Source: Marchantia polymorpha subsp. ruderalis
Taxonomy: Eukaryota; Streptophyta; Marchantiopsida; Marchantiales; Marchantiaceae
Assembly (NCBI GenBank): GCA_037833965.1
Contig: AP031355.1
Location: forward strand, 16,145,501 to 16,209,500
DNA length: 64,000 nt
Direction of reading: 5' to 3'
This document shows, in pieces, positions 1 to 64,000 of the stretch. The notes beneath the pieces are model-generated. The model saw only the letters and a list, made by a program, of their open reading frames with translations, searched no databases and was not told the DNA's origin. The number at the start of each line of letters is the position of its first letter. Within the stretch, counting starts at the first letter, position 1. The position numbers were made by a program, and so were the translations under genes.

Positions 1-647
1 CGCAATGTTGAGGCTGAACCGATTGCGGATGCTGCCGCTCCGGCTTCCACAGAACGGGCTGCGCGCCTACGAGGAACGGCTGATAGCCAGAAAGCTTGAT
101 TTCTTGCTATGGGGATGGAACTACATTTGTGTGGATATGGTGCGCGAGTGGCTGAAGCCACAGGGACCACCTTCGCGCGGATTGCGTCCGCATGTCGATC
201 GGTGGACGGTCCAAGATTGGGCGCAGGCGTTGGGAAGGTGTGCCGGCATCCCAGGGCACCTCCTCTTTGATAGTGAGAGCGTCAAGGTGTCTAAGCAGGA
301 CGAGGCGCAATTTGTGGAGTTGTTCAAGCGGGAGAGGTCTACCAAGAATGGGTACAAGACCCGCGATTACAAGGATCGTTTCCGCCGAACTGTGGCTACG
401 GCGCTGCTGCAATTACTGCAGCCACACCGCGCCTGATACATCACATTGTGGCAGGTTTCTTTTGTGGAGTGCATCATCGAGGGAGCTCCAATTCACTGGG
501 CGAGCATCCTGCACAGAGTGATGCGACAGCACGCTTTTGAGGAGAAGGGGGGAACTCTAAATCACCTCTCCCCTTTCCTGATCAATTTCTATCGGCAGCG
601 AAATTGTTTGACCGCGGCGGAGCTTGCTCGTTTTCCGCCGTTGTCCG
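1..647 (+). mobile_element. Element E0, left part (subfamily A, 5' end outside window)
   Basis: This is the N-terminal part of the gag-like ORF of an element whose leader lies before the window. It shows the conserved block with LLWGWN near 110 and GTLNHLSP near 550. The copy stops at 647, where E1 is inserted; GTCCG at 643-647 is repeated at 20955-20959, where E0 resumes. E0 is the third nesting level, inside EA and EB. The copy is broken (a few breaks plus the insertion). Insertion and duplication are seen directly; family membership comes from comparison with the other copies in the window. Confidence 0.85.
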
Positions 648-2442
648 TGTGGTACCACACTTTTGGTAATTTTGAGGAAATTAAAACATTTTTGGAAAAC
701 TGTACCCTGGCAGCAATGTAAATAGCCTTCGGTGCATCAAAACAGAGTGAATTCGGAAGATCGCGGAGATTCTCGAGGGATCTCGTAGAATCTAGGAGTT
801 GGGTGCAGCAGTAAGGACGGGCACCACCCTCCCTGCGAGCTCTGCAGTTAGGATCCCTACAGCGCAAGGCGCAGAACCCGCCTTCGGAGCTGCATTCGCG
901 GCGGTAGGAAAATCCTTCATATTTAGGTCAACCCCCGGACGCCTTGACTTAGCTAGGGTCTCGTTGGAAAGAGCTCGACGCACTGATTCCAACGAGCCCA
1001 AGAACGCCAACAGCGGATAAGGACTCCGGGAGTTATGAAGGTTGTAAGATACTCAACTCTTCGCCTGCGCACAGGCGGAGAAGTTTTGTCCTATGCGCGG
1101 ACGAAGGAAGTTCGCCTGCGCACAGGCGAAATAGGGTTTGAGGTAGGCGCGAAGTTCGCCTACGCACAGGCGTCCGCCTGTGCACAGAAACTTCGGTGTG
1201 GTACCCCACTTTTGGCAATTTTGAGGAAATTAAAACATTTTTGAAAAACTGTACCCTGGCAGCATTGTAAATAGCCTTCGGTACATCAAAACAGAGTGAA
1301 TCCGGAAGATCGCGGGGATTCTCGAGGGATCTTGTAGAATCTGGGATTTGGGGTGCCGCAGTAAGGACAGGCACCACCCTCCCTGCGAGCTCCGCAGTTA
1401 GGATCTCTACGGCGCAAGGCGCAAAACCCGCCTTCGGAGGTTGCGTCCGCGGCTGTAGGGAAGCCCCCGTAATTAGGTCAACCCTTGGGCGCCTTGACCA
1501 AGTTAGGGTCCCGTTGGAAAGAGCTCGACGCGCTGATTCTAACGAGCCCAAGAACGCTTGGAACGGACGAGGACTTAGGGAGTTATCGCTACTGGAAGAA
1601 ACGGAGGCGGTCGCCTACGGCGGAAGGAGTTCGCCACCGGCGCGAATTCCGCCTACGCGGAAGGGGGATTCAAGTTTTGACCTATGCACGGACGAAGGCG
1701 TTCGCCTGTGCACAGGCGAAGTAGGGTTAGGGAAGGCGCGAAGTCCGCCTACGCACAGGCGTACGCCTGTGCACAGGCACTTCGGCGTCGGCGGGAAATC
1801 CGCCTTGGGCCCTAGAAATGCGCCTTGTGAGGTAGAAAGTGTACGGCGCCTTCCGCGCCAGCGCAGCGCCGCGTACGTCGGAAGAGCCGCCTGAGTAATC
1901 CAACAGGTACGGACCGTGCGGACGGCACGGGTGGATGCGCTCTTGGACGGACGGAGTTGCGGCGGCGGAAGCGCCGACAAAGAGACAAGGAACGGACAGA
2001 CTGGACGGAGACGGCTGACCACGGTCAACGCCTTCCGCGCCAGCGCAGCGCCGCGGACGGAATTCGCCTGCGCACAGGCGAACGCCTGTGCACAGGAGGA
2101 TGTTCAAGTTCCGCGCCGGCGGAGAATCCGCCGAGGCCCCTGCCTGCACACAGGCAGGAGTTGAATTTTTGTCCGACATGCGGACACACGCGTCAAGGCA
2201 GAAGGAGATTGGCCGAGGGGCGGTACGAACAAGTGTACCGCGCAAGGCGGAAAACTCGCCTTCGGCGCTACGCCCCCATGTCCACAGGGTGACACGCTCG
2301 CGGAGTTCAAATCCGCCAATTCGAGCGTGAGAGTTTAATCGACGACGGCGGAGCGTGAAGCCGCGCGTGAGAGCGAAGACCGTTCCAGCGTACAGCCGGC
2401 GCGGCCATCAAGTGAGACGTTCTTCACGACCAAGAGCCGACC

Positions 2443-5400
2443 ATGACCTTCGACCGGGCGGCGGAGAACGTCCCATTCTTGAATTCGCGATTCCAATCTC
2501 TTGTGCGCGCTGCGCGCATCCATCTGCTGGCTGCGGACCATTCTCGACGTCGTCACACAGGAGATTTCTTGTTGATTGAGGGAGAAGTGAGTGCGCGTGA
2601 TTTGGAATTGAGAGCGATTAGAGTTTGCCGAGAGAGAAAGAAACGCGGACAGTGCGGAAGTAGAATGAGCGGGCGAGCGAACCCCAGGAACGCAATGACG
2701 AGACCGAGCAGATTGCGGATGGTGCCACTTCGCCTGCCGCAGAACGGGCTGCGCGCTTTCGAAGAGCGCTTAATAGCAAGAAAGCTCGATTTCTTGCTAT
2801 GGGGATGGAATTACATCTGCGCGAATATGGTGCGCGAGTGGCTAGAGCCACAGGGACCACCCTCGCGCGGATTGCGTCCGCATGTTGACCGGTGGACAGT
2901 CCAAGATTGGGCGCAGGCGTTGGGAAGATGTGCTGGCATGCCAGGGCATCTCCTTTTCGACAGTGAGAGCATCAAGGTGACCAAGCAAGAAGAGGCGCAA
3001 TTTGTGGAGCTGTTCAAGACCGGGAGGTCTACCAAGAATGGGTACAGGACCCGTGATTACAAGGATCGATTTCGCCGGACTCTGTCCGCGGCGCTGATGC
3101 AATTACTGCAGCCGCACCGCGCCTGCTACATCACATTGTGGCAGGTCTCTTTTGTGGAGTGCGTCATCGAGGGAACTCCAATTCACTGGGCGAGCATCCT
3201 GCACAGGGTGATGCGGCAGCACGCGTTTGAGGAGAAGGGGGGAACTCTAAACCATCTTTCTCCTTTCCTCATCAATTTTTATCGACAGCGGAATTGTTTG
3301 ACAGCGGCGGAACTTGAACATTTTCCGCCATTGTCCATCGACCATCCCGGGAAGTATGTGCGGGAGAACGAGGTCGACACTGATGCGGAGGAGTCACCGA
3401 CTTCTACCCCATCAAGACGGAGGGACGAGGGGAGACACACCCCTGCAGCGCGAGTGCCGCGGAAGCGGCGATGGAGGGAAGAGTCTGAAGAGGAGCAGCA
3501 TCAAGAACCCTCTGCTCCCATTCGACCGCGGCCGCTGTGCGAGCCATACAGCCGGCCGAAGCAGAAGGCACGCAGACTGGTGTTACCAGCTGACAGTGCA
3601 GACACGGCGACGATTGCGACGGAGATAGGAAGTGCGTCGCCAGAAAGGCGAGAGGAAGCGCGGACGACCGCAGGAGCAGCGGGCCACGCTGCAACCTCGT
3701 CGGGAGAGAGGCCGCCTACGGGCCAAGGGCCTCCGGAGTTACCACGTGCGATGCGGACAGAGGTTCCGTTTGCGCACAGGCGAACCTCCGCGGACGGACG
3801 AGCCTCCGCGGATCGGCGAACACAAGTGGACGTGGATCTACGCTTACGCGTGGGAAGGAGCAGTCCGCCTGTGCACAGGCGCTCGCCTGTGCACAGGTCG
3901 CCTGTGCACAGGACACCTCCACACGTGCCGCCTGTGCACAGGCAAGAATCACCCCCGTTCCAACGCAGGAAGGGGAAGGAGCCGGCGGAAGAACCGCCTA
4001 CGAGACACCGGCCCTCGGGGCCAGACCCACCGGCGCACCACGCGCCGCAATTTGCGCCTTCGGCGCCAGGGCCTTCGAGCCGAGGAGATACGAGCAGAGA
4101 GCGTGCGGAGGCCGCACCATCGGCGGGAAGTCCGCCGATAGATGCGCCTTCGGCGATAGGGCCTATAGGCCAAGGAACATCGGGCGTGCGGCCCCCGGCC
4201 ATGTCGCCTTCGGCGATAGATGTCCGCGGCGCTACGCCTGCGACGGACAAGGCGCCGGCAAATGCGCCTGCGCACGGGCCGGGCACAGCCCCCACGGACC
4301 GATCGAGGGAGCAGCAGACGGAGGAGCGGAGTGACTGTCCGCGGGATGAAATCTCGATACGCGATGCGCAATCCAACCCCGCGCAGCCACCCTCCGCTCA
4401 ATCGCCTTCGGCGACGGACGACGGCGACAGTGAGAATGCGGTAGGCAATCAACCAGCGAGCGACGGGGATGCCGCTCGGATACATTCGCCTTCCGCCTTA
4501 GACATTTTGGCGACGAGCAGCGAGGCTGCAGCCGTGCCTTCGCAGGCAGCACACGTCGAGGACGTGCAGCCCCACTCGGGGCAGTCGCCGACACAATCAA
4601 TGGCGACTGAAATTCTCCACTCGGATGATGACGACGGAGGCTCCACGGAAGAAATGTCAGGAGCAGAAGACACCGAGGAGGAGGAGGAGGAAATTGTTGG
4701 AGCGCCGGCGGCGGCGCTCTCTGAGCAGGTGATTCCGTTGCTGCGGTACTTGGATCGCAAGGTCGATAAATACGCCGACCCACTCTAGCCGGGATCTTAC
4801 ATCGAGTTAGTGCGCAGGCGGACTCGCACTAAAGTCCACACCAGCAAGCTATTAGCTAGAGTGGACCAGGAGTTGAGGGACTTGAGGGAGAAGCATGAGT
4901 GCTTGTGGGGACAGTACAAGCTTAATCAGAAATTCTACAAGCACTCCGAGAAGATGAAGGATGAGAAACTGGGCGAGCTCACCAAGGAGCAGGTGAAGGT
5001 CAAGGAAGCACTCAATTCTGAGCAGGCCCAGAATCGGATTTTGTCAGAGGAGCTCGTGCGACAGACGCGGTTGTTGGAACAATGTCAGCTCGCACGGCAG
5101 GCGGATGAAGAATTAATCCGCAGTTTGCAGTCAGAGTGTGGCGAATTGAGAGCGCAACGTGCTGAAGCCGAATCGCAATTAGTGACGATTGAAGAGGATC
5201 GCAGGAAGGAGGCGGATCGCACGAAGGTGGAGACGGCGAGGCGAGTCGCCCACTGTCTCAAGGGCTACGCCCACTGGGAAGTGAAGGCGCAGGAGAAACT
5301 CACACTGCGTGAGTTTGAATTGCGCGCAGCCGGGTTGTTGTCAGGCGACAGTAGGAGTCGGCGGAAGGTAGCGAAGAAGCTCGAGGCCTTTCTGTCGAAG

Positions 5401-5580
5401 GCACAGGATACCATGTCCGCCCTCGAGGGGGAGGTGTCCGCGGCGTTGCAGCGGTTGGGACTGCGTAGTCGAGCGGAAGAGTGGCAGGGTAGGGAGTTAG
5501 TGCGCGGCAGTCGGCCGCGCAGGAGACGTAGTACAGGTTCCGCGGAGTGTAGTGTAGCGTGGTTCCGTGCAGGCGTGTAG
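2443..5580 (+). pseudogene. Gag-like ORF region of E2
   Basis: The start ATG lies in the context GACCATGACC, which is also present in E1 (7250) and EA (24742), so I take it as the family start. Regions in order: basic N-terminus; conserved globular block at about 2700-3340 (LLWGWN, RPHVDRWTVQDWAQ, GTLNHLSP); long disordered P/S/A/R-rich linker at about 3360-4600, much of it encoded by palindromes; acidic patch at about 4620-4695; conserved LLRYLDRK block near 4740; predicted coiled coil at about 4800-5230; conserved HCLKGYAHWE helix block at about 5250-5480; Arg-rich tail ending SVAWFRAGV. There is no CCHC knuckle, protease, RT or integrase. The globular block vaguely recalls 'putative plant transposon protein' domains, but I could not confirm that. 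The ORF has about one break. Confidence 0.75.
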
Positions 5581-5616
5581 CGTAGTGCAGTGTAGTGCTA
5601 GGTAGGACTTAGAAGG

Positions 5617-5645
5617 TATAAAATAGTTCCAGGCGTTTTGCCTGG
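5617..5645 (+). promoter_or_regulatory. Outward TATA box and hairpin of E2
   Basis: TATAAAATA at 5617-5625 is followed by CCAGGC-GTTTT-GCCTGG at 5629-5645. Both lie just after the ORF stop and point towards the 3' end. The same pair occurs in all six copies that have a 3' region. In four of them the stem is CAAGGC/GCCTTG, a compensated C-G to A-T change. The hairpin ends about where initiation would be expected from this TATA box. Confidence 0.75.
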
Positions 5646-7249
5646 GGTTCTTTCCCATCAGAAGTGCAGATCATGAACCCATTTCCTTTGCGTGTTTGTG
5701 TCCTTGAGTTCTGTCACCACGCACGAGGAGTTACAACTTAGCGTTCCGCATTTTGTAGCTGAAGGCCTTCGGCCGAATGTTCAGAACTAGTACATTGGTT
5801 AGAGACTTGAGTAGTTCGGATCTGCACCTGCGGGTGACTGCCGATGCTCATAGCCAGTGACTAGTTAGATACTTGAACAGTTTCGCCCCTACACCTTCGA
5901 GTGTTTCTTTCTGATTGTACTCCCTTGGGATTTTTCCCCTGAATGCCAAAGTGAAGTTTTGCTACTTCGTGTAAGCCTTGGTTGTAAATTCAGGTTACGC
6001 TGCAGCAGGTGCCTTGAGGGTAACCCCTGTAGTATTTCTGGGAATGACAAGTGCCTGAGAATTCAAACTCTTCAATAGACTGTTGTTGTGTTACTAGAAT
6101 GTTTCTCAGTGAGTCCTTCAGTGCGGACCTGTGTTCTCTGCGCGTTTTGTGAGTTGAGAGTGTTGTTCACCGCGTCTGAGTGACTTCGATCCGAAGTAGG
6201 TAGTCCAAACCGGGTTTCCTACACTAGCAGCAAGCTAGTGGAAGCGTTGTAAAAGCCGGAGTTGGAAGTCACTACCCGCAGCTTCGCAGAGTGTACTCTT
6301 GAGAGACTTTCCCCCTGAAATCTTGAAGTAGAGGTCCTAACGGATCTCTGGGTTGTGTTTCTGTAGTTTCAGGTGTGTGTGTGTGTGTGTGTTACGCTGC
6401 ACTGTGCGACCTCCGAGTGCGCTCCGAGTGGACACTTGCAGTATTTCTGGGAGTGACAGTCGCCTGAGAATTCAAACTCCTCAATAGTCTGTTAAAACGT
6501 GACACTTTGTACCCTGTGTGTTCCTCTGTCCCTGTGGGTTCGACCTTTCTACCACTATATTGCAGTTTTAGCCTTCAGTGGGTTATTACATTCGGCGTCG
6601 GCGGGAAATCCGCCTTGGGCCCTAGAAATGCGCCTTGTGAGGTAGAAATTGTACGGCGCCTTCTGCGCCAACGCAGCGCCGCGGACGAGCAAGGAGCCGC
6701 CAGAATAGTAAAATCCGTACGGACCGTACGGACGGGACGGATGGATGCGCTCTTGGACGGACGGAGTTGCGGCGGCGGAAGCGCCGACGAAGAGACAAGG
6801 AACGGACAGTCTGGACGGAGACGGTTGACCGCGGTCAACGCCTTCCGCGCCAGCGCATCGCTGCGGACGGAATTCGCCTTCGCACAGGCGAGCGCCTGTG
6901 CACAGGAGGATGAAGTTCCGCGCCGGCGGAGAATCCGCCGAGGAGTCCGCCTGCGTGCAGGCGGGAGTTGAACTTTTGTCCGACATGCGGACACACGCGC
7001 CGAGGCAGAAGAGGATTGGCTGAGGAGCGGTACGAACGAGTGTACCGCGCAAGGCGGAAAACCCGCCTTCGGCGCTGCGCACCCATGTCCGCGGTGTAGT
7101 ACGCTCGCGGAGTTCAAATTCGCCAATTCGAGCGTGAGAGTTTAATCGGCGACGGCGGAGCGTGAAGCCGCGCGTGAGAGCGGAGACCATTTCAGCGTAG
7201 AGCCGGCGCGGCCATCAATTGAGACGTCCTCCACGAGCAAGAGCCGACC

Positions 7250-7983
7250 ATGACCTTCGACCGGGCGGCGGAGAGCGTCCCATTCTTGAATTCGCGATTC
7301 CATTCTCTAGTGCGAGCTGCGCGCGTCCATCTGCTGGCTGCTAAGCATTCTTGACATCACCGCGCAGAGGATTTCTTGGTGATTGAGGGAGAAGTGAGTG
7401 CGCGTGATTTGGAATTGAGGGCGATTAGAGTTTGCCGAGGAAGAAAGGAGCTCGAGCGGAGCGGAAGTAGAATGAGCGGGCGGGCGAACTCCAAGAACGC
7501 AATGACGAGACCGGGCCGATTGCGGATGCTGCCGCTCCGTCTATCACAGAACGGGCTGTGCGCTTTCGAGGAGCGCTTGATAGCAAGAAAGCTCAATTTC
7601 TTGCTATGGGGATGGAACTACATCTGTGCGGATATGGTGCGCGAGTGGCTAGAGTCACAGGGACCACCCTCGCGCGGATTGCGTCCGCATGTTGATCGGT
7701 GGACAGTCCAAGATTGGGCGCAGGCATTGGGGAGATGTGCCGGCATGCCAGGGCACCTCCTCTTTGACAGTGAGAGCATCAAGGTGACCAAGCAGGAAGA
7801 GGCTCAATTTGTGGAGCTGTTCAAGACCGGGAGGTCTACCAAGAATGGGTACAGGACCCGCGATTACAAGGATCGATTCCGCCGGACTTTGGCCGCGGCG
7901 CTAATGCAATTACTGCAGCCACACCGCGCCTGCTACATCACATTGTGGCAGGTCTCTTTTGTGGAGTGCATCATCGAGGGAAC
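7250..7983 (+). pseudogene. Gag-like ORF region of E1, first piece
   Basis: This piece opens with the family start ATG at 7250 (MTFDR) and carries the basic N-terminus and most of the conserved WGWN block, ending in FVECIIEG at the E3 insertion site (GGAAC at 7979-7983). It is closely similar to 2443-3175 of E2. The remainder of the E1 ORF lies beyond E3 and E4. The E1 ORF is broken by those two insertions and about one other break. Confidence 0.75.
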
Positions 7984-9337
7984 TGTGGTAACACACTTTT
8001 TGTTTTTTGCAGAATTTAAACAATTTTAGAAAACTAGTACCGAAGCAGTGTTTGTAGTTAGAAAAGGGTACGTTAAATAGAGTGGATTGAGGAGATCGTC
8101 ACGAGGTCACGAAGAATCACGTAGTCGGATGTACCAGCGCCAATGTCTTCGGCGCCTTCGGCAAAAGCTCCTTTTCTGAGGTGTCTCTACTCACGCGCTT
8201 CCAGCGTTTAAGGAAGCTACGCTTCCGGCGCAGACACCTCCGGAGGAGATTTTGCTAAAGACGTCAGAAGAACGGCACGGACCTCTGAAGGCTTCCGACC
8301 ATGAGTGCGCCTTCGGCGATGCGCCGCTAGCGCGGAAAGGGAAACCTTCATAACGATCGGAATACACGGTAGTCCCGGTTGGTTGAAGTCATTAGAAAGA
8401 GCTCGGGACGCTCGTTCTAACGAGCCCAAGATCGTCGGAGATGGATAATGGACGAAGAAGTTATGAGCATCGGAAAACTCGTAGCCAGACATGCGCCGTT
8501 CGCGCTAGGGTTCACAGTCGGAAAGGACTCCCGTACGCCTTCGGCGATGCGCCTTCCGCGGAATCGCGCGCTCATGGAAGGAAAGCAACTCAGAGTCGGA
8601 AGCGCCTTTGGCGGCTGCTCACGGAAGAAAAGCGCCGGCCGGATGTACGCCTCCGACGTGGCGCTGATAGGCGGATGCGCTGGCATGATTTGCGCTGGCA
8701 TGACTTGCGCCGGCGGGATATGCGCCGTCAGCAATGGACGAGGCAGAACGGACAAAATAAGCGGTACGAATACGCGCCGGCGTAATTCGCGCCGACTGGA
8801 TGTGCGCCTCCAGCAAGGCGCCGACGGATAAGGAACACGCCAGCGGCGACACGCCTCCGGTGATGGTCGGGTTAGGAGAAGACAACATAGCCGACGTATA
8901 CACTGCGGCGAACTCGAGTCCGGAAGACGGTGGCGGCGGGAGAATTCAATATTCACGCATGCGAATGCGCGCAGTGCGGAGACGTGAATTCGAGCATGCA
9001 AGGGCGAACCGTTAGGCCGTATAGCTGGCTGCGTAAATTGTAACCAGTAAGAACGTTGGACGATCTTGAATTCGGAGAAGAAAAGACTGCTCTCCAGTCT
9101 CATTCTCTCATTCTTGATTTTGCGATTCCCAGCTTCCAAGATTACGCGCAAGGGCGGAGAGACCTGCAGAGAGAGGAGAGAGTGCGGAGACGAGTTGCGC
9201 AAAGATCTTGACAGACCTTGGAGAGAATTGCGAGTAGCAAACTTGAGCGCGAGAGAAGAGCGAGTGACAGCAGTCAGTGCTTAAGCGGCCGAAGCGCAGT
9301 GGCGATTGTGAGAGAGCGAGTAGAGTGGAGAGCGTCT

Positions 9338-11660
9338 ATGTGTGCAGGAAACGCAATGTCGAAGGTCCCCCAGCTGCGAGTGTCTCCACTCAGGGTGCCG
9401 CAGATCGGTCTACGCGCATTTCAAGATGTGCTGATGGGGCTGAAGCTCGATTTCCTCCTGTGGGGATGGAACTGGACATGTCCGGAGATGGTGCGCGAGT
9501 ATCTGCAGGAGAGAAACAAGCCCTCACGCGGATTCCGTCCACATCCAGAAAGATGGGACATTTGTGACTGGGCGCAGGTGTTGGGCAGGTGTGCCGGCGA
9601 GGAAGGGTATCTCCTCTTCGAGGCCGATAGCATGAAGGTGTCCAAGGAGGAAGAAATCTCCTACAATGAGCTTTTCAAAGTTGCCAGGCATCCCAAGAAC
9701 GGTTTCCGGACACGGGATTACAAAGATCGATTGCGGAGAAATGTCGCGACTGCATTGTTGCAGATATTGCAGCCGACCAAGACCGCTTACATGCATGGTT
9801 GGCAGGTAGGATTTGTGGAGCTAGTGTTGTCAGGAGCTCTAGTGCATTGGGCACGGCTCCTGTGGAAGGTGACGCGCCAACATGCGCAAGAAGAGAGAGG
9901 AGGAACCCTCAATCATCTTTCGCCTTACCTGATTGTGTTTTATCGGGCGATGGGATGTTTGACAAATTCAGAGCGGACACGGTTTCCGCTGCTGACACGG
10001 AGCTATCTAGGTAGATACTCACGGGAGGCCGAAGTAGACACGGATCCGGACGAGGAACCTGCCAGTCCGCCTCCGACTCCGCCCCCAGCAAGAGCAGCAG
10101 AAGAACGTCGAAGTGAGCGCATTCCGCGAAAGCGAAAGTGGGATGAGAGACCTGAGGACAGGCAGCCGGAAGTGCCAGCTGCGCCGACTCGTAGTCGGCC
10201 AACCAACGAGCCTCATAGTCGACCAAAACAGAGGGCACGCAAAATGCCAACTAGTACTGAGGAGACCGGGCGTACTCCGGTCTGGCGGAATCCCACGCAG
10301 GAGGAGATAATCGCGCAGATTCAGGGGAAGTCGACAAATACCTCTGCGCAGAAGGCACCAATGCCTTCGGAAGAAGACGGACGAACTGACAGTCGGCCGA
10401 CTACGAGTCGGGCGACTGAAGGTCGACAAACGAAAGAAAAGCCAATTGAGCGGCGCGTTGAACCGGACAGCAGGCCGGAAGCAGAAGAGAGTTTGGCTGA
10501 CGAGCCAACAACCCTCAGAGGGTCGTCTTCGGCGGAAGGCACTTCTGGAAAAACGCCGCCAGCAAGCAGGCCAAGTGGAGTGAAGACGCGCAGGGTGTAT
10601 CCGACTGCCAGTCGGACAATTGCTAGTCGGCCGACTGCGAGTCGGTCAACAGAGAGTCGGCCGGATTCGCCGACTGCGAGACGGACAGGGCCGGCAACCA
10701 GTGTGCGGACGCCTTCGGCGGACGCAACTTCAGCGAAGACACCTTCCGCGCAGATCGCGCCGGAAGGGCAGGCAGCAGAAGCGGGCGGTGCAAAGGTGAC
10801 AAAAGTCACTGCGGCGTCGACCCCTTCGGAAACCGAAGATCGAGCCGGAACAGGGGCTCAAGCAGTGAGATCCCCCACTGCCTTGGATATTTTAGCAGGT
10901 AGTGGAGCGGCAGTCGCGGCGGAAGCTGTTGCGCGCCACAGTTCCAGGGAGTCGCCAAGGGATTCGGTGGCGACTGAAATCCTCGAAACGGAGGATGAGA
11001 CGAGCTCGGAAGAGCAGGAAGCGGATTCTGTGCAGAAAACGCCAACAGGGGTGTTGTGCGAGCAGATAGTCCCACTCCTGCGATATCTGGATCGCAAGAC
11101 ATCCAAGTACTCGGGTACCGGAAAACCGCAGTCTTATGTGGAGACTGTCAAGCGCAGGACGAGGAGCAAGGTGGCCACTTGGGCCTCTAGGTGCCAAGTA
11201 TTGTAGGATAGGAACACTACCCTCCGACAACACCTGGCGGTCACACAGAAGCTATACCAAACCTTGCAGCAGCAGAGGGAGGATGCGGCGACGAAAAGCC
11301 AAGCGGATGCCGAGCTAATGCGGGCAAAGATCGAGTCGGAATTGCAGGAAGAGCGGAGACAAAACCGCATCCTAGCAGCAGAGCTTGCGCGCCAGACGCG
11401 CGCCTTAGAAGAAAGTCAAAGAATACGCAAGGAGGATGAAGAGTTGTTGCGCAACTTGCAATCCGAGTGCTCGGATTTGCGGGCGCAGCGCGCAGATGCG
11501 GAAATGCAGCTAGCCCCGACGCCTGGGGTTGCGCAGCCGGTCGGAAGATTGGCAGGGTAGAGATAGAGAGCGAGGCAGTCCGGCGCGCAGGAGGCGCAGC
11601 ACCGGATCTGCAGAGTGCAGTAGTGTAGTTTGGTTTCGTGCAAGTGTTGCGAGTAGTAGA
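9338..11660 (+). pseudogene. Gag-like ORF region of E3
   Basis: The likely start is ATG at 9338 or 9356; the second (MSKVPQLRVSP) is shared with E4. The conserved block is clearly homologous to subfamily A (LLWGWN, DWAQ, LGRCAG, GTLNHLSP) but diverged along its length. A Pro/Ser/Arg-rich linker with repeated SRPTASR-like units follows, then the LLRYLDRK motif and the start of the coiled coil. There is no zinc knuckle or pol domain. The linker repeats differ from the PVHR/PSA repeats of subfamily A, so the linker evolves much faster than the two flanking domains. Broken, about two breaks. Confidence 0.7.
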
Positions 11661-11695
11661 TATGATAGCGTAGTGTTAGTTAGGACCTTTGAGGG

Positions 11696-11724
11696 TATAA
11701 AGTAGATCAAGGCGTTTTGCCTTG
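11696..11724 (+). promoter_or_regulatory. Outward TATA box and hairpin of E3
   Basis: TATAAAGTA at 11696-11704 is followed by the hairpin CAAGGC-GTTTT-GCCTTG at 11708-11724, in the same place and orientation as in E2 but with the A-T form of the second stem pair. Confidence 0.7.
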
Positions 11725-12626
11725 GGACTCTTCCAGTTTCGGAAGTGCAGATCAGGAACTCACTTTCTTGGCGTGTTTGTGCATTTGGTCCTGGCACCAC
11801 GTAGAGAAGCTGTAGCATAGCGAAGTTACCGTATGTTGTAGTTGAAGGCCTTCGGCTGAATGTTCAGAGCTAGCACCCGGTCAGAGACTTGAGTAGTGCG
11901 GATCTGCACCTGCGGGTGATTTCTGATGCTTAGAGCCGGCTGCGAGTTAGATACTTGAACAGTTCCCCCTTACTCCTTCAAGTGACATATCCTGATTGTA
12001 CTCCTACGGGAAGTTTCCCCTGAATGCCAATGTGAAGTTTTATTACTTCGTGTAAGCCTTGGTTTGCAATTCAGGTTGTGTGTGTGTGTTACTAGATCGT
12101 GTCTCAGTTAAGTTCTCAGTCGGGCCTGCACTCCCTGCGTTTGGTGTGAGTCGAGGGTGACGTCCACGGTGTATGAAGGGGCTTCGTTCCGAAGTGGGAA
12201 GTCCAGTCCGGGTACCCTACGCTAGTTCCTGGCGGAAGGGCAGTAAAAGCCGGAGTGGGAGTCACTACCTGCAGAACCTCTGAGTGAACTTTTGAGACAC
12301 TTTGCTCCTGAAATCCAAAGCAGAGGTCCTGACCGACCTCCGAGTTGTGCTTTTGCCAGTTTCAGGTGTGTGTGTGTGTGTGTGTTGAGTGACTACGCTG
12401 TACTGTGCATCCTCCGAGCATCCTCCGAGTCGAGATCCTCCTCCGAGTTGAGCCTCCGAGTCGAGCACTGCAGTATTTCTTGGAGTGACAGTCGCCTGAG
12501 AATTCAAACTCTACAAAAGTCTGTTAAACGTGACACTTTTACTCTGTGTGTTGCCTCTGTCCCTGTGGGTTCGATCTTTTTACCACCATACTGCAGTTTT
12601 AGCCTTTGGTGGGTTATTACAGGAAC

Positions 12627-13267
12627 TCCAATTCACTGGGCGAGCATCCTGCAGAGAGTGATGCGACAGCACGCTTTTGAGGAGAAGGGGGGAACTCTAA
12701 ACCATCTCTCTCCTTTCCTCATCAATTTTTATCGACAGCGGAATTGTTTGACAGCGGCGGAGCTTGCGCGTTTTCCGCCGTTGTCCGTCGACCATCCCGG
12801 GAAGTATGTGCGGGAGAATGAGGTCGACACTGATGCAGAGGAGTCACCGACTTCTACTCCGTCAAGACGGAGGGACGAAGGGAGGAACACTCCTGCAGCA
12901 CGAGCGCCGCGGAAGCGGCGATGGAGAGAGGAGTCCGAAGAGGAGCAGCATCAAGAACCCTCTGCTCCCATTCGACCGCGGCCGTTGTACGAGTCATACA
13001 GCCGGCCGAAGCAGAAGGCGCGAAGACTGGTGTTACCAGCCAACAGCGCGTACACGGCGATGATTGCGACGGAGAAAGGAAGTGCGTCGCCAGAGAAGAA
13101 TGAGGAAGCGCGGACGTCCGCAGGAGCAACGGACCACGCTGCAGCCTCGACGGGCGAGAGGCCGCCTACGGGCCAAGGGCCTCCGGAGTTACCACGTGCG
13201 TTGCGGACAGGTGTTCCGTTTGCGCACAGGCGAGCCTCCGCGGACGGACGAGACTCCGCGGACAGAC
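12627..13267 (+). pseudogene. Gag-like ORF region of E1, middle piece
   Basis: This is a continuation of E1 after E3. It carries the end of the conserved block (GTLNHLSPFLINFYRQR), then RRWREE and SRPKQKARR motifs and the start of the low-complexity linker. It ends at the E4 insertion site (CAGAC at 13263-13267). The insertion boundaries are exact by comparison with E2 near 3173 and with the sequence that resumes after 18169. Confidence 0.75.
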
Positions 13268-14645
13268 TGTGGTAACACACTTTTTGTTTTTTTGCAGAAT
13301 TTAAACAATTTTAGAAAACAAGTACCGAAGCAGTGTCTGTAATAAGAAAAGGGTACGTTAAATAGAGTGGATTGAGGAGATCGTCACGAGGTCACGAAGA
13401 ATCGCGAAGTCGGATGTACCAGCGCCAAATGTCTTCGGCGCCTTCGGCAAAAGCTCCTTTTCTGAGATGTCTCTACTCACGCGCTTCCAGCGTTTAAGGA
13501 AGCTACGCTTCCGGCGCAGACACCTCCGGAGGAGATTTTGCTAAAAACGTCAGAAGAACGGCACGGGCCTCTGAAAGCTTCCGACCATGAGTGCGCCTTC
13601 GGCGATGCGGCGCTAGCGCGGAAAAGGAAACCTTCATAACGATCGGAATACACGGTAGTTCCAGTTGGTTGAAGTTGCATTAGAAAGAGCTCGGGACGCT
13701 CGTCCTAACGAGCCCAAGAACGTCGGAGATGGATCAGGGACGAAGAAGTTATGAGCATCGGAAAACTCGTAGCCGGACATGCGCCGTTCGCGCTAGGGTT
13801 CACAGTCGGAAAGGACTCCCGTACGCCTTCGGCGATGCGCCTTCGGCGGAATCACGCGCTCATGGGAGAAAATCAACTCAGAGTCGGAAGCGCCCTTGGT
13901 GGCTGCAAAACAGAAGAAAAGCGCCGGCCGGATGTACGCCTCCGACGTGGCGCTGAAAGGCGGATGCGCTGGCATGATTTGCGCTGGCATGACTTGCGCC
14001 GGCGGGATATGCGCCGTCACCAATAGACGAGGCAGAACGGACAAAACAAGTGGTACGAATACGCGCCGGCGTAATTCGCGCCGACTGGATGTGCGCCTCC
14101 AGCAAGGCGCCGACGGATAAGGAACACGCCAGTGGCGACACGCCTCCGGTGATGGGGCGGGTTAGGAAAAGACAACATAGCCGACGTATACACTGCGGCG
14201 AACTCGAGTCCGGAAGACGGTGGCGGCGGGAGAATTCAACATTCACGCATGCGAATGCGCGCAGTGCGGAGACGTGAATTCGAGCATGCAAGGGCGAACC
14301 GTTAGGCCGTATAGCCGGCTGCGTAAATTGTAACCAGTAAGAACGTTGGACGATCTTGAATTCGGAGAAGAAAAGACTGACCTCCAGTCTCATTCTCTCA
14401 TTCTTGATTTTGCGATTTCCAGCTTCCAAGATTACGCGCAAGGGCGGAGAGACCTGCAGAGAGAGGAGAGAGTGCGGAGGCGAGTTGCGCAAGGATCTTG
14501 ACAGACCTTGGAGAGAATTGCGAGTAGCGAACTTGAGCGTAAGAGAAGAGAGAGTGACAGCAGTCAGTGCTTGAGCGGCCGACGCGCAGTGGCGATTGTG
14601 AGAGAGCGAGTGGAGGGGAGAACGACTGTGTGTGCAGGAAACGCA

Positions 14646-17206
14646 ATGTCGAAGGTCCCCCAGCTGCGAGTGTCTCCACTCAGAGTGCCGCAGATCGGTC
14701 TGCGCGCATTCCAAGATGTGCTGACAGGGCTGAAGCTCGATTTCCTCCTGTGGAGATGGAACTGGACATGTCCGGAGATGGTGCGCGAGTATCTACAGGA
14801 GAGACACAAGCCCTCACGCGGATTCCGTCCACATCTAGAGAGGTGGGACATTTGTGACTGGGCGCAGATGTTGGGCAGGTGTGCCGGCGAGGAAGGGTAT
14901 CTCCTCTTCGAGGCCGATAGCGTGAAGGTGTCCAAGGAGGAAGAAATCTCCTACAATGAGCTTTTCAAAGTTGCCAGGCATCCCAAGAACGGTTTCCGGA
15001 CACTGGATTACAAAGATCGATTGCGGAGAAATGTCGCGACTGCATTGCTGCAGATATTGCAGCCGACCAAGACCGCTTACATGCATGGTTGGCAAGTAGG
15101 ATTTTTGGAGCTAGTGTTGTCAGGAGCTCCAGTGCATTGGGCACGGCTCCTGTGGAAGGTGACGCGCCAACATGCGCAAGAAGAGAGAGGGGGAACCCTC
15201 AATCATCTTTCGCCTTACCTGATTGTGTTTTATCGGGCGATGGGATGTTTGACAAATTCAGAGCGGACACGGTTTCCGCTGCTGACCCGGAGCTATCCAG
15301 GTAGATACTCGCGGGAGGCCGAAGTAGACACGGATCCGGACGAGGCACCTGCCAGTCCGCCTCCGGCTCCGCCCCCAGCAAGAGCAGCAGAAGAACGTCG
15401 AAGTGAGCGCGTTCCGCGAAAGCGGAAGTGGGATGAGAGACCTGAGGACAGGCAGCAGGAAGTGCCAGCTGCGCCGTCTCGTAGTCGGCCAACCAACGAG
15501 CCTCACAGCCAACCGAAACAGAGGGCACGCAAAGTGCCAACTAGTACTGAGGAGACCGGGCATACTCCGGTCCGGCGGAGTATCTTGCCCACGCAGGAGG
15601 AGATAATCGCGCAGATTCTGGGGAAGTCGGCAAATACCTCTGCGCAGAAGGCACCAATGCCTTCGGAAAAAGACAGACGGACTAACAGTCGGCCGACTAC
15701 GAGTCGGGCGACTGAAGGTCGACAAACGGAAGGAAGGCCGACTAAGCGGCGCGTTGAATCGGACAGCAGGCCAGAAGCAGAAGGGAGTTTGGCTGACGAG
15801 CCAACAACCCTCAGAGGGTCGCCTTCGGCGGAAGGCACTTCTGGGAAAACGCCGCCAGCAAGCAGGCCAAGTGGAGTGAAGACGCGCAGGGTGTATCCAA
15901 CTGCCAGTCGGACACCTGCTAGTCGGCCGACTGCGAGTCGGTCAACAGAGAGTCGGCCAGATTCGCCGACTGCGAGACGGACAGGGCCGTCGACCAGTGT
16001 GCGGACGCCTTCGGCGGACGCACCTCCAGCGAAGACACCTTCCGCGCAGATCGCGCCGGAAGGGCAGGCAGCAGAAGCGGGCGGTGCAAAGGTGACAAAA
16101 GTCACTGCGGCGTCGACCCCTTCGGAAACCGAAGATCGAGCCGGAACAGGGGCTCAAGCAGTGGGATCCCCCACTGCCTTGGATATTTTAGCAGGGAGTG
16201 GAGCGGCAGTCGCGGCGGAAGCTGCTGCGCGCCAGAGTTCCAGGGAGTCGCCAAGGGATTCGGTGGCGACTGAAATCCTCGAAACGGAGGATGAAACGAG
16301 TAGGAAGAGTAGGAAGCGGACTTTGTGCAGAAAACGCCAACAGGGGTGTTGTGCGAGCATATAGTTCCACTCCTGCGATATCTGGATCGCAAGACATCCA
16401 AGTACTCGGGTACCGGAAAACCGCAGTCTTACGTGGAGACTGTCAAGCGCAGGACGAGGAGCAAGGTGGCCACTTGGGCCTATAGGTGCCAAACATTGCA
16501 GGATAGGAACGCTACCCTCCGACAGCACCTGGCGGTCACGCAGAAGCTATACCAAACCTTGCAACAGCAGAGGGAGGATGCGGCGACGAAGAACCAGGCG
16601 GATGCCGAGCTAATGCGGACAAAGATCGAGTCGGAATTGCAGGAAGAGCGGAGACAAAATCGCATCTTAGCAGAAGAGCTTGCGCGCCAGAAGCGCGCCT
16701 TAGAAGACAGTCAAAGTACACGCAAGGAGGATGAGGAGTTGTTGCGCAACTTGCAATCCGAGTGCGCGGATTTGAGGGCGCAGCGCGCATATGCGGAAAT
16801 GCAGCTAGCAGAGGTGGAAGGCTGCTGCCGGACGCGAGAAGAGTTGGCGACGCGGGTGACTCACTATCTAAAAGGATACGCCCATTGGGAGGTGGCAGCT
16901 CAAGAGAAGATCACACTCAGGGAGTTCGAGCTTCAGGCGGCGGCATTGACGGAGGGTGACAGTCGGAGTCGGCGGCGAGTAGCGAGGAAATTAGAATCCT
17001 TCTTGTCGGGTGCGCGCGACACTATGGCGCACTTGGAGTCGGAAGTGACTGCAGCCCTCCGGCGTCTGGGGTTGCGCAGCCGGTCGGAAGATTGGCAGGG
17101 TAGAGATAGAGAGCGAGGCAGTCCGGCGCGCAGAAGGCGCAGCACCGGATCTGCAGAGTGCAGTAGTGTAGTTTGGTTTCGTGCAAGTGTTGCGAGTAGT
17201 AGATAG
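14646..17206 (+). pseudogene. Gag-like ORF region of E4
   Basis: The start is taken as ATG at 14646 (MSKVPQLRVSP), shared with E3. Order: conserved WGWN block at about 14660-15300; proline-rich linker with SRPTTSR/SRPTASR repeats at about 15330-16250; acidic stretch near 16260-16300; LLRYLDRK near 16370; coiled coil at about 16430-16850; HYLKGYAHWE helix block at about 16860-17090; Arg-rich tail (RRRRSTGSAEC). The C-terminal half is much closer to subfamily A than the linker is, which points to constraint on the coiled-coil and helix blocks. No pol domains. Broken, about one to two breaks. Confidence 0.72.
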
Positions 17207-17238
17207 GATAGCGTAGTGTTAGTTAGGACCTTTGAGGG

Positions 17239-17267
17239 TATAAAGTAGATCAAGGCGTTTTGCCTTG
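17239..17267 (+). promoter_or_regulatory. Outward TATA box and hairpin of E4
   Basis: TATAAAGTA starts at 17239 and the hairpin CAAGGC-GTTTT-GCCTTG lies at 17251-17267, with the same layout as E3. Confidence 0.7.
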
Positions 17268-18169
17268 TGACTCTTCCAGTTTCGGAAGTGCAGATCAGGA
17301 CTCACTTTCTTGGCGTGTTTGTGCATTTGGTCCTGGCACCACGTAGAGAAGCTGCAGCATAGCGAAGTTACCGTATGTTGTAGTTGAAGGCCTTCGGCTG
17401 AATGTTCAGAGCTAGTACACCGGTTAGAGACTTGAGTAGTGCGGATCTGCACCTGCGGGTGATTTCTGATGCTCAGAGCCGGTTGCGAGTTAGAGACTTG
17501 AACAATTCCCCCTTACTCCTTCGAGTGACATATCCTGATTGTACTCCTACGGGAAGTTTCCCCTGAATGCCAAAGTGAATTTTTATTACTTCGTGTAAGC
17601 CTTGGTTTGCAATTCAGGTTGTGTGTGTGTGTTACTGGATTGTGTCTCAGTTAAGTTCTCAGTCAGGCCTATACCCCCTGCGTTTGGTGTGAGTCGAGGG
17701 TGACGTCCACGGCGTATGAAGGGGCTTCGTTCCGAAGTGGGAAGTCCAGTCCGGGTACCCTACGCTAGTTCCTGGCGGAAGGGCAGTAAAAGCCGGAGTG
17801 GGAGTCACTACCTGCAGAACCTCTAAGTGAACTTTTGAGACACTTTCCCCCTGAAATCCGAAGCGGAGGTCCTGACCGACCTCCGAGTTGTGCTTTTGCC
17901 AGTTTCAAGTGTGTGTGTGTGTGTGTTGAGTGACTACGCTGTACTGTGCATCCTCCGAGCATCCTCCGAGTCGAGCATCCTCCTCCGAGTCGAGCCTCCG
18001 AGTCGAGCACTGCAGTATTTCTGGGAGTGACAGTCGCCTGAGAATTCAAACTCTACAAAAGTCTGTTAAACGTGACACTTTTTACTCTGTGTGTTGCCTC
18101 TGTCCCTGTGGGTTCGATCTTTTTACCACCATACTGCAGTTTTAGCCTTTGGTGGGTTATTACACAGAC

Positions 18170-19953
18170 GAGCCTCCGCGGACAGACGACCACAAGCGGA
18201 CGTAGACCTACGCCTACGCGTGGGAAGAAGCAGTCCGCATGTGCACAGGCGCTCGCCTGTGCACAGGTCGCCTATGCACAGGTCACCTCCACACGTGCCG
18301 CTTGTGCACAGGCAGGAATCACCCCCATTCCAACGTAGGAAGGGGAAGGAGCCGGCGGAGGATCCGCCTACGAGACACCGGCCTTCGGGGCCAGACCCCC
18401 CGGCGCACAACGCGCCGCGATTCGCACCTTCGGCGCCAGGGCCTTCGAGCCGAGGAGATACGAGCAGGGAGCGTGCGGAGGCCGCACCATCGGCGGGTAA
18501 TCCGCCGGTAGATGCGCCTTCGGCGGTAGGGCCTCAAGGCCAAGGGACATCGGGCGAGCGGCCCCCGGCCATGTCGCCTTTGGCGATGGACGTCCGCGGC
18601 GCTACGCCTGCGGCGGACAAGGCGCCGGCATTTGCGCCTGTGCACAGGCCAAGCACAGCCCCCGCGGACCGATCGAGGGAGCAGCAACAGGCGGAGGAGC
18701 GGAGTGACTGTCCGCGGGATGAAATTTTGGTGCGCGATGCGCAATCAAACCCCGCGCAGCCACCCTCCGCTCGATCGCCTTCGGCGGCGGACGTCGGCGG
18801 CAGAGAGGATACGGTAAACGACCAACAAGCGGGCGGCGGGGATGCAGCACGGGCACATTCGCCTACCGCCTTAGACATTTTAGCAAAGAGCAGCGAGGCT
18901 GCAGCAGTGCCTTCGCAGGCAGCACACGTCGACGACGTGCAGCCCCACTCGGGTCAGTCGCCGACGCAATCAATGGCGACGGAAATTCTCCACTCGGATG
19001 ATGACGACGGAGGCTCCACCGAAGAAATGTCAGGAGCAGGGGACACCGAGAAGGAGGAGGAGGAAATTGTTGGAGCGCCGGCGGCGGCGCTCTCTGAGCA
19101 GGTGATTCTGTTGCTGAGGTACTTGGATCGCAAAATCGATAAATACGCCGACCCACTTCAGCCGGGATCTTACATCGAGTTAGTGCGCAGGCGGACTCGC
19201 ACTAAAGTCCACACCAGCAAGCTACTAGCTAGAGTGGACCAGGAGTTGAGGGAATTGAAGGAGAAGCATGAATGCTTGTGGGGTCAGTATAAACTCAATC
19301 AGAAATTCTACAAGTACTCCGAAAAGGTGAGGGATGGGAAGCTGGAAGAGCTCACCAAGGAGCAGGTGAAGGTCACGGAAGCACTAATTTCTGAGCAAGC
19401 CCAGAATCGGATTTTGTCAGAGGAGCTCGTGCGACAGACGCGGTTGTTAGAGCAGTGTCAGCTCGCACGACAGGCGGATGAGGATGTAATCCGCAGGCTA
19501 CAGTCAGAGTGTGGCGAATTGAGAGCGCAACGTGCTGAGGCCGAATCGCAATTAGTGGTAATTGAAGAGGATCGCAGGCAGGAGGCAGATCGCACAAAGG
19601 TGGAGACGGCGAGGCGTGTCGCCCACTGTCCCAAGGGCTACGCCCACTGGGAAGTGGCGGCGCAGGAGAAACTCACACTGCGTGAGTTTGAACTTCGCGC
19701 AGCCGGGTTGTTGTCAGGCGACAGCAGGAGTCGGCGGAAGGTAGCAAAGAAGCTCGACGCTTTTCTGTCGAAGGCGCGGGATACCATGTCCGCCCTCGAA
19801 GTGGAGGTGTCCGCGGCGTTGCAGCGATTGGGACTGCGCAGTCGAGCGGAAGACTGGCAGGGTAGAGAGTTAGTGCGCGGCAGTCCGTCGCGCAGGAGAC
19901 GTAGCACAGGTTCCGCGGAGTGTAGTGTAGCGTGGTTCTGTGCAGGCGTGTAG
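18170..19953 (+). pseudogene. Gag-like ORF region of E1, last piece
   Basis: This is the continuation of E1 after E4. It holds the palindrome-encoded linker (PVHR and PSA repeats), the acidic patch near 18990-19070, the LLRYLDRK motif near 19113, the coiled coil, the GYAHWE helix block and the Arg-rich tail ending SVAWFCAGV. It reads without interruption from the E4 edge to the stop. The reading is very close to the matching part of E2. The E1 3' region follows directly. Confidence 0.78.
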
Positions 19954-19989
19954 CGTAGTGCAGTGTAGTGTTCGTTAGGACTTAGAAGG

Positions 19990-20018
19990 TATAAAATAGT
20001 TCCAGGCGTTTTGCCTGG
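19990..20018 (+). promoter_or_regulatory. Outward TATA box and hairpin of E1
   Basis: TATAAAATA at 19990-19998 and the hairpin CCAGGC-GTTTT-GCCTGG at 20002-20018, identical to E2. Confidence 0.72.
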
Positions 20019-20959
20019 GGTTCTTTCCCAAACTCAGAAGTGCAGATCAGGAACCCATTTCCTCCTGCGTGTTTGTGTCACCACGCACGAGGAGTTACAA
20101 CTTAGCGTTCCGCATTTTGTAGCTGAAGGCCTTCGGCCGAATGTTCAGAGCTAGTACATTGGTTAGAGACTTGAGTAGTTCGGATCTGCACCTGCGGGTG
20201 ACTGCCGATGCTCATAGCCAGTGACTAGTTAGATACTTGAACAGTTTCGCCCCTACACCTTCGAGTGTTTCTTTCTGATTGTACTCCTTTGGGATTTTTC
20301 CCCTGAATGCCAAAGTGAAGTTTTGCTACTTCGTGTAAGCCTTGGTTGTAAATTCAGGTTACGCTGCAGCAGGTGCCTTGAGGGTAACCCCTGTAGTATT
20401 TCTGGGAATGACAAGTGCCTGAGAATTCAAACTCTTCAATAGACTGTTGTTGTGCTATTGGAATGTTTCTCAGTGAGTCCTTCAGTGCGGACCTGTGTTC
20501 TCTACGCGTTTTGTGAGTTGAGAGTGTTGTTCACCGCGTAAGAGTGACTTCGATCCGAAGTAGGCAGTCCAAACCGGGTTTCCTACACTAGCAGCAAGCT
20601 AGTGGAAGTGTTGTAAAAGCCGGAGTTGGAAGCCACTGCCCGCAGCTTCGCTGAGTGTACTCTCGAGAGATTTTTCCCCCTTGAAATCTTGAGTAGAGGT
20701 CCTAACGGATCTCTGGGTTGTGTTTCTATAGTTTCAGGTGTGTGTGTGTGTGTGTGTTACGCTGCACTGTGCGACCTCCGAGTGCGCTCCGAGTGGACAC
20801 TTGCAGTATTTCTGGGAGTGACAGTCGCCTGAGAATTCAAACTCATCAATAGTCTGTTAAACGTGACACTTTGTACCCTGTGTGTTCCTCTGTCCCTGTG
20901 GGTTCGACCTTTCTACCACTATATTGCAGTTTTAGCTTTTAGTGGGTTATTACAGTCCG

Positions 20960-23138
20960 TCGACCATCCCGGGAAGTATGTGTGGGATAACGAGGTCCAC
21001 ACTGACGCAGAGGAGTCGCCAACTTCTACTCCGCCAAGGTGGAGGGATGAGGGAAGAAACACTCCCGCAGCAAGAGTGCCGCGGAAGCGGCGATGGAGAG
21101 AGGAGTCCGAAGAGGAGCAGCATCAAGAACCCACTGCTCCCATTCGACAGCGGCCATTGCACGAAGTGTGCAGCCGGCCAAAGCAGAAGGCGCGCAGGCT
21201 TGTGTTACCAGCCGGCAGCGCGACACAGCGACGATTGCCACGGAGAAAGGAAGTGCGTCGCCGGAGAAGATCGAGGGAGCGCGGACGTCTGCAGGAGCGA
21301 CGGACCACGCTGCGCCTTCGACGGACGAGAGGCAGCCTACGGGCCAAGGGCCTCCGGAGTTACCACGTGCGATGCGGACAGGTGTTCCGCCTGCGCACAA
21401 GCGAACCTCGACGGAAAGGCGACCCCAAGCGGACGTGGACCTACGCCTACGCGTAGGCAGAGGAAGTCCGCCTGCGCACAGGCGTTCGCCTGTGCACATG
21501 CCGCCTGCGCACAAGCAGGATTCACCCCCGTTCCAACGTAGGAAGGGGAAGGAGCCGGCGGAAGATCCGCCTACGGGTCAAGGGCCTTCGAGACCAGACC
21601 CTCCGACGCACAACGCGCCGCGATTTGCGCCTTCGGCGCCAGGGCCTTCGGGTCAACGAGATGCGAGCAGGGAGCGTGCGGAGGCCGCACCTTCGGCGGG
21701 TAATCCGCCGGCAGATGCGCCTTCGGCGGTAGGGCCTCCGGGCCAAGGGACATCGGGCGAGCGGCCTCCGGCTATGTTGCCTTCGGCGATAGACGCCTTC
21801 GGCGCTACGCCTGCGGCGGACAAGGCGCCGGCATTTGCGCCTGCGCACAGGCCAGACACAGCCCTCGAGCAGGACCTGACGGAGGAGCGGACTGTCTGTC
21901 CGCGGGACGAAATTCAGGTGCGCGATGCGCAATTACACCCCGCGCAGACACACTCCGCTCGATCGCCTTCGGCGGCGGACGTCGGCGGCAAAGAGGATAC
22001 AGTCGAGGATCGACAAGCGGGCGATGGGGATGTAGCACGGCCACATTCACCCACCGCCTTGGACATTTTAGCGAGGAGCAGCGAAGCTGCAGCTGTGCCT
22101 TCGGAGGCAGCACCCGTAGACGACGTGCAGCCCCACTCGGGTCAGTCGCCAACGCAATCAATGGCGACTGAAATCCTTAACTCGGATGATGACGACGGAG
22201 GCTCCACAGAAGCAATGTCGGGGGCAGGAGATACCGAGGAGGAGGAGGAGGAAATTGTTGGAGCGCCGGCGGCGGCGCTCTCTGAGCAAGTGATACCGTT
22301 GCTGAAGTACTTGGATCGCAAATTTGATAAATACGCCGATCCACTCCAGCCGGGATCCTACATCGAATTAGTGCGCAGGCGGACTCGCACTAAAGTCCAC
22401 ACTAGCAAGCTACTAGCTAGGGCGGACCAGGAGTTGAAGGACTTGAGGGAGAAGCATGCCTGTTTGTGGGGTCAGTACAACCTTGTGAGGAAATCGCACG
22501 CCCTCGACACGATGAAGAAGGAGAGACTGGAAGAGCTCACCAGGGATGTGGTGAAGACCACGACAGATTTGATTTCTGAGAAAACTCAGAATCAGATTCT
22601 GTCAGAGGAGCTCGTGCGACAGACACGGTTGTTGGCGGAGTGTCAGCTCGCACGACAGGCGGATGAGGATTTAATCCGCAGGCTACAGTCGGAGTGCGGG
22701 GAATTGAGAGCGCAGCGTGCGGAAGCCGAATCGCAGTTGGTGGTAATTGAAGATGGTCGCAGGCGAGAGGCGGATCGCACGAAGGAGGAGATGGCGAGGC
22801 GTGTCGCCCACTGTCTCAAGGGCTACGCCCACTGGGAAGTGGCGGCGCAGGAGAAACTCACACTGCGTGAGTTAGAGCTTCGCGCAGCAGGGTTGTTGAC
22901 AGGTGACAGCAGGAGTCGGCGGAAGGTGGCGAAGAAGTTAGACGCTTTTCTGTCGAAGGCGCGGGATACCATGTCCACCCTCGAGGTGGAGGTGTCCGCG
23001 GCGTTGCAGCGGTTAGGACTACGCAGTCGAGTGGAAGACTGGCAGGGTAGGGAGTTAGTGCGCGGCAGTCCGTCGCGTAGGAGACGAAGCACAGGTTCCG
23101 CGGAGTGTAGTGTAGCGTGGTTCCATGCAGGCGTGTAG
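20960..23138 (+). pseudogene. Gag-like ORF region of E0, second piece
   Basis: This piece runs from just after the conserved block (VDHPGKYV) through the RRWREE and SRPKQKARR motifs, the PSA/PVHR-type linker, acidic patch near 22185-22255, LLKYLDRK near 22300, coiled coil and GYAHWE helix block to the tail ending SVAWFHAGV. The coiled coil has a stretch (near 22480-22560) that differs from E1 and E2 but matches EA, so E0 and EA form their own lineage. Broken, a few breaks. Confidence 0.72.
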
Positions 23139-23174
23139 CATAGTACAGTGTAGTGTTAGTTAGGACTTAGAAGC

Positions 23175-23203
23175 TATAAAGTAGTTCAAGGCGTCTTGCC
23201 TTG
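23175..23203 (+). promoter_or_regulatory. Outward TATA box and hairpin of E0
   Basis: TATAAAGTA at 23175-23183 and the hairpin CAAGGC-GTCTT-GCCTTG at 23187-23203. The stem is conserved while the loop has changed. Confidence 0.7.
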
Positions 23204-24741
23204 GGATCTTTCCCAACATCAGAAGTGCAGATCAGGAACTCATTTTCTCTGCGTGTTTGTGTCCTTAGTTCTGTCACCACGCAAGAGGAGTTACAACTTG
23301 GCGTTCCGCATTTTGTAGCTGAAGGCCTTCGGCCGAATGTTCAGAGCTAGTACATTGGTTAGATACTTGAGTAGTTCGGATCTACACCTACGGGTGACTG
23401 CCGATGCTCATAGCCAGTGACTAGTTAGATACTTGAATAGTTTCGCCCCTACACCTTCGAGTGTTTGTTTCTGATTGTACTCCTTCGGGATTTTTCCCCT
23501 AAATGCCAAAGTGAAGTTTTGCTACTTCGTGTAAGCCTTGGTTGTAAATTCAGGTTACGCTGCAGCAGGTGCCTTGAGGGTAACCCCTGTAGTATTTCTG
23601 GGAATGACAAGTGCCTGAGAATTCAAACTCTTCAATAGACTGTTATTGTGTTACTGGAATGTTTCTCAGTGAGTCCTTGAGTGCGGATCTGTGTTCTCTG
23701 CGTGTTTTGTGAGTTGAGAGTGTTGTTCACCGCGTATGAGTGACTTCGATCCGAAGTAGGCAGTCCAAACCGGGTTTCCTACGCTAGCAGCAAGCTAGTG
23801 GAAGTGTTGTAAAAGCCGGAGTTGGGAGTCACTACCCGCAGCTTCGCTGAGTGTATTCTTGAGAGACCTTCCCCCCTGAAATCTTGAGTAGAGGTCCTAA
23901 CGGATCTTTGGGTTGTGTTTCTGTAGTTTCAGGTGTGTGTGTGTTACGCTGCACTGTGCGACCTCCGAGTGCGCTCCGAGTGGACACTTGCAGTATTTCT
24001 GGGAGTGACAGTCGCCTGAGAATTCAAACTCATCAATAGTCTGTTAAACGTGACACTTTGTACCCTGTGTGTTCCTCTGTCCCTGTGGGATCGACCTTTC
24101 TACCACTATATTGCAGTTTTAGCCTTTAGTGGGTTATTACAGGCGCCTTCCGCGCCAGCGCAGCAGCGCGGACGGGCGAGGACCCACCGGAGTAGCAAAT
24201 CCGTACGGTCCGTACGGATTGTACGGACGGAACGGACGGGTGCGCCTTCGGTCGGACGGAGTTACGGCGACGAGAGCGCCGACGGAGAGGCGAAAAATGG
24301 ACAGATTGGACGGAGCCTGTTGACCGCGGTCCACGCCTTCGGCGCCAGCGCAGCAGCGCGGACGAAATTCGCCTACGCGTAGGCGAGCGCCTACGCACAG
24401 GCAGATGAAGTTCCGCGCCGGCGGAGATACCGCCGGGGATTCCGCCTACGCAGAAGGGAGTTCAACTTTTGTCCGATGCGCGGACGATCGCCTTCGGCGG
24501 AGGGGGATTGGCCGAAGAGTGGTACGAACGAGTGTAGCGCGCAAGGCGAGAAATCCACATTCGGCGCTGCGCACCCATGTCCGCTGCGTAGTACGCTAGC
24601 GGAGTTCAAATTTGCCAATTCGAGCGTGTGAGTTAAATCGGCGTCGGCGGAGCGTGAAGCCGCGCGTGAGAGAGGAGGCCGTTATAGCGCGGAGCCGGCG
24701 CGGCCATCAAGTGATTCGACCCTCACGACCGAGAGCCGACC

Positions 24742-27605
24742 ATGACCTTCGACCGGGAGACGGAGGGCGCCCCATTCTTGAATTCGCGATTTCATTTTCT
24801 AGTGCGAGCTGCGCGCGTCCACCTGCTAGCTGTTAAACATTCTAGACATCGCCGCGCGGAGGATTACTTGTTGACTGAGAGAGAATTGAGTGCGCGCGAT
24901 TCGGAATTGAGGAAGATTAGAGTTTGCGGAGGGAGCAAGAAGCTCGAGCGGAGCAGAGAGAGAGTTGGCGAGCAGGCAAATTTCAAGAACGCGATGTCGA
25001 AGCTGAACAGGTTGCGGATGCTACCGCTCCGGCTTCCACAGAACGGGTTGCGTGCTTACGAGGAGCGGCTGATTGCAAGAAAGCTTGATTTCTTGCTGTG
25101 GGGATGGAATTACATTTGCGTAGACATGGTGCGCGAATGGCTAGAGCCACAGCGACCACCGACGCCTACCTACCACGAACTTTAGCGGCAGCGCTGCTGC
25201 AATTGCTGCAGCCACACCGCACCTCATACATCACCTTGTGGCAGGTTTCTTTTGTGGAGCTCATCTTGGAGGGAGCTCCAGTTCACTGGGCGAGCATCCT
25301 GCACAGAGTGATGCGACAGCACGCATTCGAGGAGAAGGGGGGAACTCTCAATCACCTCTCCCCTTTCTTGATAAACTTCTATCGGCAGAGGAACTGTCTG
25401 ACCGCGGCGGAGCTCGCTCGCTTTCCGCCATTGTCCGTCGACCATCCCGGGAAGTATGTGCGGGATAACGAGGTCGACACCGATGCAGAGGATTCACCCG
25501 CTTCTACTCCGCCGACACGGCGGGACGAGGGAAGAAGCACACCCGCAGCAAGAGTGCCGCGGAAGCGGCGATGGAGAGAAGAATTAGAGGAGGAGCAGCA
25601 TCGCGAACCCACTGCTCCCATACGACAGCGGCCACTGCACGAAGTGTGCAGCCGGCCGAAGCAAAAGGCGCGCAGGCTCGTGTTACCAGCCAGCAGCGCG
25701 GACACGGCGACGATCGCCACGGAGAAGGGAAGTGCGTCACCGGAGAGGGACGAGAGAGCGCGGACGTCCGCAGGAGCGGCGGACCACGCTACACCTCCGA
25801 CAGACGAGCTGCGGCCTTCGGGCCAAGGGCCTCCGGAGTTACCACGTGCGATGCGGACGAGTGTTCCGCCTACGCACAGGCGATTTCCAGCGGATAGGCG
25901 ACCTCAAGCGGACGTGGACCTCCGCCTACGCGTAGGCAGAGAAAGTTCGCCTACGCACAGGCGGCCGCCTACGAGTAGTCAGGATTCACCCCCGATACAA
26001 CGTAGGAAGGGGAAGGAGCCGGCGGAAGATCCGCCTTCGGGTCAAGGGCCTTCGGGACCAGACCCTCCAACGTATAACGCGCCGCGATTTGCGCCTTCGG
26101 CGCCAGGGCCTTCGGGCCAACGAGTTTTGAGCAGGGAGCGTGCGGAGTCCGCACCTTCGGCGGGTAATCCGCCGGTAGATGCGCCTTCGGCGGTAGGGCC
26201 TTCGGAGCCAGGTACATCGGGCGAGCGGCCTCCGGCTCTGTCGCCTTCGGCGATAGACGCCTTCGGCGTTGCGCCTGCGGCGGATCAGGCGCCGGTACTT
26301 GCGCCTACACGCAGGCCAGACGCAGCCCTCACGCAGGACCTAACGGAGGAGCGGATTGTCTGTCCGCGGGACGAAATTCGGGTGCGCGATGCGCAATTAC
26401 AACCCGCACAGACACATTCCGCTCGATCGCCTTCGGCGGCGGACGTCGGCGGCGAAGAGGACACGGTCGACGAGCGGCAGGCGGATGATGGGGATGTAGC
26501 ACGGCCACATTCACCCACCGCCTTGAACATTTTAGCGGGGAGCAGCGAAGCTGCAGGAGTGCCATCGGTGGCAGCACCCGTAGACCACTCGCAGACCCAC
26601 TCGGATCAGTCGCCAACGCAATCAATGGCGACCGAAATCCTTCCCTCGGATGATGACGAAGGAGGCTCCACAGAAGCAATGTCGGGATCGAGAGACACCG
26701 AGGAGGAGGAGGAGGAAATTGTTGGAGCGCCGGCGGCGGCGCTCTCTGAGCAGGTAATACCTCTGCTGAGGTACTTGGATCGCAAATTTGATAAATACGC
26801 CGATCCACTCCAGCCGGGGTCCTACATCGAGTTAGTGCGCAGGCGGACTCGCACTAAAGTCCAAACCAGCAAGCTACTAGCTAGGGTGGACCGGGAGCTG
26901 AAGGATTTACGGGAGAAGCATGCGTGTTTGTGGGGACAGTATAATCTCGTGCGGAAGTCGCACACCCACTACGACGCATTGAAGCAGGCGAGACTGGAAG
27001 AGCTCACCAGGGATGTGGTGAACACCACGGAAGAACTGATTTTTGAGAAAACTCAGAATCAGGTTCTGTTAGAGGAGCTCGTGCGACAGACGCGGTTGTT
27101 AGCGGAGTGTTAGCTCGCACGACAGGCGGATGAGGATTTAATCCGCAGGCTGCAGTCGGAGTGCGGGGAATTGAGAGCTCAGCGTGCGGAGGCCGAATCG
27201 CAGTTGGTGGTAATTGAAGATGATCGCAGGCGAGAGGCAGATCGCACGAAGGAGGAGATGGCGAGGCGAGTCGCCCATTGTCTCAAGGGCTACGCCCACT
27301 GGGAAGTGGCGGCGCAGGAGAAACTCACACTGTGTGAGTTGGAGCTTCGTGCAACCGGGTTGTTGTCAGGTGACAGTAGGAGTCGGCGGCGGGTGGCGAA
27401 GAAGTTAGACTCTTTTCTGTCGAAGGCGCGGGATACAATGTCCACCCTCGAGGCGGAGGTGTCCGCGGCGTTGCAGCGGTTGGGACTGCGCAGTCGAGCT
27501 GAAGACTGGCAGTGTAGGGAGTTAGTGCGCGGCAGTCCGTCGCGCAGGAGGCGAAGCACAGGTTCCGCGGAGTGTAGTGTAGCGTGGTTACGTGCCGGCG
27601 TGTAG
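24742..27605 (+). pseudogene. Gag-like ORF region of EA
   Basis: The family start ATG at 24742 (MTFDRE) is present. Parts: N-terminal block, conserved WGWN block, VDHPGKYV, linker rich in PSA units (about 25750-26600), acidic patch near 26650-26720, LLRYLDRK, coiled coil similar to E0, GYAHWE block and Arg-rich tail ending SVAWLRAGV. Broken, about two to three breaks. Confidence 0.7.
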
Positions 27606-27641
27606 CGTAGTGCAGTGTAGTGCTAGTTAGGACTTAGAAGC

Positions 27642-27670
27642 TATAAAGTAGTTCAAGGCGTCTTGCCTTG
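27642..27670 (+). promoter_or_regulatory. Outward TATA box and hairpin of EA
   Basis: TATAAAGTA at 27642-27650 and the hairpin CAAGGC-GTCTT-GCCTTG at 27654-27670, as in E0. Confidence 0.7.
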
Positions 27671-28607
27671 TGATCTTTCCCAACATCAGAAGTGCAGATC
27701 AGGAACTCATTTTCTCTGCATGTTTGTGTCCTTAGTTCCGTCACCACGCACGAGGAGCTACAACTTGGCGTTCCGCATTTTGTAGCTGAAGGCCTTCGGC
27801 CGAATGTTCAGAGCTAGTACATTGGTTAGAGACTTGAGTAGTTCGGATCTACACCTGCGGGTGATTGCCGATGCTAAGAGCCAGTGACTAGTTAGATACT
27901 TGAATAGTTTCGCCCCTACACCTTCGAGTGTTTGTTCCTGATTGCACTCCTTCGGGATTTTTCCCCTAAATGCCAAAGTGAAGTTTTGCTACTTCGTGTA
28001 AGCCTTGGTTGTAAATTCAAGTTACGCTGCAGCAGGTGCCTGTGAGGTAACCCCTGTAGTATTTCTGGGAATGACAAGTGCCTAAGAATTCAAACTCTTC
28101 AATAGACTGTTATTGTGTTACTAGAATGTTTCTCAGTGAGTCCTTTAGTGCGGACCTGTGTTCTCTGCGCGTTTTGTGAGTTGAGAGTGTTGTTCACCGC
28201 GTATGAGTGACTTCGATCCGAAGTAGGCAGTCCAAACCGGGTTTCCTACGCTAGCAGCAAGCTAGTGGAAGTGTTGTAAAAGCCGGAGTTGGGAGTCACT
28301 ACCCGCAGCTTCGCTGAGTGTACTCTTGAGAGACCTTCCCCCTGAAATCTTGAGTAGAGGTCCTAATGGATCTCTGGGTTGTGTTTCTGTAGTTTCAGGT
28401 GTGTGTGTGTTACGCTGCACTGTGCGACCTCCGAGTGCGCTCCGAGTGGACACTTGCAGTATTTCTGGGAGTGACAGTCGCCTGAGAATTCAAACTCCTC
28501 AATAGTCTGTTAAACGTGACCCTTTGTACCCTGTGTGTTCCTCTGTCCCTGTGGGTTCGACCTTTCTACCACTATATTGCAGTTTTAGCCTTTAGTGGGT
28601 TATTACA

Positions 28608-29328
28608 GTCTGTACGGATTTACTACTCCGTCGGGTCCTCGCCCGTCCGTGATGCGCTGGCGCCGAAGGCGCCGTACAATTTCTAACCCCGAAAGCGGAT
28701 TTCAAGGGCCGAAGGCGGACTTCTCGCCGACGCCGAAGCGCCTATGCGTATGCGACATTCGCGTCCGCATGTGCATAGGTGCAAGTCCTCCCCGCCTACG
28801 CGTAGGCGACATTCGCGTCGGACATCCCGCCGACGTCAAACCCTATTTCGCCTATGCGTAGGCGAACTTCCCTCGTCCGCGCATAGGACAAACTTTCCTC
28901 GCCTACGCGTAGGCGAAGATCTGCGTATCTTGCGACCTTCACAACTCCCGGAGTCCTCATCCGTTCCAGGCGTTCTTGGGCTAGTTAGAATCAGCGCATC
29001 AAGGTCTTTCCAACGAAACCCTAACCAAGTCAAGGCGTTTGGGAATTGATAAGTTTCTGAAGGATTTCTCTAGCGCCAAAGGCGCAGCGCTGAAGGCGGA
29101 TTACGCGCCTTGCGCCGAAGGGGTATCCTTCAGAGCCCGTGGTTTAGGGCGGCGCCTGTCCCAGACGTTGCGCCCAACTCCTGGATTCTATGAGATCTTT
29201 CGAGATTCTCCGAAATCATCCAGTTCCACTCTATTTTGATGCACCGATGGCTATTTACACTACTGTCGCGGTACAGTTTTCCAAAAATGTTTTAAATTAC
29301 TCAAAAATACCAAAAGTGGGGTACCACA
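28608..29328 (-). mobile_element. Element EB (subfamily A), 5' end of a reversed copy
   Basis: Read on the minus strand this starts TGTGGTACCCCAC at 29328 and continues as a subfamily A leader, matching E2 from 1197 to about 1920 with several hundred bases of shared layout, including CGCCTACGCGTAGGCG-type palindromes. EA interrupts it at 28608; the rest of EB must lie left of the window. It is the outermost and so the oldest element of the nest, and the only one on the minus strand. GAACT just outside (29329-29333) should be its target duplication. Confidence 0.85.
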
Positions 29329-29329
29329 G

Positions 29330-29629
29330 AACTCTCCTCCTTTTGATGGATATGGAGTCCCATACTCCTCTATCTCCCAGCAGGCACGTGCAGTTACGCT
29401 GAATGTACATCAATTGTGCACACTTGATATTGCGGCGCAGGTGGCGACAGTATGGAAAAATCTTCTATTAGCTCGAAAAGAGCAGGTCGCTCCTCTGCCA
29501 CGAGACACTGAATCGCGTGGCATGTATTGGATAAGTGGGCCCAAGATCCGCTATTTACGTCGAGTCAAAGACAGATCCCGAGCTAGGAATGACACAGAAG
29601 AGACATGGCAAGTATGTGACTTGTCGTAG
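29330..29629 (+). pseudogene. Unknown open-frame fragment abutting the EB insertion
   Basis: One frame stays open for 100 codons from the edge of EB to a TAG at 29627-29629. It begins NSPPFDGYGVPYSS and ends ETWQVCDLS, with a mixed, protein-like composition and no low complexity. It has no ATG of its own near the start and begins exactly at the insertion edge, so it could be the 3' part of a host gene cut by EB, or an exon: a good donor-like CAAGTATGT lies at 29610-29618. I do not recognise the sequence. It could also be a chance ORF in sequence of moderate GC. The 150 bases after it hold nothing I can name before the promoter of the Cys-rich gene. Confidence 0.3.
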
Positions 29630-29792
29630 ACAAACGTGCTGAAAATCTGGGGTATTGTCAGCTCATCGTGCCCATCTACAGCTAAAAAAGAGAGTACTCT
29701 ACTCCGCATATCATCCGACTGTACGAGCTCAGAATCACTTTCCACATAAGTCAATCTGATCAAGTACAATGCTGGGCATCCAAGAGCTGCTT

Positions 29793-29799
29793 ATATAAG
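29793..29799 (+). promoter_or_regulatory. TATA box of the Cys-rich secreted protein gene
   Basis: TATATAA lies 60-66 bases before the ATG at 29859, which puts the likely transcription start near 29825 with a leader of about 35 bases. Confidence 0.6.
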
Positions 29800-29858
29800 C
29801 CGCTCCAGGAAGATGATCATATGCATTCAAACGGGCTGTGAGGAGGCACATTGTAGAA

Positions 29859-30620
29859 ATGGGTCACAATCTTGCATCGATAGGAGTGATTGTTTACGTA
29901 GCTCTGCTCATATCAATCTTCGGAGTCCAGCAGCAAACTGAAGCAGCTCCAGCTGCGGAGAAACCCCTGCCAGTGAATCAGTGTCCATGCGTTGGTGAAG
30001 TCTGCAAAGACACTCAGAACTGTGTGTGTCTCCAGAGTCGAACCCCAAAGGCGTGCTCATGCTCATGCCCCGAGCAGCTGGCTGGCATCCCTGAACGACC
30101 CCTTCCGCGAGTAAGTTGTGCATGCGAAGGATTCACTTGCGCGCAGGGCCAGAATTGTCTGTGCACGGAGGCGCAGCTGTGGCCTCCGATCAAATGCTCT
30201 TGCTCATGTCTGGAACGTGGACCTCAACCACCAAGAAATGAGTGTCCGTGCGGCGGCTACAGCTGCAACAAAGGCGAGAAGTGTGACTGCGTCCTAACCA
30301 AACCCAAAGGCACCTGCAGGTGCTCGTGTTCTCCCGAGAAGAATCCACCGCGGGTCAACTGTGCCGAATGCAAGGGCTACTCTTGCAGTGCAGGCGAGAC
30401 GTGTGACTGTGCCCTCTTGCAATCTCTCGATCCAGCTTCCAAGGCGAATAGATGCCGTTGTTCTTGCAAGCAACCAATCGCACTGAAGGCATGCCCGTGC
30501 CCTGGCTACGGTTGTAGATTAGGTGAAGAATGTAGCTGTGGTGAGAAAGTAGATCTCAAGACTGGAATCCAGAAATGCTTCTGCGATTGCCGTCGAATGC
30601 AGAGCATTGCATCTCCCTAG
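29859..30620 (+). CDS. Secreted protein with five eight-cysteine repeats
   Basis: A 253-residue protein. The first ATG in frame is 29859, with G at -3 and +4. Residues 5-23 are hydrophobic and a signal-peptide cleavage is likely after TEA (about residue 29), so the product should enter the secretory pathway. The mature part has five repeats, near residues 40-72, 85-118, 127-158, 166-203 and 210-245. Each has the pattern C-x(1-2)-C-x-G-x-x-C-x5-C-x-C, a variable spacer, then C-x-C-x-C, giving 40 cysteines. Proline-rich linkers separate the repeats. The many CxC steps recall metallothioneins, but those are cytosolic; a disulfide-rich wall or defence protein is equally possible. I do not recognise the family. 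The gene is a single exon as seen, with a TATA box before and AATAAA after, and looks intact. It lies 530 bases from the element nest. Confidence 0.85.
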   Translation: MGHNLASIGVIVYVALLISIFGVQQQTEAAPAAEKPLPVNQCPCVGEVCKDTQNCVCLQSRTPKACSCSCPEQLAGIPERPLPRVSCACEGFTCAQGQNCLCTEAQLWPPIKCSCSCLERGPQPPRNECPCGGYSCNKGEKCDCVLTKPKGTCRCSCSPEKNPPRVNCAECKGYSCSAGETCDCALLQSLDPASKANRCRCSCKQPIALKACPCPGYGCRLGEECSCGEKVDLKTGIQKCFCDCRRMQSIASP

Positions 30621-30725
30621 TAAAGGCACATTGAAAGTGAGAACCTGAGACTTGAGAATAAGAACCTCAAAATGTATCTGCAGCTCTTTTTTTGCTTATG
30701 AGTCCTAAACCAGAACCTAGGGCAT

Positions 30726-30731
30726 AATAAA
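30726..30731 (+). terminator. Polyadenylation signal of the Cys-rich gene
   Basis: AATAAA about 105 bases after the stop codon, on the coding strand; a normal distance for a plant 3' UTR. Confidence 0.5.
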
Positions 30732-32874
30732 TACTCCGTGTACATGCTACATGTTTATACTTTCGACTAGGTGTTGTACGCCGGATGGCTCATGTCAAAT
30801 ATTTAAGCCGCGAGTCAGCAAATGCAAGCAGGCTGCGGAGTGCGCAATTCTTGCTAAATGACAGTCTTGAAGCAAATCAAAATTATGGTTTTTGAACTCC
30901 AGAAATCTCCGCTGGGAGCTTATGATACTGGATTGCGAAAGCCTAAGACCTCATCATCATCTTGACGTTTATGAAGCAAATTTTGAAGCTCGCGAAACTT
31001 GGAACAATTGAACAGCTATGATTGCAGTGCAGCACCTTTTAAACTCAACTGCAGTAACAGGAAATGGTATACGGCTTCAAACAAAATACAGCTCAACATT
31101 CGTTACCAAATTCATTTACTGACAATAAGGAGTTATCACTGAGGACTGGAGTTATGGAGATTTGGTTTCTGTCGGAAATGAGAAATTTGTTGAGCACAAA
31201 CTGAATCAGCCGTCCAGAAGAGTACTAGCAGTAATCTTTTAGAAGGGGAAATAGACATTGCCTTTGGGGAGGCCTGAAATAGAGGATTAAGTTAGATATG
31301 CCTTTGCGCAAGGAGCTACAAATTCAAAGACACAATCTTTTGAGGCAAGATCATGATCCGAAGTTCAGAAATACATGGATGTAATAAATATTTGGTGTCG
31401 AAGGACCTGAATTTAACCAAAGAGAAGAGAGATATGCGGTGACTGTCTATGACGTGACACCATCAGATCTCCGTTATTCGATTCTCGACCTACCGCAAAG
31501 GCGAAAAACAAGTTTGTGTGACTTCTCATTGCACAAATTTAAACGTTCCAACTCAGATATGCAGATTGATCCTCACAATTGAATTGAATCTGGACAATTG
31601 CCTTTATACGATTTTCCTTCTAGTTTGACGGTAGGTAGAAATTATAACACAGGTCTCACGAAGGCACAGCTCTGGAACTCCAGACAGGAGTAATTTCAAG
31701 ACGCAGTCTCTCAATTTTCAGTTGGACCCAGTGCCAATATCGGGGGCGCTAAATTTTGCTGTTCTATTCAATCTGGTCAGATGTTAGGCAGATATGTACG
31801 GCCAGTAATCTGCAATCGTGACTACTCTCCACGATCCTCTCACCAGGAACATACCATCGATCTCGCATAGCCACAGGGTGGATGATTCTCTTTAAAAGCA
31901 GTGGGCTAACGTCAGTTGACAAAATCCTATTTCTGTCTGGAGGGTCAAGGCTTTCTACAAAGCTGTTAATTTGATGGCAGTTAGAGATTGAAGATTCAAA
32001 GTGGTCATTTGGACCTGAAATTCTTGCTGGGTTCATTTCAAATTTCGGTTTAGTCAAGACATCGGTAGAAACCTGGACAGATAAAATCCTCCAACGTAAT
32101 GTGCATCTTTTCCCTTGCTGATCTTGGAATCATGGGCGGAAGCAATCAGCCTAGAACGATGCAATAACGATGAAGGTTGCTACAAGGTAACATTTAATAG
32201 AAGGAGCGCCATTAGCTCTTTCGGGCCGTCAGAGTTTGCTCATCTCCAAAGTGGGTCATATTTCAGGGAGTGACTGCTAGACTCAGACTTCGGACGGAGA
32301 TTGATAGAGGCCTGAAAGAATGAAAACCCTCGATCGAGCGTAGTGAACTTTGGAATTTCCACTATGTTCAATGCGTTGACAGTAGAGACACAGCATCCTC
32401 GTTTCGAGAGCATGTGCATCGACGCTGTCTCACGCTGCCATCAGTGTCTCCCGCTAACTGTGCGGAAGCAGCTTCACTGTCCAGGGCTAGTCGAAACGTG
32501 GATGGTATAGGGAGAGTTGATAAAGTCTGATTTTTGCGACAGCCTGGAGAATAGCAACACTGGTACTGTAGCGGAAGGTCATTGCTTTCGCAAGAAATCC
32601 TCCGCCTGTCATTGTTTACCACAAAAAACCTTGAGATAAATTCGGAAAAAACCTATGATTTGAAGCCCAGGATGAACTGAAACTGAACCGAGCACTTGAT
32701 TCAAGCAATTGAAAGTACTGACCTCTTTGTCTACCATTTCTGCACACTGTTGTAGGCCCTCAAATCACCAAATCGGCTTTGGTCCGATGAGCTTAAGTGC
32801 CTGCCTACTCCGTATCCTTCTTTCGAAGATGAAACAAAGTTTATTATTTAAGTTGTGACTCCAATATGCAGCCC
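30732..32874. other. Intergenic, no gene recognised
   Basis: Moderate-GC sequence between the Cys-rich gene and the tRNA. Several open frames of 60-100 codons exist on both strands (for example minus 31764-32057 and minus 32368-32622), but none has a recognisable motif. I see no clear repeats or element ends here. Confidence 0.5.
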
Positions 32875-32946
32875 GGTTCTATGGTCTAGCGGTTATGACA
32901 CTGGACTCTGAATCCAGTAGCCCGAGTTCAATTCTCGGTAGAACCT
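32875..32946 (+). tRNA. tRNA-Gln (anticodon CTG)
   Basis: A full cloverleaf can be drawn: acceptor GGTTCTA/TAGAACC, D stem GTC/GAC with loop TAGCGGTTAT, anticodon stem CTGGA/TCCAG with loop CTCTGAA (anticodon CTG), T stem CCGAG/CTCGG with loop TTCAATT, discriminator T. The A and B box regions match nuclear tRNA genes, there is no encoded CCA and no intron, and TTTT at 32946-32949 is a Pol III terminator. It reads CAG glutamine codons. It resembles the standard plant nuclear tRNA-Gln with a slightly altered D arm, so it is probably functional. Confidence 0.93.
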
Positions 32947-32949
32947 TTT

Positions 32950-33780
32950 GAGCACTTGCCTTTTTGCGGTTACGACATTGTGGATGACTGGAAGAAACGA
33001 GTCTCACAGTCAGTACCAACCGGTCCAGTATAATATTAATTGACATAACCATGAACGACCCGACCCTGGGGTCAACACCACAGGTGAAACGAACCCACAG
33101 AAGACTCGGTGGGAACGAGAAACCGGGCGATGTAGGGTCGGGGGTATATCATAAACGGGAGCACGAAGATTTTCCGGTGGGGGCCGTAATTGACACAAAC
33201 TATAATGACGGGCAGTTAAGCAAATCGTGTGAAGGAAACTATGGATATTAAATCCAAAGGAGTTGAGCGCGCTCGGAATAAATCGAAGATTTATCCGAAG
33301 AGACGTAATACTAAACCGGACAGTGCGCTTGGACCTGTGGTGTAGGAAACTTTTTCAGGAGTGTCGGCAGGAAACACTCTGGGGATATCGACCGGAGATG
33401 TGCAACCCACTTAAAAAGAGTGAAGAATTTTTGACAGCTCTATTAGCGGAAAGTATGTACGAAGACCAAAAAATCAAAGATATATCCGAAGCATATGAAG
33501 CACTAATCCGGACAGTGCGCTTCGACCTGTGGTGTAGGAAACGTTTCCAGGATTGTCGTTCTATGATCCCCGGTGTCTGCAATTCCAGAACTCCATACTC
33601 AACCGATAGACGTGCTTCACGGATCTCTGACTCGTTTTTCGTTGCTGGTGAATCTTTGTTGTACGTGAGGCATGACACGATGAAAAGTTCGTTAGAGTCC
33701 GATTCTAAAGTTGTCGCATGTAGATTTCGCTTTGTTTTTTTCTTCACTGCACTCTGACTGCAGAATCTTTAATCGACTTT
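32950..33780. other. Intergenic with a partial duplication
   Basis: A block of about 75 bases at 33285-33360 recurs at 33475-33550 (both contain GTGCGCTT and GACCTGTGGTGTAGGAAAC). A frame from 33263 to 33757 is open through both, but has no ATG at its start and no known motif; I treat it as unproven. Nothing else is recognised. Confidence 0.45.
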
Positions 33781-33964
33781 GCGGAGATTGCCTTTAACGA
33801 CATCGAGTCAAACTTCGTTCACCATCGTGGCAAGGTCGTGAAGTACAACGACTAGTGACCAGGCGTGTGGTACAAGGACTTGTGCCCAGGAGTGGAAGCC
33901 ATGAAACTTCTGCTACTAGAACCACAGTTAACATCAGATGCTTCTTGTTTCTCTTGGTGGATGG

Positions 33965-34115
33965 CCGCGCGAACGCGAGCGCTCCGCTGCAACAAATTAT
34001 GACGTGCACTTTCCCGTGGAAAGTGCTAGGACTTGCCGTGCCGGAGTGCAATGGGTCGACCAGAACTAGTTCATGGGCCTGCTGGATCAGCGATTGGCAC
34101 CGCCCAGGTAAGTAT
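33965..34115 (+). repeat. Dispersed repeat, copy 1 (GTAAGT-ended)
   Basis: About 150 bases similar to 56555-56708, with shared blocks GCGAGC, TCCGCT, TATGACGTGCACTTTC, GTGCAAT, TCAGCGAT and a common end at GGTAAGT. In one frame both copies read a similar peptide around NYDVHF/SYDVHF. Both end in a perfect splice-donor-like site, so this could be a duplicated exon of an unknown gene or part of a mobile repeat. Confidence 0.5.
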
Positions 34116-34319
34116 AATTTTGGGTTCTCGATCAAGAACTTTCTAGGGCCGTTGTGATAGGCTTTGCTTGCCACTTTTCTTGTTTTATTGCAAGGTTTCA
34201 CTGTCTCGGGATTTTACATGCAGTCGATAGGAATATATGGAGGAGGAATATATAAGAACATCAAATCCAAACATTATAGGCCGTTAGCAGCACTTCCGGT
34301 TTAGATATAATATCCCTTA

Positions 34320-34530
34320 CCAAATGGCGATATATGCCATCGATGTATTGTTTCTCTACAAGTTAGGCCAGATATGGAAACTCCAAGGGCCAGACATATC
34401 TGGGAGTTTGTAGTTTAGCTCGTAAAAGAAAATAATGGAGAGAGATTCTGAGTACAAACTGGCCGATATGTTGACTCGACTGTCATCAATTACAAACTGG
34501 CCGATATGTTGACTCGACTGTCATCAAGTT
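34320..34530 (+). mobile_element. Possible degraded Ty1/copia RNase H remnant
   Basis: Short stretches read like the end of a copia polyprotein: RHIWEF near 34392, then LADMLTRLSS near 34460, which fits the family's conserved ADxLTK-type motif. The end is tandemly duplicated (period 38, at 34453-34528). It is very short and heavily broken (several breaks), hence old. The match rests on two short motifs only. Confidence 0.35.
34453..34528 (+). repeat. Tandem duplication, 38-bp unit, two copies
   Basis: The unit starting TACAAACTGGCCGATATG occurs at 34453-34490 and 34491-34528 without visible differences, so it is recent. Confidence 0.9.
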
Positions 34531-37500
34531 GCAGGTAAATGAAGATACACCCGTGATCAAGATGCTCTACTTTTTGCTTCACCTTTTCAGTTGCTTTTGG
34601 TATGGAGATATAATTTAAGGTGTCCTTGCAAACAAACCACAGTTCCGAAGCACCTCGTGAATCTCTAGGCACTTATGCCATGCAAAAAGCTTCATGTCTT
34701 CAAACGATGCAGTTAATTACTAAGCCTTATAGCATTGCATTGTCGGCACGATTTGCCACATATAACTTGCGCGCTCTGCTCGAGGTTTTACTTCAAAAGT
34801 AATAAAAGAGCCAATAACGGATTATAATGTAGTTGATTGTGGTATAATTTGAATGTTACCCTTTATCTCAAAAACCTGACGATTTGTATCACAAGATTTA
34901 ATCGTTTGCAACTGCAATCATATTTATCGATGTTAAGGACAATCCAAAGACTCCACAAGATAAAATTTAACATGATTCGTATTGATTATCTTTATTAATA
35001 TAGTGAGATAAATTAGGCATATTTTCCACACATTCCTCATTATACGTAATAATGTCACCTTCAAAAAAATCTTATCAGGATTCTTCCAACTGTATCTCCA
35101 TGTGGATTCTAACTGCCACGAATATATCACTTTCCCTCGTCTAGTTTGATCCCCCTGTATAGCACCTTATGAAACATACAATTTTGATTTATGTGACTTT
35201 TTTGTATTTATCCAAAAGAAGGTTGAATTTGTGTCCCCTATACCATTTATAAATTCTGTTGTTAATCGGGTTTTATATCCATTTTTTCTTTTGTGAAAAT
35301 TTATTTTAATAAATAGATATTAACATAAACATGATATGCATTTCTACAATTGTTCTCACTCATATGTCTTGATAGTACACCGGATGAGAAGTTTAAATAT
35401 GTTTTGAATATTCTTGAAATAAAAGTCCGGATACATTTAAATACGTTTTCAAACTGAAGATGAATGAGCCAAGAATCTAATCAAATTTTACATGATCTGA
35501 AGGAAAAAATTGCAACAGTGTTATGTCCTATACCTAACATTTAGCGATTTTAAAAAATTTAAAAACTCAAATATTGATTTTTTGATGATGTGTTCTCTAT
35601 AAATCATTGTAGTGTGAAAATCTAGAAGATAAATTGGTAATTTATTCACCACTTTAAATAAACTCGGGCAATGATATACAAAAATCCGAAACTTTTCACC
35701 GTTGAATATGTGAAATAAAGATAAAATCAAAACAAGGAGATCTGGGATTATATACATGAAACATTTCCATTTGCAAATTTTGATCGATTCTTTATCTTGC
35801 ATGCATAAGCTTACAGTATAATACTTTCCGAACTTTCAAAACTGCTTTGTAGCAAAAGTTTTCTGTGTACAAGTGAAATTTATATGTAAATACATATTTG
35901 TCTTTAGAAATTGATGATGGGAAAACGGTTATAATTCAAAATTTTTTTATGATAAAGATAATGAAGAATCATCATTTCGAAATGACGAAATATCTGTAAA
36001 ATTTAATTTAAAAAAATTCAAAAACATAAGCAAGGAAATTGAAATTAGAACAGTAAGACATACCAAACCATTCACTATATGTTTAATAGTATTAAAAAGT
36101 TTTATAACAGCCAGGAAGATTCAATTATATAAGATGAATAGATTAAAGAACTTAGTTAGTTGATACATGAAGTAAAACGGTAATTATTATATTGAAACGT
36201 TAAAACATAGGAATTTTTCTAATTAAGGTTCTCATTATGTACTGGACTATGTATATCAAGTAGCTTTTATTTTTTTATTCCATTTCAAAAATTAAAATAA
36301 TAGGTGTGTTGTAAATGCTTTAACATAAACTACAAGCTACCTAAAAATCCTTGTGGAAGATTTTTGGCTGGCTGTTGGCTACAACTCTCTTGATATTTTA
36401 ATTCCAGGATTGAGACCAAAGATTTTAACAATTGAATTATTATTTTTTGCATAAAATACAGTTGTTTTTCCAATGAGTAAATCAAACCACAAAATTTGAA
36501 AAACCCTACTGAGTTGTTGCATTCATTGAAGCCAAAATAAATAAATAAACAAATAAATATATGGTAAGATAATGAAATTCACGTTAAAATCTCGAGAAAG
36601 ACCATGAATCCGTAACAAAGAGAGAGACACAAGAGTAGACACAGAAATAACGCGATTCATCACAGCGGAATATGTACACCGTAACACATCAGGTTTAATC
36701 ACATAAATGCCTGAAATCGTCACTGAGAATTTTGATAACTGTTTTATATAGTGAGAGTCTAACCAACTGAACTAAGTGAGTTCAAACTAACTTGAGTTAA
36801 ATCAAAATCTCAAAATCTCAAAATAACGCAATGCTGAATATGTTTATATAACTTTTATTTTTTCTAGCTTCATAAAGAAAAAGATAATGTCATTTCTTTG
36901 TAAGACTAAGAAAGTTGTGAGAGATATCTGAATTTTTTGTATATTCAACATTAATTAATTTGACAATATAGAGATAGAAAGTTCTTTTCCATTACTTTTG
37001 AAAACATTGCACCTCTATTAGGCAGGGGTGACTTAACAGACTGTTCTTTGGTGATGAGAAAACCGATAGTACTAGAAAGTGCGAAGAGGGCTGGATGGGG
37101 CTAAGAAACAACTTTAAGTAAAGAAACATGCAGAAAATTGACAAAGTTAGTTTGCTTGAAGAGCTTTCTACGCAGTCCTACGCAACCCTTTGAAGATGTT
37201 GAACTGGTTGAAACTAGGGGTTCTCTAACAGTTTCGGGGAAACCAATAAAGCAACCGGTCTTCAGAGCCGAAGGTCGGGAGCTCACCAGGTAGGTTGTGT
37301 AACCATATTCAGTTTAATAGACCTCAACTACCTCTTTCCAACATTTTTCTTTCCACTCTGCAAGTATCTGTGCATCACTTCCCGGGCCAAAGCCAGGAGC
37401 GTGCATCCTTCCACAAATTTATCTAAGGGCAGATTTTTAGAACTTCAAGCTGTTCCAACGGCACGTTGCCCCATGTTTGATTTTATCTCTAACATGAGCC

Positions 37501-38598
37501 ACTATATTTGAAAGGAAACATGAGTATTCTCCTGTGTTTCTAAAGAAACTGCTAAAACAGAAATGCCTGGCTGAAAAACTGGTGAAACAGATGATAAACA
37601 GGGGCCAAGTAAATAACGAACTGAGCGTATAAATCGTAAGTTTTAATGCCTTTATATCAATTGCGTTCTTTTATTGAAGTTTGAAAGCATGTGTGTTGGA
37701 GAAATAGACTTGTAATAGTCTTCATTTATTCCAACTCAATTATACGAGCTTTTATTTCAGGAATAAGAGCTTCTTGTAAGTGAGATTAAAACATATATTA
37801 TTTTTGTAAAGTAATAATATTTTTTTGTTTACAGTATTTTTGTTGACCAATTTTGTTCCTCATCAGTATATTCTATCCGTAGCTTAACTTGTAAATTATG
37901 TTAATTGAACCAATTTGATAAATGAAAACAGCCCATTTTATTTTAGTATGTAAGATATGTATGATTGATTTAGTTCGCTTTGTATTTGAGTCTTTTCAAA
38001 TTTTGCGCCTAGTAATCACAGGAAATTTAGTTCACATATTGAGATTCCTTCTCATCGTGCCTGCACCGTAAAGATTGGTAGGTTTTTGTATATTATTTTC
38101 ACATTCATAAGAAAAAATGCTTGAATTGGAAGACCATTGCAAAACGCGCTATTGTGATATTTGTGTATCCAAATTATATAAGACTGTTCTATTTACATCG
38201 TTTATATTTTACGTGGTATTTTTCTCCCGCTAAGTGGGACTACTGAAATTTTAAGATCGTGGTCGGTGGAACTATAATCGGAATCTACCTACAAGACATA
38301 CTTACGTTATTTTGCAAAGTACTGTTGTATGGGGAGTGAAGGGGAATTTAAAACTCTCATGAAGAGGCTGTATTGGATTGCACACATTTCTACTTAAGTA
38401 CCTTGCACAGGAATATACATTTTGAAGCAAATTGAGGCCACACACAAAACAGTGATGCTCATGATATGGAGATGAGAAACGCCTTGGACAATGTCGATAC
38501 TGCAAAAAAGTCTTATTTTGTAATAATCACGAAATAGCATACGATTAATGGAAGTCGTGTAATTTAATGCTCCACCGAACTAAGATCAAAGCTTTCCT
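34531..38598. other. AT-rich desert, western part
   Basis: Strongly AT-rich, full of A and T runs, with no open frame above about 95 codons and no family I recognise. A less AT-rich patch at 37020-37330 has a minus-strand open frame of about 60 codons (37101-37286) without ATG. A short AAATA run lies at 36535-36560. No tRNA, rRNA or element ends seen. Confidence 0.6.
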
Positions 38599-38889
38599 TC
38601 AGTTCCCATGTCCCTGAGTTTTCGGCGGCGCTGCTGATGGACTATCTTTGAATTCCTCGAGCGGGTCGAGCCTCTTTTTGAAGGTCTGTCTGGTCTTATC
38701 TCTCCCAATAGATTTTGATGAAGTTCGAGTCAATCCACAGGCAACATGTCCAACGTTGCCTGACATAGTTCTCGGCAGTGAAGATTGAGTTCTTTGAAGT
38801 CCAGAATCTATTTGCGGAAATTTCGTCTGCAGAGAAAGTGGCAAGTTAGCCCCACTGGCTGAAGTAGTATTTGCTAGATGTGAGGCCAT
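38599..38889 (-). CDS. Hypothetical 96-aa protein
   Basis: Starts with ATG (MASHLANTTSASG) and ends with TAA downstream of SAAPPKTQGHGN. The product is hydrophilic, Ser/Thr/Lys-rich and mostly disordered in appearance, without a clear signal peptide or membrane segment. The GC content is well above the AT-rich flanks, which supports a real coding segment. On the minus strand a TATATA-rich stretch near 39125-39140 lies about 240 bases before the ATG. I do not recognise the family. It could be a single small gene, the last exon of a longer one, or chance. Confidence 0.4.
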   Translation of the reverse strand: MASHLANTTSASGANLPLSLQTKFPQIDSGLQRTQSSLPRTMSGNVGHVACGLTRTSSKSIGRDKTRQTFKKRLDPLEEFKDSPSAAPPKTQGHGN

Positions 38890-40450
38890 TGCAAAACTTT
38901 TGCTTCTACTTCTTCTGCAGACTGGTAAGAAGACAGATAGCCAAGATATTTAGTGACACCCATGTATTCACATCACAGACAGGATAAACACAAGTAGCAA
39001 TCCGTCCTCCGCTCTTTAAGATAAAACCACCAAACGCTTACGTAGTTTATGGAGAGAATATCGAGCAAACTGTTGCTCCATGCTATTGCACGAGAGCACC
39101 GTCCCGGTATGAAATTATAAATACAATATATAAAGTTAGAACTCGAACGATAACTTCACACTCTATATATCAGGTACAAGTCTATTCATGATCAATGCAT
39201 TCCAGTTCACAACAAACACCAGCACAAATCAACCCTGCTGATGTAGCGACGATCATTATAGGACAGGAATTTTGAAAAGCAGCAAGATATTCTAGAGCAG
39301 TCTCGGTGCACAACGGTGCTCCGAGATAAGCAGTCGTCCAGGCAAGTGAGAAGATCCCAGCGGAAAGCAAACTCCTTTACTCACATGTGAATGTACCACT
39401 TGTACGCAGCTGTCAGTCGAGACGATCACTTGCAGGGAAAATGAGATGATCCACCTCAATAATGTGCACCATGGAGCGCATGCAGGTTTTGCAGCTGAAC
39501 GTTGTGCACACTTCTCGATAGGAGGATCGTTGCGTCTGAGCACGATCTACACTCGAACTCGTCGCGGCAGACTGTGACACCACCGGAGGGAGTACACAAA
39601 ATACAGCAGCTTGATTCTCACCGTTGATCCTGATCCCTTCTAGGCTCACCTGGTATGAGATGAACGATCAGAGATGACTGAATTATGTCCGAGGCTGATA
39701 TTAATTCCCTTCTGAAAGAGTATCTCGGATCTCTAATACGAAGCAGAAATCTGATTGTATAGGAGCTCGACTCACAACGTAGATGGATTCCAAGCTAGAA
39801 AACTGGAGACGAACGACGAGATTCTGATAATTGACAAGTTAGCGAATTGGAAACTATGGCTGTTTGAAGGCACTCAAGGCAGGTTATAAAGAAAGTGTCA
39901 AGGACCCTGCGCTTGACACATAAAACACTGCGAATATTCTCAAGCGGCAGATTCTACTCCGTCACGTCACTTTCAACCCGAAACTTGCGTGTAGGAGTGT
40001 AGGTAGCATTATATCTCTCCCTCCGAAACGGTGACCTGTGCAAGCAAGTTTGAAGATTTTTTCCCAGGTCGAGCGGGAGTTATGCAAAATTTCTTTCTCG
40101 TACTTTTACGATCTTGGCCTAGTAGTCAGTCAAGTCTTTTGCCAGGTGGCTCTCGCCTAGTGGTGCACAGGTGAGCCATCTGAAAGAGAACGAATCAGGA
40201 ACTGCCAGCGCCCAGTGGATGCTTCTACCGATGTCTGCTTGGGACCTATTTTTAAGAAGAGAAGACGAAGTAAATATGGGAGTAAGAAGGAAACGTCGTC
40301 GAGTCCTATCCAGATGAAATCGAACGGCTATGCTGGAGCTAGGTCCCAATAGCATCACATTCTGAACAATAGCTCCAGTTTGCGACACAGAGGTCACGGA
40401 GAGAATGCAAGTGAGTTCAGTTCTGGTCATCCTTGAGACATGAGTATGAA
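38890..40450. other. Moderate-GC region with unresolved minus-strand frames
   Basis: Overlapping minus-strand open frames at 39182-39370, 39292-39543, 39413-39649 and 40119-40430 (the last with ATG, 103 codons) suggest one or two spliced genes read leftwards. I could not find a splice model that joins recognisable domains. The composition is clearly different from the AT desert on both sides. A plus-strand TATAAAG lies near 39886. Confidence 0.35.
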
Positions 40451-41720
40451 TAAAAGATTGTGATCACTTCGTCTGACTACATTGGTCGGTCAGTGCCACA
40501 TGGCGCGCCCAGATGGCACCATATAGACATGTAGTAGGACGGTCTCACATGGTCCTCTGGAAAAAGTCTGCAAGTATCGTGCTCTCTGGAACATCTAACA
40601 GCGTCCTCCACGACATGTGGAAGGTGCGATATATGCATATTAGGATTTCGTTGTCTACCTTCTTCTTCCAGTTATTTAGCAGTAGTTTCAAGCAAAAAAT
40701 CTGCCCAATGTTCTGGAGAAGTTAATGTGCTAGATTTTTGGAGGCTTTTAGGTCACCATAGGTATATCCGAAAGTGAGAATTATGTTTTTATATCTTGAT
40801 ATAACTCTTTGAATTAACAACAACGGACAACTCCAATTTAGGAGTGAAAAACCATTATCGAATGATGTAACAGACTCGGTATATTCTTGAAGTATAAAAA
40901 TTTCGGTTTCTTAAATTATTATTCTTGAGATGAAAAATATTAAAAGAACTAATTTGAAATATACATCCATAAGTAATCATTTTATTTGAAATTCTAATAT
41001 CTTCTTACAAGTCACAATATGTATATATTTTTATCTACTTTGTGTAAGGAAAAAAGAACTTTTCACGTCAAGGAGTGATGAGAATATATTACACCAAGAA
41101 TAACATATTGAATATGTTATCTTTTATATTTGGATTATTATACATAGATAATATTTCACTTTATCTCTTCCGATAGTATCTATTGATGTGCAATAACTTC
41201 TCTATATATTTTGTGAGAATTTAACACAGAAGTGATAATTGGAAAAATCAAATTATAAAAAAAATTCAATATAATATTGATTGATTTGAACGTCTATGTA
41301 ACACTACGGATTAAAATAATTTATTTCTGGAATATGATATACAAACTCTGAAGATGAAACATATTAGAATACATTTCTCTTTTTCATAGAAATGTATGCA
41401 CCATATTTTAAAAAAGAAGATCTTAAAATCATTCAAATCCTACTGGATTTATGACATTACATATGCATTTAATTAACATAAAAATGTTAACATGTTGCTC
41501 TTAACAAACACAATAACTTTCACATTCAATCTTTATTTAACAAGCAAGAATATTGCTAACATGTCATTGTTAATTAACACATTTATTCTTTACGTATCAA
41601 AGACAAAGGTTTTTTAACTTATTGTTATTAAGTAACAAAATTATTCTTACATATCAAACATAAGAATTGTTGACGTGTTGTTGTTAATTCACTCAATTAC
41701 TTTTTGCCTACCAAGCACAT
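40451..41720. other. AT-rich desert with degenerate repeats
   Basis: No genes seen. From about 41470 to 41710 a degenerate unit of about 60 bases recurs roughly four times (TTAACATGTTG... then TTATTCTT and ATCAAA...), too diverged for exact unit borders. Confidence 0.5.
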
Positions 41721-41721
41721 G

Positions 41722-41902
41722 GATGCCACAAACGTGACATACACAACCAACTTGAGGAGATGGCAATGCTTTCACAATAAAGTGTCACACATGTGACATA
41801 CACAACGAACTTGAGGAGGTGGCGATGCTTTGAAAGTCAAGTGTCATAAATGTGACATACACAATCAACTTCAAAAGTAGTGGCCTTATCTTGACAATCA
41901 AG
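41722..41902. repeat. Tandem repeat, about 59-bp unit, three copies
   Basis: Three units begin near 41724, 41782 and 41840, each with GTGACATACACAA, then CAACTT and GGTGGC-like ends. The units differ by about 10-20 percent by eye. Non-coding in all frames. Confidence 0.8.
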
Positions 41903-44900
41903 GTAACTCTTTTAGACAATTTAAAATTTTAATAGCACTGGCGATTTCTAGAGAGAGTCTCGAGACATTGTTCATCATCCTTGTCAACACTAGTTGTATC
42001 TTTTTTCTTGCTTTCACAAATCAGATTTTTTTCATTTCTGAATCTACTTCAACCTTGTTTCTATCTTAATTATGATATCTATCTTGTCAAAAATTGCGTG
42101 CGCTACAATTTGATTGCTTATGTGATTTTCATAAATATTCAATTATATATCTATTCTACTTTCATATTGAATAACCTTTATTATAGTTTCAACTAATCAA
42201 ACATGGTTATAAATCTTTCTTCTTTTGAGATACAATATACTCATTTCACATACATTCAAACTCTTCAATTATTGAAGATGCATTAGCTAGAAATATCACT
42301 GTCGATTCAATTGGATTCATATCATGAATATAATTTTCATTGAACCCAAGATTTTATATTAGTACATATGAAACCTTTAATTTATTTACTAAATACCTTA
42401 TCTATTTTTGAATCTTTATGATCAAGTATCAAGATTGGTAGAGGAGTTGATATTCATAGATTGACAAATTATTATGATTGCGGTATATGTGTTTGCAATT
42501 ATGAGACATAATATGTATAATGAAGTTTCATATATGAACAAATTCTTAATTTTTATGATATATGTATGTATCATAAACAAGTTCTGATATCACAAAGAAA
42601 TCAATAAAAATAAAATTAAACTTTGATGTTTCTATAAGAGATAAATTTGTTGTATATATCAGGCTTTATCTACAATTCAAAATATTAAACAATTGCAATA
42701 AATCTTAAATTTTCATAACACAATTTTTTCATAATTAGTAAATTTCTAAATGTAGATGTTACTCTTAACTTGCAAGCAATTTTTTTGCTTATTTTGTAAT
42801 CATTTATTGATGAAATTTTCATTTTGAATTTCTTTGATTCTTCATTTAAAAACTCTATCAAATATGGATAAAATATTTTTTGCAAATAAAGAATTCTTGT
42901 TTCATAATTTATCCACATTTCTTTTTATTTCATCTGTTTTTGTCTTGCATTCATGTGATTTTACCATTTATACTTTATTAACATATGTATTTTTTGATTT
43001 TGAACTTAAGCTAGTTGTTTCATCATTTCATAATATTTGAATTTGCCACCTTGCCACTGTTTTGCCACTTCAAGCTTGTGAAAGTTGTCATCTCACATCA
43101 TGCTTATGTAATCTCATCATCCTTGTCTTTTCATCTGATGTTTCTGCCATCTCAACACTTGTGAAATTCTTCACATTATGTGTTTGAAAGTCGACACCTC
43201 ACTACAACTCACCATCTCATGCTTTTGCCACCTCATTGCTATCTTGTCATTTCATGCTTTTGACATCTCATCACAAATATAAACATATTTTATACCAATT
43301 ATAAATTACTAAAAAGATATGATATAGTGTATTTTCATAAGTATGAACATTTTTGGAAAAATTATTTTGACAACTTTAAACCTTGTTCATACAAGTAGTT
43401 CTCCAACACTTTGATTCATACATTTTTCTCTTATTACACTTTTTTTAACTAGTAGTCATGTTATTAAAGAAGAACTATAGCTTATTTTCTATAATTACAT
43501 AATTATAGCATCAATTAAAAAAAATAAAATTGTTGAGATTGTTACTTTTGTTTTGAAAAAAAGTAACAAGATTTTCCCAAAAGAATAGTGAAATGCGCTT
43601 CTCTATAAATGATTAAGACTTTGCTTTGGCCATGTTGTACAAAAACTGAATCTAGATATGATTTAACAAGTTGTGAAATTGTTATCAATTTTGTAATTAG
43701 TTTTACTTTTTTTGTTCATAAAATTCACAATCAGATCATATCATAACAAGGTTTTTAGTAATTCTTATACAAAATTAATGATGAAATGTCATGTTTTAAT
43801 TGTTGCTAGAAAAGGGCTTTAATATAACAGTTGGTTTTGAAATAGTTGTCTTATTTTGTTGACTATCTATAAAATTTTAAATTTGTAAGTTTAAGTTAAT
43901 TTTCAACATGTGTTTTGTTTAAATTCGTATGAATTGTCAAGAAAATAAGATAAGTGATAAAATACCAACTGTTATGTGAGTTTAAACATTTTAAACGGCC
44001 TGTTTTATTATTTTGGACCAAAATTATATTTTTAATATGCTTTCCAAGAGATTTTTCATCCTCACATAGCATGCAATGGTTTTATCGTCTTTTTTTCACA
44101 AAATCATAGAGCAAAATTTTGGATCTTGCAAAATCTATAGAACTTGTTTGTGAAAAGCTAAACCTTGAAAGTTTCTCGTTTGCAATGATCTCATTATCTC
44201 TTCATATTCCGTTGTGACATTTGCCATCTTGCTTTATCATTTAGTTTGAGTTTTATTTTTTTACAACATGACTAAAAGATGATATCTGTGTGAGAGCATT
44301 TGCAAATTGATTATTGACTTATTTGTGTACAATCTTCACGTTAAAGCTCTAACGCCATTCTATGTCTTAAATTTATTTTTTTGAAATTTTTTTCTTAGTT
44401 GCTTGATAAATTAATGATATATGATCAAATTACACTACAAAGTTCATATCAACCAAGTAATTTTTCTAATTTTTTGATGCAAACATAATAAAAAATTACT
44501 CTAGTTGTGTGGTATGATTTTTCTAGCTGTCAACAACTTTGAGAAGAAAAAAAACTAAATGCTATCCGTCATTGCATGTTTTTGCAATATGCCATCCATT
44601 ATTATATCTGACATGTCAATAACCAACTTCATGGATCAGTTAAGATCATATCATTTGAGTATAGAAGATTGGAATGCTTGAAAAAATAATTTTCCTATTT
44701 TTTATCTTAGTCTTTTATCTTTACCTAGTATAAATGTTAAGGCTTGATCTAGACAAGAAAAGTATTTCACAAATTGACAATAAAAAATAATAAGCCCTAT
44801 AAAGTACTTAAGTTTAGTTTAGTTTTGTAGTTTTTAGGGTTTAGGGTTAATTTTTAAGTTTTGTTAATTTTTAAATGAAATCTATTCTATCACTCATCAC

Positions 44901-45600
44901 TTATATGATTCAAATAATTTTATTAACTTGCAAAAGTCACATTTAAAACATTTGATATATTTTTTGTTTTGATGTAAAATTAAAAAATAATTTTATTTGA
45001 TGTTTATGATCATTTAACGTTTTTTTATGTTATCATGCTTAGTACAAAATAAGATCTTTTAAATATCTTCACTGGCAATTGACATTTGGTTGTAGCGGCT
45101 CTTGAAATTCAATTTCATGAATTATTTTTTTCCATGAAGTTAATCAAAGAATTCATCTATATATATTTATTTTTCAATTTTTGATAATTTAATCCAAGAT
45201 AGTCAATGCATATTCTCATGTTTTTCTTGATCTATTTTACAAATAGCACTAGTGCTTTGTAAGGTTACAGGATTTGTTACATGAACATGTTGCTCAACAT
45301 TTAATTTGTTTGAGGCCAAATAATAGCCAGCTTTGAAATGATATTAATTGTCAATTAAATTTTCTGATTTATACATATTTTTGATGATAATCCTGCAGAA
45401 AGATTATATGGAAAGTCTTTTTCAAACTTTATTAAAAAGTTGTTTAATGAAATTTTTATTGTAAAATGTCTCTTTGGATTGTATTGTTTCATTGATGTCA
45501 ATCATAGGCTAAAATCCTATCAATCAAAAGTTAATAAAATCTATGAATTTTTTTTGTATTTATTCATAGATAATTCTAGACTTCATGATAATTGATCGAT
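41903..45600. other. AT-rich desert, central part
   Basis: No recognisable gene. At 43045-43275 a degenerate CT-rich repeat occurs (TTGCCACCTCA, TGCCATCTCA, CATCTCATGC and similar), loosely complementary to the GAGGTGGC part of the 41.7-kb repeat. A two-unit TTTAGGG motif lies at 44833-44848. Open frames are short (under 80 codons) and AT-driven. Confidence 0.55.
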
Positions 45601-45704
45601 TATTTCAATTTGCCCATTTTGTAATTTCTCTTATGTATTTCATCAACATTAGTTCTAATTTCATTGCAATATTTTGTGACAAAAACTCTTATAAACGCAC
45701 GGTA

Positions 45705-45915
45705 AGAGGCAAGACGATTAAGCAGCGTCCTTTTTGCCGGGCTTTGTAATTCTTCGCGCGGGCGAGAACTCAAATTGGCACTTCTTAAGTTTCTCACCTA
45801 CTTGTACAAACCATTCTGGACCATCCAAAGGTCTTCTTTGGCACCTACGGTTGACATCGGAGCTATTTGGCCCACTCCGGTTACCATTACCACATTGGCC
45901 TGAAGAATTATGCTA
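45705..45915 (-). other. GC-richer coding-like island in the AT desert
   Basis: About 200 bases of near 50 percent GC inside sequence of far lower GC. A minus-strand frame is open for about 64 codons without ATG, reading SGPNSSDVNRRC then PEWFVQVGEKLKKCQFEF and ending KPGKKDAA. The spacing of GPN, C and a final CxFxF faintly recalls GRF zinc fingers, but the match is weak. It could be an isolated exon or a captured gene fragment. Confidence 0.3.
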
Positions 45916-48900
45916 GCCATTTAACGGCACTACAAGAGCAATCATGATTATCATTTTGTTTACTTTCATCATCTTATATTTGAAAATTAGTTGGAAAATT
46001 ACAGGTTGTGTTGAATAATGAGTAAAAACTTATAAAAACATCTTTAGATTTGGGCATAAAAATAAAATTTAAACTCTGAGAATCATGACCGCTGCACGTT
46101 AAAAGTTCTATGGACCCAAGTACATTTTCCATTAGGATCGGTCTGTACTTGATGTTGAATTTTCATTTTTAATGTGTCAAATCAGCTAACCAACGTTGGA
46201 CATTTATCAAAAAGTCATTTTAGTTTGATTTAAATGAGATGAGATTGAAATTTACAAAACAAAAATAATAGATGAATGTTCATGAAAGCAGCAAGAAAAA
46301 AGTACTCTTCACGATAATTTGTTAATCTAAAGTCTTTATTGATGAAACAAATGTTCACCAAAAAAATTTTAAAAAATAATCAAATTAATTTTCTCTATTT
46401 TCAATATAAAAAAATTACCATGTAAATCTATGTAAATATCATATTATCATATTACTTTGATAAGTCATACTCTTGTTAATGTGATTATTTTCCATGACCA
46501 ATACTTCATGACAACATGTCATTAGTTTAACTAGAACTTCTGGAAGATATTCTATTTCTAAGACTTAATTTAATGAATAAAAATTTTATCATTTCGTCAA
46601 ACTGATCAAAATCAACTCATTCATAACTTCTAGTATTATGTTAATTATTCATCCAAGTTTAGATTTGATGGCTAAATTTAATAAAAAATAATTTAACTAA
46701 GTCATGATTTACTTAGACACAGTGAATTTTATGCAATTTTATAATAAATGCAATTAAAAAATCATGAGTTTTACATTTATCTTCTAATCAAGATTTCAAT
46801 CCCTTCTTCAAATGAAATTTTTTTTTTTTTTTATGAAATATCTTTTAACATCTTCCATCTATGAAGTATCAAAATAATTTAAAATAAATCCATTTTTAGT
46901 ATTATTACACCTAATTGCATCTAACATATAATCCAATGATAATCATTGAATGATTTCAAGTTTTAGGTTAAAAATTCATTGTTGTCATTTGATACTTTTA
47001 TAACATAGCTTGTAGTTTTTTGTTTCAATTATGCTTGCTTTTGTTTATAATTGCATCGTTAATTGAAATTATAAAAAATGTGTAGTTGATTTTTTTGCCA
47101 ATATATAAACATTGGATTTGTATGAATTGATCATTTAAACCTTGATAAAAAAATTTGTTAACATACCTGCTTGAAGCAAATAGGCGTAATTTTGTGAAGA
47201 TTCGTCTTGTTCATAGAAGGTGAAACCTTGCAACCAACTTCAATAAAATAGACAAGCAAGTAAAAGTTCAAAAGTAGTTCAATCTTTTCTTTGAAATTAT
47301 TAAAGTTTTAATATCAAGATTTTAAAAGGTATAATTACGTCTCTAGAACCATTATTCTTTTAAATACATCAATATGACGTGTTATGTAAAAAACTATATA
47401 AATGTAATTTTAATTTATCATATAAACATCATTAGATACAAACATGAATTATTTCTCTCAACATACTCTCAAGTTTTTAGTTTTTTAGCGTCAACTCAAA
47501 GCGTTCTTTTATAATCAATTTTTCTTGAACAGTAAATTAAATTAAAAACATTTATGGCTTTTCAATTTAGTTTCTGGCAATTTAAAAAAAATTGAATTCC
47601 AAACTGACTTTCATTTATGTTTATCTCATATGATTTTTTGACAATTCATCATAATTCTAGAAGAATGTATTCTATTCATATGTCCGTATCTAAACATACT
47701 CTCTCACAATGTCTTTTTCCATTAATCTAGCTTTTACTTTGACCATTAGATAAATCTAATCTTCATTCATGCACTTTATAATAGTCAATCTTAATTTAAT
47801 AGCAATATTTTGTGATTTTTTAATCTTTTTTTTTGCTTTGAGATCAATCACAATTTTACTTTGTGTACTTTCATACTCTCATTTTCACATATAAGAGTAT
47901 GAAAATCTGTTGGACTTGTCTCTTTTTTTTTCAATGAAAACATACATCTATGGTTCTTATCTTATGATTTTCAAGCTTATTTTATTTAAGTAAACATCAA
48001 ATGATTATTTGGTAGTCCATCATGATTCTCAAAGGTTGTAATTATCTATATATTCATATCTAAATATCTTCTTATATATTATTTCCAATCATTACTCAAC
48101 ACAACCTTTTATTGAAACTTCGAATCAATTGCAAATCTAGATTTTTGATTGATGAAACAAATAATCACACAAAAAACTTTTCAAATTTTCCTGAGAATTT
48201 TTTTTTTCATTTTAATTTTGCTGTTTGAGAATAATCATGATTATCTATGACAATATACTGTTATCCAAGTTACTTTCACTTAAGTTAATTTTGTTAGAAT
48301 GAAAATTTTCCATGAGCTATTGCTCATGGAAAATTTTACATGGCAACATGTCATTGGCCCATCTAGACTTTCTAGAAGATTTTTTGTCCTTGAATTAAGG
48401 TGGATATCTATCATTGAGAAGCTTCATTTTAAATTCTTACTATGTGAAATTTTTGACTTAGTCTAATTGATGAAAATTTATCATTTAGTAAAATTAATTA
48501 ACATTGACATATTGTTTAAAAAAATTTCCATTGAATTCTAAACTTTGATAAGAGACAAAATAAGTATGCTCATCTATAAATAATGTAATTATAAATTAGA
48601 ATAGCCATATATAGATTTGATAGCCAAACTTGATTAAAATATAAAGTTAGTCAATAGTAATTCTTAAAAAAAATTTGATTCATTGATACCATTTAAATTT
48701 TCTAAAATACATTGTGTCATTTTGGAAGTTTTGCATAAGGTGTATGTAATAATTGTTATCAATTTCATTGTATTTATTTAAATAAATATAAATAAATAAA
48801 TAAATAAATATGATATAGTTCTATCATATTTTTATTACAGTTTAATTGTAGTTAGCTATACTTAACAAAACTATGAAATTTATATATTTAGAAAAAACCT

Positions 48901-51430
48901 CGCATATTAATGAATTTTTTTTAGAAGATTACAGACCCGAATACATGAGTCAGGCAAAGAATGTTAATGTTGAACTTAGGTTTCATTTATAAGATAGATG
49001 AAACTTTAATTAGTAATTTTATAATTAGTTTGTAACTATATGTGAAAGTTGATCATATCACTTTTAATTTCAAAGTAAATCATGTGTATTTTCATAGACA
49101 TACACTTTCTGTAAAGATGAACATGTATATTGTCTATTAGCTTTTTCTTTTTTGTTTACATATGTGTGAATTCTACGTTTGAAAATTATAAAATTTAAGA
49201 TTTTGGGAAAATTTCCAAAATTGATATTCAAGATCATAATTTAGTCAATTTTCAATGAATCATGATATAATTTTGAAATTTTGTAGATCATGTATACTTT
49301 TGTAAACTAACAAAGTACAACCAAAAAACAATAAAATATTGCAAGTCGTGCAATACGTGTGTCAAATGAGATTGGTAGACAAATGTTATTATTTCTTACG
49401 AGTTTATAGAGAAAATCTTACAAGATTGATCACAATCGAGTTTTGAAAGAAGAAAATTGTAGAAAATATAATTTTAATGAAACCTTATTGTGTTTTTTTG
49501 TGAGAAATTGATATTTCACCATAATAGACAAGAAATAAATCGTTAAATTGAAAATGCGATTTAGCAAGATAAACTATTTGATTAAAAAAGTATTGATACT
49601 TAAAATTTTTGGATGTTTATCCCTATTTTCTACTCTTTGGCTTTCACAAGAGCTGCAACTTTAATTTAATAGTGAAAGAAGATTTTGATTGACAAAGATA
49701 TACACTTTTAAAAACAAATATAAGAAATGTTTTTACCATTTGTTGCTACTTTTATTACTGTTCAGTATTAAATTCTTGAGATTGGTAGCAGTATTACTGA
49801 AAGATATTATCCCTATTAACATTATTGTTATATTTTTCATTCTTAAAATATTAGGCTGATTATAAAATATTTGCTGTATTTACATTCAGTGTAAATGTAA
49901 AATTTTTTTGATAATTGAAAAAAATTGGATCACATTGATGCAAGTTTAAAACTTTATTTGAAACTCAATTCTTTATATATTTAGATTTATTTACTGATAG
50001 TGTTTTGAGAATGTAACAAATTCTTAATTAAAGCATAAATACATATGAAATGAAGAAATCATTTTGCCGGTATTTTGTGTGAGTGGTATTGAACATTACT
50101 CACTGTACATCAAGAAGATTAGAGTGTTTATTTTGTACAACATAGATGTCATTAACTAACATAATCGACTGTGCAGGTTTGAGCATTGAGAAGAGATATT
50201 CTAGGAGAAATACAATGTACCCTAAGTCCATGATCAAGATTGACTTAATTTTTCCAAATTTGTCTTCAAACTTGACCCATACTGCAATCGAAAAGGTGCT
50301 CATGTGTACACCTTTTGAATAATCTACATATGAAGTATAATAAAGTACAATATTGAAATTAACCTACACATCAAATTCTACATACAAGAACTTGATTCTT
50401 GGATGCTGTCTATTCATACTGTTTGAGAAATATATTTCTGATTGTGTGAAGACTGAATACATTAATTATTTTTTCACGGTTTTTTCCTTCCAAATGTTTA
50501 ACTTGTGCTCATACTTCTATCATATTTCTATAAATTTTAGTAATTTTCGTTACGAACACTCTACATGGGAAAATTTGATGATCAACTTACAACATGTGGT
50601 TTCTGTAAGTCGTGACATCCTGATATATAAAAAGTATTGCTTACATTGTTATTGAATTTTCTTACTACTTTATTGCACTCATTTCTGTGCAGAAGCAGAC
50701 TTATTCTCTACATGCTTGCTGGCATTCTTTGAGAGAGATTTAATATTCTATAGTATTTGTATTATTGACAATGATTTCTGTTCATTTATTCTGCATAGTT
50801 CTTCACAACCTTTAGTTTAATATTTTTTTGGCGAAAGGTAAATGTTACGATTAACAATCATACACCCGCTTTCAGGTTATTAGTGCTAGTACTTAAAGAA
50901 AATATTATGAGAATGAAGCAGGATCAATTGTAAATGGTATATAACGAGGCCTCTCTATATAGAGCGGATTTCGTATGTTCCGTATCTCAACAAAATAAAG
51001 ATAATTCTCAAATCAAAATACGGAATATAAGGAACTTGATAGAAATCTCTCATGTTCTTGGCCGAATTTGACGGCTATGTAATATATCTTCGAGAGAGAT
51101 GGGTGTAATTTTTTATCTTTGAATAGACTTTTTTCCGATTTCAGCACTGAGAAATCACTCTTCACACAGTTGCAATGTTCGAAAATGGTCAAATTAATCC
51201 TCCGAAAAACTGCATTAGTTGAAGAAATCTATTCTTAACACTTGGAATCAAACGGTTCAGTCAATAGGTTTTTGTGTTCTTTCATTATTTAATCTATATC
51301 CTTCTGTTTTCAAGAAAGTTTGAGACGTTTTAGATATTTTAGAACTACTTGTATAATTTCTTGTTTTTTCAAAGTCAAAAGTTATTGAGGTAAGCAAAGA
51401 GACAAAATACTAGAACTTGCCTAGTTGAAT
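45916..51430. other. AT-rich desert, eastern part
   Basis: No genes recognised; open frames are short and AT-driven (longest about 100 codons at 50353-50655, hydrophobic and with no motif). An AAAT microsatellite lies at 48780-48810. No tRNA, rRNA or element termini seen. Confidence 0.6.
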
Positions 51431-51438
51431 TGATCAAG

Positions 51439-51590
51439 TGTCACCGCAAAGTTTTTATTGAGTAACTCCATTAATTTCTCTAATAAAGCCACCTAGATCA
51501 ACAAAGATATTGTCACAAACGATCACCGCAAAACTTTTAGCTGAGTGACTCACTTAGTTTCTCTAGCATAGCCACCTAGATAACAAAATT
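51439..51590. repeat. Tandem duplication, about 82-bp unit, two copies
   Basis: TCACCGCAAA at 51441 recurs at 51523, with matching ends (GCCACCTAGAT). The units are clearly diverged, so the duplication is old. Confidence 0.75.
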
Positions 51591-51599
51591 TTTTTTGTT

Positions 51600-52483
51600 A
51601 GAAATAAGGAACTTTATGAAAACGAAATACAGCATCGGACTCTCAAGTTACGTATTTGCCGTATTTAGACAGGCATGTATATAACTGACCCACACAACTT
51701 GCGCACTGCACATAACAAAAGTGTGGATGAAAAATTATAAGATTCAGTACCCACTTCTCACCTGCACCATTCATTCTCAATCGTTCGTCACATAGACTCT
51801 AAGGTTTTCTGACTTTTGACACTCGGGAACCCTCTTGCCTGGTCATGGTTTATTGCTACAGAAGCAGAAGCTGGGACCACTTGCACACTGATTATATCTC
51901 TCTCTCACAGAGTGTCACCATCTGATTGTCTTCGGATGGTACATGTCAATTCTTAGTACTAGGGTAACACTTCAAAGTGCGCAGCCACAGCTTTCGAAAC
52001 ACCGAGCAATCTCCCCAGTTTGCGAAATCTATCTTTCAAGGTAGCACCTCAACTCTTTCGGTGCTTTGTGACTTTTTCCGTTTTCCTCTACTTTTCAACG
52101 ATCATTTGTATCGGGATCACATCTCACGAGAATTGAAGATTCACATTTGTAGACGGGGAATGTTCGAGACACATTCGCCGGTAGAACTTATAAGACATGC
52201 ATGAGACATTCCAAGAGCGGTGGAGGAGATGGCATATTTTCGAGAGTAAAAAAATTAGCCGCCTGGTTTTTCGTCATTACTGTCATTGGGAGTGATATAC
52301 ATTCGAATTCTTGAACTCTGTTTGCACTCATCCTCATGGTCTTTGCCTCCTTTTTCCTCGAATGCACAACAGACTTTCTTCTTCCCTTTTCAGCTTGAGA
52401 GGATGCTTAATTTTTCGGCCTCATCTTTTGGGGCTGATTCATAAACCTGGTGTGCAGTTCCTGTTTGGATAGGTCCCATAATT
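51600..52483. other. Upstream region of the SWC4/DMAP1 gene
   Basis: GC rises steadily towards the gene. A pyrimidine-rich TTCTTCCCTTTTCAG ends at about 52393 and could be the acceptor of an intron in the 5' UTR. A possible donor was not fixed. An open frame at 51977-52204 has no recognised motif. Confidence 0.4.
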
Positions 52484-54058
52484 ATGGGAGATGCCAAGGA
52501 TATTCTGGGTCTTCCGAAGGTGGCTGACCGTTCTGATACCCCGAAATCATCGGACAAACGTCGTCAGTCAAAAGACTCACAGAGGAAGCCAGATGGAGTT
52601 TCTCGAGAGGTCTATTCCTTGATCGGAGGGCTGCCTCCTATAATGACATGCCTGCCGGACATCAACGTGAAGAAGCACCTACAGCAGCCAGTCCATCCCG
52701 ACAGGAAAAAGGGCTGGAGATGGGTGCCAATTTCATCTTCTGCTAGAAAGGATAACCTGGAGCTGCATCACTGGGAGCAAGTGGACCTCGAAAAAGAACC
52801 TCCTGACTTCGAGAGATCAGACAGCAGCATAGCGGAGGGATCCGGCAGCATTGCTCCAATACGGCCCCAATACAAAGTTGCAGCTAGGCCACCAACGGAC
52901 TACGTCTATGCTAAGTACAACCGGACTGTGGATATTGTTAGGTACACCGATGAAGAGTACGCTCAATACCTAGAAGACGAGAACTGGACCAGAGAGCAAA
53001 CCGATCAACTTTTTGATCTATGTGAGCAGTTGGACCTGCGCTTCATCGTCATCGCAGATCGTTTTCCTGACTCTCGTACTCCTGAAGAACTCAAGGACCG
53101 CTATTACAATTGCGCTAAGAAGATCCTCGAGAGTAGAGTGTCGTCTCCGGATGAGGTAGCACAACATCCGTTGGTGAAAAATGCCTACAACTTTGAGCAC
53201 GAAGTTGAGCGCAAGAAGTCTCTAGAATTGCTGTTATCACAAACTCGGAGGCAAGAGAGAAAGGATCATGAAATCCTAGAAGAAGCACAGCGCATCAGAG
53301 AAGAGCGGTTCAAGCAAAGGAAAGCAGAAAAGGCGTCGCGGGCAGCAGACAAGAGAAAACAGGCAAGGATGGAAGTGATTGCAGAAGTGGAAAACACGGG
53401 AGATCTGACAAGAGAGGGGGGAACGTCAGATGCGTTATTAGGTACTTCAGGGTCGCCAACCTTGAAAACTGCTGAAGAAGGAGAAGCTGGCTCTCCCAAA
53501 GTTCCCACTCGCCCACGGCGGCCGGCAATGCGCAACCAGGCCTCACACGCCAGTACGAGCGTTGAAGCTCCTGCCACTTCCTGTCCATCTCAAGATACGC
53601 AAGAACGCTCAATGGTACCTGGGGAATCTAATGTTGCCAAGTCTCTTACAAAGAAGGTACAAGGGGTATACCTCCTATCAACCCATCATGCGAAAGCGGT
53701 GCAGGAATATTCATCACAAGCAGGACAAAGGGCCTCACGGCGCATAAATCAGATGCTTGAAAAGTATAAGTGTCCTCCAAAGGTGAAGCAATTTACAAAA
53801 AGGGTTTGTGATATGCATCTGGAAGTCAGAGAGCATCTACTTGCCCTCGTCAAACTTGAGGAAGAGATACAATTGCGAGAAGCTGAAATTAGGACAGCCA
53901 AGACGACTAATAAAGGTACAGATAAAACTTCGCCCAGCACTCCCAGGAGGTCACAAAGGGTAACTGCAGCAGTAGTCGGAGCGGAATCTAATACGTCTTC
54001 AGGAGAACGAGTGAGCAAAAGGGAGAAACGCAGGAGTGTACGAACGATCGAACAGTAA
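52484..54058 (+). CDS. SWC4: SWC4/DMAP1, SWR1 and NuA4 complex subunit
   Basis: A 524-residue protein with the plant SWC4 start MGDAKDILGLPKV and the conserved YSLIGGLPPIM, GWRWVPISSSAR and HHWEQV blocks (residues about 45-110). A SANT/Myb-type domain follows (about 160-225: ENWTREQTDQLFDLCEQ, RYYNCAKKIL), then a basic coiled coil (about 250-295) and the DMAP1 C-terminal helix region (about 388-470). In plants and yeast this subunit is shared by the H2A.Z-depositing SWR1 complex and the NuA4 histone acetyltransferase and helps to target them in the nucleus. The frame is uninterrupted, without introns, although flowering-plant homologues have several and are about 440 residues long. The extra length is a disordered linker (about 300-385) and the tail. 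The family call is firm; intactness suggests a functional gene. Confidence 0.95.
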   Translation: MGDAKDILGLPKVADRSDTPKSSDKRRQSKDSQRKPDGVSREVYSLIGGLPPIMTCLPDINVKKHLQQPVHPDRKKGWRWVPISSSARKDNLELHHWEQVDLEKEPPDFERSDSSIAEGSGSIAPIRPQYKVAARPPTDYVYAKYNRTVDIVRYTDEEYAQYLEDENWTREQTDQLFDLCEQLDLRFIVIADRFPDSRTPEELKDRYYNCAKKILESRVSSPDEVAQHPLVKNAYNFEHEVERKKSLELLLSQTRRQERKDHEILEEAQRIREERFKQRKAEKASRAADKRKQARMEVIAEVENTGDLTREGGTSDALLGTSGSPTLKTAEEGEAGSPKVPTRPRRPAMRNQASHASTSVEAPATSCPSQDTQERSMVPGESNVAKSLTKKVQGVYLLSTHHAKAVQEYSSQAGQRASRRINQMLEKYKCPPKVKQFTKRVCDMHLEVREHLLALVKLEEEIQLREAEIRTAKTTNKGTDKTSPSTPRRSQRVTAAVVGAESNTSSGERVSKREKRRSVRTIEQ

Positions 54059-55680
54059 GCATGCAGCCTTCGGACGCAATATGTTTCTCATGTTTTTGGA
54101 CAATCAAGTCTGAAAGAGGTATCTCCTGATCGTTATCCTGGCCATCTCCTGACAGATGGAAATATGCTGTGAGGTTGGGTAAGAGAATGAAGAATCAGAT
54201 TTGGGGTGTTTTCAAAGCTTCGATGTATTTTCTACGGCAACGTGTCTACACCTCAAACGTCTGTGGCTCCTGGACACCTCCTGCCTGCATGTGACATCTG
54301 TTCATCATGAGGTTTCTCTTCAAATGTAAGAAATGCTATAGAGTCGTTAATCTGAACCACTTGTCTGTATGTATACTAGTCAAATTAAGCGGTTTGAAAT
54401 CAATAATTAGTTTGTAACACAATACCCGTTGAAAGTGCTTACAAAGTCTTCATACTGCCACCACACACAGATCAAGAATATTTGGGTAGCTCCCCCTTAG
54501 TTTGGAAATCAAGTAACCATGCTGTCATGTCATTACTTGCCTAAATTTGAAGATAAGGGTTTCGAACAAATTCATCACAGTTTTCAAGTGTCGGGTAGTT
54601 ATTTCCTGCAATCCTTTTTGATGGAGTCTGCAGTCTGAAGAAAATATTCTCTTGTGGATGATATGAGGCTACACATCCATACCAGGCATACTAAAACCGG
54701 TTCAAGTTTCTCCCAGTATACAGCATACAGGTTGCAGAAGTTTCTGAAACTTTTCATCTTTCCGTAGAGTATTATTTTTTCTTATTGATTTTATGGGAGT
54801 GTGTGGTTTGCATGCTTTCTAGTGTAATATAGACACTTCAATTTGATGTAAAATATAACTTACAGTGCAAGAAACCTTCACAATTTTGTTTTTCAAATTT
54901 GAGGTCAATAATTATACTAAAATATCGGTCTGATAGATTGGACTCTCATTCCTTCAAAATATGTATGAAGCGTATTTCAATCTCCTCGCTCTAGGTATAC
55001 TTAAACATTTTATTGACCATGAAGTCTACAATACGCGCGATTGATTTGTTCTTAATACTGTAGGATTTATATTTCACACAAGAATACAATATTATACATA
55101 TGTTTTAAAATCAATGACACTCTTCTGGCTGTTTGGAAACAATGTCGGCAGATTCTTAGACGTCACCTTTTCCTGGAAGTGGCTTGGCCTGAATGCGGTT
55201 TTAGGTGGAATGTCACTACAGTATTTCAAATTCCTCTTTTCATTATTCAAAATAGCCTAGGATTATCGAAAAATTATGATATAATGGAGATGTGTTATCA
55301 ATTTTATGTTATTCTAATTACTCGAAAGGTTCTGATGAAACGTTCAGAAAAGCCATGTCGAATGAATAAGAGCTGAATGGTTGTGGATGGAGCTCAGACG
55401 AAGGTTGTGTAAGTCTGTTGATCATGGTGAGGTATCGTTGAAGACGAAAATGCAGTCCTCTTAAGTCTACCAGTCGTATCAGGAAGATTTTTTCTTGTCT
55501 TATCGAGATATCTAGCTACAGGACAATTGCCAGAGGGCACATAAAGCTACGTCAATTTTCTAGGTCTGAAACGAACTGAAGATAAACCGTTTTCTCAACG
55601 TTAGTTGAAGTTTGGTTTAAGTAACTTTGGAATTCACGAGAATATCTTGCCTTTCAGAAGGACTAATCAGGATTACAGTA
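54059..55680. other. 3' flank of SWC4 and intergenic
   Basis: The first 300-400 bases are probably 3' UTR; no canonical AATAAA and no A-tail or flanking duplication is visible. The rest turns AT-rich with no recognised gene. Confidence 0.45.
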
Positions 55681-55703
55681 ATATAACGACGAGCTGATGA
55701 TGG

Positions 55704-56087
55704 TCATTCCATCCCACGATCCTTTAGGCTCCCTGATCTCACTTCTGCGGAAGCCGAACTCCCACTGTCCTCGCTTCTCCCGCTTGGATCACAAAGCGGC
55801 GGTACAAAATTCGAATATTGCCCGCGAGCAACTGATAATAGCTGAACACCATCTCCTGTTATAATTCTATATTCCATAGACCGAGCTGAGATTGAATCCA
55901 GCTCTGGCGTATCGCCATTCAAGTTTTTCATGGCACTGATGTTCCATAGTAGATCATCATTTACGGACAGGGATTTAAAGACAGAAGTCGGAGTCCATCT
56001 AAAGACAAGAGTTTTCAATCTCTTCATTAACGAGAGAAGTGTAATGGCTGCTCGCCATTCAAGTTTTTCATGGCACTGATGTTTCAT
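55704..56087 (-). other. Open frame across a recent duplication, unknown
   Basis: A minus-strand frame of 127 codons. Its second half (NGDTPELDSISARSMEYRII to SLKDRGME) looks protein-like, while the first half is created by the 140-bp duplication. Because 140 is not a multiple of three, the two copies are read in different frames, so the upper part is unlikely to be native. It may be a fragment of a gene damaged by the duplication. No family recognised. Confidence 0.25.
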
Positions 56088-56191
56088 AGTAGATCATCAT
56101 TTACGGACAGGGATTTAAAGACAGAAGTCGGAGTCCATCTAAAGACAAGAGTTTTCAATCTCTTCATTAACGAGAGAAGTGTAATGGCTGC
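55912..56191. repeat. Tandem duplication, 140-bp unit, two copies
   Basis: Units at 55912-56051 and 56052-56191 are almost identical (I see one difference, GATGTTCC versus GATGTTTC), so the duplication is very recent or an assembly artefact. Confidence 0.92.
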
Positions 56192-56554
56192 TCGCGATGG
56201 GCCAAGGCCTTATAATGGTATATCGAAGAGGCAGGAGCATGCGGCACCGACTCCACCCGGTGTAACCACAGCAGTGTAAACTCAATTGTTGGATAGGAAG
56301 CCAGACTGACTTCATGTGCTTTCCTGACGATTTCAATTACCAGCTAAAAGCGTCACAAGGGAGCTTTTTGAGCAGGCCAGAGAAGACGCAATTTCCCGGT
56401 CTCATGTACCTGCGGAACGAAAATATAGTCTGGCGCAGCATCGGATTGCGGGGCGCTCGATGTAAATCTCATTTCCTCCATCGATAGACATTCACAGTCT
56501 GATCTGCTCTTCGCGCTGCCCCTTCCCTCCAGTTTTGTGTGCTACAAGTATTCA

Positions 56555-56708
56555 ATGGCGGAATGCAGCGCGTACGCGAGCCCTCCGCTTCCACAAGTTA
56601 CGACGTGCACTTTCATATGCTAAATTACGCCAAGCCGTGGTGCAATCGGTCAGTTCTCCGAAGATCATCGCCCTTCTGGGTCAGCGATAGGCCCTCCCGG
56701 GTAAGTGT
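56555..56708 (+). repeat. Dispersed repeat, copy 2 (GTAAGT-ended)
   Basis: Partner of 33965-34115; see there. It ends at the same donor-like GGGTAAGT (56699-56706). The frame NGGMQRVREPSASTSYDVHF is open up to this site, which favours a coding exon. A pyrimidine-rich CCTTCCCTCCAG at about 56521-56532 before it could be the matching acceptor. Confidence 0.5.
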
Positions 56709-56769
56709 ACTTCATATCGGGTTGGGGAGTCATATTCATGAAAATTGTGAATGCCGTCCTTGTTAAGCT

Positions 56770-57855
56770 TATGGGTCTAAGACAGACTGTCGTTCTTGTG
56801 TGCAATTTTTAATTCACGCTCATCCGGTAGTTCTGAAGTGCATATAAAGAAACTGGATGTTAAGAGGAAATGCTACAGGATTGAATTCCATTATCCCCTT
56901 CGTCCAAAGTCGGCCAGCAGTCTGCAATGAAAGACATGTATATTCATTCCTCATTATGGACCGGACTTGGACACATTGATCTGTTCAGTCCCATCGAGGA
57001 GTAATGGGCACATCTCCTGTGCAAGGATGCTAGACGCAGTCGAGAAGCTCATAACTCGAGTCAGCTCAATGAATATCGTCACAGAGCATCTCAAGAAAGG
57101 TCGTTATAACGCTCTCAAATACATGCTGGCCCAACATGCTTTTTGAAAAACACAAGCAAGAACAGTACATTTCGGCCAAAAATTAAAGACTTAAATAGAA
57201 CAATAGAGAGTGTTTTTTTGGTTTCGCCCATAACCAGCCCTTAATCGCATCAGTATATAATAAACAGCGTGAACAAATCGTTAGAGAAAGGAAAATACCA
57301 GAATTGAATTGAGTTTTCTATTGCGTAAATTGACTTCTGAAGATCCTAATTGTACTTATACTAAAGAAAAGATTTATTTATTTAAAACGGATTACCATGA
57401 TGGCAGGCAGGAGCTCTTGGTTTCTTTTCTGGAACCACTTAGTTCATAGTGTTAATTTCACAGAAAATCGAAAATCTTGAAAAGAGGTTTCAGCAATTTC
57501 GGCAAATTAGTGGCGCTACTGGGTCATGGCTTTCGAAATAGAAGGCGGATATACAGTAAAAATACTTGTGGATTTAGGAAGATTCTATGAAAACATCAGG
57601 ATCTTTGGATATGATTACTTTTGAGGTATCATCGATCGAAGTTATACCCCGAAAACTATGGCCATGGCGAGGCTCTGAGACTAAAAAAACATGGCTCACT
57701 AGTATTTTTGGGAAGAAAACTCGAAAATAAACGGGATTGGGGTGTTGGCTCTTTAATTGATTAAATCAAGTAGACTATGAATTTTTTTCATTTTTGATTT
57801 AGACTGTTCTGTGAATTTTGTGAATTCATTATTCTTACTGTTCAGTTTAATTCTT
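56770..57855. other. Intergenic, nothing recognised
   Basis: Moderately AT-rich with only short open frames on both strands and no repeats or element ends that I can see. Confidence 0.5.
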
Positions 57856-57857
57856 TT

Positions 57858-58400
57858 ATAAAGGCCTTGCCGGCCCGATGCGTGAGTAGCCAAAGGCGAC
57901 TAATGGGTAACGTGTTGGGCCTTTGCTTGGGCCCAAGGGGCATTTGAAATGGCCGAGAGGTCCTTATTACATAAACACTTATTTGATTTTACGGGTACTC
58001 TAGCCGGCTTTCGGCGGAGGGCTTTGGGCTTCGGCCTTGGGCAGCAGGCCTGCTGCTTGTGAGCCTAGCCGGCCTAAGGAATATAGCCAGCCGAAGGCTG
58101 CCCCGAACTGGGGGTTTACAATCCCTCCAGAATTTGAAGAATATGAGCTCGTCGGAAGTTTATTATATGAATTTGTACTTTTTCATCTGGTTATTTATTA
58201 TGGTTCTATTTTCTAAGGTAATCTACTGCCCCCAAAATACCCCTATTTTAAAGCCCGTGGGTAGTCACTGCAAGCATAGTTCTATACTTAACGTATCACT
58301 GGGTAAATACGGATTTCCTCTTTTTTGTCCTTTTTTAAACTAGATTCTTTCAGTACTATTTTCATTATTCCCTCTCCGGCTGGAGTAATGGTTATGGATA
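57858..58400. other. Island of GC palindromes in AT-rich sequence, possibly organellar or foreign
   Basis: GC-rich palindromic bursts (GCCGGC, TTGGGCC, GGGCTTCGGCC, and a perfect GCAGCAGGCCTGCTGC at 58041-58056) alternate with AT-rich sequence. A short hydrophobic open frame (58143-58340, from MSSSEVYYMNLYFF) follows. This mix resembles some green algal and plant organelle intergenic DNA and differs from both the element nest and the local background. A nuclear insertion of organelle DNA is possible, but I cannot place it. Confidence 0.3.
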
Positions 58401-58507
58401 ACTATTAAGGGAGATTTATACGTGTTTCTATGATAAAATATGCCTTACGTTTTTATTTTAAGTTTACATTACATTTATTTTATTAAAAAATAAAAACATA
58501 AAGGAAG

Positions 58508-58534
58508 TTATATATATATATATATATATATATA
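58508..58534. repeat. (TA)n microsatellite
   Basis: An uninterrupted run of TA dinucleotides of about 26 bases. Confidence 0.95.
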
Positions 58535-58539
58535 GCATC

Positions 58540-59048
58540 AGATATAAAATTAGAAATGATATTCAACTCGCATTTCATAGAGCTTATAAGGATCCTTGGG
58601 ACGCAGGCGGTTTGAATAATGCCAACCGCACCCTTGAAAACCCTTTGAATTTTAGTGGCAACTGGATACCCAAACGTAACATGAGGAGCTGTAGGATAGC
58701 AAACGCAGTCCCTAACCCTGCCCCGAAAACATTGTCAGCTGCCGCTACAGGTCCGAGCAGACTAGCCCCACAGTTGTGGCTGGATGGGAGGTCAACATTG
58801 TAATGTCTAAGATGATCGCGAACTCAAACGAAGAAATCCAGAAGTAAAAATGGTGCTGAAGGATCATCAACAAAATTTGGCCAATATGGCGTGGAATTAG
58901 AGCATTAAACCGTCTAACCACACGGAGACAAGTTAGCACAATTTGCTTGAGGACGCATTGGCAGAGTTGGATATTGCAGAGCTAGGGCAGACTTGCAGAC
59001 CTTGATCTTATCGCATTTCCAGATACCCGTACCAAGTAAGTCAAATAA
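58540..59048. other. Intergenic, nothing recognised
   Basis: Short open frames on both strands (58612-58803 plus, 58745-58939 minus), none with a recognised motif. Confidence 0.45.
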
Positions 59049-59430
59049 GATAAAGCTAATGACGCCGGATCGACGTTGGGCCAGGCGCGACATCCGATAA
59101 TGCCGTCCTGTACTCATGTCCCGAGTCCTTTAGAGCTATACAATGACCCGCTGCATGATACTCACAAAACAACCTCTTTATCTATCCAGCGGTGTCTACA
59201 ACTCCCAGCAGCGTAATACGAAAAAGCGAAAAAGATGAAAGATAAAGCTATTGACGCCGGCGGACTTTGGACCATGCGCGACATCCGATATATCCGTTTC
59301 CGCTGCCCCGGCCTGTGCTCATGTCCGGAGTCCTTTAGAGCTATACAGTGACCCGCTGCTTGATACTCACACAACGACCACTTTATCTATCCAGCGCTGT
59401 CTACAACTCCGGGCAGCGTAGTTCGAAAAT
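59049..59430. repeat. Tandem duplication, 192-bp unit, two diverged copies
   Basis: GATAAAGCTA at 59049 recurs at 59241. Both units contain GCGCGACATCCGATA, AGTCCTTTAGAGCTATACA, GACCCGCTGC and TTTATCTATCCAGCG. Divergence of about 10 percent by eye suggests an older duplication than the one at 55.9 kb. Confidence 0.85.
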
Positions 59431-61245
59431 GCGAGCCCGCGCCACGATCCTTTCCAAAGAAGCGCGCCTGTGGAGCCCTGCCGTGCAAGTGTGACCCTCA
59501 AGTAAACCCCGCTGCGACCCGGGTATCTGGTTCTTTTGCATTACAGTTGTGGGTGCAGATGCTTGACATGCTGACTGGACTAGTCGAGGTACGGGCACGG
59601 CACACCTGTTCTCTCGAATACTCTTCCCAAGCTTGTATTCAAGCGGCTTCTGAGACCGCATGGAAGAGACCTTCCGCGATGATGATGATGATGATTGACG
59701 CTGAAGCGGACAGACATAAGCAGATCACGATGACCAGATGACAAGAAGGCCATAAGGTCTCCAGTAGTGCGTCAGTGATGATGCATTCGAGAATCAGAAT
59801 TCCCTTTTTCCCAGTTTGGAAGGAGGAAAGTGAAACGCACGATCCTGGACTGCCCGTCATCTGCTTCACCAGCTGAGCTGCCGTAAAAAAGTTACTATCA
59901 AAAGGCAAAGAATGATTTTCCTTTAAAATGTGATAATATATGAAATAATGTCAAATCTTGTTAAAAAAATAACTTAACAAATGATTATCTGCTTATATTA
60001 ATTTGAAATATAATTTTCAATAAAAAATAGTAATTTATCAAGATTCACTGTAATTTTAATTCAGGTAACAAGTTCACTAATGTTAATACTTTCGAGAGTT
60101 TTAGGAAACAATGTTTCTATGCACATTAAACACTACAAATTGGTAGATGTTGGTGACTAGCTTGACAGTTTGAATATGATGTACAAAAGCATAGCTCATT
60201 GTTTCAATTGTGGACTACACGACACGGCCATCTCTTTCACATCTCTTAAGATTAGCGTGAAAAGAGAGCGGATCGTTGAAACCCGAGCAAATATATGGAT
60301 TGTCTCTAAGGCCTGAAATAATCTGATTTAGGTCCAGAATCAGGAGAACATAGCACAGGTGGCGGCCTTCATTCCCTAAAGCTAGACATACGATCTCTAG
60401 TTATTCTGGACTTTCCTGACTTCAACGGAGGATTCGAAACCAGATAGATTTGGCAATCTACAATAGAGTTAAGATGCTCGCAAGCAATGCCTCTGAGATT
60501 ACGTGTGCTAAAACAGTGTATGCGACTTATTTACTCAACATTCTCCCATTGAGTATGGGGAACTGGGATGAAGAAAAGTTTCAAGAACCCTCTTGTTTTG
60601 ATTGTTCCTCATATCTACGGCTTCTGTAATAAAAAGCGTAAGAGAATCGACTCTATCTAGAATCTAGAGAGAGTCTAGATGCAACCTTCATCTGTGCAAT
60701 GTGCTCTTTTCCTTGATAAGTGCAAAGATAAGGGTGTAATTGCCGGAAAACTACTCGGATTAACTGAAATTGCGCATTATTCTTCTACTGAGACTCAACC
60801 GTTGCTCACTAAGGTCACTGTATACATTTTCCCTTTTGCATATGTCAGGATTGACTCCATTTGTAGGTATAACCTACAAATGTAATAATGAGTGAGGACA
60901 CCACGCCACATTGGAATTGGACACCACTCCGTGCTCGCCAATAGAGGTGTGAGAATATTATCCCTTTTCCTTTTTTTCGAGGTATTAGCATATTATCCCT
61001 TTAGTTGACCGGCGGGGACGGCTTGTAGTCTCGGGATATTTTGATAGACGGCACCGTTTAGGAAGTCTTAGGTCCAGGTTGGCACTCGTCTCGAGGTGTT
61101 CGACTCATACCACTCTAAATCTACTGCCATTTATATTTTGGTCATGGGCTTCAGATCAGTATGGGTGATTGATAGTTCATAGTGTTTAGAAGACAGTCGT
61201 TCGCAATGTGAGATCTGAGAAGTACATCTGTACCGACGCCACATC
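59431..61245. other. Intergenic and upstream region of the ankyrin gene
   Basis: A GAT microsatellite lies at 59678-59696. Minus frames at 59401-59661 and 59639-59908 and a plus frame at 60679-60885 are unsupported by motifs. From about 60900 to the ATG the sequence is presumably promoter and 5' UTR, without a clear TATA box. Confidence 0.4.
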
Positions 61246-64000
61246 ATGTCAAAGATGAAGCCCGATTACAAGAAGCTCAACTATCTGGATCTTCACAGAC
61301 CTTTTGAACAGGTTGTCAAGCGCCTTGAGGAGTTGGATCTTGCAAAAGAAATCCGAAATGGATCTGATACAGCTCCAAGTTTCGACACAGAAAAGGTCAC
61401 TACCTCGCCATCGTCTAGAAGTCATCATGATGAAAGTGCTCAGTCAGAGAGACTGATGCGTCATGCTGCTGGAGCCGGATATCTAAACTTTGAAAAGAGA
61501 TTCGTGAAAAGACTTCCCGAAGAGGATCTGTTTCTGAAGATCAAAGAGGGTGATTTGGAAGGCGTGAAGAAAATCTTGCAAGCTGGTAGCGGCGATCCAC
61601 TGAGGTGCACTGAGGATGGATTGAACTGCTGGCACTTGGCTGCGAGGTATGGGCGCCATCTAATCCTGGGTCTGCTCATAGAGCAGACTCCTTCAGAAAA
61701 TCTGCCGCCTATTCTGGAAAGGAAATCTACCGAATCCCCATTCCGCACAGCTTTGCACTATGCAGCTGACAACGTGAACACAGAGGTTATAAATCTTCTA
61801 GTCCCCCATCAAACCATCGATGTGCTGAACGATGTAGATGGCGACGGAAACACGGGGCTCATGATTGCATGTGATCGAAGCTCTGGGGGCGAACAAGCGG
61901 TCGAGATACTTCTGCAGAAAGGTGCTGCGGTCAGTACGCAGAATGACCAAGGCTATAACTGTCTGATGATTGCTGCATCGAGAGGTAACGTCGCATTAGT
62001 ACAGAGATTTATGTTCTCAGATGTGGGCATCAGGTACCTCCGGGAGAAACGCCTCATAGGCATGACTGAGCCACAACCGCATCAGATGTTCGTAAATGCC
62101 AGTGCCGACGTAACGAATGAGACCGCACTCCATCGAGCGGCTGCGCGAAACTACTGGAAGGTGTTACAACTCCTGAAGAATGACCACAACATCATCGTGG
62201 ACGCGCGCGACTGGCTCGACCGCACGCCTCTAATGATTGCGGCCGTGGAGGGTAACCTGTCGGCGGTCCAAATTCTCCTGATGTGCCATGCTGACGTGAA
62301 CCTCCTTGACAAGTCCAAGAGAAGCTCCCTGCACGCGGCCGCTTCCCAGGGTCGCTCGAAGGTGCTGTTCGAGCTGCTCATGGTGGACGACCTGGATGTG
62401 GGTGGCAAGGACAAAGACGGGGACACGGCGTTGGACATTGCTTGTCAGCTTGGCTATATAGAAGCCGTGAGACAGATCGTGGACAGCATAAAGCTGCGCA
62501 TCGAGCGAGAATCGTCAACCAAGGTGGCTCGCAGGAGCTCGCAGATGACAGGGCCGCGTGCGAAGTTGCGAGCCGCGTGCTCGCACGAAGATGGACGGAA
62601 CTGCCTGCACATCGCAGCCTCCCACGGCCGCGCGGAGGTCATTCAGACCCTTGTAGGTTACCGAGGCCTCTTGGACATAGATAGTCAAGACCGTCAGGGT
62701 AACACAGCGTTGATACTTGCAGCGGAGAGCGGGCACACTGCAGCCTTCCAAATGCTGGTGCAATCTGGAGCAAACGTGTTTCTTCTTAACGATAACGGTT
62801 ATAATTGCGTGCATGTGGCCGCAAAATCTTGTCAAAACGACCTTCTCGAAGCGTTCTTGATTGATGAGGACAGTGCTGAGTTCCTGGGATCCGAGCTGCT
62901 GGAAGGGAAGGAGGCACTCTGCCCTACAATTCCGAGGTTCGGGACGGACTGGATGCCCAAGGACGGCCCGTTGGGCCATGCGTGGAATGTGGCGCGTTTG
63001 GAGCTCTTGGAGAAGACTGGTGGTGAAAAAAAATACACTCCTCTGCACTTGGCTGGAATGGCCACAGAAAATAGTAACAGCCAGAAAACCCAAATACTCT
63101 TGATGTGGAGCTACTTGATTCTTGCGCTGAAGGTGCGAGGATTCTCCAACCAATATTTCTATCTGACGCGTGACGACGAGTTCCAGAGTCTTGTCCGAGA
63201 GCAACTAGCGGCCATGTACGAAGAGAAAGAGTTGAGAGATTTAGCCAGCACTCATCAGTCTCGCTACACAGTCCTCTGGTTTTCTATGAAGCTACGTTGG
63301 TTTTGGCGTGACAGGCCCTCGACTTTTTTCAGAGTGAATAAAATCTCCGGAGGTGCTGTGGATAATTTACTGATCAAAGAGTTTGTCGAGGCTTTCATTC
63401 AGTCCCTGAATTACTGCAACGCTGGAGACGAAGATAACACAACAGTGCTGCATTACGTTGCGAATCGAACAACTCAAAGCCGAGAGCCCGACGAAAAGTA
63501 CAAGAGCTTTGTAGAAAGACTTCTGAAATATCCGGCGATCGATGCGACTGTTGTTGATTCGTCGTCGGAGACGCCTCTGCATCTCGCCATGAAGAGCGGA
63601 AATGTGTGCGTCGTCAGGCAAATTCTCGAAATGGTTGAAAAGGCGCACATTACTCCTCTCATTCTGACCGCAGAAAACAGTAGCAAGCAGACTCCTTGCT
63701 CGATCGCATTTGATAGATGGCAGGCCAACGCAAAGGCCGCTCGAAGGCACGGACGTTCCCCTGACCCAAACGCCGAGTACAGCGTCTCTCTGGAATTGCT
63801 GGAGACTTTTGTGATCGAGAAATACTTAGAGCAGGAAGATGCCATCAATTCAGCGCAATCCGGCTGCAAAGAAGCAATGTCCACTTTGCTCCATTGCCTG
63901 GCCGTAATTCTCCGAGATAGACTACGTCGCGATAAGAAATCGCCAGCAGGAGGTGACGCGCTCTTCCAGACTACCGGGACGGACGATTACGGCTTGACTT
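61246..64000 (+). CDS. Large ankyrin-repeat protein, 3' end outside window
   Basis: The ATG at 61246 (A at -3) opens a frame that stays open for all 918 codons up to the window edge, without introns or a stop. After a charged N-terminal region (about residues 1-90), ankyrin repeats are clear: near residue 94 (LFLKIKEGDLEGVKKIL), 201 (GNTGLMIACD), 324 (DRTPLMIAAVEGN), 390 (GDTALDIACQLGY), 448 (GRNCLHIAASHG), 483 (GNTALILAAESGH), 517 (GYNCVHVAAKS), 593 (KYTPLHLAG), 730 (TTVLHYVANRT) and 773 (ETPLHLAMKSGN). The spacing is irregular after about 530, with a non-ankyrin insert rich in Trp and Arg near 640-710. No membrane segment is seen so far. Ankyrin repeats bind protein partners; the specific role is unknown, and a C-terminal effector or membrane domain may follow beyond the edge. 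Confidence 0.88.
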   Translation, partial: MSKMKPDYKKLNYLDLHRPFEQVVKRLEELDLAKEIRNGSDTAPSFDTEKVTTSPSSRSHHDESAQSERLMRHAAGAGYLNFEKRFVKRLPEEDLFLKIKEGDLEGVKKILQAGSGDPLRCTEDGLNCWHLAARYGRHLILGLLIEQTPSENLPPILERKSTESPFRTALHYAADNVNTEVINLLVPHQTIDVLNDVDGDGNTGLMIACDRSSGGEQAVEILLQKGAAVSTQNDQGYNCLMIAASRGNVALVQRFMFSDVGIRYLREKRLIGMTEPQPHQMFVNASADVTNETALHRAAARNYWKVLQLLKNDHNIIVDARDWLDRTPLMIAAVEGNLSAVQILLMCHADVNLLDKSKRSSLHAAASQGRSKVLFELLMVDDLDVGGKDKDGDTALDIACQLGYIEAVRQIVDSIKLRIERESSTKVARRSSQMTGPRAKLRAACSHEDGRNCLHIAASHGRAEVIQTLVGYRGLLDIDSQDRQGNTALILAAESGHTAAFQMLVQSGANVFLLNDNGYNCVHVAAKSCQNDLLEAFLIDEDSAEFLGSELLEGKEALCPTIPRFGTDWMPKDGPLGHAWNVARLELLEKTGGEKKYTPLHLAGMATENSNSQKTQILLMWSYLILALKVRGFSNQYFYLTRDDEFQSLVREQLAAMYEEKELRDLASTHQSRYTVLWFSMKLRWFWRDRPSTFFRVNKISGGAVDNLLIKEFVEAFIQSLNYCNAGDEDNTTVLHYVANRTTQSREPDEKYKSFVERLLKYPAIDATVVDSSSETPLHLAMKSGNVCVVRQILEMVEKAHITPLILTAENSSKQTPCSIAFDRWQANAKAARRHGRSPDPNAEYSVSLELLETFVIEKYLEQEDAINSAQSGCKEAMSTLLHCLAVILRDRLRRDKKSPAGGDALFQTTGTDDYGLT

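What the first reader, a model, noticed from the sequence alone, without database searches (positions are those of the whole stretch)
1197..6590. Unclassified element type: TG...CA ends, 5-bp duplication, one gag-like ORF, no pol, no direct terminal repeats
The ends and duplication length are those of LTR elements, but each unit carries a 3-kb ORF and no second LTR, PBS, PPT or pol. Three models: giant solo LTRs of about 5 kb with an ORF in U3 (as MMTV has sag); gag-only non-autonomous elements; or Ginger/TDD-like DNA transposons, which use integrase-type ends and short duplications. I favour the first because of the outward promoter.
Basis: partly seen in the sequence, partly recalled or inferred. 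Interest (0 to 1): 0.85.

Follow-up and report, generated by a model that had tools for sequence, protein, structure and literature searches.

The report
Gene-carrying giant LTRs in a liverwort
The unit is one long terminal repeat left behind by a liverwort retrotransposon of the Ty3/gypsy kind; unusually, the repeat itself holds a large protein gene, so the gene is doubled at each jump and can stay in the genome when the rest of the element is lost.

Summary
Window 1197-6590 (5,394 bp, TG...CA, duplication TTCGG) is a solo LTR. Elsewhere in this genome the unit flanks internal regions of about 5.8 kb with a PBS matching tRNA-Asp, gag-zinc knuckle-protease, RT-RNaseH-integrase and a polypurine tract: an 11.2-kb-period Ty3/gypsy element. 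Three paired copies carry perfect 5-bp duplications. The host is Marchantia polymorpha or a near relative. The unusual part is a sense ORF of 1,045 aa (about 961 from the conserved start) inside the LTR, behind the PPT and before the TATA box. It is not gag, and has no Pfam match above cut-off, no PDB match and no transmembrane segment. It is under purifying selection (dN/dS 0.11-0.36 in both end domains; indels mostly in threes). A second family with about 40% identical protein shows the same layout. The window's first 29 kb are LTRs, mostly nested, without internal sequence. The layout recalls MMTV sag; my searches found no plant case in print. Likely an accessory, perhaps nuclear, protein made from the 3' LTR of the element's RNA; expression and function are inferred. 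New variant of a known kind.

The parts
1197..6590 (+). Focal solo LTR 'Z', 5,394 bp, family 1
   Evidence: ends and TSD; same unit paired around gag-pol elsewhere
1192..1196 (.). left target-site duplication TTCGG of Z
6591..6595 (.). right target-site duplication TTCGG of Z
2443..5580 (+). LTR ORF of Z (1,045 codons plus stop in intact copies), broken here by one TAG at codon 782; the start shared with family 2 corresponds to the ATG at 2695
   Evidence: selection
5617..5622 (+). TATAAA, the only one in the LTR, 37 bp behind the ORF: presumed promoter of the element; R and U5 follow (inferred)
648..20954 (+). solo LTR 'Y' (family 1), TSD GTCCG, interrupted by Z, V1 and V2
7984..12621 (+). 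solo LTR 'V1' (family 2), 4,638 bp, TSD GGAAC, inside Y; LTR-ORF relative at 9350-11648
13268..18164 (+). solo LTR 'V2' (family 2), 4,897 bp, TSD CAGAC, inside Y; LTR-ORF relative at 14640-17191
1..24141 (+). LTR 'X' (family 1), interrupted by Y; its left end is outside the window, so its own TSD could not be seen
24142..28607 (+). right part of an older LTR 'W' (family 1, unit positions 649-1665 and 1892-5394), probably the one X landed in
28653..29328 (-). fragment of unit positions 1-669

Best explanation
Shown: the unit is a solo LTR of a Ty3/gypsy retrotransposon with LTRs of 5.4 kb and an internal region of 5.8 kb in the order PBS (tRNA-Asp), gag-CCHC-protease, RT-RNaseH-integrase, PPT. 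The PPT lies in front of an additional sense gene of about 960-1,045 codons, so the gene falls inside the LTR, and each LTR carries it. The gene is under purifying selection, and a second old family has it too. Inferred: only the copy in the 3' LTR lies downstream of the element's own promoter (the TATA box of the 5' LTR lies behind the ORF), so the protein is made from the genomic RNA or a spliced form of it, in the place where env would be. Each round of reverse transcription copies this U3 into both LTRs. Recombination between LTRs removes gag-pol and leaves a solo LTR that still holds the gene. The protein has a basic N domain, a Pro/Ala/Arg/Ser-rich linker, a conserved Glu/Leu/Arg-rich C domain (coiled-coil-like by composition; no coiled-coil program was run), an Arg-rich tail and no transmembrane segment. 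It is most likely an accessory, perhaps nuclear, protein of the element (nucleic-acid binding, regulation or anti-silencing; about 40%), not capsid and probably not envelope.
For: Paired copies at 11,184-11,195 bp; gag, protease, RT, RNase H, integrase between LTRs of the C6 array; PPT; PBS pairing over 18 bases with tRNA-Asp(GTC), 29 of 29 gene matches with the needed base, 6 of 6 loci given called tRNA-Asp; 5-bp TSD around 3 paired copies and 1 solo of 6 loci tested and 4 solo LTRs in the window. LTR gene: unbroken in three array copies; dN/dS N domain 0.11-0.28 in 6 comparisons, C domain 0.14-0.36 in 5; gaps in threes inside the ORF (e.g. 18 of 25 against 1 of 20 outside); third codon positions change most; family 2 has pol and PPT directly before its LTR. 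Position of sag in MMTV: passages of PMC3026287.
Against: No RNA or protein data, so expression is unproven. No TATA box was found upstream of the ORF in the LTR, so solo LTRs may be silent. The true start codon is uncertain. Some old copies have broken ORFs. The N-domain model is useless (mean pLDDT 39), so the nuclear role rests on composition only. No complete family-2 element was read, and the inside of the three TSD-flanked pairs was not read.
Confidence: 0.9

Rival explanations
1. The LTR ORF is an env-like or movement protein that happens to lie behind the PPT.
For: Sense gene downstream of pol, fast change (dN 0.49 against 0.075-0.121 in pol); env-like ORFs are the usual sense ORFs there (passages of PMC7264820).
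Against: No 19-aa stretch with hydropathy mean above 1.14; C domain rich in charged residues with Arg-rich tail.
Confidence: 0.12
2. The long ORF is a by-product of high G+C and low-complexity DNA, without protein function.
For: The nest is 55-59% G+C, the linker is of low complexity, and chance ORFs exist on the other strand.
Against: Low dN/dS in both end domains, gaps in threes inside but rarely outside the ORF, and a 37-54% identical protein in a family with synonymous sites near saturation.
Confidence: 0.04
3. A gag-only non-autonomous retroelement: the ORF is a gag and the unit moves on the enzymes of others.
For: The copies in the window lack pol.
Against: Paired copies have their own gag and pol between two units, and the ORF has no match to gag.
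Confidence: 0.01
4. A Ginger/TDD-like DNA transposon with integrase-type ends.
For: TG...CA ends and short duplications.
Against: No integrase or transposase domain in the unit; units are paired around an RT-bearing region with PBS and PPT.
Confidence: 0.005

Closest known systems
MMTV superantigen gene (sag)
   Same: A protein gene inside the 3' LTR makes the LTR exceptionally long; it is read from RNAs that start upstream (passages of PMC3026287).
   Different: MMTV LTRs are about 1.3 kb, here 5.4 kb; different host, element family and protein; no RNA seen here. No homology was tested.
Plant OTA elements (Athila, Tat, Ogre, Retand) with extra ORFs
   Same: Ty3/gypsy, large, LTRs up to about 5 kb in non-chromoviruses, extra ORFs, non-Met tRNA primers such as tRNA-Asp (passages of PMC6317226).
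   Different: Their extra ORFs are described in the internal region (PMC7264820; Retand antisense ORFs, PMC11963269); here the gene is sense and inside the LTR, and has no Transposase_28, Transposase_32 or PMD match.
Rice Retrosat2
   Same: Ty3/gypsy element with LTRs over 3.2 kb and an extra ORF without known relatives (PMC3485330, abstract and passages).
   Different: ORF0 lies upstream of gag in the internal region, not in the LTR.
VANDAL anti-silencing proteins (VANC), recalled
   Same: Model of an accessory plant transposon protein that binds short motifs repeated in the element's own DNA.
   Different: Not tested. The only parallel here is a palindrome, CTGTGCACAG, 7 times in Z (0.015 expected) and 0 in the two internal pieces; it was not among the most repeated 10-mers of the family-2 LTR V2.

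Membership tests
Ty3/gypsy LTR retrotransposon | two direct LTRs with TG...CA ends and short target duplication | tested here: met
Ty3/gypsy LTR retrotransposon | PBS and PPT next to the LTRs | tested here: met
   the PBS starts 22 bp behind the LTR, further than the 0-5 bp used in PMC6317226
Ty3/gypsy LTR retrotransposon | domain order gag, protease, RT, RNase H, integrase | tested here: met
Tat lineage | additional RNase H (aRH) | tested here: inconclusive
   Pfam found only the usual RT_RNaseH models in pol; REXdb and a tree were not available
Chromovirus | chromodomain behind the integrase | tested here: inconclusive
   no chromodomain among Pfam matches at E up to 1; divergent ones could be missed
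Retand-type extra ORF | antisense ORF with Transposase_28 (PF04195) | tested here: not met
   the ORF is sense; no PF04195 match in three LTR ORFs at E up to 10; none in the genome, but the control was silent
Ogre-type extra ORF | plant mobile domain (PF10536) | tested here: not met
   no match in the LTR ORFs; one match below cut-off in the genome, elsewhere
Env-like protein | transmembrane segment | tested here: not met
   highest 19-aa hydropathy mean 1.14; simple scale only
sag-like arrangement (works like, not a member) | gene within the 3' LTR, read from spliced RNA of the element | tested here: inconclusive
   position met; RNA not testable here
Ginger/TDD transposon | integrase-like transposase between inverted repeats, no RT | tested here: not met

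The most novel reading that the evidence does not exclude
The LTR gene makes solo LTRs into self-standing genes: where a solo or nested LTR lies downstream of another LTR's outward promoter, an intact copy is expressed and supplies a trans-acting, perhaps anti-silencing or regulatory, protein to full-length relatives. The solo LTR would then be a working part of the element's life and not debris.
Probability: 0.15. Interest if true: 0.85.

Novelty: new variant of a known kind. Interest (0 to 1): 0.6.

Why it matters
LTRs are commonly taken to be non-coding control regions, and solo LTRs to be empty remains. Here a selected gene of about 1,000 codons lies in the LTR in at least two old families, so the recombination that disarms the element can keep the gene. 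In a model liverwort this makes a clear test possible: are genes in solo LTRs expressed, and do they act in trans? It also warns annotators that LTR ORFs in such genomes can pass for host genes or unknown repeats.

Tried and rejected
Gag-only element and Ginger/TDD transposon: rejected by the paired copies. LTR ORF as a copy of gag or pol: no blastp match better than E = 2.1. Transposase_28 and plant mobile domain: no match in the LTR proteins; the genome searches for PF04195, PF20167 and PF10536 found nothing above cut-off, but the 14 control genomes were silent in all three, so they say little. The only Pfam match of the LTR protein is a phage family, PF16928, far below its cut-off (E 0.032); I take it as chance. 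Relatives in viral contigs: 8 stretches matched a peptide pattern, none confirmed. Structure of the N domain: mean pLDDT 39, so not used and no fold search run. Exchange of U3 cassettes between families as the cause of the fast change of the LTR protein: not needed, as synonymous sites are also saturated or nearly so in pol (pS 0.75-0.86, against 0.68 in the LTR gene). L033-L034 were fetched in the hope of a paired family-2 copy; I found only LTR pieces and one weak stretch of pol there.

Limits: pattern counts are exact matches of 19-32 bases and miss mutated copies; patterns differ in length, so ratios are rough. Of the 6 loci, C8:9.97M starts behind a PPT (array member) and C6:2.97M had no LTR end where I looked; neither counts for or against. 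Rows with stops (window 7250-7987 and 26802-27602) were dropped from the protein alignments. A second match in L033 (unit codons 752-951, 78%) belongs to a neighbouring family-1 LTR and was left out. Codons that are stops were skipped in the dN/dS scripts.

Full report
What is there. The unit 1197-6590 begins TGTGGTACCCC, ends GGGTTATTACA and is flanked by TTCGG on both sides. The ORF is 781 aa, then one TAG, then 256 aa in the same frame up to 5580. It starts at 2443; the start shared with the second family corresponds to the ATG at 2695. One TATAAA lies at 5617, just behind the ORF. No internal gag or pol sequence was found in the window.

Where it comes from. The window is part of a 241-Mb genome of nine contigs, eight of 24-33 Mb and one of 5.6 Mb. 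An exon of an auxin response factor matches PDB 6sdg_A in 55 of 57 aligned residues, the two others lying at the edge of the exon; the next chain, ARF5, scores half. That 6sdg is Marchantia polymorpha ARF2 is recalled. With eight large contigs and one small one, I take the host to be M. polymorpha or a very near relative.

The LTR test. The first 1,804 bases of the unit gave 40 full-length matches of 99-100%, the best 40 of 3,094 first-look candidates being all that was scored. Several sit in pairs at 11,186-11,195 bp, three in a row at 11,188 on C6 and five in a row at 11,184 on C2; other neighbours lie 11.7, 19 or 21.5 kb apart. Reading the C6 array in pieces shows, between two units, ORF A (943 aa: gag, zinc knuckles, aspartic protease) and ORF B (943 aa: RT, RNase H, integrase). 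Just before the downstream unit lies AATTGAGGAGGGGGGCA, a polypurine tract. Twenty-two bases behind the upstream unit lies TGGCGCCGCTGCCGGGGA, whose 18 bases pair without mismatch with the 3' end of tRNA-Asp(GTC) plus CCA. The pattern allowed A or G at one place; 29 of 29 matches have the G that the PBS needs, and ARAGORN calls tRNA-Asp in 6 of 6 loci given. Of six loci tested for duplications, three paired copies have perfect ones (GTCAC, CTGCT, GTTAC), one single copy has AGACG, and two could not be scored. I did not read the inside of those three pairs. The three array LTRs differ at 1, 4 and 5 of 5,392 positions. So the unit is an LTR, and the window copy a solo LTR.

Numbers. Exact matches in the genome: LTR start 1,602, PPT plus LTR start 472, LTR end plus PBS leader 743; reversed controls 0. 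Family 2: LTR start 1,529, PPT plus LTR start 327. If each PPT junction marks one two-LTR element, about 660 of 1,602 and 875 of 1,529 LTR starts would be solo; a rough guide only, as arrays and mutated copies disturb it.

The nest. The first 24 kb of the window are solo LTRs in one another: Z (TTCGG), V1 (GGAAC) and V2 (CAGAC) inside Y (GTCCG), and Y inside X, whose left end is outside the window. The right part of a further LTR, W, fills 24142-28607, probably the one X landed in, and a fragment on the other strand ends at 29328. V1 and V2 (4,638 and 4,897 bp, 96.1% identical over aligned bases) belong to a second family with the ends TGTGGTAACAC...TTACA. Family 2 has the same PPT before its LTR, and integrase before that, in the loci fetched.

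The gene in the LTR. Its N domain is basic (pI 9.3), its middle is rich in Pro, Ala, Arg and Ser, its C domain in Glu, Leu and Arg with a tail of pI 11.4; no 19-aa stretch has a hydropathy mean above 1.14. That the C domain is a coiled coil is my reading; no program was run for it. It matches no PDB chain at E up to 1 and no Pfam family above cut-off. Selection, by Nei-Gojobori on tblastn codon pairs against an intact copy: N domain 0.11-0.28 in six comparisons of more than 60 codons, and 0 for the near-identical window copy Z; C domain 0.14-0.36 in five, one not computable; linker 0.41-0.57 in five within family 1, and 0.14 and 0.34 in two against family 2, one not computable. The values against family 2 are rough, as synonymous sites are near saturation. 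Gap lengths divisible by three, inside against outside the ORF: W 3 of 3 and 1 of 5; X 4 of 5 and 1 of 4; Y right 1 of 2 and 1 of 5; Y middle 0 of 1 and 1 of 2; V2 18 of 25 and 1 of 20. So the gene was kept working in the lineages that moved, while solo copies decay. In family 2, 40 of the 71 scored copies have no stop in the matched part, by my count of the table; these are the best of 13,901 candidates and so biased to intact ones.

Speed. Between the families the C-terminal half of pol is 86-88% identical in the three long stretches (dN 0.075-0.096) and 79.6% in one short one (dN 0.121); the LTR protein is 42% identical (dN 0.49). The LTR protein thus changes four to six times as fast as this part of pol. 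The last kilobase of the LTR (promoter, presumed R and U5) behaves the other way: 95-97% identical among family-1 copies whose ORFs are 82-92% identical, and 81% between the families, where the stretch before the ORF is down to 50%.

How it most likely works. Shown: the gene lies between the PPT and the LTR's TATA box, is in each LTR, is under selection, and survives in solo LTRs. Inferred: the 3' LTR copy is read from the element's own RNA, perhaps spliced, as MMTV sag is (passages of PMC3026287); the 5' copy and solo copies are silent unless another promoter lies upstream; in a head-to-tail nest that can be a neighbour's LTR. The function is a guess from build: accessory, perhaps nuclear, about 40%; env-like about 12%; otherwise open.

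What is known. The survey of plant LTR elements (PMC6317226; passages) sorts extra ORFs as before or behind the polyprotein and finds LTRs up to about 5 kb in non-chromoviruses; the word Marchantia is not in its main text. The review of additional ORFs (PMC7264820; passages) places them mostly between pol and the 3' LTR. Retand elements have antisense Transposase_28 ORFs there (PMC11963269; passages); Retrosat2 has ORF0 upstream of gag (PMC3485330; abstract and passages). The liverwort genome paper PMC9985172 reports 222 full-length LTR elements in M. polymorpha ruderalis, and the passages I saw mention no gene in an LTR. A search for phrases such as 'ORF within the LTR' with 'retrotransposon' gave 0 papers; one for 'LTR encodes' and the like with 'plant' and 'retrotransposon' gave 7, none of them such a case by title and start of abstract (listing only). 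My ten searches of one library do not prove absence from print.

Verdict. Ordinary in kind (a Ty3/gypsy element and its solo LTRs), unusual in that more than half of the LTR is a selected gene. New variant of a known kind.

Noticed in passing
L011:1480-1560 (- strand): gag-protease and pol lie in one frame, parted by a single stop in the context UAG CAA UUA, the TMV-type read-through signal (motif recalled): pol may be made by stop read-through. Read in one copy; ORF ends in L009 have the same spacing.
   Followed up: partly
window 5581-6590: The last kilobase of the LTR is far more conserved than the ORF (95-97% against 82-92% within family 1; 81% against 59% between families): a constrained promoter or leader RNA, or exchange between elements.
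   Followed up: partly
window 1705-3942 (within Z): Palindrome CTGTGCACAG 7 times in Z, 4 of them in the ORF's linker; 0.015 expected; none in the two internal pieces.
   Followed up: partly
G000:C1 near 2.35, 2.76 and 3.11 Mb: Near-identical LTR-ORF copies with equal scores on the small 5.6-Mb contig, as in large repeated blocks of a sex chromosome or an assembly duplication.
   Followed up: no
window 52484-54058: Single-exon ORF of 524 aa with a SANT_DAMP1_like domain (PF16282, E 1.8e-26): a DMAP1/SWC4-like host gene.
   Followed up: no
window 40001-52000: G+C drops to 26-30% here, against 55-59% in the LTR nest.
   Followed up: no
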